Positions 1-48,548 of a DNA stretch of 48,548 bases are shown here, one piece after another (positions within the stretch are counted from its first letter, which is position 1; each line of letters starts with the position of its first letter). The stretch is from Ameyamaea chiangmaiensis. Lineage in GTDB: Bacteria; Pseudomonadota; Alphaproteobacteria; Acetobacterales; Acetobacteraceae. The stretch lies in NCBI RefSeq assembly GCF_013376175.1, contig NZ_JABXXR010000008.1, positions 1 to 48,548 on the forward strand. The letters run 5' to 3'. Below the pieces are notes generated by a model. That model saw only the letters and a list, made by a program, of their open reading frames with translations, was not told the DNA's origin and searched no databases. The position numbers and the translations under genes were made by a program.

Positions 1-561
1 GATCCGTGGGACGTCCGCGCCGACGTGGGGGAGGCACTGGCCGCGCTGGGCGTGCCGCCGGAGGCGACCAGTGTCACGGCTGACGCGCCGCGCCATTACC
101 ATCCTGGGCGGTCGGGCGTGGTTCGACAGGGCCCCAGGACGGTGCTCGCCACATTCGGCGAACTGCACCCGTCGGTTCAGCGTGCGCTGAAGTGCGAAGG
201 CCCGGTGATGGCGTTCGAGTTGTTCCTCGACGCGATTCCCGATCCGAAGAAGCGTCGCCGGGCGGCGGTCGCGCTGTCGCCGTTCCAGCCGCTGACCCGT
301 GACTTCGCGTTTGTCGTCGCGCGCGACGTGGACGCGGCGACGGTGCTTCGCGCGGCACGCGGCGCGGAGCGGACCCTGATCAGCGCAGTGCGGCTGTTCG
401 ACGTGTATGAAGGCGACAAGATCGAGGCGGGGCACAAGTCGCTGGGCGTGGAAGTCACGCTTCAGCCCACCGACAAGAGTCTGACGGACGCGGAGATCGA
501 AGCGGTCTGCGCCCGGATACTGGCCGCCGTGACCAAGGCAACCGGCGCCACCCTACGCTGA
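1..561 (+). CDS. pheT: Phenylalanyl-tRNA synthetase beta subunit, C-terminal part
   Basis: Partial gene: the frame is open from the first base and ends at a TGA at 559-561, so about 186 C-terminal residues are visible. PheT forms the alpha2-beta2 enzyme that charges tRNA-Phe with phenylalanine in the cytoplasm. The visible part carries the end of the synthetase-like core (ATFGELHP, then PFQPLTRDFAFVV) and the C-terminal anticodon-binding FDX-ACB fold, seen as VRLFDVYEG followed by KSLGVEVTLQP and a final helix. The pheS gene and the catalytic region would lie upstream, outside the window. It converges with the Nudix gene on the other strand, and the two share a GC-rich hairpin at 575-604. Identification is firm; the start cannot be seen. 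Confidence 0.95.
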   Translation, partial: DPWDVRADVGEALAALGVPPEATSVTADAPRHYHPGRSGVVRQGPRTVLATFGELHPSVQRALKCEGPVMAFELFLDAIPDPKKRRRAAVALSPFQPLTRDFAFVVARDVDAATVLRAARGAERTLISAVRLFDVYEGDKIEAGHKSLGVEVTLQPTDKSLTDAEIEAVCARILAAVTKATGATLR

Positions 562-571
562 GGATCAGTGT

Positions 572-1288
572 TTAGCCGCCCTGCGCGACCACGCGCAGGG
601 CGGCCAGGAACCGTTGCGTCGGCGGGGTCAGCGTGGCGTGCTGGTCGGACGTCGGAACCAGCGCGCGCAGGGCGGCGTACTCGCGGTTGGCCCGCGCTTT
701 CCAGCGCGCCTCGATCTCCGGGATCGGCAGCGCCGTGTGCAGCATGAACGCCAGGTCGACGATACGCGTCCCGGGATGTTCAACCCCCACCAGTGGACGT
801 CCGACACGCACGGCGGTCGCGTCGAGGCCCAGTTCCTCGTCCGCTTCGGCCAGAAGCTGGGCATGCAGGTCGACGGTGTCGTCGCCGTCCCGCGACTCCA
901 CGCTGCCGGCGGGACAGGCCTGCCAGCGACCGGGCTGGTAGATGGCATCGGCTGCCCGCTGGCCCACCACGATGCCCTCGGGCGCCTGCAACACCCCCAC
1001 GACGGCTAGCGGCCGCAGGTTAAGGGCGCCGACCAGTCCCGGATCACGCATCTGGGCGAACACGCGGCGGAACTCTGTCCAGTGGCCCGTGATCAGGTCC
1101 GGGGCGATGGCGTCCGCGCTGAAGACGCGCCCATTGAACAAAGTCGGGCGGGCGTCCCGGGCGGCGTCCCACAGCGCGTCGACGCGGGCTTCCACCTCCG
1201 GTGCCAGAGGGGGCGCGTCGCGGCGCCCGACCTCGACCCGCACGTCGTGCGCCAGGGAATAGACGGGCCAGTCCGCGTCGTCGGGCAT
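572..1288 (-). CDS. Nudix family hydrolase
   Basis: Predicted 238-residue cytoplasmic Nudix protein that would hydrolyse a nucleoside diphosphate linked to another moiety; the substrate is unknown. A Nudix-box region is visible around AEADEELGL, but the usual Arg of the REUxEE core is Ala and the stretch between the box glycine and the helix is about four residues longer than the consensus. It is therefore a divergent member whose activity is uncertain. The ATG at 1288 is preferred over an in-frame ATG at 1315 because AAGGAG (1297-1302) lies 8 bases upstream of it. The gene is divergent from the metallopeptidase at 1396, with about 107 bases of shared promoter space, and convergent with pheT. 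Confidence 0.8.
   Translation of the reverse strand: MPDDADWPVYSLAHDVRVEVGRRDAPPLAPEVEARVDALWDAARDARPTLFNGRVFSADAIAPDLITGHWTEFRRVFAQMRDPGLVGALNLRPLAVVGVLQAPEGIVVGQRAADAIYQPGRWQACPAGSVESRDGDDTVDLHAQLLAEADEELGLDATAVRVGRPLVGVEHPGTRIVDLAFMLHTALPIPEIEARWKARANREYAALRALVPTSDQHATLTPPTQRFLAALRVVAQGG
575..604. terminator. Hairpin shared by two convergent genes
   Basis: A perfect 13-bp GC-rich stem (575-587 with 592-604) around a 4-base loop. It sits just after pheT and also encodes the last ten residues of the convergent Nudix gene, whose stop codon (572-574) abuts it. There is no T-tract on either side, so intrinsic termination is an inference; it may instead block read-through or protect the 3' ends. 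Confidence 0.5.
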
Positions 1289-1395
1289 GGGTGGAACTCC
1301 TTCGGGTCGATGCATCCCCGGGCCGGTTCGTGCGTTCGAAGCCGGACGCGTGATGCGGCATTCCCGTTGCGTGCGAGAGGATGGAAAAGGTCAGC

Positions 1396-2484
1396 ATGAA
1401 ACTGTTCTCCTGCGGACGATGCCAGCAGGTCGTCTTTTTTGACAATGAGCGCTGTGGCGTCTGCGACCTGCCCATAGGCTATCACCCGGCCGGGAACGTC
1501 TTCATCACGCTCGAGCGCGACGAACAGGGAGACGGAGCGGGCTGGCGCGATGCGTCCGGCCAGAGCGACGGCCTGTTCCGTCTCTGCGGCAACGCCCAGC
1601 ATGGGGTGTGCAACTGGCTGTGCGACGACGGCACGGACGACACCTATTGCCGCGCGTGCCGCCACAACAAGATCATCCCCGACCTGACGATCGAGGGCAA
1701 CGAAACGCGCTGGGAAAAGCTCGAACTTGCCAAGCATCGCATGTTCTATTCATTGGTGCGGCTCGGCCTTCCGGCGCCGACGCGTCTGGAAGACCCCGAA
1801 GGCGGCCTGGAATTCGATTTCAAGGGCCAGGAGCCTGACGGCACACCCGTCCTGACCGGGCATGCGGACGGCATCATCACGATCGCCCTGCGCGAGGCGG
1901 ATGATATCGAGCGCGAGAAGATGCGCGTCAGCATGGGGGAATATTACCGCACGCTGCTTGGTCATTTCCGGCATGAGATCGGGCATTTCTACTGGAACGT
2001 ACTGGTGCGCGACGCCGGGTGTCTCGATGCCTGCCGGGCCGTGTTCGGCGACGACCGGGCCGATTACAACGAGGCCCTGCAAACCCACTACGCCAACGGG
2101 CCGCGTCCCGGGTGGCAGAACGATTTCGTCAGTGCCTATGCCGCGTCGCATCCGTGGGAAGACTTCGCGGAGAGCTGGGCCCATTACCTGCACATCGTCG
2201 ATGCGCTCGAGACGGCGTCGTCCTATGGGATGAGCCTGCGCGCCGACGTGCCCGACCCGGCGGCCTTGACCGTCGCGATCGATTTCGATCCCTACGCGCC
2301 GGGCGCGTTCGACCGCGTGCGCGATGCCTGGTTTCCGCTGGCATCGGTCGAGACGGCCCTGAACCGGTCCATGGGACTGGGAGAGTTCTACCCGTTCCTG
2401 TTGAACAACGCCGTTCTGGACAAGGTGGCGTTCATCCATCGCCTTGTGCACGGCGAGGTTCCGCGTGACGAGGTTCCGGCCTGA
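1396..2484 (+). CDS. Putative zinc-binding metallopeptidase with N-terminal zinc ribbon
   Basis: 362-residue soluble protein. Its N-terminus has paired cysteines (C6/C9 and C20/C23) typical of a zinc ribbon, and a second Cys-rich stretch follows (CGNAQHGVCNW, then CRAC). A HEIGH motif at residues 193-197 gives the HExxH zinc site of a gluzincin-like peptidase. The layout matches the putative zinc-binding metallopeptidase family of about 350-380 residues (PF15887, from memory); its substrates are not known. The ATG at 1396 is chosen over the one at 1381 because a GGAAAAGG sequence lies 5 bases before 1396, while 1381 has its purine run directly against the codon. No signal peptide is visible, so it is likely cytoplasmic. 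Confidence 0.85.
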   Translation: MKLFSCGRCQQVVFFDNERCGVCDLPIGYHPAGNVFITLERDEQGDGAGWRDASGQSDGLFRLCGNAQHGVCNWLCDDGTDDTYCRACRHNKIIPDLTIEGNETRWEKLELAKHRMFYSLVRLGLPAPTRLEDPEGGLEFDFKGQEPDGTPVLTGHADGIITIALREADDIEREKMRVSMGEYYRTLLGHFRHEIGHFYWNVLVRDAGCLDACRAVFGDDRADYNEALQTHYANGPRPGWQNDFVSAYAASHPWEDFAESWAHYLHIVDALETASSYGMSLRADVPDPAALTVAIDFDPYAPGAFDRVRDAWFPLASVETALNRSMGLGEFYPFLLNNAVLDKVAFIHRLVHGEVPRDEVPA

Positions 2485-2499
2485 CAGGGGGTTCGCACT

Positions 2500-2516
2500 G
2501 GGGCGGCATTCGCCCC
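2500..2516. terminator. Short hairpin between convergent genes
   Basis: A perfect 6-bp GGGGCG/CGCCCC stem with a 5-base loop lies between the metallopeptidase stop (2484) and the aldo/keto reductase stop (2531). No T-tract follows, so its role as a terminator is inferred from position only. Confidence 0.35.
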
Positions 2517-2530
2517 GGCGCGTGGCGATA

Positions 2531-3514
2531 TCAGCGGTTCGGCGGCGCCATGAATTCCGGCCCGACCGGGTCGGTGATGGTTTCTTTCAGGATCGCGTCG
2601 ATCTCTGCCCGATCCTCGTCCGACAGGTGCCAGCCGAACACGTCGGACACCCCGTCGATCTGCGCGGGCTTGCGCGCACCCCACAGGGCGATCATCGGAC
2701 CCTGATCGAGCACCCAGCGAATCGCCAGCACCATGACCGACGTGCCATGGCGTTCGGCCAGCGCGCGCAGCCTGTCGACGGCGGCCAGATACTGGGCAAA
2801 GCGCAGGGCCTGAAACTTGGGATCGGCGCTGCGCAGGTCGTCTTTCGGAAACGTGGTGTCCGCCGTCATCCGGCCAGCCAGCAGGCCACGGCACAGGGGA
2901 CCATAACCCAGGCCGACGAGCTTTTGCCGGACCAGATACGGCAGGATATCGGCCTCGATCCCACGTTCGAACAGGTTGTAGGGCGGCTGTGCGGTCGCCA
3001 GTGGCGCGTGCGCGGCAAACGTCTCCATCTGCTCGACGGAATAGTTCGAAACGCCCAGAGCGCGGACCTTGCCCTCCCTCACCAGCGCGGCGAGGGTTTC
3101 GGCGGTCTCGGCGATGGGCGTTTTGTCGTCGGGCCAGTGAACCTGATAGAGGTCGATATAGTCCGTCTTCAGCCGACGCAGCGACTCCTCGATTTCCTGC
3201 CGGATACGGGCGGGTGTGCTGTCGCGGAACGGCTTTTCGTCCTTCCAGTTCAGCCCGACCTTGGTGGCGATCACGGCCTTGTCGCGCCGTCCCGCCAGCG
3301 CGCGGCCGATCACCTCTTCCGAATGGCCAAAACCGTAGACCGGGGCGGTGTCGAGCAGGTTGACGCCCTCGTCCAGGGCGCGGTGGATGGTGCGAATGGC
3401 GTTGTCGTCGTCGGGGCCGCCCCACATCCAGCCGCCGATCGCCCACGTGCCCAGGGCGACGCGCGAAACGGGGGTGGAAATGCCGGGAATGGACAGGGTG
3501 TCCTGCGCGATCAT
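2531..3514 (-). CDS. NAD(P)-dependent aldo/keto reductase
   Basis: 327-residue (alpha/beta)8-barrel oxidoreductase that reduces aldehydes or ketones with NADPH in the cytoplasm. The catalytic tetrad can be read as D55 and Y60 in DTAPVYGFGHSEE, K85 in VIATKVG, and H126 in YQVHWPD. The later stretch GLGYGPLCRGLLAGRM is typical of the AKR11/Tas-like group. The start at 3514 is set by GAGGAG (3522-3527) 7 bases upstream; the frame stays open further upstream but without a comparable ribosome site. It is divergent from the ATP-grasp gene, whose start lies 142 bases away. The physiological substrate cannot be told from sequence. Confidence 0.92.
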   Translation of the reverse strand: MIAQDTLSIPGISTPVSRVALGTWAIGGWMWGGPDDDNAIRTIHRALDEGVNLLDTAPVYGFGHSEEVIGRALAGRRDKAVIATKVGLNWKDEKPFRDSTPARIRQEIEESLRRLKTDYIDLYQVHWPDDKTPIAETAETLAALVREGKVRALGVSNYSVEQMETFAAHAPLATAQPPYNLFERGIEADILPYLVRQKLVGLGYGPLCRGLLAGRMTADTTFPKDDLRSADPKFQALRFAQYLAAVDRLRALAERHGTSVMVLAIRWVLDQGPMIALWGARKPAQIDGVSDVFGWHLSDEDRAEIDAILKETITDPVGPEFMAPPNR

Positions 3515-3656
3515 CGGGAGTCTCCTCGCATGATGGAACGACTGACCCCGCGCGGCCTGACCAGACCCTCTCCCTGGCCTGGGGATGCCGCGCGCGGTCG
3601 CGGACGGCATCACACGGCAATTGCCCTTTGCCGTAAATCCCCCCACAACACCAAGC

Positions 3657-6053
3657 ATGAGCGTCACGCTGCCTTTTGATGAGATGGTCGACGGGATCGG
3701 CGGTGTGCGTCCGTACTGGCGGGCGCTGCTGGCGTCGATCAACGAGCTTGGAGCCGCTGAACTGTCCGAGCGGGCGGCGCGTCTGGCGTTGCCCGGCGGG
3801 GTGGCCTGCGACCCGGTCCCGCTGCTGCTCGACCGGGGGACGTTCGCCGACCTCGAACGCGGTCTGCTGGAGCGCGCCGACCTGCTCGACGCCTGCCTTG
3901 CCGATGTCTATGGCCAGCGCACGCTGTTGGCGGCAGGCATCATTGCGCCGTCGCTGCTGTTCGGCTCGTCCGGTTTCGTTCGGATGGGGCAGTTCGGGGA
4001 TGAAGGCGGTCGGTTGCTGCGGGCCTTCGCGGTCGATCTCGTGCGTGGGCCAGAGGGCCAGTGGCGCGTCGTGGCCCAGAAGGCCGCGCGCCTGGACATG
4101 ATCGGCACCATGGTCGACGCCCGTCGGCAGATGGAGCCGGCGGTTGGTGAGTTGTTCAGCAGCTATGACCTCGAACGTCCGGGGGCAGCGTTCGAAAACT
4201 GGGGCGACGACCTGCGCCGGGCGTGCGCGTCGTCCGGCCGGGCCCCGCGTCTGGCGGTCCTGTCGCGTCCACGCGGCTCCGGCTGGCGCGAGGACGACCT
4301 GACGCTGGCCCGCAGGCTGGACGCGCTTCTGGTCGAGACACGGGATCTGACGGTGCGCGACGCGACCCTGTGGCTCAAGACCGTGCGTGGCTTGCGTCCG
4401 GTCGACGGGTTGTTGTCGCAGGCCGACATCGCGTTGCTTGATCCGATGGAGTTCGCCGACGGGATCGGCGACGGAATCGCGGGCCTGATGGAGGCCGCGC
4501 GGGCGGGGACGGTGCATCTGCTCAACGATCCGCGCGCCGCGCTGATCGAGATGCCTTGGCTGGGTGCCTGCACCGACGGTATCGCGCGTCACGTCGGCAT
4601 CGGGACACTGCGTCTGCCCGATATCGCCCAGCATCTGGTGATAGGGGATGAGGACTGTATAGCGCCCTGGGGCGCGTCACGCTGGTTCCGGGCTGCGCTG
4701 GACCGAAGGGCGGTCGCGGTGCGCGCGGAGGCGGAGCCTGCCGGACCGTGCGTAGCCTATCCTGCGCCCGTCTTCTCCACGGTGCCGTCCGTCGCGGCCG
4801 GTTCGCTGGAGCCCCGCCCGTTCGTCCTGCGGATGTTCGTCGTCCATGACGGCGGCGACTGGCGCGTGCTGCCGGGGGGTGTCGCCCGCACCCCGGATGC
4901 GGGTGGCTTTTACGACGCGCCCTGTCGGCTGCTGCGCGACGTCTGGGTGGAGGCCGAGGACGCGACCCGCATCATGGGACCGGCGGACCGTCAGGGTGTG
5001 ACCCAACTGGCCATGCGCGGCGAGGGCGATCTGCCCAGCCGTGCCGCCGACGACCTGTTCTGGCTGGGTCGGTACGTCGAGCAGTTCGAGACCGGCATCC
5101 GGGTGGTCGCGATGATCGGTGCCCGGCTGGCCCGCGCCCGGCCATCCCCGCGCGAGCGCGCGGAGCTGGACGTGCTGTTCGCGGTGCTGGCGGCGTGGTA
5201 CCCGCGCCTTGTCTGGCCCGGGGAGGGGGCGGGCATGGGGCTGCTGCGCAACGCGCTGGCGCCGCTGTTCGCCGATGACGAGCGTCCGGCCCAGCTTCTG
5301 GGGCGGCTGCGGTCTCTTGCCGATGATCTGCGCGACCGTCTGAGCGTCGAGTTGTTCGACACGATCGACGAGGAGACGCGCGCCCTTCGGATCGAGGCGG
5401 CCCGGCTGGGGCCCGACCTGCGTGAAGGGCGCGAGATGGCGCTGCTGGCCTTCTGCCGTCATGCGTTGCGCTTCTGCGCCATGTTCGCCGGTCTGACGTC
5501 CGAAAACATGGTGCGGCTCGGCGCGCGACAGTTCCTCGACCTTGGCAGGCGTATCGAGCGCGGGGCCGGGCTGTGCCTGTTGACCGGCGCGCTGGGCAAT
5601 ACGCTGGTCGGAGGGGGCGCCGCGCGCTGGCACGATGGCGCCCGGCTGGCCGTCGAACTGTTCGACAGTACCCTGACCTACCGGGCCCGCTATGGTGTCG
5701 AGATCGTGCCGGCGACCGCACTCGCGCTGTTGTTCGGTGACGAGGGCAATCCGCGCAGCCTCCTGTTTCAGGCGCGCGCGATAGAGGCCACGCTGTGGTC
5801 GCTGGAGGGGGACATGGATCCGGGCGCGTCCCTCGCGGCCGAAGGGCGTGTGCTTCTGGACCACGTCGCGGCGCTGGCCGACCCCGATGTCACACCGGTG
5901 TTGGCAGACCTTTCGCCGCGTCTCGAAGCGGTGCGGGGGGAATTGTTCGCGCTTTCTCGCAAGATCATGCGACGCTATTTCGTGGTTCTGGCGCCCCACA
6001 GCCTCGACTCGTTCGGCGACGGCGACACCAGCGAGAGTGAGGGCGGGGCATGA
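3657..6053 (+). CDS. Circularly permuted ATP-grasp / alpha-E domain fusion protein
   Basis: 798-residue protein. Residues 1 to about 430 match the circularly permuted ATP-grasp family (DUF404/DUF407 type; note RPYWRALLASINELG near the start). From about residue 460 (SRAADDLFWLGRYVEQFE) to the end it matches the helical alpha-E domain (DUF403). ATP-grasp enzymes form carboxylate-amine bonds, and this family has been proposed to make a peptide-like tag; neither substrate nor product is established. The stop overlaps the start of the transglutaminase gene in ATGA, so the two are translationally coupled. The ATG at 3657 is chosen because the family similarity begins there. It has no strong ribosome site, so the start is less certain than the identity. 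Confidence 0.9.
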   Translation: MSVTLPFDEMVDGIGGVRPYWRALLASINELGAAELSERAARLALPGGVACDPVPLLLDRGTFADLERGLLERADLLDACLADVYGQRTLLAAGIIAPSLLFGSSGFVRMGQFGDEGGRLLRAFAVDLVRGPEGQWRVVAQKAARLDMIGTMVDARRQMEPAVGELFSSYDLERPGAAFENWGDDLRRACASSGRAPRLAVLSRPRGSGWREDDLTLARRLDALLVETRDLTVRDATLWLKTVRGLRPVDGLLSQADIALLDPMEFADGIGDGIAGLMEAARAGTVHLLNDPRAALIEMPWLGACTDGIARHVGIGTLRLPDIAQHLVIGDEDCIAPWGASRWFRAALDRRAVAVRAEAEPAGPCVAYPAPVFSTVPSVAAGSLEPRPFVLRMFVVHDGGDWRVLPGGVARTPDAGGFYDAPCRLLRDVWVEAEDATRIMGPADRQGVTQLAMRGEGDLPSRAADDLFWLGRYVEQFETGIRVVAMIGARLARARPSPRERAELDVLFAVLAAWYPRLVWPGEGAGMGLLRNALAPLFADDERPAQLLGRLRSLADDLRDRLSVELFDTIDEETRALRIEAARLGPDLREGREMALLAFCRHALRFCAMFAGLTSENMVRLGARQFLDLGRRIERGAGLCLLTGALGNTLVGGGAARWHDGARLAVELFDSTLTYRARYGVEIVPATALALLFGDEGNPRSLLFQARAIEATLWSLEGDMDPGASLAAEGRVLLDHVAALADPDVTPVLADLSPRLEAVRGELFALSRKIMRRYFVVLAPHSLDSFGDGDTSESEGGA

Positions 6054-6970
6054 TCTACCGGGTGCGCCACGTCACGCGCTACGCATACGAAACGCCGGTC
6101 GATCTGGCCACGCATCTGGTCCACCTGACGCCACGCGCGGCATCAGGACAGGAGGTCGTGCGCAGCACCCTGCTGGTCGACCCTCCCGCGTCGCGCCGGA
6201 CGGACGGGACGGACTATTTCGGCAACCCGATCGCATGCCTTTTTCATGAGGAACCGCATACGTCATTCGTCTTGACCGCCGTCTCGGACGTGTCGGTCGC
6301 GCCGACTCGCAGCCTGACCCCGGGCCCCGCGTGGGAAAGTGTCGTCCGGGCCGTGCGCCATGACGCCTCGGCCTGGCAGGCCGCCGAGTTCACGCTGGCC
6401 AGTCCGGCTTGCCCGGTGTCCGCGCGCGCGGGAGAATGGGTTGCGACGTCGTTCACACCGGGTCGGCCCATCGGGGACGCGGTGATGCACCTGACACGCC
6501 GAATCTACACCGATTTCAGCTTTCGCGCGGGCGTGACCGGGCTTGCCACCACCATTGACGAGATTCTCGATGGACGGGCAGGCGTATGTCAGGATTTCAC
6601 CAATCTGATGATCAGCGGTCTGCGGTGGTTGGGCGTGCCGGCACGTTATATCTCGGGTTACATCCGTACCTATCCGCGAGGCGATGCGGCCCAGTTGCTG
6701 GGCGCCGACCAGTCGCACGCCTGGGTCGGGGTGTGGCTTGGCCCAGAGATGGGATGGGTCGGGTTCGACCCGACGAACGGCATTCTAGGCGGGGGCGAGC
6801 ACGTGATCACGGCCTATGGGCGCGATTATCGGGACATCAGCCCGGTGCGCGGCATGATACTGGGCGGCGGCCGTGGCTCGATGTCCGTCGAGGTCGATCT
6901 GCTGCCGTGCGATGAGGCACAGGCGCGCGGCGTGCTCTTTCCCGAAGAGAAACGACCGGCCCCGGGGTAG
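6050..6970 (+). CDS. Transglutaminase-like cysteine protease/amidase
   Basis: 306-residue protein with an N-terminal bacterial transglutaminase beta region (YRVRHVTRYAYETPV) and a transglutaminase-like core. The catalytic triad is visible: C180 in GVCQDF, H223 in QSHAWVG and D240 in GFDPTNG. Bacterial members usually hydrolyse or transfer peptide or isopeptide bonds rather than crosslink proteins. No signal peptide is seen. Its ATG overlaps the stop of the ATP-grasp/alpha-E gene by four bases, so the pair probably acts in one pathway, with the ligase building and this enzyme trimming or transferring. The third usual partner, a DUF2126 protein, lies at the far end of the window. Confidence 0.92.
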   Translation: MIYRVRHVTRYAYETPVDLATHLVHLTPRAASGQEVVRSTLLVDPPASRRTDGTDYFGNPIACLFHEEPHTSFVLTAVSDVSVAPTRSLTPGPAWESVVRAVRHDASAWQAAEFTLASPACPVSARAGEWVATSFTPGRPIGDAVMHLTRRIYTDFSFRAGVTGLATTIDEILDGRAGVCQDFTNLMISGLRWLGVPARYISGYIRTYPRGDAAQLLGADQSHAWVGVWLGPEMGWVGFDPTNGILGGGEHVITAYGRDYRDISPVRGMILGGGRGSMSVEVDLLPCDEAQARGVLFPEEKRPAPG

Positions 6971-6976
6971 GGCCGG
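6956..6976. terminator. Hairpin spanning the transglutaminase stop codon
   Basis: A 7-bp CCGGCCC/GGGCCGG stem with a 7-base loop. The stop codon of the transglutaminase gene overlaps the loop, and the porin gene ends 17 bases further on, on the other strand. There is no T-tract; termination is inferred from position between convergent genes. Confidence 0.4.
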
Positions 6977-6986
6977 CCGTTGACGG

Positions 6987-8534
6987 TCAGAACAGTTCGA
7001 TGTGGCTCTTGAAGCCCAGCATGGCCTGATTGCGCAGGCCGATCTGTGCGCCGGGGTTGAAATAGTACTGAAAGTCCGGTGCGAACGTGATGCCCCGGAA
7101 GACGTGGATCTGATACATCGCCTCAATGACCGCGCCGTAGGTCTGCGGCAGCAGCGACCCGTTGGGAATCGCCAGACCCTGCATGGCATACAGACGTTCG
7201 GTCTTCGTCAGTTTTCCCGATACCCGGACATAGGAAAAATTGATCCCGAACGCGTCCTGCGGCCGCGAACCCCAGAACCCGCGATCGAGCATGCCGAAGC
7301 TGTATTGCTGGCCACGGGTCTGGGTTTGCTCGTTATTGAAATAGGCCGTCCCGATCAGGGTGATGCCGGCTTCTGGCGCGCCGCCGGGATGGTGATAGAC
7401 CATCTGGTCGGCCAGCGCCCACGCCGACCACGAACCATGCACCGTGCGGGCGGGTAGCCCGGTCAGCGCAAACGGGTTGCCGTTCCCGTCGTAGTAGGTG
7501 TCCTTGTGATCGGCCGTATCGCGCGCGTAGCCTAGCTTGTAGTGCCCGGGCAGTGTGCCGTGGGCGAACACCGGTTCCCAGCCGAGTTCGACCGGAATCG
7601 CCTCACCGTCGATATCCGCGCCATTGAACTTGAAGCCCGTGCGATATTGCTGGACGCCGTAGATGCTTTGCGACTGCGAGAAATAGACGCCGACCTGGAG
7701 GTAGGTGTGCGGGCTGGGACGACCCCGCAGACGCAGTGCCCAGTTCGCGTCCGGATAGGACGCATGCGTCGTGTTGTCCGACGATGCCTTGGGGTTACCG
7801 CAGAACGAGTTGTTCATGAAGTTGCAGTAGAGCGGATTGGACGAGAAATCGCTGAGGAACGACATGCGCCCGGCGGCGGCATCGAAACGCCCCTTGGCCA
7901 TCGTTTCTTCGGCGTAGGCATAGACCAGATGGACGACGACATTGCCACCGCCGCCGTAGATTTCCTGGCTCGGGTTGAGATTGTCGCCGAACATCCGGCT
8001 CGCCGGAATGCCGTAGCGCCCGACGATCACGGCGTGGGTGGACAGACCTCGCACACCCGCCAGACGTTCCCAGTCAATGTCGTTCTCGATCGAGTATTGC
8101 CCGGCAGTGCTCGCCCCCTGACGCAGCCCGTAACCCTTGGTGGGCGCCGTGATCATGCCGGACATCTCGTTCGTGTTGTCCAGCAGCAGCGCCACGCCAC
8201 GCTCGCGCAGCCACGAGTTCCAGCCGTACGGGTCCGGCAGAAGCGCTTCGGGGCGCGGCAAGGGCGGCACGGCCTCCTTCTCGAACTTGTCCGCGCCCAA
8301 GGGTGTGTTCACGCGCTCGGACGGATATTCGTTTGTCTGGTCCGGTGCGGCGTGATCCCAATTGTAGCGCGCGCGCGGCGTGGCCACGACGTGGGTGGTT
8401 TTTCCCCGCGTCGTGATTTTCTGGACGGCGGCGGGTTCTGCCCGGGCGGCGCCGGTATAGCCTGGCCATGAAGCGGAAAAAAGCGTGAGACAGGCAGGAA
8501 ATGTGAATGCGACGGCGAGAGAAAGACGGGCCAT
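6987..8534 (-). CDS. Carbohydrate porin, OprB family
   Basis: 515-residue outer-membrane beta-barrel with an N-terminal signal peptide (hydrophobic core at about residues 5-25, processing probably near AARA). The barrel region has many alternating aromatic strands and ends in a C-terminal phenylalanine, as expected for insertion into the outer membrane. Similarity to the OprB carbohydrate-selective porins is suggested by GLRQGASTAGQYSIENDIDW and by GAVIEAMYQIHVFRGITFAP near the end. Such porins admit glucose and related sugars, which fits an organism that oxidises sugars in the periplasm. A TATAAT-like promoter about 120 bases upstream suggests a long leader. The start codon has only a weak ribosome site. 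Confidence 0.9.
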   Translation of the reverse strand: MARLSLAVAFTFPACLTLFSASWPGYTGAARAEPAAVQKITTRGKTTHVVATPRARYNWDHAAPDQTNEYPSERVNTPLGADKFEKEAVPPLPRPEALLPDPYGWNSWLRERGVALLLDNTNEMSGMITAPTKGYGLRQGASTAGQYSIENDIDWERLAGVRGLSTHAVIVGRYGIPASRMFGDNLNPSQEIYGGGGNVVVHLVYAYAEETMAKGRFDAAAGRMSFLSDFSSNPLYCNFMNNSFCGNPKASSDNTTHASYPDANWALRLRGRPSPHTYLQVGVYFSQSQSIYGVQQYRTGFKFNGADIDGEAIPVELGWEPVFAHGTLPGHYKLGYARDTADHKDTYYDGNGNPFALTGLPARTVHGSWSAWALADQMVYHHPGGAPEAGITLIGTAYFNNEQTQTRGQQYSFGMLDRGFWGSRPQDAFGINFSYVRVSGKLTKTERLYAMQGLAIPNGSLLPQTYGAVIEAMYQIHVFRGITFAPDFQYYFNPGAQIGLRNQAMLGFKSHIELF

Positions 8535-8658
8535 CTAGCGGCTGGCCGGTCTATAGATGGAGTGGCCTGTCGTCATCGTCATGGCGATTACCTTTTTGTT
8601 CTTGTGCATGTGCGGAAATGACGCAACGAACCGGGTAAAGTTCGATACGACTCTCACT

Positions 8659-8689
8659 ATTATAACGAAATCGGGCATCTCCGTGGCAA
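8659..8689 (-). promoter_or_regulatory. Candidate promoter for the OprB porin
   Basis: On the minus strand TTGCCA (8684-8689) is followed after 19 bases by a perfect TATAAT (8659-8664), in the AT-rich gap between the porin and the EEP hydrolase. Transcription would begin near 8652, giving a leader of about 118 bases. The 19-base spacing is long for sigma-70, so this is a moderate prediction. Confidence 0.45.
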
Positions 8690-8721
8690 GCGGCCCGATC
8701 GGTGGCTGTGTCGCAGCTCTA

Positions 8722-9612
8722 TTATCGCGGCGTCAGTGTCACCGATACCGGACAGTGATCGGAGAGGTGCGGCTTCTCTGTCGCCGGTTCTTGGTAGGTC
8801 AAGACGCGCAGACTTCCGGTGTCGAGCCACTGGCGGGCCTGATTCCCCAGAAGGATGTGATCGATGAAATACTCGCCGCCCCAGCAGGGGCTGGCAAGTC
8901 CGGCCGTCGTCAGGGTCAGCGCGCCGCCCTGCTGCGCGAGCGATTGATAGAACGGATCACCGGACGTCATGCGGCGGTTGAAGTCGCCGATGATGGCGAA
9001 CGGCTCACCCTCGTCCTGCCGCTCCAGCACCCAGTTGTCGAGCACGGCAAGCTGCTGGCGCAGGATCGGACAGGAGTGGCCCCGTTCGCCGAGCGGATCG
9101 TCCCAGCACCCCGTCTTGAGGTGCACGACCAATACTCGCAGGGCGTGCGGGCCGTTATGCACAGTAACGTCCAGGCCGCTGCGCAGATGGTGGGCGGCCG
9201 CCTTGTCGGAGACGTCTAGCTCCCGAAGGGTGGGATTGCGTGTAACGGTCCAGGGCCGCTTTATGGCCAGACCGACCTTCTGCACCACGTCGTCATCGGT
9301 CAGCACGACCGAATAGAGCGGCGTCGGGAACAGCCGCTGTGCCGCCTTGACGTCGTCGACTTCCTCGATCCCCACAATGTCCGCATCGAGACGGCGCGCG
9401 TAGGCCTGCAGTCGGGACAGGTCGGCCTCGCTATGCCCGATGACGTCCGGCGGGAGGGCCGGATCCCCCGCCGCCCGGCTGGTCAGCCACGCCAGGTTCC
9501 ACGTCGCCAGTTTAAGGGGGACTGCGTCGACATGGGCGGGAAAACATCCCAGTGCCACGCACACGAGGCCGCGACACAGGGATCGCGTCCCATACCTGCG
9601 CGCGTCCGTCAC
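8722..9612 (-). CDS. Exported endonuclease/exonuclease/phosphatase family protein
   Basis: 296-residue protein of the EEP (DNase I-like) fold, which cleaves phosphodiester or phosphomonoester bonds with a divalent metal. Motifs in order are TWNLAWL (metal Asn), GIEEVDD (metal Glu), GDFNRRM (catalytic Asp/Asn) and LSDHCPV (terminal Asp-His). The first 30 or so residues form a hydrophobic segment ending in AHVDA, so it is probably secreted to the periplasm. The start is a GTG at 9612, only 10 bases after the stop of the carbonic anhydrase gene, which suggests co-transcription and perhaps translational coupling. The substrate (nucleic acid, lipid or sugar phosphate) cannot be assigned. Confidence 0.85.
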   Translation of the reverse strand: MTDARRYGTRSLCRGLVCVALGCFPAHVDAVPLKLATWNLAWLTSRAAGDPALPPDVIGHSEADLSRLQAYARRLDADIVGIEEVDDVKAAQRLFPTPLYSVVLTDDDVVQKVGLAIKRPWTVTRNPTLRELDVSDKAAAHHLRSGLDVTVHNGPHALRVLVVHLKTGCWDDPLGERGHSCPILRQQLAVLDNWVLERQDEGEPFAIIGDFNRRMTSGDPFYQSLAQQGGALTLTTAGLASPCWGGEYFIDHILLGNQARQWLDTGSLRVLTYQEPATEKPHLSDHCPVSVTLTPR

Positions 9613-9622
9613 AAGGCCGCCG

Positions 9623-10309
9623 TCATGCCGCGGCGGACGTCTCCAGACGCGACAGTGCTTCGTCCACGCTGATGCTCTGCCGCGTCTGCTCGTCCAGAAC
9701 GGTCACGGCACCGGTTTCGATGTCGTAGAACCAGCCCTGAAGAATGAGAGTGCCGCGAGCGAGAGCGGCGGCAACGGCCGGATGCGTGCGCAGGTGCGCG
9801 ATCTGCAACAGGACGTTCTGCTCGGCCATGCTCTGCACCGACGCCGGACCGGCACTGGTGGCCTCCAGCTTTGTCGCGATCACCGCGCGTGCGGCTTCGG
9901 CATTGCGCAGCCACGACCGTACGGTCGGCATGCTGTCCAGCGCCGAGGGATCGGGATTCAGAAGCGCCTTCATGGCGCCACAGTCCGAATGGCCGCAGAC
10001 GATGATGTGCGACACACCCAGCGCCATCACGGCATATTCGATCGCCGATGAAACGCCGCCCAGCATCTCGCCATAAGCGGGGACAATGTTGCCGATGTTG
10101 CGCAGGACGAACAGTTCGCCGGGTTTGGTCTGGGTGATCAGGCTCGGGTTCACGCGGCTGTCGGCGCACGCGATGAAGAGTGTGTCCGGCGACTGCCCGT
10201 CGGCGAGTTCCGCGAACAGTTCCTTCTCCTTCGGAAACACGTCCGTGTTGAAGGTCTTGACCCCGTGAAGCAGTTCGATCAGCGACGCGCGAGCGGATGT
10301 GTCGGCCAT
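9623..10309 (-). CDS. Beta-class carbonic anhydrase
   Basis: 228-residue zinc enzyme that interconverts CO2 and bicarbonate. The zinc ligands C48, H107 and C110 and the catalytic dyad D50/R52 are seen in ACADSRVNP and CGHSDCGAM. No signal peptide is present, so it acts in the cytoplasm and would supply bicarbonate to carboxylases such as acetyl-CoA carboxylase, whose alpha subunit is also encoded in this window. The start at 10309 is fixed by TCCTCC on the plus strand (GGAGGA in the gene sense, 10315-10320) 5 bases upstream. The frame is open for 28 more codons upstream, but that extension lacks the family pattern. It lies upstream of the EEP hydrolase in a likely two-gene unit. Confidence 0.95.
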   Translation of the reverse strand: MADTSARASLIELLHGVKTFNTDVFPKEKELFAELADGQSPDTLFIACADSRVNPSLITQTKPGELFVLRNIGNIVPAYGEMLGGVSSAIEYAVMALGVSHIIVCGHSDCGAMKALLNPDPSALDSMPTVRSWLRNAEAARAVIATKLEATSAGPASVQSMAEQNVLLQIAHLRTHPAVAAALARGTLILQGWFYDIETGAVTVLDEQTRQSISVDEALSRLETSAAA

Positions 10310-10568
10310 GGTAGTCCTCCTTGAGCAAGGGTGTCGGTTCCGCTCCGGCGTCGCCGGGAGGGCGACATGAAACGAAGCGAGACCTGTGGTCACCCCATGT
10401 GACGTTGTCCAACTTGCGACAAAAGCCCGAGATCATACCCTTTACGAAAAAACCGGCCCTGGCAACGATATGTCATCCATGACTCATCGTGAGATACGAA
10501 CTATACACGAAAATCATGGAATTTCCGTAATATAGGCGACTTACTCACAGACTTGCCAACAGGCCTGT

Positions 10569-13226
10569 TCAGGCCCCGGCCGCCAGCAGAGTCCGGATCG
10601 CATCGAACGCGGCGTCGACCGCGGTGGCATCGGGACCACCGGCCTGGGCCATTTCCCGCCGTCCTCCACCGCCTTTCCCGCCGAGCGCCACGCTCGCCGC
10701 GCGCACCAGCGCCACCGCGTCCTGTGTCGGGACCAGGTCCGGCGTCACATGGACGACGACGCTGGCCTTGCCTTCCGCCGTCGACGCCAGCGCGATGACG
10801 CCCGAACCCAGCTGCTTGCCGATGGTTTCGGCCAGGGTCTTGAGTTCACGCGGCGGCACATCGCCGAGATTGCGCGCCGCGAACGACACGCCGCCAACCG
10901 TCTCGGCGGCCGGAGGGGCCCCCCCGGTCGTGGCGCCGCCCGTCACGAGTTTGCGCTGAAGCTCGGAAATCTGCCGCTCCATCGCGCGACGTTCGTCCAG
11001 AATGGCGGCCAGACGCTCGGGTGCATCGGCGGTGCCGACGCGCAACATCGACGCCATCTGGGACAGACGCTGTTCCGCCAGCAGTGCGGCTTTCTCCGCC
11101 GCCACTCCGGCGACAGCCTCGATCCGACGCACGCCTGCCGACACACCGCTTTCGGAGACGATGCGGAACAGGCCGATATCGCCCGTTCGGCCGACATGCG
11201 TGCCGCCGCACAGTTCGATCGAATATGCCTTGCGCCCGTCCTCGCCGTCGCCCATCGACACGACGCGGACCTCGTCGCCGTATTTTTCGCCGAACAAGGC
11301 CATCGCGCCGTCCTTGACCGCCTGCTCGGGCGTCATGGAGCGTGTGGATACGGCCGAATTTTCGCGAATGCGCGCGTTTACCGAGGCTTCGACCGCGGCG
11401 AGCTCATCAGCCGTCACGGGACGCGGCTGGCTGATGTCAAAGCGCAGCCGCTCCGGCGCATTCAGGCTGCCTTTTTGCGTCACATGCGTGCCCAGAGCGC
11501 GCCGGAGTGCCTCATGCAGCAGATGCGTTGCCGAATGGTGGGCCCGGATGGCCGAGCGGCGGTCATGGTCGACCGCCGCCGTCACCGCCAGACCGGGGCG
11601 TACCTCGCCCTCGATCACGGTGCCGTAATGGACCAGAAGGTCGCCGGCCTTCTTCTGGGTGTCGGTGATCGCGACGCGCACGCCCGGCGCCGACAGGATG
11701 CCGGTGTCGCCCACCTGACCACCGCTCTCGCCATAAAACGGCGTCTGGTTCAGCAGTACCGCGACCCCGGTGCCCGGGCCGGCGGATGTGACCTCGCGGT
11801 TTCCCTCGACCAGCATCGTGATCTCGGCGTCGGCCGTCTCGGTTTCGTAGCCCAGGAATTCGGTGGCACCGAAGCGGTCCCGCGCCTCGAACCAGATCGT
11901 CTCCGAGGCGGAGTCGCCCGACCCGACCCAGGCGGCCCGTGCGCGCGTGCGCTGTTCGGACATGGCGGTGTCGAAACCCGCCACATCGACGCTGCGCCCC
12001 TGTTCGCGCAGAGCGTCCTGCGTCAGATCGAGCGGGAAGCCGAACGTATCGTACAGCTTGAACGCGACGGGGCCCGGCAGAGCCTCGCCATTGCCCAGCC
12101 GGCCGGTTTCGTCGGCCAGAAGGGCAAGCCCGCGTTCGAGCATCGCCTTGAAACGCTCTTCTTCCCAACGCATCGTCTCGACGATCAGCGCCTCGGCCTG
12201 AACCAGCTCGGGGTATGCGGCCCCCATCTGCCGGATCAAGGCTGGGACCAGACGGAAGAACACCGGCTCTCGCGTGCCCATCATGTGCAGATGCCGCATG
12301 GCGCGGCGCATGATGCGGCGCAGGACATAGCCGCGCCCGTCCTTGGACGGCAGGACGCCGTCAGCGATCAGAAACGCGGTCGACCGCAGATGGTCGGCCA
12401 CTACACGGTGACTGGCCTTGAACGCTCCGTCCGGGTCCTGTCCGGTGACGTCGGCCGACGCCAGGATCAGCGCACGCAGGGTGTCGGTATCGTAATTGTC
12501 GCGCTTGCCCTGGAGAATGGCGGCGAATCGTTCTAGCCCCAGGCCGGTGTCGATGGACGGGCGGGGCAGGGGCGTGCGCGTGCCCGGCGGATCCTCGAAG
12601 AACTGCATGAACACGAGGTTCCAGATCTCGACGAAGCGATCGCCGTCTTCATCCGGCGAGCCGGGTGGGCCGCCGAAGACGTCCGGGCCGTGGTCGTAGA
12701 AGATTTCCGAGCATGGGCCGCAGGGGCCGATGTCGCCCATGCGCCAGAAATTGTCGGACGTCGGGATGCGGATGATCCGGTCATCCGGAAGGCCGGCGAT
12801 CTTGCGCCACAGGGCGGCGGCTTCCTCGTCCTCGGAATAGACCGTGGCCAGAAGCTTGTCCTTCGCAAGACCAAAGTCCCTTGTGATGAGCGTCCATGCC
12901 AGCTCGATCGCGCGCTCCTTGAAGTAGTCGCCGAACGAGAAATTTCCCATCATCTCGAAAAAAGTATGATGGCGTGCCGTGTACCCGACATTGTCCAGAT
13001 CGTTATGTTTGCCGCCCGCGCGAACCACTTTTTGCGCGGTCGTCGCACGCTGATATGGGCGCGTCTCAAGGCCGGTGAAGACGTTCTTGAACTGCACCAT
13101 TCCGGCGTTGGTGAACAGAAGCGTCGGGTCGTTACGCGGAACAAGCGGCGATGACGGGACGATCTGATGATCGTTCGATGCGAAATAATCGAGGAACGTC
13201 GCGCGGATATCGTTGGTGCTGGTCAT
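10569..13226 (-). CDS. alaS: Alanyl-tRNA synthetase
   Basis: 885 residues, the usual length for bacterial AlaRS, which attaches alanine to tRNA-Ala and edits mischarged serine or glycine. The N-terminus ([20 protein letters not shown]) and [15 protein letters not shown] are the class II catalytic region. The editing domain has the zinc motifs [13 protein letters not shown] and [13 protein letters not shown], and the C-Ala/DHHA1 region ends the protein ([15 protein letters not shown]). The start at 13226 matches the family N-terminus but has only a weak ribosome site. It stands alone, with 259 bases between its stop and the carbonic anhydrase start; an inverted repeat (GGCCTG/CAGGCC, 10562-10575) overlaps the stop. 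Confidence 0.98.
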
Positions 13227-13295
13227 GGTGCGAGGTGGCTGGTCCGGATAATGGGCGCGCGGCAGGCGCGTGTGGTCCTGACGTAGCGCAGCAAC

Positions 13296-13823
13296 TTAGT
13301 CACGTCCATTGGCGGATGGGCGCTTTACCCGGAAGACCAGACGCCGCGACAGGCTGAAGTTGGCGAACATCCCGGTCAACGCGCCGACGGCCAGCGCCAG
13401 AGGAGGATACGCCACGCACAGCGGCACGGTCAGGAACAGCGTGTACACCGCACTGCGGTTGAGCAGAAAACCCACCGTGTTTGCGCCGAGAAAGTGCAGC
13501 CACTGGCGCAGAAGCCCGGCGTCGGAGGCAACATGCCGAAAGGTCCAGAGGCGATTGGCAAGCCAGTTCAGGCTGGCGGCAACGAAATAGGCGACGAACG
13601 TGGCCGTCATGAGACCGACCACCGGCCGCAGAAGATAGACGGTTCCCGCATCCCAGACGAAACCGAGCGCGCCGACACATCCGAACCGGAAAAACTGGGC
13701 AAGCGTCGCGCCCGCGGGGGCCAGTGCCTCGGCCGTTGGCGTAACGAGCGGGTCGACCGGAACCACATCGACAGCCGGGTCGGCGGGGGGCGAGAGCGGG
13801 GCCGGATCAGAAGCGATGTCCAT
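13296..13823 (-). CDS. GtrA-family membrane protein
   Basis: 175-residue integral membrane protein with four predicted hydrophobic segments after a roughly 50-residue Pro/Ala-rich soluble N-terminus (FFRFGCVGALGFVWDAG begins the domain). GtrA proteins are thought to flip or help move polyprenyl-linked sugars in surface-polysaccharide or O-antigen modification. No glycosyltransferase partner lies beside it. The ATG at 13823 is preferred over an upstream in-frame start at 13859 because GAGG sits 5 bases before it and because the longer version would run through the strong terminator of the OmpA gene. Confidence 0.85.
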   Translation of the reverse strand: MDIASDPAPLSPPADPAVDVVPVDPLVTPTAEALAPAGATLAQFFRFGCVGALGFVWDAGTVYLLRPVVGLMTATFVAYFVAASLNWLANRLWTFRHVASDAGLLRQWLHFLGANTVGFLLNRSAVYTLFLTVPLCVAYPPLALAVGALTGMFANFSLSRRLVFRVKRPSANGRD

Positions 13824-13837
13824 CTGATCCTCATAAA

Positions 13838-13867
13838 AAAAAGGGGCGCCCAAGGGCACCCCTTTTT
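13838..13867 (-). terminator. Rho-independent terminator of the OmpA-family gene
   Basis: On the minus strand a 14-bp stem (arms 13854-13867 and 13838-13851, one G-U pair) runs into a T-rich tract. It lies 20 bases after the OmpA stop and just before the GtrA start, so the two genes are probably separate transcripts. Confidence 0.85.
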
Positions 13868-13886
13868 CCCGAAATCCGGGACGAGA

Positions 13887-15020
13887 TCAGTGAAGAATGA
13901 TCTCGACGCGACGGTTCTGCGGCTCGCGGGTGTTCGGACCCGTCGGCACCAGCGGGTGGGCCTCGCCGTAACCGTGGATGTCGATGGCGTTCGCCGGGAC
14001 ACCGTCACGAACCAGCTCAGCCTTCACGCTGTCAGCGCGACGGATGGACAGGCCCATGTTGTACTTCTCGCCACGCGCACCGGGGTGAGCAGCCGAGTTG
14101 TCGGTGTAGCCGTTGACTTCGATGCGGGTCGTCTGGACGTGCGTCGAAGCCTGAGCTGCCTGGGCCACGATCTCACGCGCACGCGAGGTCAGGACCGACT
14201 TGTCCCAGTCGAAGAACACCAGATAGGTGCGCGCGGGCGTCGGAGCCGGCGGAACGACGACCGGAGCCGGCGGCGGCGGCGGCGGAGCCGTATCGAAGGC
14301 GTAGCGGATGCCCACGTTGAACTGATGACGGAACGCGTGGTCGAAGTTCGCGTTGCCGGCGATCTTGCCCATCGGACCATAGCTGGTCGAACGGAACGAG
14401 CCGTCGGTGAACGTCGTGCCCATCATGCGGTAGTCCGCCGTGACGGCCAGACCCGGGACGCCCGGAATATCGTAGGCTGCGCCGACGATGCCCTGATAGG
14501 CGAAGCCGCCGTTCGTGCCGCCGATGCGGTTAACAACGCCGTTGGCGAAGTTCGTCTGCACCGGGTTGAAGTGCTGCCACAGGTAGCCGGCGCCAACGCC
14601 GACATACGGAGTAACAGGCACATTGATGCCGAACTGGGTCAGATCGATGTCGTACAGGACATTGATCAGGCCGCCGTATTCCTGCGTGCTGCCGCTGGTG
14701 CTGCCAGGAGCCGACGTGGCGCGCAGATGGTTGATCTGCGAGTAGTTGTAGACGCCTTCGACTTCAGCGCGCAGACCGTTGCCGAAGCCCCAGCCAACCG
14801 CGCCGCGGCCGGTGAAGCCGTCCTTGTGACGCAGACGAGCGCGCGACCCGGTCTGACCGCCCTCGAGCGTGCCATTGGAGAAGTGCCCGTGCTGGTCCTG
14901 CATCAGGTTATACCCGCCGCCGAGATCGACATACGGGCCCGTGATCGTGCTCGCCTGCGAGGCGGCGACCGGTGCTGCGGCGATCAGGGCCGTAGCGAGT
15001 AACGTCGAGCGTAGACGCAT
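13887..15020 (-). CDS. OmpA-family outer membrane protein
   Basis: 377 residues: signal peptide (residues 1-23, ending SQAST), an eight-stranded OmpA-type beta-barrel (from GPYVDLGGGYNLMQ), a short proline-rich hinge (about residue 270) and a C-terminal peptidoglycan-binding OmpA domain with NGYTDNS and QNRRVEIIL, whose Asp and Arg normally bind diaminopimelate. It would tie the outer membrane to the cell wall. The ATG at 15020 is supported by GAGGA (15028-15032) 7 bases upstream. The gene has its own terminator and a 314-base upstream region with two palindromes, which suggests an independently regulated, abundant protein. Confidence 0.95.
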   Translation of the reverse strand: MRLRSTLLATALIAAAPVAASQASTITGPYVDLGGGYNLMQDQHGHFSNGTLEGGQTGSRARLRHKDGFTGRGAVGWGFGNGLRAEVEGVYNYSQINHLRATSAPGSTSGSTQEYGGLINVLYDIDLTQFGINVPVTPYVGVGAGYLWQHFNPVQTNFANGVVNRIGGTNGGFAYQGIVGAAYDIPGVPGLAVTADYRMMGTTFTDGSFRSTSYGPMGKIAGNANFDHAFRHQFNVGIRYAFDTAPPPPPPAPVVVPPAPTPARTYLVFFDWDKSVLTSRAREIVAQAAQASTHVQTTRIEVNGYTDNSAAHPGARGEKYNMGLSIRRADSVKAELVRDGVPANAIDIHGYGEAHPLVPTGPNTREPQNRRVEIILH

Positions 15021-15334
15021 TTTTTCGTCCTCATTTATCATCATCAAGTTCGAGACGGCGCCACCAAGAAGGCATCGTCCCAGCGTGATGCAAAACCCCC
15101 TATAGAACCTAAGGTTCCGGCAGAGGAACCCGTCTGACACCCCGGAAAAACGATCTCCCGTGAACTGTGGTAATTTTAGCACAGTCCGGAGCGCGGGAGG
15201 ATTTGGGTGCATACGGGCGCCACATGCCGCAAATCTCAGCATTGCGTCTGTACAGAACAAAATGCCCAGCTGATAGGAACTTAACGCATGGCAGGGTAAC
15301 GCCGACGTGTGCTTCTGCCCTGATTGGGGCAATA
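15021..15334 (-). other. 314-base intergenic region upstream of the OmpA gene
   Basis: No convincing gene. It holds a GAACCT-A-AGGTTC palindrome (15105-15117), an overlapping 6-bp hairpin GGTTCC/GGAACC (15113-15130), and an ACTGTG-N10-CACAGT dyad (15164-15185). The ompA promoter should lie here, but no clear -35/-10 pair stands out. Confidence 0.5.
15164..15185. promoter_or_regulatory. Operator-like dyad ACTGTG-N10-CACAGT
   Basis: Two perfect 6-base arms flank a 10-base AT-rich centre, about 145 bases upstream of the OmpA-family start and 150 bases after the aroKB stop. The shape is that of a binding site for a dimeric helix-turn-helix regulator; the regulator is unknown. Confidence 0.35.
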
Positions 15335-17050
15335 TCAGGGCACGCAGCCCTCATCGTCGAAGAGTGCCCGCACACTGTCGGCCGGTACGTCGCGGCACGT
15401 GAACGCGGCGCCGATTCCGCGTGCGAGAACAAAGGACAACTGTCCGTCACGCATCTTCTTGTCTCGCTTCATGTGATCCAGCAGCGCCTCCGTGCTCAGG
15501 CGCTGGTTCAGCCATGCAATCCGGTCCGGCATTCCGTTGCGTTCGAGATGGAGGCTTATACGTTTCAGGTCATCGGCCGGGCAGACACCCAGCCGTACCG
15601 ACAGGTCGAACGCGAGGCGAAGCCCGATCGAAACGGCCTCGCCATGTAACAGGCGGCCGTCGAAACCCATCTCGGCTTCCAGCGCATGGGCGAACGTGTG
15701 CCCCAGATTGAGCAGGGCGCGGCCATTTTCACCCTTTTCCTCGCGTTCGTCATCGAGCACGACGCGAGTCTTGAAGGCGCAGGCGCGCTCGACCGCCTCC
15801 GACAGGACCTGCGGATCGCCCGTCAGCACGGCTGGCGCGTTCCGCTCGCACCATTCGAACAGCGCGGGGTCGGAGATCAGCCCTGCCTTGAGGATTTCGG
15901 CGTATCCGGCCCGGACTTCGCGGGGCGGGAGCGTCCGGAGGGCCGATATGTCGGCCAGCACCGCGATGGGCTGATGGAAGGCTCCGATCAGGTTCTTGCC
16001 ATAGCGGCTGTTGATCCCCGTCTTGCCGCCGACCGAGGAATCGACCTGCGAGAGAAGCGTCGTGGGGATCTGCACAAAGGGCAGTCCGCGCAGTGTGCTT
16101 GCGGCCACGAAACCCGCGAGATCGCCGACCACGCCGCCACCGAGCGCCACGACGGTGGTGCGGCGCTCGACCCCCTGTTCCAGAAGGCCGTCGCTCAGTT
16201 GACCGAAAATTTCCAGACGCTTGGACGATTCTCCGGCCGGAACCGTCAGGGCGGTCGCGGCGATGGCGGTGCGTTCGAACGACGCCATGAGGGCGTCGAG
16301 ATGCAGGGACGCCACCGTCTCGTCGGTGATCACGATGACGCGCTTTTGCGGCAGGACCGGGGCCAGCAGTGCGCCTGCGCGTGCGATCAAACCTTCGCCG
16401 ATAGTCACATCATAGGCGTCATGCGGCAGCCCGACGTGGACCTGACGGGCCTGAGGGTGGTTGGCCAGCGCCTCGATCACGCGCGTTGCGGCGTTGTCCA
16501 CGCTGTCGTCGGTGCTGTCCACGATGATGTCGGCCTCTGCATAGATGGGGTAGCGGACGGCGATCAGTTGCTCGAGCGCCACGATGGGGTCGCTTCCGTT
16601 CAGAAGCGGACGATGGGTTTTGCCCTGCACGCGACGATGGAGGGTCGAGAGGGGACAGCGCAGCCAGACCGACCGGGCACGGGCGCGGATCAGGGCGCGC
16701 GTGTCCGCGTCCATGAAGGCGCCCCCGCCCGTCGCGATCACGGCGGCGCGGCCTGCCAGCAGGCGACTGATGACGCGCTTTTCGCCCTTGCGGAATTCCG
16801 CCTCGCCGTGACGTTCGAACAGTTCGGCGATCGTGCAACCGGCGGCCCGTTCGATTTCCGCGTCGGCGTCGATGAAGGGCAGTTCCAGACGCTGCGCCAG
16901 ACGACGCCCGACGGTCGTCTTTCCGGCACCCATAAGACCGACGAGGACGATGTTGCTGCGTCCGGCGGTCGCGGTGCGCTGCGCGGATTCCGCGTCGACG
17001 GCCAAAGCGTCGGGGGGGGACGCGAGAGTGGGCAGGATGGTGCGTGACAT
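15335..17050 (-). CDS. aroKB: Bifunctional shikimate kinase / 3-dehydroquinate synthase
   Basis: 571-residue fusion of two shikimate-pathway enzymes. Residues about 30-195 are shikimate kinase, with a Walker A loop GLMGAGKT at 38-45 and ATGGGAF. Residues about 200-565 are 3-dehydroquinate synthase, with GGGVVGDLAGF, the stretch SQVDSSVGGKTGIN and the zinc-ligand regions LGHTFAHALE and LLHGEAVSIG. The kinase phosphorylates shikimate with ATP; the synthase cyclises DAHP to 3-dehydroquinate with NAD+. Elsewhere these are usually adjacent genes. The ATG at 17050 starts a short linker before the P-loop. It is divergent from the small protein/xerD unit across 112 bases. Confidence 0.95.
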   Translation of the reverse strand: MSRTILPTLASPPDALAVDAESAQRTATAGRSNIVLVGLMGAGKTTVGRRLAQRLELPFIDADAEIERAAGCTIAELFERHGEAEFRKGEKRVISRLLAGRAAVIATGGGAFMDADTRALIRARARSVWLRCPLSTLHRRVQGKTHRPLLNGSDPIVALEQLIAVRYPIYAEADIIVDSTDDSVDNAATRVIEALANHPQARQVHVGLPHDAYDVTIGEGLIARAGALLAPVLPQKRVIVITDETVASLHLDALMASFERTAIAATALTVPAGESSKRLEIFGQLSDGLLEQGVERRTTVVALGGGVVGDLAGFVAASTLRGLPFVQIPTTLLSQVDSSVGGKTGINSRYGKNLIGAFHQPIAVLADISALRTLPPREVRAGYAEILKAGLISDPALFEWCERNAPAVLTGDPQVLSEAVERACAFKTRVVLDDEREEKGENGRALLNLGHTFAHALEAEMGFDGRLLHGEAVSIGLRLAFDLSVRLGVCPADDLKRISLHLERNGMPDRIAWLNQRLSTEALLDHMKRDKKMRDGQLSFVLARGIGAAFTCRDVPADSVRALFDDEGCVP

Positions 17051-17162
17051 GATCGCCAACCTAACATAGAGCAGGAGGCGCAGCCATCCGCTGTGTCGGT
17101 CCCGCGCGACGACGACCGGCTGTTTCGTTCGCTTTTCGCCCTGATACTCGACAAGGATTTCC

Positions 17163-17396
17163 ATGCGTCGCGTAGCTCTTGCCGCCGCCGTGCTCGTCGT
17201 GGTCGGCCTGTTCGCCGGCTTTCTCTCGCTCGGGTTTTCGGCCAAGCCGCCTCTGCCGCAGGACGTCCACAAGGATCTTCCGGCCAGCACCTTCGCCAGC
17301 GCGGCGGCTCCGGTGACGCCCCCGCCCGTTCCGGCTGCGACCCCCGCGCCTGCCCCGGAACCCACCACCCCGCCAACGGCCGCAGCGGCACATTGA
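17163..17396 (+). CDS. Small Pro/Ala-rich membrane-anchored protein
   Basis: 77 residues: one N-terminal hydrophobic segment (about residues 4-25) followed by a tail made almost only of Pro, Ala and Thr. It would be anchored in the inner membrane with a short, unstructured periplasmic tail, or be secreted if the segment is cleaved. AAGGA lies 5 bases before the ATG. Its TGA overlaps the proposed TTG start of xerD (17393), so the two genes are probably translated together. I recognise no family and assign no function. Its reality rests on the ribosome site, the membrane segment and the coupling to xerD. Confidence 0.65.
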   Translation: MRRVALAAAVLVVVGLFAGFLSLGFSAKPPLPQDVHKDLPASTFASAAAPVTPPPVPAATPAPAPEPTTPPTAAAAH

Positions 17397-18337
17397 GCGG
17401 TGTCTCGGCCAGCATAGACTCCTTCCTCGAAATGCTGGCCGCCGAACGTGGGGCGGCCCGCAACACGCTCGCCGCCTATCGGCGCGATCTGGACGACTGC
17501 ACGGCGTTCGTGGTGCGGCATGGCGGTCACACGTTGCGCGATGCGACAGCTACCGATCTGCACGGCTATCTTGCCAGTCTGGGCCAGGCCGGTTTCGCCG
17601 CGCGCACAGTTGCCCGGCGACTGTCCTGTCTGAGGCAATATTTCCTGTTCCTGATGCGCGACGGCGTTCGTCGTGACGATCCCACGGCCGAGTGCGAGAC
17701 GCCGCGTCGGTCCGTGACGCTGCCCCGCGTGCTGGGCGAGGGCGATATCGCCGCGTTGCTGGACGCGGCGACCGCGCCTCCCGATGCCTCGCCGCTGCGG
17801 CGGCGGCGTAGCGCCATCGCACAGGCCGCGATCGAGATGCTCTACGCCAGCGGCCTGCGCATCTCCGAACTACTGGCGCTACCGCGCGTGGTAGCGCAGG
17901 CGGGCGGTGGTGCCGGGATGATCGTGGTGCGGGGCAAGGGTGGTCGGGAACGGCTGGTGCCGCTGTCCGAGCGCGCGCGAGACGCCGCACGCGCGCTTCT
18001 GGCAATCGATGGCCGCGATGCCGACTCCGATCCGCGCGGTCCCCTGTTCGCCGGCCGCACGGCCGGGCGTCCCCTCACGCGGCAGGCCTTTGACCATATA
18101 CTCGCGGAGGTCGCCCTGCGCGCGGGTCTGCCGACGGGCGCGGTCTCGCCGCATGTGCTGCGCCATTCCTTTGCCAGTCACCTCCTGGCCCATGGTGCGG
18201 ACCTGCGGGCCCTTCAGACGTTGCTGGGCCATGCGGATATCAGCACCACCCAGATCTATACCCATGTGATGGACGAACATCTGCGTGATCTGGTGGAGCG
18301 CCACCATCCTCTCGGCGGCGGTGCGGAGCGGCCTTGA
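17393..18337 (+). CDS. xerD: Site-specific tyrosine recombinase XerD
   Basis: 314 residues with an N-terminal SAM-like core-binding domain (SFLEMLAAERGAARNTLAAYRR) and a C-terminal catalytic domain. All six catalytic residues are visible: R156, K182, H254, R257, H280 and the nucleophile Y289 (in TTQIYTHV). XerC/XerD resolve chromosome dimers at dif with FtsK. XerD rather than XerC is favoured by the neighbouring aroK/aroB and accA genes, as in other alphaproteobacteria. The TTG at 17393 is chosen because the next ATG (17432) would cut into the conserved N-terminal helix and because it overlaps the previous stop in TTGA. It is a housekeeping recombinase, not evidence of a mobile element. Confidence 0.92.
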   Translation: MSGVSASIDSFLEMLAAERGAARNTLAAYRRDLDDCTAFVVRHGGHTLRDATATDLHGYLASLGQAGFAARTVARRLSCLRQYFLFLMRDGVRRDDPTAECETPRRSVTLPRVLGEGDIAALLDAATAPPDASPLRRRRSAIAQAAIEMLYASGLRISELLALPRVVAQAGGGAGMIVVRGKGGRERLVPLSERARDAARALLAIDGRDADSDPRGPLFAGRTAGRPLTRQAFDHILAEVALRAGLPTGAVSPHVLRHSFASHLLAHGADLRALQTLLGHADISTTQIYTHVMDEHLRDLVERHHPLGGGAERP

Positions 18338-18407
18338 ACGCATCTTTGTGGCAGCGAGGGCGACAAGATGCTTGGCAAGCGGCGCCACTGTGCTAATGGC
18401 CAACGCC

Positions 18408-19364
18408 ATGCGTCAGTTTCTAGACTTCGAAAAATCCGTCGCCGAGCTTGAGACCAAGATCGACGAGTTGCGTCAGATGTCGGGCTCCGAAGGCGTCAAT
18501 ATCGCCGATGAGGTTGGCCGCCTGTCCGAGAAGGCTGAAAAGCAGCTTCGCGGGATCTACGGCAAGCTGACGCCGGCGCAGAAAGTTCAGGTCGCACGCC
18601 ATGCGCAGCGTCCGCACGCGCAGGATTACATCCGCGCGCTGATCACCGAGTTCACCCCGCTTGCCGGCGACCGCCTGTCGGCCGAGGACAAGGCCGTCGT
18701 CGGCGGTGTCGGTCGCTTCGAGGGGCAGCCCGTCGTCGTGATCGGGACCGAGCGCGGCAGCGACCTGGAGACCCGGCTGGTGCATAATTTCGGCATGGCG
18801 CGTCCCGAGGGCTACCGCAAGGCGCAGCGGCTGGTCGAGCTTGCCGCCAGGTTCGGGCTTCCCATCCTGACCTTCGTCGATACCGCCGGGGCATGGCCGG
18901 GAATCGACGCCGAGCAGCGCGGTCAGGCGGAGGCCATAGCGCGTTCGATCGACGTGTTCCTGAACGCGCCGGTGCCGGTGATCGTCACCGTGATCGGCGA
19001 GGGCGGGTCCGGCGGCGCGGTCGCGTTGGGCGCAGGCGACCGGATCCTGATGCTGGAGCACGCGATCTACTCCGTGATTTCGCCCGAGGCATGTGCCTCG
19101 ATCCTGTGGCGTGATCCCAAGCAGGCGCCGACCGCAGCCGAAGCCCTGCGCCTGACGGCTCAGGACCTGCTGGAGCTGGGGCTGATCGACCGCATCATCC
19201 CCGAGCCGCTTGGCGGTGCGCAGCGCGAGCCGGCGAAGGCGCTGGAGACGGTTCGAAAGGCCATCGCCGCGGAGTTGCCGGAGCTGCTCGGACTGGAACC
19301 CGCCCTGTTGCGCGCGCGGCGGCGGGAGAAATTTCTCGCCATGGGTCGTGAAGCGGTCACCTGA
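18408..19364 (+). CDS. accA: Acetyl-CoA carboxylase carboxyltransferase subunit alpha
   Basis: 318 residues, almost the length of E. coli AccA. With AccD it moves the carboxyl group from carboxybiotin to acetyl-CoA, giving malonyl-CoA for fatty-acid synthesis. Family features are the N-terminal MRQFLDFEKSVAELE, the oxyanion-hole region GEGGSGGAVALG, and the end LLRARRREKFLAMGR. An in-frame ATG four codons earlier (18396) is possible, but the family normally begins at the MRxFLDFE position and neither start has a clear ribosome site. It follows xerD by 70 bases. Confidence 0.96.
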   Translation: MRQFLDFEKSVAELETKIDELRQMSGSEGVNIADEVGRLSEKAEKQLRGIYGKLTPAQKVQVARHAQRPHAQDYIRALITEFTPLAGDRLSAEDKAVVGGVGRFEGQPVVVIGTERGSDLETRLVHNFGMARPEGYRKAQRLVELAARFGLPILTFVDTAGAWPGIDAEQRGQAEAIARSIDVFLNAPVPVIVTVIGEGGSGGAVALGAGDRILMLEHAIYSVISPEACASILWRDPKQAPTAAEALRLTAQDLLELGLIDRIIPEPLGGAQREPAKALETVRKAIAAELPELLGLEPALLRARRREKFLAMGREAVT

Positions 19365-19379
19365 CCGCCTCCCACTCCG

Positions 19380-20159
19380 TCAGGCAGGCGGCTCGCCTTC
19401 CTGCGGTGTGGCACCCAGCGCCACGATCAGTGCGCGAATCGCGTCTGATGCCCCGGCGAGAGCGCTGCGATCCAGACCCTTGGCGACAAGCGCCACGCCG
19501 TGACGTCCATCCGGGCGATGAAACGGGTATGAGCCAAGATCGAGGGCCGGGTAATCCCTGGCAATCGCCGCGAATCCGGCCGCCAGACCGCCCTCGAACA
19601 GGTCGAACGCATACCAGCTGCATGAGACGACCGGTCGGCCGCCCCTCAGCCCTGGCGCCAGTTCGTCGAACATCGCACGCATGATGGCTGGCACGCCCGC
19701 CATCACATGCACATTCCCGATAGAGTAGCCCGGTGCCAGAGAAACGGGATTGCGGATCGGCACCGCGCCGCGCGGCAGCATTGCCATGCGCTGCCGGGCG
19801 GCATTGAACCGTTCACGCGTGAAATAGGCCTCCAGCAGAGCGAAGGTCTCGGGATGGATCTCCCACGGAACACCCATGGCCTGTGCGACACATTCGGACG
19901 TGATGTCGTCGTGCGTCGGGCCGATGCCGCCCGTGGTGAACAGATGGTCATACCGGGCCCGCAGGTCGGTGATCGTCGCGACGATAAAATCGTGATCGTC
20001 GGGAATGACGCGTACCTCGCGCAGGGTGATCCCCAGCGCGCCCAACCGTTGTGCGAGAAAATTGATGTTCGCGTCCTGCGTCCTTCCGGACAGGATCTCG
20101 TTACCGATGACAAGCACGCTGGCCGTCGGATTCGCGTCAGTCGTCGAGGGTTGCGACAT
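19380..20159 (-). CDS. CinA/MoaB-type molybdopterin-binding domain protein
   Basis: 259 residues. Residues 12 to about 175 form the MoCF-biosynthesis/CinA N-terminal fold (VLVIGNEILSGRTQDANINF, then TTGGIGPTHDD). CinA-like proteins act on pyridine nucleotides (NMN deamidase, ADP-ribose pyrophosphatase); the amidase domain of full-length CinA is absent here, so this is the short form often annotated as a competence/damage-inducible protein A homologue. The start at 20159 is fixed by a strong AAGGAGG (20164-20170) just upstream. It converges with accA and is divergent from the lactonase gene. Confidence 0.88.
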   Translation of the reverse strand: MSQPSTTDANPTASVLVIGNEILSGRTQDANINFLAQRLGALGITLREVRVIPDDHDFIVATITDLRARYDHLFTTGGIGPTHDDITSECVAQAMGVPWEIHPETFALLEAYFTRERFNAARQRMAMLPRGAVPIRNPVSLAPGYSIGNVHVMAGVPAIMRAMFDELAPGLRGGRPVVSCSWYAFDLFEGGLAAGFAAIARDYPALDLGSYPFHRPDGRHGVALVAKGLDRSALAGASDAIRALIVALGATPQEGEPPA

Positions 20160-20287
20160 GGGGCCTCCTTGGCGGGTAGCGTGGCGGGGTTCATTATGGC
20201 CCTGCACGCGCCCGGTCGAACAGGCGCTTTTTAGCGCGGGCACCGCCGGTGGCGCCCTGCGGGACGGACGAGGTAAGGATCACGATC

Positions 20288-21211
20288 ATGACAGCTTCAG
20301 CACTTTCCGGCGCGGTGTCCGGTCCCCTGGTCTGCGCGTGGGACCTGAAGGCGGAACTGGGCGAGGGACCGGTCTGGCACGAAGTCGAGCAGGCGCTGTT
20401 CTTCGTGGACATCAACGGCCGTGCCATCCACCGGCTGGATCCGGCAACCGGCGAGAAACGGTCGTGGACGGTGCCAGGTCGGCCCGGCTTCGTGGTGCCG
20501 ACGCCGACGCGCCTGCTGTTGTGCGGGATGCAGGACGGTCTGCACTGGTTCGATCCGGCCACCGGCACCTGCGACCTCGATACGGTGGTGGAGCCTGAAC
20601 GGCCGGGGAACCGGCTGAATGACGGCTGGGTCGATCCGACCGGGCGGCTCTGGTTCGGGACGATGCATGATGCGGAAAGCGAGCCGACCGGATCCCTGTA
20701 CTCGGTCGCGCATGGAGCGGATGGCAAGCTGCATGTCGTCCGTCACGACGAAGGCTATGTGGTCACGAACGGCCCGACGGTGTCACCGGACGGGACGACG
20801 CTCTACCACAACGACTCGGCTAACCAACTTATCTACGCCTTCGATCTGCGTCCTGATGGGCAACTCGCCAACCGGCGCGTCTTTGCGCGTCTTGCCGACG
20901 GCCATCCCGATGGCGTCGTCGCCGACAGCGCCGGCGTTCTGTGGGTGGGGACGTGGCAGGGCGGGCGGGTCAGCCGGTTCGCGCCGGACGGGACCGAGCT
21001 TGAACCTCTGCCGATCCCGGCGCGCAATGTCACGAAGGTTGCCTTCGGGGGCGCCGATCACCGCACTCTGTTCATCACAACGGCACGCAAGGACACCGAC
21101 GCGGCGACGTTGGCCGAGCTTCCGTTGACGGGTGGGCTGTTTTCGATTCGCGTCACGACGCCGGGTCAGGCGCAGGCGGCCTTCCGGCTGGATCGCTCGA
21201 TCGTGCTGTAA
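20288..21211 (+). CDS. SMP-30/gluconolactonase family sugar lactonase
   Basis: 307-residue six-bladed propeller lactonase that opens sugar lactones made by sugar dehydrogenases. The metal-site residues can be read as E26 (LGEGPVW), N111 (NRLNDGWVD), N161 (VTNGPTVSPDG) and D208 (GHPDGVVAD). No signal peptide is visible, so it acts in the cytoplasm. The exact sugar (gluconate, xylonate or arabinonate lactone) is not decidable. AAGGA precedes the ATG by 8 bases. It fits an organism that feeds on partly oxidised sugars, together with the OprB porin. Confidence 0.92.
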   Translation: MTASALSGAVSGPLVCAWDLKAELGEGPVWHEVEQALFFVDINGRAIHRLDPATGEKRSWTVPGRPGFVVPTPTRLLLCGMQDGLHWFDPATGTCDLDTVVEPERPGNRLNDGWVDPTGRLWFGTMHDAESEPTGSLYSVAHGADGKLHVVRHDEGYVVTNGPTVSPDGTTLYHNDSANQLIYAFDLRPDGQLANRRVFARLADGHPDGVVADSAGVLWVGTWQGGRVSRFAPDGTELEPLPIPARNVTKVAFGGADHRTLFITTARKDTDAATLAELPLTGGLFSIRVTTPGQAQAAFRLDRSIVL

Positions 21212-21224
21212 TGGCGGCGGCGGT

Positions 21225-21250
21225 CGCGACCTGCGTCAGAGCAGGTCGCG
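21225..21250. terminator. Perfect hairpin with a stop codon in its loop
   Basis: A 10-bp perfect stem (21225-21234 with 21241-21250) and a 6-base loop. The loop holds the stop codon of the GNAT-MutT gene (21236-21238) and the hairpin starts 14 bases after the convergent lactonase stop. No T-tract is present. Confidence 0.5.
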
Positions 21251-22273
21251 GAGCAGCGGGATAAAGGGCAGATCGGCGGCGGGCATCGGATAGTCGGCGA
21301 GTTCGGCGGCGTGGACCCAGCGCAGCGTCTGTCCTTCGCGCGCTGTGGGGGTGTGTTTCCACCGACGACACAAGAACAGCGGCATTAGCAGATGGAATGT
21401 GCCGTAATCGTGCGAGGCGAAGGTGAAGGGCGCGAGGCACGCCGGGGAGACCTCGATACCCAGTTCCTCGCGCAATTCCCGGATCAGCGCATCCTCCGGG
21501 GTCTCGTCCTGTTCGATCTTGCCGCCGGGAAACTCCCACAGTCCCGCCATCGGCTTGCCTTCGGGGCGGCGCGCCAGCAGCACGCGATTATCGCGGTCCA
21601 GCAGGGCGGCGGCGGCCACCAGGACCGAACGTCGCGCCGGGACTGCCGCGGCCGGGGAAGGGTCTGGCGCGGCGTCCTCGGACGGGTTCCGCGTCGCAAG
21701 GCCGGGCATGTCGGCGTGGGTCGCCTCGAACAATGTCACGGGGTGTTCGCCGCCACGGGCCAGGAACGGTTGCCGCCCGGCACCGACCTCGCGAAAGCCG
21801 ATCTTGCGCAGTACGGCGATGGAGGCCGCGTTGTCCTGTGCGGCGCTGGCCGTGATCCGGGCGATGGGCAGGTTGGCCAGGGCCCAGCGCGTCACCCGTT
21901 CGGCGGCTGTCGACGCCGCACCGGTGCCCCAGTAGGGGCGCCCTATCCAATAGCCCAGCGTGGCGGTCTTTTGCGGTGCGTCGATGCGCAGGCCGATACA
22001 CCCTAGTACCGTCTCGCCGTCGCCATCCTGCCGCGTGACCGCCAGATGCCAGGCATCGCCGCGATCATGTTCGGCGATGGTCGACGCGATCCAGTCGTCG
22101 GTCAGTGAACGTGGATAGGGAAAGGGTAGGCGACTGAGCATCCGCACGACGCTCCAGTCGTTGACCAGCCGGTGAATGACGGCAGCATCATCGGGGCGCA
22201 GAGGACGCAGACGAAACGGGCCGGCCTCGATCGCGCCGCGTGGAAGACGGCCGGCCGCAACGGATGACACCAC
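21236..22273 (-). CDS. GNAT acetyltransferase - MutT (Nudix) fusion
   Basis: About 345 residues joining two enzymes. The N-terminal half is a RimJ/RimL-type GNAT acetyltransferase (PFRLRPLRPDDAAVIHRL; acetyl-CoA site around GRPYWGTGAASTAA). The C-terminal third is a MutT pyrophosphatase with a canonical Nudix box, GGKIEQDETPEDALIRELRE followed by ELGI, which would clean oxidised dNTPs such as 8-oxo-dGTP from the pool. The frame is open to 22390, but that would overlap the end of the Rieske gene by about 100 bases. A GTG at 22273, 11 bases after the Rieske stop, is the likely start (22270 is also possible). The arrangement suggests it is the last gene of the Rieske operon. Confidence 0.85.
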   Translation of the reverse strand: MVSSVAAGRLPRGAIEAGPFRLRPLRPDDAAVIHRLVNDWSVVRMLSRLPFPYPRSLTDDWIASTIAEHDRGDAWHLAVTRQDGDGETVLGCIGLRIDAPQKTATLGYWIGRPYWGTGAASTAAERVTRWALANLPIARITASAAQDNAASIAVLRKIGFREVGAGRQPFLARGGEHPVTLFEATHADMPGLATRNPSEDAAPDPSPAAAVPARRSVLVAAAALLDRDNRVLLARRPEGKPMAGLWEFPGGKIEQDETPEDALIRELREELGIEVSPACLAPFTFASHDYGTFHLLMPLFLCRRWKHTPTAREGQTLRWVHAAELADYPMPAADLPFIPLLRDLL

Positions 22274-22284
22274 GGGCGTGTCGC

Positions 22285-23412
22285 TCAGGCTGCAGTGGCC
22301 GGTGGTACGCCGCATTCGGCCAGCAGGGCACGCAGGGCGTTGATCACCGGAAACACTTCCTGATTGCGGTCGTGGCCGCATTCGTTCCACGCCGCCTGCT
22401 CAAGCTCGACGATGTCGCGGTCTTCGCGGAAAATGCGCTCGGTGAACGCGACGAGGAACGGCCACGCCGCGTCCAGCAGCCCCGGGATCTTGGGGCGCTT
22501 GATGGCCAGAAGGCCGAACACGCGGTTCGTCATCTGGTCCGCATCCTGCGGCGTGTAGGCGATCCACAGATCCATGACCGGATCCTCGTCGCCCGTCTGG
22601 ATGCGCAGCGTCTGGTAGGGATATTCGGTGCGGATCGTCATCACGTCCCGATGGGCGTATTTCTCGCCTGTGCCGCGACGCTCGCCGAAGATCAGGGCTT
22701 CGCCCATGGGCTGCTTGCCGCTGGTACGCGCAAAGCTGTAGCGCGCCTCGACAAGGCCCGGGCCGCGTTCCTGACCGAGAAAGCGGGGCTTCATCTGTCC
22801 CATCTGCCGCATATGCATGAACTGATGGTTCATATCCATCAGGTTCTCATGCATGAAGCTGTAGTGGCAGCCGACCGGCCGGCCGAAACGGCGCACCTTG
22901 TAGCCCGGGTTGCCCACCTGCGACAGGCGCGGCAGCGGGACCGTGTCCGCGCGTTCCGGATCGCCGGGGAACACGAAGATCAGGCCGCCCTGTTCGCGGC
23001 ACGGATAGGTCCGGACGCCGTTGGGCAGTTTACCCTTGCCGATATACGGCACGTCGATGCAACGGCCCGAACGGCCATAGGCCCAGCCATGATAGCAGCA
23101 CTGGACCGCCTGGCCGGAGACCTTGCCGAGGCTCAGCGGCACTTGTCTGTGGGCACAGCGGTCTTCCAGCGCGAACACGCTGCCTTCGGTCGGGCGCACC
23201 AGAGCGATCGGTTCGCCCGCGTAGCGCGTCGCGATCGTCTTCCCGGGCTTGAGTTCGCGTGACCAGGCGACGGGATACCAGAAATTCGGGTCGCAATGGA
23301 TGCGCCGCAGATCTCTCGTCGGGGTCTCCGCCGTCGCCAGATCGCAATGAGCCGTGTCCCGGTTTCCCTCGATGCCGCTGTTGCTGTCGTCCGGGGAAAG
23401 TATCTGGTCCAT
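22285..23412 (-). CDS. Rieske non-heme iron oxygenase, alpha subunit
   Basis: 375 residues. The Rieske [2Fe-2S] site is C86-x-H88 and C105-x2-H108 (CAHRQ, then CCYHGW). The mononuclear iron site is E189-x3-D193-x2-H196-x3-H200 in HENLMDMNHQFMH. The size and order are those of VanA-like single-component oxygenases that hydroxylate or demethylate aromatic or heterocyclic compounds; they need a separate reductase, and none is seen in this window. It follows the exported RidA gene by 106 bases on the same strand and may belong to the flavin oxidase-cytochrome-RidA unit, acting on a product that has entered the cytoplasm. The substrate is unknown. Confidence 0.88.
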   Translation of the reverse strand: MDQILSPDDSNSGIEGNRDTAHCDLATAETPTRDLRRIHCDPNFWYPVAWSRELKPGKTIATRYAGEPIALVRPTEGSVFALEDRCAHRQVPLSLGKVSGQAVQCCYHGWAYGRSGRCIDVPYIGKGKLPNGVRTYPCREQGGLIFVFPGDPERADTVPLPRLSQVGNPGYKVRRFGRPVGCHYSFMHENLMDMNHQFMHMRQMGQMKPRFLGQERGPGLVEARYSFARTSGKQPMGEALIFGERRGTGEKYAHRDVMTIRTEYPYQTLRIQTGDEDPVMDLWIAYTPQDADQMTNRVFGLLAIKRPKIPGLLDAAWPFLVAFTERIFREDRDIVELEQAAWNECGHDRNQEVFPVINALRALLAECGVPPATAA

Positions 23413-23518
23413 GGGCTCTCTGCTTGATGTGGCGGCGTGTATTTCCGCCGGCTCAGCGAACCGGCCGACCCCTTCCCCTGTAGGGGAGGGAGCCGATCGT
23501 GTCGAGGGCGAGGCCCGC

Positions 23519-24028
23519 TCAGTTCGCGGGGGGACGCACGGCGACGAGTTCGATCTCGACCAGCCAGCCCGGATTGGCCAGTGCCGCGACCTGGAACGCG
23601 GCGCGGCTTGGCAGGTTGGGCTGTGCCTTCGTTCCGAAGAACTCGGTATACGCCTTCATCATGCCCGGGAAGTCGATTTTGCCGAGCTTGGGGTCGGCGG
23701 CCATGAAGATGTGCATCTGCACGACGTCGCCGAAGCCGAGCTTCATTTTTGCCAGTTCGGCCTGAAGCTTGGTCAGGGCGCTGCGCGTCTGGGTTTCGGT
23801 GTTGCCATAGGCCTCGAGCGTCATCGGCTTGGCGGCCTTGTCGGCGACGTCGGCGCCAAGGCCGCTGAGGTAGATGGTGGCGTAGCCCGGCGGGACTTCG
23901 ACCGCGCTGGCGATCGGGAACTTGCCCGCGGGAGTGCGCAGGACGGGGTCGGCGGCGTGCGCAGCACCGGCGAACCCGACCAGTGTCGCGGCAATCAGGG
24001 TGGCATTACGCAAAGGGAAACGGATCAT
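23519..24028 (-). CDS. Exported RidA/YjgF family imine deaminase
   Basis: 169 residues with a signal peptide (residues 1-25, ending AAHA) before a RidA fold. The conserved arginine of active RidA proteins is present as R142 in LPSRAAFQVAAL. RidA hydrolyses reactive imines or enamines to ketones and ammonia. Most members are cytosolic, so export is notable and matches its upstream neighbour, a Tat-exported flavin oxidase that would produce imines in the periplasm. It lies 20 bases downstream of the cytochrome c gene. I recall a cluster of L-amino-acid oxidase, cytochrome c and RidA in Gluconacetobacter diazotrophicus linked to indole-3-acetic acid formation; this is probably the same arrangement. 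Confidence 0.9.
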   Translation of the reverse strand: MIRFPLRNATLIAATLVGFAGAAHAADPVLRTPAGKFPIASAVEVPPGYATIYLSGLGADVADKAAKPMTLEAYGNTETQTRSALTKLQAELAKMKLGFGDVVQMHIFMAADPKLGKIDFPGMMKAYTEFFGTKAQPNLPSRAAFQVAALANPGWLVEIELVAVRPPAN

Positions 24029-24048
24029 GGGACGTGTCTCCTGGAGGT

Positions 24049-24489
24049 TCAGTCTTCACCGGTCGGCACGGGCGGCTTTTGCCCCGCCACGTCCGAGGCC
24101 TTGATCAGATCGGTGTAGTGGTTGCCGAAGCTGGTACGGATGTAGTTCACGACGTTGGCGATCTGTTCGTCCGTCAGGCGGCCGTTGAACCACGGCATGC
24201 CGCCGAAGCCGTTCAGGACGACATAGACGGGGTAGCCGCTGTCGGCGAGTTTCGGGTTGCCGGCGAACGCGGGAAACCGCGCGCCCGCTCCCTCGGCGCC
24301 CTTGCCGTCCGGCATGTGGCAGCCCTGGCAGACATGGCGATAGACGTCGGCACCTGTCGTCATGGGCGCCGACTTCGCATCCACGTTTGCCGCGGCGTCG
24401 GCACGCGCCAGACGCGGGCTTGCGGCAAGGCAGAGGGCGGCCGCGACGATCGGCAGCAGGCGGGACGTGCGGAAGAGGGGGGCGGGCAT
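24049..24489 (-). CDS. Periplasmic monoheme cytochrome c
   Basis: 146 residues with a signal peptide (cleavage probably after LARA, near residue 30) and one heme motif, C54-Q-G-C57-H58. A methionine in GGMPWFNG is the likely sixth heme ligand, and the C-terminal helix LTDEQIANVVNYIRT is typical of class I cytochromes c. Its ATG overlaps the stop of the upstream flavin oxidase (ATGA at 24486-24489 in the gene sense), so the two are made together. The inference is that this cytochrome takes electrons from the flavoenzyme, making it a dehydrogenase linked to the respiratory chain rather than a hydrogen-peroxide-forming oxidase. Confidence 0.92.
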   Translation of the reverse strand: MPAPLFRTSRLLPIVAAALCLAASPRLARADAAANVDAKSAPMTTGADVYRHVCQGCHMPDGKGAEGAGARFPAFAGNPKLADSGYPVYVVLNGFGGMPWFNGRLTDEQIANVVNYIRTSFGNHYTDLIKASDVAGQKPPVPTGED

Positions 24490-26090
24490 CAGGCAGCTCC
24501 GATCGCGCGCTTGTGGAGACGGGTGATCGCATCGAGCGAGGACAGGATCGCGCCTTCCTGCCAGCAGCCGATATAGGACGCGTGTTCACCGGCGAGGACC
24601 ACGCGGTTATCGACCTCGCACAGGGTCTTGTAGTGCGTCTTGCGTGCCTGTTCGCTCCACATCGAACAGCAGCCGAGCGTCCAGGGCACGCGGCTCCAGG
24701 CCCACGACACGCCGTTGGAGAATTCCTTGCGGTACTGCGGATGGATCTTGGAGCCCTGTTCCAGAACCGCCTCGATCCGCTGCTCCGGCGTCATGCCGGC
24801 GAAGTCGTAGGCCGCGGAGCCGAACATGTAGGCACCGAGCAGGACCGCTTTGCCTTTCGAGAAGTAGCCGTGGCTCGGGTAGGAGATCTGGCTCATCTGC
24901 TGGTCGGTGAAGCTGATGCCGCCGTAGATCTGGTCGTCCTCTTCCCAGAAGCGGCGATTGAATTCCAGCCCGACCTTGACCGACGATGCATATGGCACGG
25001 CTGCGATCGCCGCTTTCATCGGTCCGCTGACTTGCACGTCGAGCTGCGACAGGATCGAAAGCGGGATCGTGCAGACGCAATAGTCGGCTTTCGCCTCGAC
25101 CGTGCGGTTGCCGTGATTGACGTCGGTGTAGGTGACCGAGACGCCCTTGTCGTCCTGATGGATCGCGCTGACCTTGCAGCCGAACGTGATCAGGTCCTTG
25201 ACCTGCTTGGCGAAGGCCTTGCCGATCTGGTCCATGCCGCCGACCGGCTGGAACATCGTCGTCTGCATCTCGAGACGCATGTTGAACGACAGCCAGTTCC
25301 ACAGCCCCGACGCCATGATTTCATCGCGCGGCAGGAGGTCTGACGGGATGGGTGCCCCGTCGATACCGCCGCCCTGTGGTTTGGCAAAGCCCCGTCGCTG
25401 AGAGACGCGGTCGCTTTTGACATAGCGGTAAGAGGAGTCGAGTGTGCCCCAGCCTGCCATCGCCGCCAGAACGTGCTCGCGCTCGTCGGGGTGGAGAATG
25501 TCGTCCAGCTTGTGTTGGTTGACGGCCTTGGACAGCATCTCGGCAGTGTAGCCGTTGAAGTCGCTCATCACGTCGCGATAGCGCTGCGGCTTGCCGCCGA
25601 ACGCATTGGTCGCGTGCAGATAGCTGTTGTGATTGACCTCGACGAACGGTTCGAGCGCGACGCCGAACTCGCGGCAGTAATGCAGCAGGCCCTGATGGTG
25701 ATAGGGGATGCGCCACGGGCCGGGATTGATGTAGTTGCCCGGCGCGAACTTCACGGACTGCGAGGCGCCGCCGAGTTCGGTGAAGCTGTCGCCCGAATGC
25801 AGGGTAAAGTTACGGCCCCCCGCGCGGTTTTGGAATTCGAGAACCCGGACGTTGTAGCCCGCCTTGCGCATCTCGTAGGCGGCCAGCATCCCGGCCAGCC
25901 CTGATCCCAGGACCAGCACCGTGGTGCCCTTGCGCGCGCCGGTCAGGGTCGGCGGCGAGGTGAAATCGGTGCCCGCCGCGTGCCCCATCGCCGTCATGGC
26001 CTGATACATCGCGGCAGTACCGGCGGCGACCCCGATGCGGGTCAGCAACTGCCGTCGCGTCTGCGGTGTGAAGGGGTGTTGCTCTGGCAT
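24489..26090 (-). CDS. lao: Tat-exported flavin amine/L-amino-acid oxidase
   Basis: 533 residues. A twin-arginine signal (TRRQLLTRIG, R12-R13) is followed by a hydrophobic stretch; then comes the FAD-binding region VLVLGSGLAGMLAAYEM (GxGxxG at 62-67) with the ribose-binding E85, and GGR. The end (VVLAGEHASYIGCWQEGAI) is the conserved C-terminal FAD contact of monoamine oxidase-type enzymes. It would oxidise an amine or L-amino acid to an imine in the periplasm. Coupling to cytochrome c and RidA matches the lao-cccA-ridA set I recall from Gluconacetobacter diazotrophicus, hence the symbol; the substrate itself cannot be read from sequence. The ATG at 26090 is chosen because it begins at the Tat signal; an upstream in-frame start at 26171 would bury that signal. 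Confidence 0.88.
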   Translation of the reverse strand: MPEQHPFTPQTRRQLLTRIGVAAGTAAMYQAMTAMGHAAGTDFTSPPTLTGARKGTTVLVLGSGLAGMLAAYEMRKAGYNVRVLEFQNRAGGRNFTLHSGDSFTELGGASQSVKFAPGNYINPGPWRIPYHHQGLLHYCREFGVALEPFVEVNHNSYLHATNAFGGKPQRYRDVMSDFNGYTAEMLSKAVNQHKLDDILHPDEREHVLAAMAGWGTLDSSYRYVKSDRVSQRRGFAKPQGGGIDGAPIPSDLLPRDEIMASGLWNWLSFNMRLEMQTTMFQPVGGMDQIGKAFAKQVKDLITFGCKVSAIHQDDKGVSVTYTDVNHGNRTVEAKADYCVCTIPLSILSQLDVQVSGPMKAAIAAVPYASSVKVGLEFNRRFWEEDDQIYGGISFTDQQMSQISYPSHGYFSKGKAVLLGAYMFGSAAYDFAGMTPEQRIEAVLEQGSKIHPQYRKEFSNGVSWAWSRVPWTLGCCSMWSEQARKTHYKTLCEVDNRVVLAGEHASYIGCWQEGAILSSLDAITRLHKRAIGAA

Positions 26091-26450
26091 CCGGCTGGAC
26101 CTCGTGGATGGAAGATGAACGCGACATGCGTCGCTCCTACCGCAGGAAGCAGTCCCGCGCGGGACGGTCAAGACAGGGCGTACCCGGAACGATGTATCGG
26201 AACGGAATGAGGGCGGTTCGATACGGGTGCCGACAGAACCCTGACCATGCGGTCAGTCGGGGCAAAGGTGCTGGCAGCAAAAGAGATTCCGAAGGCTCGT
26301 TGATATGACGGGAAAACTTTTATGTGATAAATATGTCATAGTCTTCACGGTAAAAAAAATCCGGCGCAAATTGCCATTGAAATGCGTCTGTTCGGCACGG
26401 CAATGATCCCCCGTTCCATCTCTTCGTCTCTCGGGGGTCGCCCACCTATC
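26091..26450. other. 360-base divergent intergenic region
   Basis: Separates the flavin oxidase (minus) from the first TonB receptor (plus) and should hold both promoters. The right half is AT-rich. It contains inverted arms TATGAC (26304-26309) and GTCATA (26335-26340) and a GCAA-A-TTGC palindrome (26366-26374). No gene is convincing. Confidence 0.45.
26366..26374. promoter_or_regulatory. GCAA-A-TTGC palindrome upstream of TonB receptor 1
   Basis: Perfect 9-base palindrome 77 bases before the receptor start. A degenerate version (TGCAAATTCGCA, 29219-29230) precedes the second receptor. The shape recalls Fur/Irr-type sites of alphaproteobacteria, but the match is short and the role is a guess. 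Confidence 0.25.
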
Positions 26451-29024
26451 ATGAGCCTCAATCGCCTTTTGCTTGCTGCTACGATCCTGTCCGTGCCCGC
26501 GTCGGCCGTGACCCTTAAGGCCCAGGCTGCCACCGTAACCTCCGCGACCAAGGCGACCACTCACGGCCGCACGCGTCACACCGCAACCCGTCCCGCGCCC
26601 TCGACCATGTCCGCCCCGGTGGCGGCGACGGCAGCGCCCGCTCCTGTCGTGGCGCCGATTGCGCGCCCGTCGCGCGCTCCGGCTGATTCCGGCGAGGCGG
26701 TGATCGTGACCGGTACCCACGCCTATAACCGCCACGCGCGCGATTCGACGGCGCCGGTCACGGTTCTGTCGGCCGCGACCCTGACGCGCACGGGTGCTGT
26801 CAATCTGGCGGATTCCATTGTGCGTATGGACCCGTCCATCACGACCCAGACACAGGGTTCGGACGTGGGCGCGCTGACGTCGTCGATCCGGATGCGCGGC
26901 CTGAACCCGAACGAGGTTCTGGTCCTGGTGGACGGCAAACGTCGGCATACGACGGCGAACATCATTGCCGATTCGGGTCCGCAGCAGGGCTCGACACCGG
27001 TCGACCTGAACATGATCCCGGCGTCGGCGATCGACCATATCGAGATCCTGCGCGATGGCGCGGCGGCGATGTATGGTTCGGACGCGATTGCGGGCGTCGT
27101 GAACATCATCCTGAAGAAGACGCCGCACGGGCTGAACATGGTCGCGCAGACCGGCGCCAACGCGTATAACGGCGACGGCTGGCAGTATCAGGTCGGCATC
27201 GACGGCGGCTTCGGCTTCGGCGACGACGGATACGTCCACATCTCCGGCCAGGTCACCCACACCGATCACATGGTGTCGCGCACGACCGATACGCGCTCAG
27301 CCGGAGGAACGCTGTTTCCGGCGGATTCGAACAAGATCGAAAGCACGCCGGAAGAGACGCGCGAAAATCTGGCGATCGAGTTCGGCAAGACCCTGTTCGA
27401 GGGCGTGCAGGGCTACGGCAACATCACCTACGCCCATCGTCATTCCGAGGCGTATGAGAACTTCCGCCCCAACGTGACATCGCCGGGCACGTTGCTCAAG
27501 GCCCTGTATCCGTGGGGTTTCTCGCCGCTTGAGACGCTTGAGGAGAACGACTTCGCCGCGACGCTGGGTCTCAAGGGCGATCATTTCCTCGGTTTCGACT
27601 GGGATCTGAGCACGACCTTCGGTCAGGACGGCGATTCCATCGGCAACAAGCACACGGCGAACTCGACGCTGTACACCCGGACTGGCTTCACGCCCACGAC
27701 GGTGAACGCGGAATATTACAGCCTGTCGCAGTGGACGAACAACCTCGACCTGCGTCGGCGTTTCAACATCGCCCACACCGTGCCGATGACCCTGGCCTTC
27801 GGTGCCGAGCATCGGCTTGAGATGTACAAGATCGACCCGGGCGCACCCGCCTCCTACCTGTATGGCGGAACGGCCGGTTACGCGGGCCTGATGCCGCAGA
27901 ACTCAGGTAACTGGAGCCGCGACGTGTGGGCCGGTTACGTCGATGGCGACTTCCACCCGTTGAAGCACTGGGATCTGGATTTCGCTGGTCGCTTCGAACA
28001 CTATACCGATTTTGGCAACACCGAGAACGGCAAGGTCTCGACGCGTTACGACTTCACCAAGCGCATCGCCATCCGTGGCACGATCAGCAACGGCTTCCGT
28101 GCGCCCACCCTGCCAGAAGAGCATTTCAGTGCCCTGAACGTGTCGCCGACGGCGGCATCGGGCCTGTTGTCGACGACGTCGGCCGCCGGTCGGGCCGTCG
28201 GTGCGCAGAACCTGAAGCCCGAGCGGTCCACGAGCGCCGAAGGCGGCATTCTTGTCGAGCCGATCGACGGCTGGCACATCTCTGCCGACGTCTACCAGAT
28301 CAATATCCGCGACCGGGTCGCCGGTTCGCTGAGCGTGAATGGTCCGACGGCGGTCAACGCGATCGAGGCGACGGGTGCGACGCTGCCCGTGGGAATCACC
28401 GACTTGACCAAGGTGACGGCGAACTACTTCGCCAATGTGGGTTCGACCCGCACACAGGGCATCGACATCATGTCGGACTACATGTTCCATCTGCATCAGT
28501 ACGGCACGCTGGATTTGACGCTGGCGCTGAACCTGAACCGGACGCGTGTCTCCCACATCAACACGGACTCGAACGGCAACCCGTATCTGAACGCGCAGTC
28601 GGCGGCGTATCTGTCGTCCACATCGCCGCGCAGCAAGATCATCCTTCAGGCCTTCTACACGAATGGTCCGTGGGACGTGACCGTGCGCCAGACCCGTTAC
28701 GGCGAGACCGTGTCGATGCTGACCTATCAGACCAACCCGCCTTGGGGTTCCGTCTGCGCCGCTGACGGCAAGGCTCTGAGCGGTTCCGTGAAATGCTTCC
28801 AGCAGTTCAAGAACACGCCGGCATGGCTGACGGATCTTGAAGTCGGATATCGTCTCGATCACCACTGGCACTTTGCCGTAGGCGCGAACAACATCTTCAA
28901 TATCCGCCCGCGCCGCGTGCAGCTTTACAACAACTATCTGGGTGCGCGTCCGTTCGATTCCAACTCGTCGAGCATCCCTTTCACCGGTGGCTACTACTAC
29001 GGCCGAATCAACGCTTCGTTCTAA
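26451..29024 (+). CDS. TonB-dependent outer membrane receptor 1
   Basis: 857 residues: signal peptide (MSLNRLLLAATILSVPASA), an unusually long Ala/Pro/Thr-rich linker of about 60 residues, a TonB box (GEAVIVTGT), a plug domain (IRMRGLNPNEVLVLVDGKRR, then DHIEILRDGAAAMYGSDAIA) and a 22-strand barrel ending in GGYYYGRINASF, with the C-terminal Phe needed for assembly. It imports a bound ligand with energy from TonB-ExbBD; the ligand is unknown. The gene is a tandem paralogue of the next one, with blocks of near-identical DNA. An upstream ATG at 26382 is possible; 26451 is chosen because the signal peptide begins there, though no clear ribosome site precedes it. Confidence 0.92.
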   Translation: MSLNRLLLAATILSVPASAVTLKAQAATVTSATKATTHGRTRHTATRPAPSTMSAPVAATAAPAPVVAPIARPSRAPADSGEAVIVTGTHAYNRHARDSTAPVTVLSAATLTRTGAVNLADSIVRMDPSITTQTQGSDVGALTSSIRMRGLNPNEVLVLVDGKRRHTTANIIADSGPQQGSTPVDLNMIPASAIDHIEILRDGAAAMYGSDAIAGVVNIILKKTPHGLNMVAQTGANAYNGDGWQYQVGIDGGFGFGDDGYVHISGQVTHTDHMVSRTTDTRSAGGTLFPADSNKIESTPEETRENLAIEFGKTLFEGVQGYGNITYAHRHSEAYENFRPNVTSPGTLLKALYPWGFSPLETLEENDFAATLGLKGDHFLGFDWDLSTTFGQDGDSIGNKHTANSTLYTRTGFTPTTVNAEYYSLSQWTNNLDLRRRFNIAHTVPMTLAFGAEHRLEMYKIDPGAPASYLYGGTAGYAGLMPQNSGNWSRDVWAGYVDGDFHPLKHWDLDFAGRFEHYTDFGNTENGKVSTRYDFTKRIAIRGTISNGFRAPTLPEEHFSALNVSPTAASGLLSTTSAAGRAVGAQNLKPERSTSAEGGILVEPIDGWHISADVYQINIRDRVAGSLSVNGPTAVNAIEATGATLPVGITDLTKVTANYFANVGSTRTQGIDIMSDYMFHLHQYGTLDLTLALNLNRTRVSHINTDSNGNPYLNAQSAAYLSSTSPRSKIILQAFYTNGPWDVTVRQTRYGETVSMLTYQTNPPWGSVCAADGKALSGSVKCFQQFKNTPAWLTDLEVGYRLDHHWHFAVGANNIFNIRPRRVQLYNNYLGARPFDSNSSSIPFTGGYYYGRINASF
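26862..27275 (+). repeat. Plug-domain repeat, copy 1
   Basis: 414 bases that match 29752-30165 with only three differences by my reading (offset 2890). The match includes third codon positions, beyond what protein constraint explains. It encodes most of the plug domain and the start of the barrel. Confidence 0.9.
27951..28114 (+). repeat. Barrel repeat, copy 1
   Basis: 164 bases that match 30841-31004 with one difference, again at offset 2890. The flanking sequence on both sides is clearly more diverged. A shorter identical block lies at 27717-27790 (30607-30680). Confidence 0.9.
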
Positions 29025-29049
29025 ACCGACGACGCACCAAGACGCCTTG

Positions 29050-29080
29050 AAAGCGCGGTCCTTACGGGCCGCGCTTTTTT
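29050..29080 (+). terminator. Rho-independent terminator after TonB receptor 1
   Basis: A 12-bp stem (29050-29061 with 29066-29077, one G-U pair), a 4-base loop and a run of six T. It lies 25 bases after the receptor stop, so the two receptors are separate transcripts. Confidence 0.92.
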
Positions 29081-29218
29081 GTTGTCCGGGCACGATGCCG
29101 ATCCCTTGCCGATCGATCATTGATCTCGGTAGCGACATGATCGCCGCGATGAACTTTAAATGCCGTAACTGCAGTAATTGGGAAAAATTGACTGACGTAC
29201 TTGCGTGTTGATGACTGT

Positions 29219-29230
29219 TGCAAATTCGCA
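29219..29230. promoter_or_regulatory. Degenerate TGCAAATT palindrome upstream of TonB receptor 2
   Basis: TGCAAATTCGCA, a palindrome with one mismatched pair, 113 bases before the receptor start, resembling the site before receptor 1. Co-regulation of the two receptors is a weak inference. Confidence 0.22.
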
Positions 29231-29343
29231 TCATTCCGGTGGTGACCGTCCGGTGCTCGACGTTTCTGTATTGCAACGTATGCGGTGGGTCTGTTCATCT
29301 TCTTGCCGAAACGGATCATCTGTCGGAAAAGAACACGCGCCCC

Positions 29344-31911
29344 ATGACGTCCAAACGCATCCTCATTGCGGCTACCATGCTGACCGTGCTTCCCTCCGTT
29401 CATGAAGCGGTCGCGGCCACAACGTCCGCGACTGTTGCCAGGCAGCATACGAACAAAACCGGCAAAGCCGCCGCATCCGCCACGACCCGCCAACGCACGG
29501 CGGTGACACCGGCCGCCACGCCTGTTGCGGCACCTGTCGTGGCGCCGATTGCGCGCCCGTCGCGCGCTCCGGCTGATTCCGGCGAGGCGGTGATCGTGAC
29601 CGGCACCCACGCCTATAACCGCCACGCGCGCGATTCGACGGCGCCGGTGACGGTTCTGTCGGCCGCGACCCTGACGCGCACGGGTGCTGTCAACCTTGCT
29701 GATGCGATCGTGCGCATGGACCCGTCGATCACGACACAGGGACAGGCGGCCGACGTGGGCGCGCTGACGTCGTCGATCCGGATGCGCGGCCTGAACCCGA
29801 ACGAGGTTCTGGTCCTGGTGGACGGCAAGCGTCGGCATACGACGGCGAACATCATTGCCGATTCGGGTCCGCAGCAGGGCTCGACACCGGTCGACCTGAA
29901 CATGATCCCGGCGTCGGCGATCGACCATATCGAGATCCTGCGCGATGGCGCGGCGGCGATGTATGGTTCGGACGCGATTGCGGGCGTCGTGAACATCATC
30001 CTGAAGAAGACGCCGCACGGGCTGAACATGGTCGCGCAGACCGGCGCCAATGCGTATAACGGCGACGGCTGGCAGTATCAGGTCGGCATCGACGGCGGCT
30101 TCGGCTTCGGCGACGACGGATACGTCCACATCTCCGGCCAGGTCACCCACAGCGATCACATGGTGCCCAGGACGTATGACACCCGGTCGCAGGGTGGCAC
30201 CCTGTTCCCGTCCAACCAGAACATGGTGACGTCGACGCCAGAAGAGACGCGCGAGAATCTGGCGATCGAGTTCGGCAAGACGCTGTTCGAGGGCGTGCAG
30301 GGCTACGGCAACATCACCTATGCCCATCGTCATTCCGAGGCGTATGAGAACTTCCGCAATCCTCAGGGGGCCGCGGGAACGGCACTTCTAGCTCTGTACC
30401 CGTGGGGTTTCTCGCCTCTGGAGACGATCGAGGAAAACGACTACGCCGCGACCCTGGGTCTGAAAGGCGGCCATTTCCTCGGCTTTGACTGGGACCTCAG
30501 CACCACATGGGGCGAGGACATCGATTCGATCGGGAACAAGAATTCGGGTAATCCGAACCTGTACACCAGCACCGGCTTCACGCCCACGACAGTGAACGCG
30601 GAGTCCTACAGCCTGTCGCAGTGGACGAACAACCTCGACCTGCGTCGGCGTTTCAACATCGCCCACACCGTGCCGATGACACTCGCTTTCGGTGCGGAGC
30701 ACAGGCTTGAGATCTATCAGATCAATCCGGGTGCCCCGGCGTCATACGAACAAGGTGGCATGCAGGGCTATGCGGGCCTGATGCCAGAGAACTCCGGTAA
30801 ATGGAACCGCGATATCTGGGCGGGTTACGTCGATGCGGATTTCCACCCGTTGAAGCACTGGGATCTGGATTTCGCTGGTCGCTTCGAACACTATACCGAT
30901 TTTGGCAACACCGAGAACGGCAAGGTCTCGACGCGTTACGACTTCACCAGGCGCATCGCCATCCGTGGCACGATCAGCAACGGCTTCCGTGCGCCCACCC
31001 TGCCGGAAGAGCACTTCAGCAGCCTCAACGTCTCGCCCACCGGCGCGACAGGCCTTTTGTCCACGACCTCGGCCGCCGGGCGCAGCATCGGCGCAAGTGC
31101 CCTGAAGCCCGAGCGTTCGACGAGTGTCGAAGGTGGTATTATCGTGGAGCCAGTCGATGGGTGGCACGCCTCCGTCGATGTCTATCAGATTGATATTCGC
31201 GACCGTATTTTCGGTGGTGGGACGGTCAGTGGCGACACGGCGATCTCGGCCATCGATCTGACAGGTGCGACGCTGCCGGCCGGTATTACGGGTGCAGACG
31301 TGGCGGCGAACTATTTTGCCAACGTGGGTTCGACGCGCACCCAGGGCATCGACATCATGTCGGATTACATGTTCCATCTGCACCAGTACGGCACGCTGGA
31401 TTTGACGCTGGCGCTTAACATCAACCGCACGCGCATGCGCCACATCAACGACAACGCACAGGGTCAACCCGTCCTGAACGACCAGACGGTCAGCTACCTC
31501 ACCTCGACATCTCCGCGCAGCAAGATCATTCTGCAGGGGTATTATACCAATGGTCCATGGGACGTGACGCTGCGTGAGACGCGTTATGGCGAGACGGTGT
31601 CCATGGTGCAGTATCAGGATGCCACTCCGTCCAACCTTATCTGCCCCAAGGACGGCGGCTCCCTTCAGTATTCGACCTCGTGCTATGCGCAGTTCCGGAA
31701 CAACCCTGTGTGGCTGACGGATCTCGAAGTCGGTTACCGGGTCAATCATAACTGGCATTTCGCCATTGGCGCGAACAACATCTTCAATCAGCGACCGCGC
31801 AAACTGTCGTCCTGGTTCAACTATCTGGGCTCCAACCCTTACGACAACACAAATTCGGGTATCGGTATCACCGGCGGCTATTACTACGGCCGGATCAACG
31901 CGACCTTCTGA
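29344..31911 (+). CDS. TonB-dependent outer membrane receptor 2
   Basis: 855 residues with the same plan as receptor 1: signal peptide (MTSKRILIAATMLTVLPS), Ala/Thr/Pro-rich linker, TonB box GEAVIVTGT, plug, and a barrel ending in GGYYYGRINATF. Plug and periplasmic-side barrel segments are almost identical to receptor 1, while parts of the barrel that probably form extracellular loops differ (for example the segments around 30180-30240, 30355-30375 and 31200-31310). This suggests two related ligands. The ATG at 29344 begins the signal peptide; the frame is open upstream to 29218 without any secretion signal. It ends at its own terminator, ahead of the amine dehydrogenase cluster. Confidence 0.93.
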   Translation: MTSKRILIAATMLTVLPSVHEAVAATTSATVARQHTNKTGKAAASATTRQRTAVTPAATPVAAPVVAPIARPSRAPADSGEAVIVTGTHAYNRHARDSTAPVTVLSAATLTRTGAVNLADAIVRMDPSITTQGQAADVGALTSSIRMRGLNPNEVLVLVDGKRRHTTANIIADSGPQQGSTPVDLNMIPASAIDHIEILRDGAAAMYGSDAIAGVVNIILKKTPHGLNMVAQTGANAYNGDGWQYQVGIDGGFGFGDDGYVHISGQVTHSDHMVPRTYDTRSQGGTLFPSNQNMVTSTPEETRENLAIEFGKTLFEGVQGYGNITYAHRHSEAYENFRNPQGAAGTALLALYPWGFSPLETIEENDYAATLGLKGGHFLGFDWDLSTTWGEDIDSIGNKNSGNPNLYTSTGFTPTTVNAESYSLSQWTNNLDLRRRFNIAHTVPMTLAFGAEHRLEIYQINPGAPASYEQGGMQGYAGLMPENSGKWNRDIWAGYVDADFHPLKHWDLDFAGRFEHYTDFGNTENGKVSTRYDFTRRIAIRGTISNGFRAPTLPEEHFSSLNVSPTGATGLLSTTSAAGRSIGASALKPERSTSVEGGIIVEPVDGWHASVDVYQIDIRDRIFGGGTVSGDTAISAIDLTGATLPAGITGADVAANYFANVGSTRTQGIDIMSDYMFHLHQYGTLDLTLALNINRTRMRHINDNAQGQPVLNDQTVSYLTSTSPRSKIILQGYYTNGPWDVTLRETRYGETVSMVQYQDATPSNLICPKDGGSLQYSTSCYAQFRNNPVWLTDLEVGYRVNHNWHFAIGANNIFNQRPRKLSSWFNYLGSNPYDNTNSGIGITGGYYYGRINATF
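29752..30165 (+). repeat. Plug-domain repeat, copy 2
   Basis: Second copy of 26862-27275, differing at three positions by my reading. Confidence 0.9.
30841..31004 (+). repeat. Barrel repeat, copy 2
   Basis: Second copy of 27951-28114, differing at one position. Confidence 0.9.
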
Positions 31912-31935
31912 TCGCGGACATAGCGCACACGCGGG

Positions 31936-31967
31936 AAGGGCGATCGCGTCGGGTGGTCGCCCTTTTT
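31936..31967 (+). terminator. Rho-independent terminator after TonB receptor 2
   Basis: An 8-bp AAGGGCGA/TCGCCCTT stem (extendable to 10 bp with one G-U pair), a loop of 9-13 bases and a T-rich end, 24 bases after the receptor stop. Confidence 0.85.
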
Positions 31968-32106
31968 CTGTTCGGGCAGACGTCTGAACGACAAAGCCCT
32001 TCGGCCATTAAAACGCTTTCCATGTAGTCATTTCGAATCCATAATGCATTTGCGTGTGTGCATGGGGTCCGACGACGTCGGCGCCGAATCGGGAGAGGCA
32101 GTTCGG

Positions 32107-33276
32107 ATGGCGGGATTGAGGAAAAGTCGGTGGGCCGCCATGGCGATCGCGGCCGCCGGGCTGTCGGGCGTGTCCGGGACACCGTCGGCGCGTGCCGCGC
32201 AACCCGTCCTGCAGGCCGAACAGAGCACGGTCGCGACACTGCCGACCATGTCGTCCCACTGGTTCCTGCCCGCTACCGGTTCGGAATCCTACACGCTGTA
32301 TAATGGTGATACGGCGCAGATTCTCGGAACATTGCCGGGTGACCTGATTTCGAACGCCGCGTTCAGTCCCGACGGAAAGACTTTCTATGTCGCGGTGACG
32401 ATGTGGGCGCGCGGCGATCACGGCCCGCGGGAAGATTTCCTGCGTGCATATGACGCGCACACGCTCGCCCTGGTCAAGGAAATCGAACTGCCGCCGCGCG
32501 CGCTGGCCGTCTACAAGATCCAGAATATGGATCTGAGCCAGGATGGACACTGGGCCTATATTTTCGACATGAGCCCGGCCACGGGTATCACGGTGATCGA
32601 TCTCAAGGCCGGGAAGGTCGTTCGCACCGTCGATACGCCCGGGTGCGCGCTTGTGTTCCCGTGGAAAAGCGGCGGCCTGTCGTCGCTGTGTGGTGACGGT
32701 TCGCTGACCAACGTGGCCGTGGATGCCAGCGGGGCCGCGAAAGTGTCCCACGTCGCACCGTTTTTCGATGCCAACAATGATCCGGTGTTCGAGCAGAGCC
32801 CGATCGACCGGCACGCGGGGATCGCGTTTTTCATAACCTACACTGGTAAGGTGTTTGAAACGTCGCTAGGCGCTACGCCGACGATTGGCACGCCGTGGAC
32901 GTTGTCGGCGGCCGCTGGCCAACCCGTTGCCACGACCGGCGTTCAGGACGTCGCGTGGCGTCCGGGTGGCAAGGAGCCTTTCGCCTATCAGCGTGCGACC
33001 CGCCAGCTGTACGCCCTGATGCACATGGGGACCTACTGGACCCACAAGCGCGAAGGCAACGAGATCTGGGTGTATGACACGACGGCCCATACGCTTTTGC
33101 GGCGCATCGCACTGCCTGCGGACTGCGTCGGGATTGCCGTATCGCAGGACCAGCATCCGTTGCTGTATGCCCTCACTGGCGAGGGCAAGGCGTTCGTGAT
33201 GGATGCCGCCAGTGGCAAGGTGCTGCATACCATCGATGCGCGGATCGGTGGCATCGCCCTGACGCCGGATCTGTGA
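32107..33276 (+). CDS. mauB: TTQ amine dehydrogenase, heavy (beta-propeller) chain
   Basis: 389 residues: a signal peptide (ending near SARA) and a seven-bladed propeller of the methylamine/aromatic amine dehydrogenase heavy-chain family. Recognisable stretches are NAAFSPDGKTFYVAVTMWAR, HGPREDFLRAYD and GVQDVAWRPGG. The heavy chain holds two light chains in a periplasmic alpha2-beta2 enzyme that oxidises a primary amine to an aldehyde and ammonia. Sequence does not say whether methylamine or an aromatic amine is the substrate (it could equally be called aauB). The ATG at 32107 has AGAGG 8 bases upstream; an earlier in-frame ATG (32044) would precede the secretion signal. First gene of a four-gene run (heavy chain, MauD, light chain, cytochrome c). 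Confidence 0.92.
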   Translation: MAGLRKSRWAAMAIAAAGLSGVSGTPSARAAQPVLQAEQSTVATLPTMSSHWFLPATGSESYTLYNGDTAQILGTLPGDLISNAAFSPDGKTFYVAVTMWARGDHGPREDFLRAYDAHTLALVKEIELPPRALAVYKIQNMDLSQDGHWAYIFDMSPATGITVIDLKAGKVVRTVDTPGCALVFPWKSGGLSSLCGDGSLTNVAVDASGAAKVSHVAPFFDANNDPVFEQSPIDRHAGIAFFITYTGKVFETSLGATPTIGTPWTLSAAAGQPVATTGVQDVAWRPGGKEPFAYQRATRQLYALMHMGTYWTHKREGNEIWVYDTTAHTLLRRIALPADCVGIAVSQDQHPLLYALTGEGKAFVMDAASGKVLHTIDARIGGIALTPDL

Positions 33277-33301
33277 AACGCCAGCGCAGGACAGCGACGT
33301 C

Positions 33302-33907
33302 ATGGAAAGCGTGATCACCGGGCAGGCCCTTGTCGCGGTCCTGATCGTGGCGCTGGCGCTGTGCGTCTGGCGGCTGCGACAGCGGATTGGTGACATGATG
33401 ATGCAGGTTGCGCCGGCCGGTGCGCTGATGACCGCCGGCGGCATGGCGCCTGGCACGGCCGTCCCGGCACGCGCCCTGATGGCACTGGACGGCTCCTCCG
33501 TCACGGTGGGTGGTGTTACGCCGCGCCCGACGCTGCTGCTGTTCGTATCGGCATCATGCCCGATCAGTGCCAAGTTGATCTCCATCGCCCATGCGGTGGC
33601 GTTCGCTGAGCGGGTCGATCTGCTGTTTCTCGGCGATGACGCTGCTGCCGTGCAGCGCGACTTTGCCCATTTGCATCACATCGTGCCAGAACGCTTTGTC
33701 AACGATACGGAGATCGGGCGTGTCTTCGGGATCGACAAGTTGCCGTACGCCGCGCTGATGGAGACTGACGGCACGCTGATCGCTCGTGGTCTGGTCAACA
33801 GCCGCGAACATCTCGAAAGCCTGATGGTCGCTCGTGAGACGGGGTACACCACGGTTCAGTCCTACCTCGACGCCCGTTCTGCCCATTCCCGGACCTTGGC
33901 GGCCTGA
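33302..33907 (+). CDS. mauD: MauD-like thioredoxin-fold maturation protein (CPIS variant)
   Basis: 201 residues: one N-terminal membrane helix (about residues 5-22) and a periplasmic thioredoxin-like domain. MauD helps form or protect the disulfides of the light chain and normally carries a CPxC motif. Here the motif in SASCPISAKL is C86-P-I-S89, so the second cysteine is replaced by Ser. That would abolish a normal dithiol/disulfide cycle but could still allow mixed disulfides or isomerase activity. It starts 25 bases after the heavy chain; the membrane partner MauE, which usually sits in this gap, is absent. Identity rests on position and the overall pattern, and is good. Confidence 0.85.
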   Translation: MESVITGQALVAVLIVALALCVWRLRQRIGDMMMQVAPAGALMTAGGMAPGTAVPARALMALDGSSVTVGGVTPRPTLLLFVSASCPISAKLISIAHAVAFAERVDLLFLGDDAAAVQRDFAHLHHIVPERFVNDTEIGRVFGIDKLPYAALMETDGTLIARGLVNSREHLESLMVARETGYTTVQSYLDARSAHSRTLAA

Positions 33908-33941
33908 TACAGGGTCCGTCGCGCCACAAGAGGAGCGCCGC

Positions 33942-34502
33942 ATGTCTTCGTTGTCGTTGTTTGATCGCCTGGGCGAAAAGCTGGTGCGCAATCTCGCGGA
34001 GTTCTCGTCGCGCCGCAGCGTGCTGGGCACCGTGGGAGCGGCCATGGCCGCGCCGGCGTTCCCGGTTCTGCCGGTCGCGCGCGCTGCGGAAGCCAATGCC
34101 GCGCCCGTGCCTTCGACGCAGACCCTGACCGATTTCGAGCGCAAGGCCCAGAGTACGGACCCGACGAAGTGCGACTACTGGCGGCATTGTGCCATTGACG
34201 GCCTGCTGTGCGGCTGCTGCGGCGGCGGCATCCATACGTGCCCGCCGGGCGCGGAGCCGTCCCCCGTGTCGTGGATCGGCACGTGCCGCAACCCCGATGA
34301 CGGCCGGTCGTATGTGATCGCCTATCGCGATTGCTGCGGTCGCACGACCTGCCAGACGTCGGCCGATTGTCATTGCAACACGTCGGACCACGAGATGCCG
34401 ATCTATCGCCCCCAGGCGAGTAACGACATCATCTGGTGCTTTGGAACGCAGACGGCGGTTTACCATTGCTCGACCGCCGCGATCATCGGGCAGGCGGGCT
34501 GA
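33942..34502 (+). CDS. mauA: TTQ amine dehydrogenase, light chain
   Basis: 186 residues with a long Tat-type leader (FSSRRSVLGT) of about 48-50 residues and a Cys-rich mature part with 14 cysteines. The two tryptophans that crosslink into the TTQ cofactor are W111 (SWIGTC) and W165 (IIWCF). Aligned by eye to known light chains, D130 (AYRDCC) falls on the catalytic base and D86 (CAIDGLLC) on the aspartate needed for TTQ formation. The W-W spacing is 54 residues, three more than the usual 51, from a short insertion among the cysteines (TTCQTSADCHC). GAGGAG precedes the ATG. The precursor could be matured only if a MauG-type enzyme exists elsewhere. Confidence 0.96.
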   Translation: MSSLSLFDRLGEKLVRNLAEFSSRRSVLGTVGAAMAAPAFPVLPVARAAEANAAPVPSTQTLTDFERKAQSTDPTKCDYWRHCAIDGLLCGCCGGGIHTCPPGAEPSPVSWIGTCRNPDDGRSYVIAYRDCCGRTTCQTSADCHCNTSDHEMPIYRPQASNDIIWCFGTQTAVYHCSTAAIIGQAG

Positions 34503-34507
34503 CGTTC

Positions 34508-35038
34508 GTGCGTGCGCGGGGCGTTGTTCAGGGCGTGTGCGCGCTTGTCCTGCTCGCAGCTTCAGCTTTCCACGCGGCGCGGGCGGAGGCACCTCGCCCT
34601 ACGCTGCCGGTGCTGACCCATGCCCCCGCGAATTATCTGCTGGGCTGCGGGGGATGCCATGGGATCGGGGGGATGTCGCGGCAGGGAACGGTGCCCGATC
34701 TGCGCGGGCAGGCCGGGTATTTCTTATGTACCGACAGCGGCCGCCGTTATGTCCTGCGTCTGCCTAACGTAGCGTTCGCCAATCTGACGACACCTCAACT
34801 GACCGAACTTATGAACTACGTGATGTTCACGCTGGGGGCGGGAAGCGCGCCCAAGGGTGCGCGACCGTTCACCGAGGCAGAGGTGGAGGCCGCCCGGCAC
34901 GAGCCCTTTGGCGCGGTTAGTCTGCAGGCCTATCGTGCCGACGTGGTGCGCGATGTTACCACCGCGTGCCCCCAGGCCGCCGCCCTGACCGATTACGGGG
35001 CCGCCCTTGCCACGCGGGAGGTTCGCAACACGCCCTGA
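34508..35038 (+). CDS. Cytochrome c of the amine dehydrogenase cluster
   Basis: 176 residues with a signal peptide (ending near ARAE) and a single heme site, C47-G-G-C50-H51. A methionine ligand may be in GGMSRQG or in LMNYVM. It starts at a GTG only 5 bases after the light-chain stop, so it is almost certainly part of the operon. In Paracoccus-type clusters the blue copper protein amicyanin takes electrons from the TTQ enzyme; here no copper protein is present and this cytochrome is the likely acceptor. The C-terminal 70 residues beyond the heme domain match nothing I recognise. Confidence 0.88.
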   Translation: MRARGVVQGVCALVLLAASAFHAARAEAPRPTLPVLTHAPANYLLGCGGCHGIGGMSRQGTVPDLRGQAGYFLCTDSGRRYVLRLPNVAFANLTTPQLTELMNYVMFTLGAGSAPKGARPFTEAEVEAARHEPFGAVSLQAYRADVVRDVTTACPQAAALTDYGAALATREVRNTP

Positions 35039-35075
35039 TAGGAGCGTCCGAGCCGCGCAGAGCTTTGGCGCCGGA

Positions 35076-36515
35076 TCAGGTCGTCAGCCCATGCCCATCG
35101 TCACGCGTTTCGCCAAAGAGCTCCACCGCGCCCAGACGTGCCGCGTGGGCGTCGACCAGGCCCACGCGTACCCCTGTGACGGTCTGAGGAACGTAGAACA
35201 GCTTGCGTACCGGGAAGGACGGCGTCGCGGCGCTGACTGTGATGGCATCGCGCATGACCTCGATCCAGCGATGGGCGTCGTAGCGCACCAGAACGCAGAC
35301 ATGCAGGGCTTCGTCGGTATCGCCCGGATTATCGATAAAAATCCGGGCTTCGTAGACGACGGTCTCCGTGTCGAACAGGGTGCGTATGGTCTTGCACGCC
35401 TGATCTTCGGCCGCATGGTCGGCCGCAATGTCCAGACGCGTGCCCCAGCAATCCTGAAAGGGCTGTCCGCCGAACAGTGTCTGCGCAAGTGGATAAGGGC
35501 GTGCCGGGCGGGGGGACGACCGCACGGTCCGCACGGCATCGAACACCCCTTCGGCGATTGCCTGCTGCGGGGCGCCCGTGTCGCGGATCGCGCGCTCGAC
35601 GTTCAGATAGAGCGAAGTATGTCCGTTAAGCTGGTCGATCATCACCTGTGAGCCGGAGACGTTGCTGGATGCGTGCACCAGAACCAGCATCCGGTTGCGC
35701 ACAAGTGCCGTAATTACCGCCGCATCCCCGGCGAATGTCACGATCGTCGGGTGACGCCGCCACAGACGGATGCGTTCGGCCAGCGTGCCGACAGTGCGGG
35801 TGTCAACGGTGAGAAACCCCTGCTGGTGGAACCCGGCACTGATCTGGGCATTCGCCCCGAGACCATCGGCCTCTGACGGGCCGTCGCCCGGTGCGATGTA
35901 CAGGGGCCGTCCGTCCGGAGACTCGTCCGAGGGTGCGGCCAGACGATCGGCCAGGTGCATCATGCTGTCATGCCAGACGGACCAGGCGTGACCGTTTTCG
36001 ATAAAGGCTGGTCCCGGCACCTCGAGGCTCGGGAAGCGATCGAAGACGGTCGGGGTCAGGAAATCGTCGGGGGTGAATCCCAGTGCGCGCCACACCTCCG
36101 CGCAGTGCGGCACATCGAACAGTGCATCGGCTGAGATGCCGCTGATCACCAGAACCGGGCGCGGGGCGTCGGGATACGGGCGCAACAGGGCCCAGAGCCG
36201 TGTCAGACCGGTCAGGAGGAAACGGGCACGGTCCGTGGGCATGGTGCCCAGCCACAGATATCGCCTTTCGGGCAGCCGATCGGCCTGATCCGGTTGCGAC
36301 AGCGTGCTTTGTGGGGCGTCGGAGACGATGGCGGCGAGGCCACCCTCGGATGCGCCCTGCCAGTGTGCACTGCCGCTGACCAGCAGCCGGTCCTGACCAT
36401 AGACGGCATCGCAGTCCACAAGTGCGTTTCGTACGACGACCAGCCCGGGATCACCGTCCAGAAGGCTGCGCCCGCCACCGATATTGGCGCATCTGTCGAC
36501 GATCTGTGTGCTCAC
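35076..36515 (-). CDS. Glycosyltransferase family 61-like protein
   Basis: 479 residues, no signal peptide or membrane segment. The middle (RFLLTGLTRLWALLRPYPDA, then RPVLVISGISADALF, PLYIAPGD and TVGTLAERIRLWRRHPTIV) resembles the GT61/DUF563 capsular-polysaccharide glycosyltransferases by pattern, but the match is weak and the usual late motif is altered. The GTG start at 36515 is supported by AGGAAG (36522-36527) 6 bases upstream. It follows the MFS gene region on the minus strand and converges with the amine dehydrogenase operon. Why a glycosyltransferase-like gene lies between amine genes is unclear; treat the function as tentative. Confidence 0.5.
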   Translation of the reverse strand: MSTQIVDRCANIGGGRSLLDGDPGLVVVRNALVDCDAVYGQDRLLVSGSAHWQGASEGGLAAIVSDAPQSTLSQPDQADRLPERRYLWLGTMPTDRARFLLTGLTRLWALLRPYPDAPRPVLVISGISADALFDVPHCAEVWRALGFTPDDFLTPTVFDRFPSLEVPGPAFIENGHAWSVWHDSMMHLADRLAAPSDESPDGRPLYIAPGDGPSEADGLGANAQISAGFHQQGFLTVDTRTVGTLAERIRLWRRHPTIVTFAGDAAVITALVRNRMLVLVHASSNVSGSQVMIDQLNGHTSLYLNVERAIRDTGAPQQAIAEGVFDAVRTVRSSPRPARPYPLAQTLFGGQPFQDCWGTRLDIAADHAAEDQACKTIRTLFDTETVVYEARIFIDNPGDTDEALHVCVLVRYDAHRWIEVMRDAITVSAATPSFPVRKLFYVPQTVTGVRVGLVDAHAARLGAVELFGETRDDGHGLTT

Positions 36516-36592
36516 GAGCTTCTTCCTGAAAAAACGGCGTTGCTATCACAGCAGAAAAACCGGGCGGCCAAAACCCTGCAACCCGCGCGGCG

Positions 36593-37753
36593 TCAGGACG
36601 CGGTGCGTGCGGAGAGCGCGTTGCGGCCGACGATCACGATCAGAAGCGATGCGAAGGACACCAGACCACCCGCGGGCGTAATGGCGGCATAACCGGCGCC
36701 CGCGCTGAGAACGCCGCCCCCGACCACGGCCCCCAGAGCGTTGCCGAAGTTGAAGGCCCCGATGTTCACCGACGAGGCCAGCGTGGGAGCGCCGGCCGCC
36801 GCGGTCATCACGCGCGTCTGCAGAGACGGGACGATACCGAAGGCGGCCACGCCCCACAGGAAGGTGACGACACCCGTCGCGACGGGCGAGCCCATGACAA
36901 GGGGGTAGAGCCACATGAGGGCTGACAGAAGTGCGAGGAAGCCGACCAGCGTCCCGGTGAGGGAGCGGTCCGCCATCTTGCCGCCGACGTAGTTTCCAGC
37001 CGTGAAGCCCAGGCCCACGAGAGCAAGCATAAGGGTCACGAACCCGGGCGACGCATGCGCGAGGGTTTGCAGGATCGGCGCGATGTAGGTCATGAGCGTG
37101 AACATCGCACCCGCGCCGAGCGACGTGGTCAGCAGGGCCATCTGCACCGGAAAACCGAGTAGGACCCGCACTTCTTGGGTGACTTCCGCGCTCGATTCCG
37201 CCGCGAGTTTCGGCAGGGCGGTCCAGACGGCCAGCATCGCCACGGCGCCGATGACCGCGATGCAGGCGAAGGCGGTGCGCCAGCCGATCGCGTCGCCCAG
37301 CCATGTCGCCAGTGGAACACCGCCGATGGTAGCGATCGTCAGGCCCATGAACATGGTCGAGACCGCGCTGCTCCGCTTTGAAGGGGGCACGAGGCTGGAG
37401 GCGACGAGTGCTCCGACGCCGAAAAATGTCCCGTGCGCAAGCGATGTCAGGACTCGGGCTGCCATCAGCATCACGTAGTTCGAGGACGCTGCGGCCGCGA
37501 GATTGCCGAGGGTGAAGAGGGCCATCATGCTGATCAGCAGCACGTGTCTGGGTACGCGCCGCGCGCCGATCGTGACCAGTGGCGCGCCCACCATGACGCC
37601 CACGGCGTACGCGGTGATCAGCATGCCTGCGGTCGGGATCGGCACATGAAGGTCGCGGGCGATGTCGGGCAGCAGCCCCATCGGCGCGAACTCCGTAGTG
37701 CCGATGCCGAAGGCACCGACGGCGAGGGCGAACAGGGGGAAGCGAGCGCTCAT
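36593..37753 (-). CDS. MFS transporter, DHA1 (drug/arabinose/purine efflux-like)
   Basis: 386 residues with 12 predicted membrane helices. The N-terminal helix (FPLFALAVGAFGIGTTEFAP) and the following VGVMVGAPLVTIGARRVPRH are typical of the AraJ/PbuE-type DHA1 subfamily of proton-driven exporters. The substrate is unknown; given its neighbours, export or uptake of an amine or its product is a guess. AAGGA lies 5 bases before the ATG at 37753. It is transcribed after the PuuB-like oxidase and the aldehyde dehydrogenase, with an 85-base gap. Confidence 0.88.
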   Translation of the reverse strand: MSARFPLFALAVGAFGIGTTEFAPMGLLPDIARDLHVPIPTAGMLITAYAVGVMVGAPLVTIGARRVPRHVLLISMMALFTLGNLAAAASSNYVMLMAARVLTSLAHGTFFGVGALVASSLVPPSKRSSAVSTMFMGLTIATIGGVPLATWLGDAIGWRTAFACIAVIGAVAMLAVWTALPKLAAESSAEVTQEVRVLLGFPVQMALLTTSLGAGAMFTLMTYIAPILQTLAHASPGFVTLMLALVGLGFTAGNYVGGKMADRSLTGTLVGFLALLSALMWLYPLVMGSPVATGVVTFLWGVAAFGIVPSLQTRVMTAAAGAPTLASSVNIGAFNFGNALGAVVGGGVLSAGAGYAAITPAGGLVSFASLLIVIVGRNALSARTAS

Positions 37754-37838
37754 GCGGGTCCTTCGCAACACATGTGGAGCGGCACTTTAGATCGATCCTG
37801 CCGCCGCGCGAAGACGTGGCGCCGGGACGCGCTGACGC

Positions 37839-39128
37839 CTACAGATCGAACTGGTCGCGCAGGCGGCCTTCGGCGATCTTGGCCGCGACGGCGAGTTTCC
37901 ATGCGGCGTGGCCGCGAATGGGTTTCAGCGGTGTGGGGGGCAGCAGTAGATCGCGTTCGGCGGTTCCCCCAACGCGTCGCGCCAGCTCCCGGCCAAGCAG
38001 TGTCGCCATCGCAACGCCACGCCCGTTGTAGCCGACGGCTGCGAAGATGCCGGGCATCGGCTCGTGCCAATGGGGGTAATGGTCGCTCGTGGCGGCAATC
38101 TGCCCGTTCCAGCCATGCGTGAAATCGTCCGGTGACAGCATGGGCCACAGTTCGCAGGCGCGTCGCACCAGAGTGGGGAAGGCGGCGACGCCGTTGGCTG
38201 GCGACATGCCCGATCGGCCACCGAACACGAGGCGCCCTTGCGCGTCCACGCGGTAATAGGTCGTGATGTGGCCGACCTCATACAGAACCTGGCCGTCGGC
38301 CATCACGGCGCGCCGCACCGCATCGGGCAGGGGGCGTGTGGCGACGATCGCGCTGAACACGGGCACCACGGAGCGGCGGAGCCTGTCCCACAGGCGATCG
38401 GTATAGCCGTTGGTGGCAAAGACCACGTGTTCGGCCGCCAGCGTTCCGGCGGCCGTACCGATTAACCACCGTCCCGCCTCGCGCCGCAGGGACGAAGCAC
38501 GGGCGTGCGTGTGGATGACGGCGCCTTTCCCCGTCGCAACGCGTGCCAGTTCGCGGCTGTAGGCGAGGGGGTTGAGCTGACCGCCGCTGCGATCGATCAT
38601 GCCACCCGCGTAGTGCGCTCCCGTGGAGGCGTGCATCGCGGCCGTGTCCAGCCATGCGACATCGCGGCCTAGCGTCAGGCACTCCGCCATGAGCGCCTGC
38701 ATCGGCATCAACTGGCTGGTCCCCGTGGCGGCCCGGATCGTGCCCCCCTGTCTTGCCTCACACGACAGGCCATGGCGACCGACCAGATCGAAGACCAGGT
38801 CCGGCGCCGCCCACGCCGCCTTGACCAGCCGCGCACCCGCTTCTGGCCCGAACCGCCGTTCGACGTCGCTGGGCGGCAGTTTCAGGCCCGGGTTGACGTG
38901 ACCGCCGTTACGCCCCGACGCGCCCCATCCTATCGAGCCCGCGTCCAGCACGCACACGTCGTGGCCGCTCTCGGCAAGATGCAGTGCGGCCGACAGGCCG
39001 GTGATCCCTGCCCCGATGATCGCCGTGCGGGTGCGGGCCGCGCCATGAAGCGGACGGGTCGCGATCGGTGCGGGAGCGGTGAGGTCGTAGACGCCTGAGG
39101 GAAAAGGGCCGCCCAGCGGTTCGGTCAT
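37839..39128 (-). CDS. PuuB/DAO-type FAD-dependent amine oxidoreductase
   Basis: 429 residues. An N-terminal Rossmann motif AIIGAGITGLSAALHLA (GxGxxG at 39-44) and GWGASGRNGG are the signature of D-amino-acid oxidase-type enzymes like gamma-glutamylputrescine oxidase (PuuB). GYNGRGVAMATLLGRELA near the end is the usual C-terminal FAD contact. No signal peptide, so it is cytosolic. It would oxidise a secondary or substituted amine to an aldehyde, which the next gene upstream (aldehyde dehydrogenase, 32 bases away) could oxidise to an acid. No glutamylputrescine synthetase (PuuA) is visible here, so the exact substrate is open. Start at 39128 follows the family N-terminus. Confidence 0.88.
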   Translation of the reverse strand: MTEPLGGPFPSGVYDLTAPAPIATRPLHGAARTRTAIIGAGITGLSAALHLAESGHDVCVLDAGSIGWGASGRNGGHVNPGLKLPPSDVERRFGPEAGARLVKAAWAAPDLVFDLVGRHGLSCEARQGGTIRAATGTSQLMPMQALMAECLTLGRDVAWLDTAAMHASTGAHYAGGMIDRSGGQLNPLAYSRELARVATGKGAVIHTHARASSLRREAGRWLIGTAAGTLAAEHVVFATNGYTDRLWDRLRRSVVPVFSAIVATRPLPDAVRRAVMADGQVLYEVGHITTYYRVDAQGRLVFGGRSGMSPANGVAAFPTLVRRACELWPMLSPDDFTHGWNGQIAATSDHYPHWHEPMPGIFAAVGYNGRGVAMATLLGRELARRVGGTAERDLLLPPTPLKPIRGHAAWKLAVAAKIAEGRLRDQFDL

Positions 39129-39160
39129 GGTAAATCTGCCGTTCTGCGAGGTAACACCGT

Positions 39161-40591
39161 TCAGGACGGGTCGTACCCGAGGATCGCCTTGACTTCGAGG
39201 AAGTCGATCAGGCCCCATTTGCCGCCTTCGCGTCCGTTGCCGGACTGCTTGTAGCCGCCGAACGGCACACGGGCGCTCCAGCCCGTTTCGTTGATCTTGA
39301 CGTTTCCGGCACGCAGTTTGCGTGCCAGCGCACGGGCGTGGTTGATGTCACCGGACTGGATATAGGCGGCCAGCCCGTAGGGCGTGTCGTTCGCCGCCGC
39401 AATGGCCTCCTCCTCCGTATCATACGGCAGGATCGCGAGGACGGGGCCGAAGATCTCCTCGCGGGCGATCGTCATGGTGTTGGTCACGTTCCCGAAGATC
39501 GTCGGCTTTACGTAATAGCCGCGCGTCAGTCCTTCCGGACGTCCGGTGCCGCCGCAGACCAGTGTGGCGCCTTCGTCGATGCCCGCCTGGATCAGGCCCT
39601 GGATCTTGTCGAACTGAACCTCGCTGACCACCGGGCCCAGCGTGCTGCCCGGTTGGCGGGGATCGCCGACGACCACGCTCGCGGCGACCTCGCCCGCGAT
39701 GGCCATCGCGTCTTGCAGGGATTCGCGCGGCACGAACATGCGCGTCGGCGCATTGCAGGACTGGCCACTGTTGCCGAGGCAGCTTTTCACACCCCGGCTG
39801 ACCGCGTCACGCAGGTCGGCATCGCGCAGAACGATGTTGGGCGACTTGCCGCCCAGCTCCTGCAACACGCGCTTGACGGACGCCGCCGAAGCCCGGGCGA
39901 CTGCGGTGCCCGCGCGGGTTGAGCCGGTAAAGGAGACCACGGCGACATCGGGATGGGCCGACAGGGCCTCGCCCACACCGGGACCGTCGCCATTGACGAG
40001 ATTGAAAACACCCGGCGGCGTGCCGGCTTCGTGCATGATTTCTGCGAATAAAAGCCCGCTGAGCGGCGCGATCTCGCTTGGCTTGAGAACCATCGTGCAG
40101 CCTGCGGCGATTGCCGGGCCGACCTTGCTGGCGATCTGGTTCATCGGCCAGTTCCATGGCGTGATCAGGGCGGCGACACCCACGGGTTCATGCGTGATCA
40201 GCGCGGTTCCGACATGTTCTTCGAGGGGAAACTCGCGCAGGGCCTCGATAATGGCTTCCAGATGGGCGGTGCCGGTATAGGCCTGGGATTCGAGCGCGAA
40301 ATCGAGCGGTGCGCCCATTTCGTCCGATATGGCCTGGGCCATCTCCGGCGCGCGGCGCTTGTAGATCGCAGCGATCCGTTCCAGCAGCGTCAGCCGTTCC
40401 TCGCGCGTCGAGGCGCTCCAACTGTCGAACGCCGACTTGGCGGCGGCAACGGCACGGTCCACGTCGGCCGCCGTTCCCATCGCGATTGTCGCACATGTCT
40501 CTTCCGTCGCCGGATTAATGACGTCGAGTGTGCGATCGCCAACCGGGTCGACCCATGTCCCGTCGATGTAGAACTGCCGTGAGTGCGACAT
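39161..40591 (-). CDS. NAD(P)-dependent aldehyde dehydrogenase
   Basis: 476 residues of the ALDH superfamily. Catalytic and binding residues are visible: N147 (TPWNWPMNQ), K170 (VLKPSE), E245 (LQELGGKSPN) and the nucleophile C279 (GNSGQSCNAPTRM). It converts an aldehyde to a carboxylic acid in the cytoplasm. GGAGGT lies 4 bases before the ATG at 40591, a strong ribosome site. As first gene of the run with the PuuB-like oxidase and MFS transporter, it probably handles the aldehyde made by that oxidase, and could equally serve aldehydes from the TTQ enzyme or 4-aminobutanal from the spermidine dehydrogenase nearby. Confidence 0.95.
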   Translation of the reverse strand: MSHSRQFYIDGTWVDPVGDRTLDVINPATEETCATIAMGTAADVDRAVAAAKSAFDSWSASTREERLTLLERIAAIYKRRAPEMAQAISDEMGAPLDFALESQAYTGTAHLEAIIEALREFPLEEHVGTALITHEPVGVAALITPWNWPMNQIASKVGPAIAAGCTMVLKPSEIAPLSGLLFAEIMHEAGTPPGVFNLVNGDGPGVGEALSAHPDVAVVSFTGSTRAGTAVARASAASVKRVLQELGGKSPNIVLRDADLRDAVSRGVKSCLGNSGQSCNAPTRMFVPRESLQDAMAIAGEVAASVVVGDPRQPGSTLGPVVSEVQFDKIQGLIQAGIDEGATLVCGGTGRPEGLTRGYYVKPTIFGNVTNTMTIAREEIFGPVLAILPYDTEEEAIAAANDTPYGLAAYIQSGDINHARALARKLRAGNVKINETGWSARVPFGGYKQSGNGREGGKWGLIDFLEVKAILGYDPS

Positions 40592-40929
40592 GGAGACCTC
40601 CAGAGCTAAACAGACAGGATACGTCATACACAGGAATATGACGGATAGAAACCATCCGTCACCAAGGCAGTATGCGTCGCGCCTGCATGACTGGCCCGAG
40701 ACGCGCCATGCAAGGGTGGCCCTTTGGGTGTGCGGCAAGCGGTTGACCATTCAGTCGAGGAAGCGGCTATACATAATATATCGGAATCGTATCAAAACGT
40801 GTTTGCAGTGATCGAACCGTGGTCCTATAGGGATGGTATCGCAGGATTTTTTCTGATTTCTCGCGGCAGAGGTGTGCTGCTGAGGCTATGCGAATGCTGT
40901 GTTTGCTAGGCGGTGGAAGGGGTCAGTTT
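40592..40929. other. 338-base divergent intergenic region
   Basis: Separates the aldehyde dehydrogenase (minus) from TonB receptor 3 (plus). GC content falls from the left to the right side, where a promoter-like pair (40743-40773) and runs such as CATAATATATCGG occur. No gene is seen. This is the left edge of the AT-rich segment. Confidence 0.5.
40743..40773 (+). promoter_or_regulatory. Candidate promoter for TonB receptor 3
   Basis: TTGACC (40743-40748) and TATACA (40768-40773) are 19 bases apart, upstream of the receptor. The -35 is near consensus; the spacing is long. The leader would be about 150 bases. Confidence 0.35.
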
Positions 40930-43317
40930 ATGTCTATAATTACGATATCAAAATTAATAAATCGATTCTTCCCGACCGATCAGTCATCCACGAAAAAGAG
41001 AGTGTCTCGGCTTGCCTTGTTGTCGATGTCGGCCGTTTTTGTGTCTTTGACGCCGGTGAAACAGAGTTTCGGAAGCTCCGTTCCCCTCGTGGTAGGAAAA
41101 AATTCCAAACAAAAACAGAGCATTCCATTCTCTTCCAGAAAAACCCGAAAATCCTATGCTCAAAACACGTCGTCAGGTCCTTCGGAACCTGACGAAGCCA
41201 TCGCTGTAATGGGGCAAAGGCAGGCATTCCTTCATGCCAAAGAACAGTCTGTTCCGGACGCCGCAACGCACATTACTGCTGCTGAATTGATCTCTCGAGG
41301 TATTGTTAGTAACGTTGGTCTTCAGTCTCTTGCTTCAAATGTTACGACTCAGAGTATGCTTGGAACCGCAACGGTAAATTACTATATTCGTGGTGTTGGA
41401 CTTCAGGATTACACACAGAACAATACATCGCCTGTCATGATGTACATGGATGATGTCGCGTTTCCTCTGTCCACGATGACGTCGGGGATGCTCTTCGATA
41501 CGGCTAGCGTGGACATTGTGCCCGGACCGGTTGGAACCGCGCATGGTCTTGCGGACACTGGTGGCGAGATTCATATCCATACAGCCGATCCGACAAAGGT
41601 GTGGCACTATGGAGCGCGTCAAGATATCGCAAGCTATGCACGCAGTATTACCGATGTCTATGTGTCTGGTCCGCTGGCGAGGAATGTACAGTTCCGACTG
41701 GCTGGACAAACCATGCATGGTGGCGGCTGGCAGTATGATCCGCAGAACCATACGCATCTGGGCGACGCCAATGAAGGGGCGTTACGTGGCAAGCTGGCCT
41801 GGCAGCCGGACAACAGGACGGACATTATGCTGACAGGCCACTGGATGAGGGACCTGTCGCAGGTTGTGGTGGGACAGCCCGTCCTGAATCTGGATCCCTC
41901 GCTTCCAACCCCGGTGCTTGGAAGCCGTCAGGCTAACTGGGATCTGTCGCCGCAGTTCGCACATCTTGTGGGGCGCAGTGCCACTATGAAGCCCAGCGAG
42001 AACAATATGCTCTGGGGCGTCGATATTAAGGCGAGTCGAGATCTTGGTTTTGCGACCCTCAAAAGCATCAGCGCTTATGAAGCGGAGCGTGAATCTGAAT
42101 ACACGGATCAGGATGGAACTGTATATCGCGGTGGCGATATGTATCGAAATATACAGGCAAACGTATTTTCGCAAGAATTGAGGATGGAGTCAGAAAAGCA
42201 GTCACCTATTGAGTGGGTTGTCGGTTTATATTATAATCGTGTTCGTATGAAGCAATCATTTTATTATGATTTTACGGACTATAGACGATTCATGGTTAAT
42301 ACGCACTATGGACAAAACCAACAGGCTTTCTCACAATTTGCCGACCTGACTTATAAACTGCCGCATGGTGTTCGTCTGCTTGGTGGGATTAATCACGAAT
42401 CTGATGACCGGCAACTGCTCAATCTCGAAACTGTCCATATCAATAGTGAAAGGCTGTCGTTCTATAACGAAGGTGGCAATTACAATCAGTTCTCGGGGCA
42501 TCTTGGTGTGCAGTGGCAACCGATCCAGCAGTTCCAGGTTTATTTCAAAGTAAGCAAAGGTTATAAGCCCGGATCCTTTACGGCGAATGACACGGCGGTG
42601 CAGGCTCAGCTTCGGCCGACAAAACCGGAGAGTGTTCTGGCATTTGAAGTCGGGGAAAAAGCTGATGTCGTGCCAAACAAGATTCGCCTGAATGCGGCAG
42701 CCTTCTATTATAGCTATCATAATCAGCAAATTTTAAGCGACTACCTGGTGCCCAACTATGGACCCGAAGGTATGTTCGTGAATATACCGCACTCCGAAAT
42801 ATGGGGGGTCGAATTCAGCGCTGAGATTCACCCTCTTCCCCATGTGTATGTGCACGAAAACCTCGGCTATCAGCGTATGAAATTCACGCAATTTCAGGCG
42901 CTCGATCTTTCCGCGACGAATGCGCTGTATAAGCAGAGTGGGGCATGGTCGGCGGTGTTCAGCAGTTATAATGGTGTCGACGGCGGGATGCCGAAACTGA
43001 CGCTGAATGGTGACGCGGAATATCGCCAGCCTGTCCTTTCCCAGAAGTATCAGATCTCTCCCGGCATCGACTGGATGTATAGAGATTCGCAGGCTCTTCA
43101 GCCGGGTGGCCTGGGGCCTTATCGTCTTCCCCCTTATTTCCTGCTCGGGGCGCACCTTACGCTCAAGCCTATGCATGGCCCTTGGTATATATCCGTGTAT
43201 GCCTCGAACCTTGTTAATCGCCGCTATTATGTAACCGGTCAGGAAACGACGACGACGTTCTTTTGGGTGCAGGGGCCGCCGCGTTTTGTGGGGGGCAGGT
43301 TGGGCATCAATTTCTGA
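40930..43317 (+). CDS. TonB-dependent outer membrane receptor 3 (AT-rich gene)
   Basis: 795 residues with an N-terminal leader, a degenerate TonB box (DEAIAVMGQR), a plug domain and a barrel ending in GGRLGINF. Stretches such as GVGLQDYTQNNTSP and the final residues resemble the CirA/iron-complex or nutrient receptors of Sphingomonads and acetic acid bacteria. The codon use and base composition are clearly AT-richer than the neighbours (for example the 42180-42360 stretch), which points to acquisition from another lineage. AAGGG lies 8 bases before the ATG at 40930; an upstream ATG (40888) is less likely. The ligand is unknown. It precedes the spermidine dehydrogenase by 125 bases and might admit its substrate. 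Confidence 0.88.
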   Translation: MSIITISKLINRFFPTDQSSTKKRVSRLALLSMSAVFVSLTPVKQSFGSSVPLVVGKNSKQKQSIPFSSRKTRKSYAQNTSSGPSEPDEAIAVMGQRQAFLHAKEQSVPDAATHITAAELISRGIVSNVGLQSLASNVTTQSMLGTATVNYYIRGVGLQDYTQNNTSPVMMYMDDVAFPLSTMTSGMLFDTASVDIVPGPVGTAHGLADTGGEIHIHTADPTKVWHYGARQDIASYARSITDVYVSGPLARNVQFRLAGQTMHGGGWQYDPQNHTHLGDANEGALRGKLAWQPDNRTDIMLTGHWMRDLSQVVVGQPVLNLDPSLPTPVLGSRQANWDLSPQFAHLVGRSATMKPSENNMLWGVDIKASRDLGFATLKSISAYEAERESEYTDQDGTVYRGGDMYRNIQANVFSQELRMESEKQSPIEWVVGLYYNRVRMKQSFYYDFTDYRRFMVNTHYGQNQQAFSQFADLTYKLPHGVRLLGGINHESDDRQLLNLETVHINSERLSFYNEGGNYNQFSGHLGVQWQPIQQFQVYFKVSKGYKPGSFTANDTAVQAQLRPTKPESVLAFEVGEKADVVPNKIRLNAAAFYYSYHNQQILSDYLVPNYGPEGMFVNIPHSEIWGVEFSAEIHPLPHVYVHENLGYQRMKFTQFQALDLSATNALYKQSGAWSAVFSSYNGVDGGMPKLTLNGDAEYRQPVLSQKYQISPGIDWMYRDSQALQPGGLGPYRLPPYFLLGAHLTLKPMHGPWYISVYASNLVNRRYYVTGQETTTTFFWVQGPPRFVGGRLGINF

Positions 43318-43397
43318 TCGCCCCTCGGCAGGTATACACAACGGGGCTTAAAATGAGCCCTTTCCTGACACCGTCTCATCAGGCAAGAGTTATTTTT

Positions 43398-43412
43398 TAT
43401 CATATCGTGATA
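43398..43412. promoter_or_regulatory. TATCA-N5-TGATA inverted repeat before spdH
   Basis: A perfect inverted repeat in the AT-rich gap between receptor 3 and the spermidine dehydrogenase, about 30 bases before its GTG start. Candidate operator or part of a promoter; no regulator is identified. Confidence 0.3.
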
Positions 43413-43442
43413 GTAACGGTAGGCGTGACGGAACGGGGTCAG

Positions 43443-45419
43443 GTGAAGGACGATACACAATCAGGTCGCGGTCGTTCGATCGCACGTCGGGACTTTGTTA
43501 ACGGCGTTCTGGTCGCTTCCACAATGGGTGTGGCGCCTCTCACGAGTTCGCGCGCTGCCACCTCTGGTGGCCCTTATGTCCCCGCCCTTACCGGCATGCG
43601 CGGAAGCGCGCCGGGTCTGTTCGAGGCCGGGCATGCGTTGCGAGACCATGCGCTGGGGTCGCACCACACGCAGGACGTGGACGAACTTTATGATCTCGTG
43701 ATCGTGGGTGCCGGGATAAGCGGACTCTCGGCGGCGCATTTTTATCGGAAATATGCTGGCTCGAACAAGAAAATCCTGATTCTCGATAACCATGACGATT
43801 TCGGCGGACATGCGCGACGCAATGAATTCGATGTGGACGGCACCCGACTGGTTCTCAACGGTGGCACGCTCGAGATCGAATCGCCGGGCCGGTACAACCG
43901 GTGGGCCCGGACACTGCTGGACGATCTCGGGATTGATCTGGCGCGGTATCGTCGGGACTGCGCGCCGGTCGAACGGGTCTATGAAGCACATGGCCTGACC
44001 CATGGTGTCTTTTTCGATAGCGCCACATGGGGGCGGGACGAGATGGTGTCCGCGTCGCTGCGCCGGGGGGGCGTGCACTGGTCATTTATCGACGCGGACA
44101 TGGTGGCGCGCATGCCGCTCTCGCCACGCGCGAAGGCAGATCTGCTGCGCCTGATCGACCCTGCGCAGCCGGACTATCTTGGCGCTCTGGACGTTGCGGC
44201 GAAAAAGACGCTGCTCGCGACGATGTCGTACAAGGACTACCTGCTGACGGTCGCGCGCGTTGATCCCGGTGTGTATTGGCTGTTTCAAAAGGCATTGAGC
44301 GGTGTCTTCTGTGTCGGAGCCGACGCGCTGCCGGCGTTGTTCGCGTGGATGTACGGCTATCCCGGTTTCTCCGGCCTCGGGCTTGGCGAGGCGCCGGAGG
44401 GGCTTTTGTCCGACCTGCCGGGCGGGCAGCATGGACGCCAGCGCGAAAGCGGCGAGGACGTGCACTTCCCCGACGGAAACGCGACGATCGCGCGCCTGCT
44501 GATCGCCTCGCTCGTGCCCGGCGTGACCAAGGCAAACACTCAGGAGGCGATGGCCGGCGCTCATCTCGACTATACAGCGCTGGATCGGCCGGGTGCGGCG
44601 GTGCGCGTCCGGCTGAAGTCGATGGTCGTGCATGTCGCCCACGATGGCGATCCGGCGAAAGGCGGGACCGTTGCCCTGACCTATTCGCCCTCGGGCGAGG
44701 CGCACCCGGCGCAGATGACACGCGTGCGCGGGCGGCAGGTCATTCTTGCCTGCTGGAACATGGTCATTCCCTACATGATGCCCGAACTGCCGGAGGCGCA
44801 GAAAAAGGCGCTGTCGGACGCGGTCAAGGGGCCGCTTGTCTATGTCAATGTGGCACTTCGCAACTGGCACGCGTTCGAGCGTCTGCGCGTGTCGGAGATT
44901 TTATGCCCGGGCAGTTTCTTCGACGAAGTGGCGTTAATGGAGCCCGCGCAGATTGGCGCGGTTCAGGCTCCGCACGATCCGGCACGTCCGATCGTGGTCC
45001 GCATGATCAAGACGATGGGGCAGCCCGGCCTGCCCAAGCGCGAGCAATATCGCGCCGCCCGGTCCCTTCTGCTCTCGCTCGATTTCGCGACGTTCGAGCG
45101 AGAGGTGAGGGGGCAGCTGCAGCGCATGCTCGGCCCGGGCGGCTTCGACGCGGCCCGCGACATCGCCGCCATTACGGTCAACCGCTGGCCGCACGGTTAC
45201 GCCTACACCTACAATTCTCTGGATGATCCGCTGGACTGGGTTTTTACCGAGACTGATGATAGGCCCTGTGTGCGGGCGCGGCAGCCGTTCGGGTGCGTCT
45301 CGATCGCCAATTCGGACGCGGCGGCCAGTCCCCATACCGACGCCGCAATACTGGAGGCGCATCGCGCCGTGGAGGAAGTGCTGGAACGTTCGACTTTTCC
45401 GTTTGTGGTGCATCGTTGA
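43443..45419 (+). CDS. spdH: Tat-exported spermidine dehydrogenase
   Basis: About 658 residues. A twin-arginine leader (SIARRDFVNG, R15-R16) precedes YVPALTGMRGSAPG and the FAD motif LVIVGAGISGLSAAHFYR (GxGxxG at 89-94), then LDNHDDFGGHARRNEF. This order matches the spermidine dehydrogenase SpdH of Pseudomonas and Citrobacter, which cleaves spermidine to 1,3-diaminopropane and 4-aminobutanal. It would act in the periplasm. The GTG at 43443 is chosen; a GTG at 43425 and an ATG at 43353 are in frame, but the latter would run through the AT-rich promoter-like gap. It is followed closely by a GABA permease gene, which fits its product chain. Confidence 0.85.
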   Translation: MKDDTQSGRGRSIARRDFVNGVLVASTMGVAPLTSSRAATSGGPYVPALTGMRGSAPGLFEAGHALRDHALGSHHTQDVDELYDLVIVGAGISGLSAAHFYRKYAGSNKKILILDNHDDFGGHARRNEFDVDGTRLVLNGGTLEIESPGRYNRWARTLLDDLGIDLARYRRDCAPVERVYEAHGLTHGVFFDSATWGRDEMVSASLRRGGVHWSFIDADMVARMPLSPRAKADLLRLIDPAQPDYLGALDVAAKKTLLATMSYKDYLLTVARVDPGVYWLFQKALSGVFCVGADALPALFAWMYGYPGFSGLGLGEAPEGLLSDLPGGQHGRQRESGEDVHFPDGNATIARLLIASLVPGVTKANTQEAMAGAHLDYTALDRPGAAVRVRLKSMVVHVAHDGDPAKGGTVALTYSPSGEAHPAQMTRVRGRQVILACWNMVIPYMMPELPEAQKKALSDAVKGPLVYVNVALRNWHAFERLRVSEILCPGSFFDEVALMEPAQIGAVQAPHDPARPIVVRMIKTMGQPGLPKREQYRAARSLLLSLDFATFEREVRGQLQRMLGPGGFDAARDIAAITVNRWPHGYAYTYNSLDDPLDWVFTETDDRPCVRARQPFGCVSIANSDAAASPHTDAAILEAHRAVEEVLERSTFPFVVHR

Positions 45420-45439
45420 ACGATGACGTAGGCCCGGTC

Positions 45440-46807
45440 GTGCCGCATGACCGCGCGCCGGAAGGCGGTTCCCTGTCCCACGCGCTGCGCGGCCGCCATG
45501 TGGCGATGATCGCGATCGGCGGCACGATTGGCTCCGGATTGTTCGTCGGGGCTTCGAGTGCGCTGGCGCTGGCTGGTCCGGGCGCCCTGATCGACTATGC
45601 CGTGGGCGGCCTGATCGTGCTGTTCATCTGCCGGATGCTGGCGGAGATGGCGATGGCCTCGCCCGGTACCGGGTCGTTTGTGGCGCATATCCGGCGTGGT
45701 CTGGGAGACGGGGCCGGGTTCGTGGCGGGGTGGCTGTACTGGATCATGTGGGTCTGCGTCGTGTCGGTCGAAGCGCTGGCGTGTGCCAATTTGATCGGGC
45801 CCTCTCTGCCAATCCCGTATCTGGCGCTGGAAATTCTGGTGATGGGTTTCGTCACCGGCATCAATCTGTTTTCCGTGCGCGGATATGGCGAATTCGAATA
45901 CTGGCTGTCATTGCTGAAGGTCGGGACCATCGTCGCGTTCATCGGCGCCTGCATCGCCGGGCTTCTGGGATTGACCCCTTATGGGGTCGCCGTGTCCCAT
46001 GTGATGGACGTCAACCTGCATCCGGTTCCGCGCGGCGCGATGGCGATCGTTGCTGCCGTGCCGCTGGTGCTGTTCGCCATCGGTGGAACCGAGGCCTCCA
46101 CCATTGCGGCCGTGGAATCCGACGATCCGGCAGGTAATGTTCTACGTGCGACTCGATCGGTGGCACTGCGTATAGCCGCCTTTTACGTCATCTCCGTCGG
46201 CCTGATCCTGGCGATCGTCCCGTGGACCGACGTGCACCCCGGCGTCTCCCCTTTCCTGACCGCGTTGAACAGGCTGGGTATCCCGGGGGCTGAAGTGCTG
46301 ATGGGCGGCGTGATCCTGATCGGCTGCTTCTCGGCGCTGAATTCAGGTTTGTATATTACCTCGCGCATGATGTTCGAACTGGCGGAGATGCGTGGCGCGC
46401 CACGTTTCTTCGTCCGTCTGAGCGCCAACGGCACGCCACGCCACGCCATCGTGACGGCGACGGCGCTGGCCTTTGTCGTGGCACTGGGCGGCATTCTGTC
46501 GCCAGCGGCAGCGTTCAATTTTCTGCTGGGCAGCACGGGCACCTTCGTCCTGTTCGATTATGTGTTGATCGTGCTGGCCCATATGCGGCTGCGCTTTCAG
46601 GCCCAGCGGAGGGGCGAGCGTCTGGCGGCGCCGATGTGGTGCTTTCCGCTGCTCTCGGTCGTGACGCTGTTCTTCCTTGGCCTCGTGTTCGTGGTCATGC
46701 TCGGCGATCCCGAAACGCGCACGCAGATGATCGCCGGTACCGTGACGATGCTGATGGTCGTGCTGGTCGAGCGCCTGACCCGGCGGCGGCGGGCTCTGGC
46801 GACCTGA
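45440..46807 (+). CDS. gabP: GabP-like APC-family amino acid permease
   Basis: About 455 residues with 12 predicted membrane helices. The first helix region (MIAIGGTIGSGLFVGASSAL) and especially GYGEFEYWLSLLKV and AAVESDDPAGNVLRATRSV match E. coli GabP closely by memory. It would import GABA or a related amino acid with protons. Start is uncertain: a GTG at 45440 gives the family's usual N-terminus; a TTG at 45416 would overlap the spdH stop by four bases. With SpdH upstream, the pair suggests that periplasmic spermidine cleavage and uptake of GABA-like products are linked. Confidence 0.85.
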   Translation: MPHDRAPEGGSLSHALRGRHVAMIAIGGTIGSGLFVGASSALALAGPGALIDYAVGGLIVLFICRMLAEMAMASPGTGSFVAHIRRGLGDGAGFVAGWLYWIMWVCVVSVEALACANLIGPSLPIPYLALEILVMGFVTGINLFSVRGYGEFEYWLSLLKVGTIVAFIGACIAGLLGLTPYGVAVSHVMDVNLHPVPRGAMAIVAAVPLVLFAIGGTEASTIAAVESDDPAGNVLRATRSVALRIAAFYVISVGLILAIVPWTDVHPGVSPFLTALNRLGIPGAEVLMGGVILIGCFSALNSGLYITSRMMFELAEMRGAPRFFVRLSANGTPRHAIVTATALAFVVALGGILSPAAAFNFLLGSTGTFVLFDYVLIVLAHMRLRFQAQRRGERLAAPMWCFPLLSVVTLFFLGLVFVVMLGDPETRTQMIAGTVTMLMVVLVERLTRRRRALAT

Positions 46808-46809
46808 TG

Positions 46810-46843
46810 GGGTCGGTCCCCCACGGGGGCGGGGTGACCCTTT
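46810..46843. terminator. Hairpin between gabP and the DUF2126 gene
   Basis: Nested arms GGGTC (46810-46814)/GACCC (46836-46840) around a C-run/G-run pair, followed by TTT, 2 bases after the permease stop and 4 bases before the convergent DUF2126 stop. A likely shared terminator. Confidence 0.4.
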
Positions 46844-46847
46844 GGGC

Positions 46848-48548
46848 TCAACCGCGTCGCAGGTCGAGGGTCAGTGGCTGCTCGAGCGCGCGTTCGGCCG
46901 CAGGTGGCGTCATAGGACCGGGCGTGTGGCCGAACGGCAGGAAACGGATACGCCGACGGGCCTCGGCTTCGTTTGCGTTGACCGGTCGTGTCTCGTAATT
47001 GCGGCCGCCCGGGTGCGCGACGTGGTAAGTCGCGCCCCCGATACTGCGGCCGGTCCAGCCATCGACGATGTCGAACACCAGCGGCGTGTGCGCGCCGATC
47101 GTCGGATGCAGCGCGCTGGGCGGGTTCCATGCCTTGAAGCGCACGCCGGCGACGTAGTCCCCTTGACGATCCGTGGCCGTCAGCGGAACCGTCCGGCCAT
47201 TGCAGGTCAGGACGTAGCGTTCATCAACCCACCCCTCCACGTATACCTGCACCCGTTCGACGGAACTGTCGACATAGCGCACGGTGCCACCGATGCCGGG
47301 TTCCTCGGCCAGCGTGTGCCACGGCTCCAGCGCGTTGTGCAGCGCGAGGCTGATGCCCGAGGTGCTGACCGTGCCGATTTCGGGAAAGCGAAAGGCGAGG
47401 TGTGGCGCGAACCACTCGGCCTGCAGCGGGGCGCCAAGGGCCTGTAGCTCCGCGATCGCGTCGCGGAAATCCTGCTCGACGACGTGCGGCAGCATGAAAC
47501 CGTCATGCAGACGCGTTCCCCAACGCACAAGCCGTCGGCGATAGGGGTTTTTCCAGAACGCTGACAGGGCTGCGCGCATCAGCAGGGTCTGCGCGGCCGC
47601 CATCCGGTGGTGCGGCGGCATTTCGAAGGCGCGGTACTCCACCAGACCCAGACGCCCGGACGCACTCTCCGGCGCATAGAGCTTGTCGATGCAGAATTCG
47701 GTGCGGTGGGTGTTGCCGGTCATGTCGGCCAGCAGATTGCGGAACAGGCGATCGGTCAGCCAGGGTGGCGTGGTGCCTTCGCGGTCGAGTTGCGCGAAGG
47801 CGATCTCCAGTTCGGCCAGGGCATCCTGCCGTGCCTCGTCGACGCGCGGGTGCTGCGACGACGGCCCGATGAACAGGCCGCTGAACAGGAACGAAAGCGA
47901 CGGATGATTATGCCAGAAACTGACGAAGGAGCGCAGCAGATCGGGGCGGCGCAGGAAGGGACTGTCCTCCGCCCGGGTGGCGCCCATGACGATGTGATTG
48001 CCTCCGCCCGTGCCGACGTGACGGCCGTCCAGCATGAATTTCTCGGCAATCAGGCCGACAGAGCGCGCTTCGTCATAAAGCTCGCGTGAGCGACGTTCGA
48101 GGTCGTCCCAACTGCTGGCCGGGTGGATGTTCACCTCGATGACACCCGGATCGGGCGTGATCGAAAACGACAGCAGACGCGGATCGCGCGGGGGCGGATA
48201 CCCTTCCAGCACCACCTTTCGGCCCAGGGCATCGGCCGTGGCCTCGACGCAGGCGCACAGATCAAGCCAGTCTTCCACGGCATAGAGCGGCGGCAGGAAC
48301 ACGTGAAGCACCCCGCCCCGTGCCTCGACGGTCAGGGCGGTGCGAACCACATCGGGCTCCTCGCGGTCGAGACGGAGGAGGTTGTCCTGAAACGCCGAGT
48401 CAGTGGAAAGGCGCCAGGGCTTGCTGACCGGATAGGGCGGCAGCGCCGGCAGGTCCGACAGCATGGGCATCGGGCGCGGGTCGGCGGCCGGTGCGACCGG
48501 TGCCACGCTGTCTGGCCGTGCCGCGCCATACGGCGTCGCGGAGCGTCG
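46848..48548 (-). CDS. DUF2126 protein, C-terminal part of transglutaminase-DUF2126 fusion (partial)
   Basis: 566 residues are visible; the frame is open to the right edge, so the N-terminus lies outside the window. The sequence (FMLDGRHVGTGGGNHIVMGA, SFWHNHPSLSFLFSGLFIG, RTEFCIDKLYAPE) matches the DUF2126 domain, which normally follows an N-terminal transglutaminase domain in proteins of over 1,000 residues. The function is unknown; genomic association with circularly permuted ATP-grasp, alpha-E and transglutaminase proteins suggests a shared peptide-like modification pathway. Such genes are encoded at 3657-6970 in this window, 40 kb away. It converges with gabP. Confidence 0.9.
   Translation of the reverse strand, partial: RRSATPYGAARPDSVAPVAPAADPRPMPMLSDLPALPPYPVSKPWRLSTDSAFQDNLLRLDREEPDVVRTALTVEARGGVLHVFLPPLYAVEDWLDLCACVEATADALGRKVVLEGYPPPRDPRLLSFSITPDPGVIEVNIHPASSWDDLERRSRELYDEARSVGLIAEKFMLDGRHVGTGGGNHIVMGATRAEDSPFLRRPDLLRSFVSFWHNHPSLSFLFSGLFIGPSSQHPRVDEARQDALAELEIAFAQLDREGTTPPWLTDRLFRNLLADMTGNTHRTEFCIDKLYAPESASGRLGLVEYRAFEMPPHHRMAAAQTLLMRAALSAFWKNPYRRRLVRWGTRLHDGFMLPHVVEQDFRDAIAELQALGAPLQAEWFAPHLAFRFPEIGTVSTSGISLALHNALEPWHTLAEEPGIGGTVRYVDSSVERVQVYVEGWVDERYVLTCNGRTVPLTATDRQGDYVAGVRFKAWNPPSALHPTIGAHTPLVFDIVDGWTGRSIGGATYHVAHPGGRNYETRPVNANEAEARRRIRFLPFGHTPGPMTPPAAERALEQPLTLDLRRG

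Follow-up and report, generated by a model that had tools for sequence, protein, structure and literature searches.

How does an amine dehydrogenase whose gene cluster contains neither mauE, mauF nor mauG obtain its predicted TTQ cofactor? MauG is the textbook TTQ-completing enzyme and was worked out on one branch of these enzymes (MADH), and the question is raised here by a four-gene run of Ameyamaea chiangmaiensis located on contig C8 of a draft assembly (374 contigs, 94.6% complete), within a stretch of 48,548 nucleotides that was analyzed as a whole and is referred to as the window. Open reading frames and family profiles gave the order heavy chain, MauD, light chain and cytochrome c that had been read from the sequence alone (Table 1), and the family scores of the heavy chain, MauD and the light chain are far above chance. 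The heavy-chain reading frame opens at 32044, with a clean signal peptide beginning at the ATG at 32107, and its best PDB match is the MADH heavy chain 2bbk. The light chain matches the MADH and AADH light chains in the PDB, carries a twin-arginine-like leader (SRRSVLG) and is closest to light chains of Gluconacetobacter, Acetobacter and Komagataeibacter. The sequence-only reading had also stated that no mauE, mauF or mauG is present in the window, and this was confirmed: the PF07291 (MauE) match of the assembly lies on contig C45 and its PF03150 (MauG) matches on C54 and C44. That reading left two possibilities, namely that the missing genes lie elsewhere or that maturation works differently.

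Table 1. Features of the amine dehydrogenase cluster, its surroundings and the second cluster on contig C45.
Feature	Contig	Coordinates	Strand	Profile match or remark
Flavin amine oxidase	C8 (window)	24492-26171		
TonB-dependent receptor, upstream	C8 (window)	26382-29024	+	PF00593, PF07715
Second TonB-dependent receptor, directly upstream of heavy chain	C8 (window)	29218-31911	+	PF00593, PF07715
Heavy chain, putative TTQ amine dehydrogenase	C8 (window)	32107-33276	+	PF06433 E 1.1e-45; beta-propeller, signal peptide
MauD paralogue, monothiol (CPIS)	C8 (window)	33302-33907	+	TIGR02661 E 6.1e-37; N-terminal helix and thioredoxin fold
Light chain, putative TTQ precursor	C8 (window)	33942-34502	+	PF02975 E 9.1e-52; Met at 33942
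Monohaem c-type cytochrome	C8 (window)	34508-35038	+	one CxxCH; conserved family
FAD-dependent oxidoreductase, downstream	C8 (window)	37842-39218		
Aldehyde dehydrogenase, downstream	C8 (window)	39164-40750		
Amino acid permease, downstream	C8 (window)	45293-46804		
Heavy chain	C45	749-1975		
MauE	C45	1982-2521		PF07291 E 1.7e-21
MauD (CPIC)	C45	2518-3120		
Light chain	C45	3107-3658		

The light chain carries W111, W165, D86 and D130 (numbered from its initiator methionine) exactly as had been claimed. Across 96 aligned light chains the two TTQ tryptophans and D130 never vary, and D86 is kept in 94; the tryptophan pair, the catalytic aspartate, the cysteine framework and the accompanying heavy chain place the enzyme in the PF02975/PF06433 TTQ superfamily. 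These residues give good support to its reading as a TTQ enzyme, and the cofactor itself is predicted from them. Residue 177 (34470-34472) is a serine at the position of the catalytic threonine (Thr172 in AADH, Thr122 in MADH); both references have threonine here, and serine is found in 87 of the 96 light chains. The protein has 14 cysteines, all intact and the same 14 as in A. faecalis AADH. Two cysteine pairs (C22/C73 and C23/C67 in core numbering) are jointly present or absent in 95 of the 96 light chains, a covariation that fits disulfides, and since the window light chain possesses both pairs it probably forms seven disulfides rather than the probable six of MADH. MADH and the C45-type light chains have 12 cysteines, MADH keeping one of the covarying pairs and the C45 type the other. 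The light-chain tree, whose resolution is modest because it was built on 116 columns, falls into two sides (split support 100/99): A. faecalis AADH and an aau cluster from a P. aeruginosa plasmid lie on one, and the window, the C45 copy, the sphingomonads and MADH (on a branch of 1.23) lie on the other.

The premise that known clusters carry mauE, mauF and mauG proved too narrow, as aau-type clusters with the order heavy chain, MauE, MauD, light chain and cytochrome but no mauF or mauG are common. The A. faecalis aau cluster reportedly lacks both genes, and recombinant AADH has reportedly been made; as the lack of mauF and mauG in the aau type has been known since about 2001, the headline of the sequence-only reading is mostly known. 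The window cluster resembles the AADH system (aauBEDA of A. faecalis) in this gene order without mauF and mauG, which was observed here in the P. aeruginosa plasmid. It differs from AADH by the absence of a local MauE, by a CXXS motif in MauD and by the serine at the position of Thr172, and its light chain lies across the 100/99 branch from that of A. faecalis, outside the AADH grouping. With the Paracoccus mau system (MADH) it shares the TTQ tryptophans, the aspartates, the heavy/light architecture and the MauD/MauE helpers; unlike that system, it has no amicyanin, mauF, mauG or mauJ nearby and does not have the makeup of a mau cluster, its scores remain below both MADH cut-offs (161 against 454 bits for TIGR02658 with the heavy chain, and 188.8 against 196.85 bits for TIGR02659), and serine replaces Thr122. 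From its sequence, the window enzyme would be a TTQ amine dehydrogenase of aau layout that is filed neither as AADH nor as MADH.

The first part of the question is answered by contig C45, which harbors a paralogous full cluster composed of heavy chain, MauE, a dithiol MauD, light chain and two cytochromes, that is, the complete B-E-D-A-cytochrome order of which the window shows a version without E. This is the only PF07291 match in the assembly; the missing local MauE was accordingly rejected as a sign of new maturation, and the suggestion that the genes lie elsewhere holds for MauE and for a dithiol MauD; no MauF was found in the genome. In Gluconacetobacter (e.g., on the complete chromosome of G. 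diazotrophicus) the window-type cluster has the order heavy chain, MauD (CXXS), light chain, cytochrome, MauE and MauD (CXXC), and the C45-type cluster lacks both E and D. The set of genes is thus unchanged, with two enzymes, a single MauE and one MauD each of the dithiol and the monothiol kind; E and the dithiol D, placed at the opposite cluster, only change address. We infer that MauE and the dithiol MauD serve both enzymes. In a survey of 220 Acetobacteraceae genomes, 12 possessed a light chain above the cut-off; MauE at 70 bits or more was present in all 12 compared with 1 of the 208 genomes without a light chain, and MauD was likewise present in 12 of 12. In one further Acetobacteraceae genome, E and D occur together with a heavy chain, on a short contig whose end falls within MauD.

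MauF and MauG behave differently. A full-length MauF search gave nothing credible in six distinct enzyme-bearing genomes (that of the window and those of five relatives, one of them represented by the complete G. diazotrophicus chromosome), and the Paracoccus control was recovered at 3e-177; neither mauF nor mauG was found beside any of the 79 related loci. The window genome has two PF03150 matches, both unlinked to the cluster. The C54 protein was rejected as a MauG: it is a triheme peroxidase, contains a haem-binding domain, matches 9qdt best in the PDB and has methionine at the position of Tyr294. The C44 protein is a better candidate, and the strongest alternative explanation is that this BthA-like diheme protein (two CxxCH motifs) is an unlinked functional MauG, other members of the MauG superfamily taking the same role in other lineages. 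Its best PDB match is BthA and the second is MauG (143 bits), and the alignment shows that Trp93, Gln103, Pro107 and Glu113 of MauG are conserved in it, as is the axial ligand Tyr294. It has alanine in place of Trp199, the surface relay residue of MauG, and does not show the combination of Tyr294 and Trp199 that marks a MauG. A bis-Fe(IV) state like that of MauG is formed in BthA as well (PMC6405878), which makes the C44 protein a reasonable candidate. The broad BthA-like class, sorted from PF03150 matches by score, is also overrepresented among genomes that have the light chain (9 of 12, compared with 26 of the 208 that lack it; p 4e-6 uncorrected for relatedness, which confounds the comparison). 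Against this, such a protein occurs in many genomes that lack the enzyme, and three genomes with the light chain (G168, G177 and G218) do not have it; the single PF03150 protein of G168, an assembly of 4 contigs, agrees in score and length with the C54 type. No PF03150 protein at all is present in two of the 12 light-chain Acetobacteraceae, one of them 100% complete. Moreover, five of 44 isolates (Novosphingobium nitrogenifigens, N. sp. FKTRR1, N. cyanobacteriorum, N. beihaiensis and Sphingobium sp. Sx8-8) gave no match to the MauG superfamily in a search that found the MauG of the Paracoccus plasmid, with absence weighing less in draft genomes than in closed ones. The C54 and C44 proteins do not behave as dedicated or consistent partners of the enzyme, and an unlinked MauG is considered unlikely. 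Maturation that works differently is favored for MauF and MauG, as the searches found no MauF, no linked MauG and only inconsistent unlinked superfamily genes, and is not favored for MauE, given the copy on C45. As a separate observation, the TIGR03791 model, named MauG, gives the Paracoccus denitrificans MauG (L088, 8880-10043) 96.8 bits compared with a cut-off of 443.85, and thus misses the annotated MauG of that mau cluster.

A feature absent from the sequence-only reading concerns MauD. The active site of the window copy is C86-P87-I88-S89 (CPIS) instead of the dithiol CPxC, and its TIGR02661 score of 126.9 bits is below the cut-off of 188.6, as is that of the CXXC copy on C45 (130). The protein resembles MauD in its fold, N-terminal helix, CP motif and Pro148, which is invariant at the cis-Pro position; it differs by the serine that replaces the second active-site cysteine in all acetic-acid-bacterial copies of its clade. 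The AlphaFold model (pLDDT 92.7) shows the helix followed by a thioredoxin fold, and the PDB entries that it matches best are thiol-disulfide oxidoreductases, 4nmu and ResA among them. In the MauD tree, CP[IV]S is present in 29 of 29 copies of one clade (support 100/99; the window copy and loci L009-L070) and the remaining copies are CXXC: the CXXS form has a single origin and is limited to acetic acid bacteria. In each of seven further genomes, surveyed in full, at least one CXXC and at least one CXXS MauD are present, and four sphingomonads surveyed in the same way have CXXC MauD alone. A thioredoxin-fold protein with a CXXS site can form a mixed disulfide and cannot resolve it. The most likely role of the CXXS MauD is to hold a mixed disulfide or to act as an isomerase, and not to oxidize; no description of it was found in the literature searched. 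The extra disulfide of the light chain was rejected as the reason for this variant, since genomes with 12-cysteine light chains only (G168, Asaia and Gluconobacter) have CXXS as well.

The loss of MauE and of one MauD active-site cysteine at the window cluster, together with the long branch of its MauD (0.63), could also indicate a decaying duplicate with an immature or inactive enzyme. This is very improbable: dN/dS of CXXS MauD is 0.08-0.19 in nine pairs, near that of the CXXC sister, which argues that it is maintained under purifying selection; CXXS MauD and the window-type enzyme are retained across acetic acid bacteria; the catalytic and TTQ residues and the 14 cysteines are all in place; and MauE and a dithiol MauD are available in trans. 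Least probable of all is an ordinary split cluster whose true mauG and mauF sit in a gap of the draft assembly, for which the number of contigs and the incomplete genome leave room, but against which stand the five enzyme-bearing relatives without MauF (the complete G. diazotrophicus chromosome among them), the 79 loci with neither gene alongside and the five isolates that have no MauG-superfamily gene.

We consider it likely that, of two paralogous aau-type clusters in this acetic acid bacterium, the one in the window encodes an enzyme that is matured by MauE and the dithiol MauD acting in trans, with assistance from the monothiol MauD, and acquires TTQ without a dedicated MauG. In this scheme the heavy and light chains would be exported through the signal peptide and the twin-arginine-like leader, respectively. 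The C45 MauE and dithiol MauD would then act on the seven probable disulfides of the window light chain, and the CXXS MauD may hold mixed disulfides or act as an isomerase. W111 and W165 would be crosslinked and oxygenated to TTQ, a dedicated MauG not being needed, and electrons from amine oxidation would exit via the neighboring monohaem cytochrome c. This cytochrome family adjoins 77 of the 82 light-chain loci, and the model of the window member (pLDDT 86.6) has as its best, weak PDB match the Thermus cytochrome c552. It is probably the electron acceptor of the enzyme and possibly also an electron sink during TTQ formation. A further conserved maturase gene near the loci was looked for by clustering the ORFs of the 82 loci and rejected: the only widespread labelled families are heavy chain, light chain, cytochrome, MauD and MauE, and the next large ORF group, which is unlabelled, looked on visual inspection like reading frames on the opposite strand of real genes.

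Beyond the window, a broader proposal is put forward more tentatively, at somewhat less than even confidence: a large TTQ group, comprising most of the retrieved loci, may complete TTQ without the MauG superfamily, by self-processing or with the help of the neighboring monohaem cytochrome c, and in acetic acid bacteria a monothiol MauD may work beside the dithiol one. Some genomes keep intact TTQ light chains and show no MauG-superfamily gene in the searches, which suggests at least one other chemical solution, and these genomes name the organisms where alternative TTQ completion can be sought. The conserved CXXS MauD, for its part, offers a natural Cys-to-Ser exchange in the active site of a helper dedicated to disulfides, and the cells that carry it also supply a control in the form of the dithiol sister.

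The genes around the cluster look like an amine-catabolism island, judging from their predicted products (Table 1). The translations of the two upstream TonB-dependent receptors nearly repeat each other, making them near-duplicates. A TonB receptor also lies just before the heavy chain on a Novosphingobium plasmid (L090). Near the end of the contig, a DUF2126 putative amidoligase (46851-48506) matches profile positions 322-826 alone, and the gene is probably truncated.
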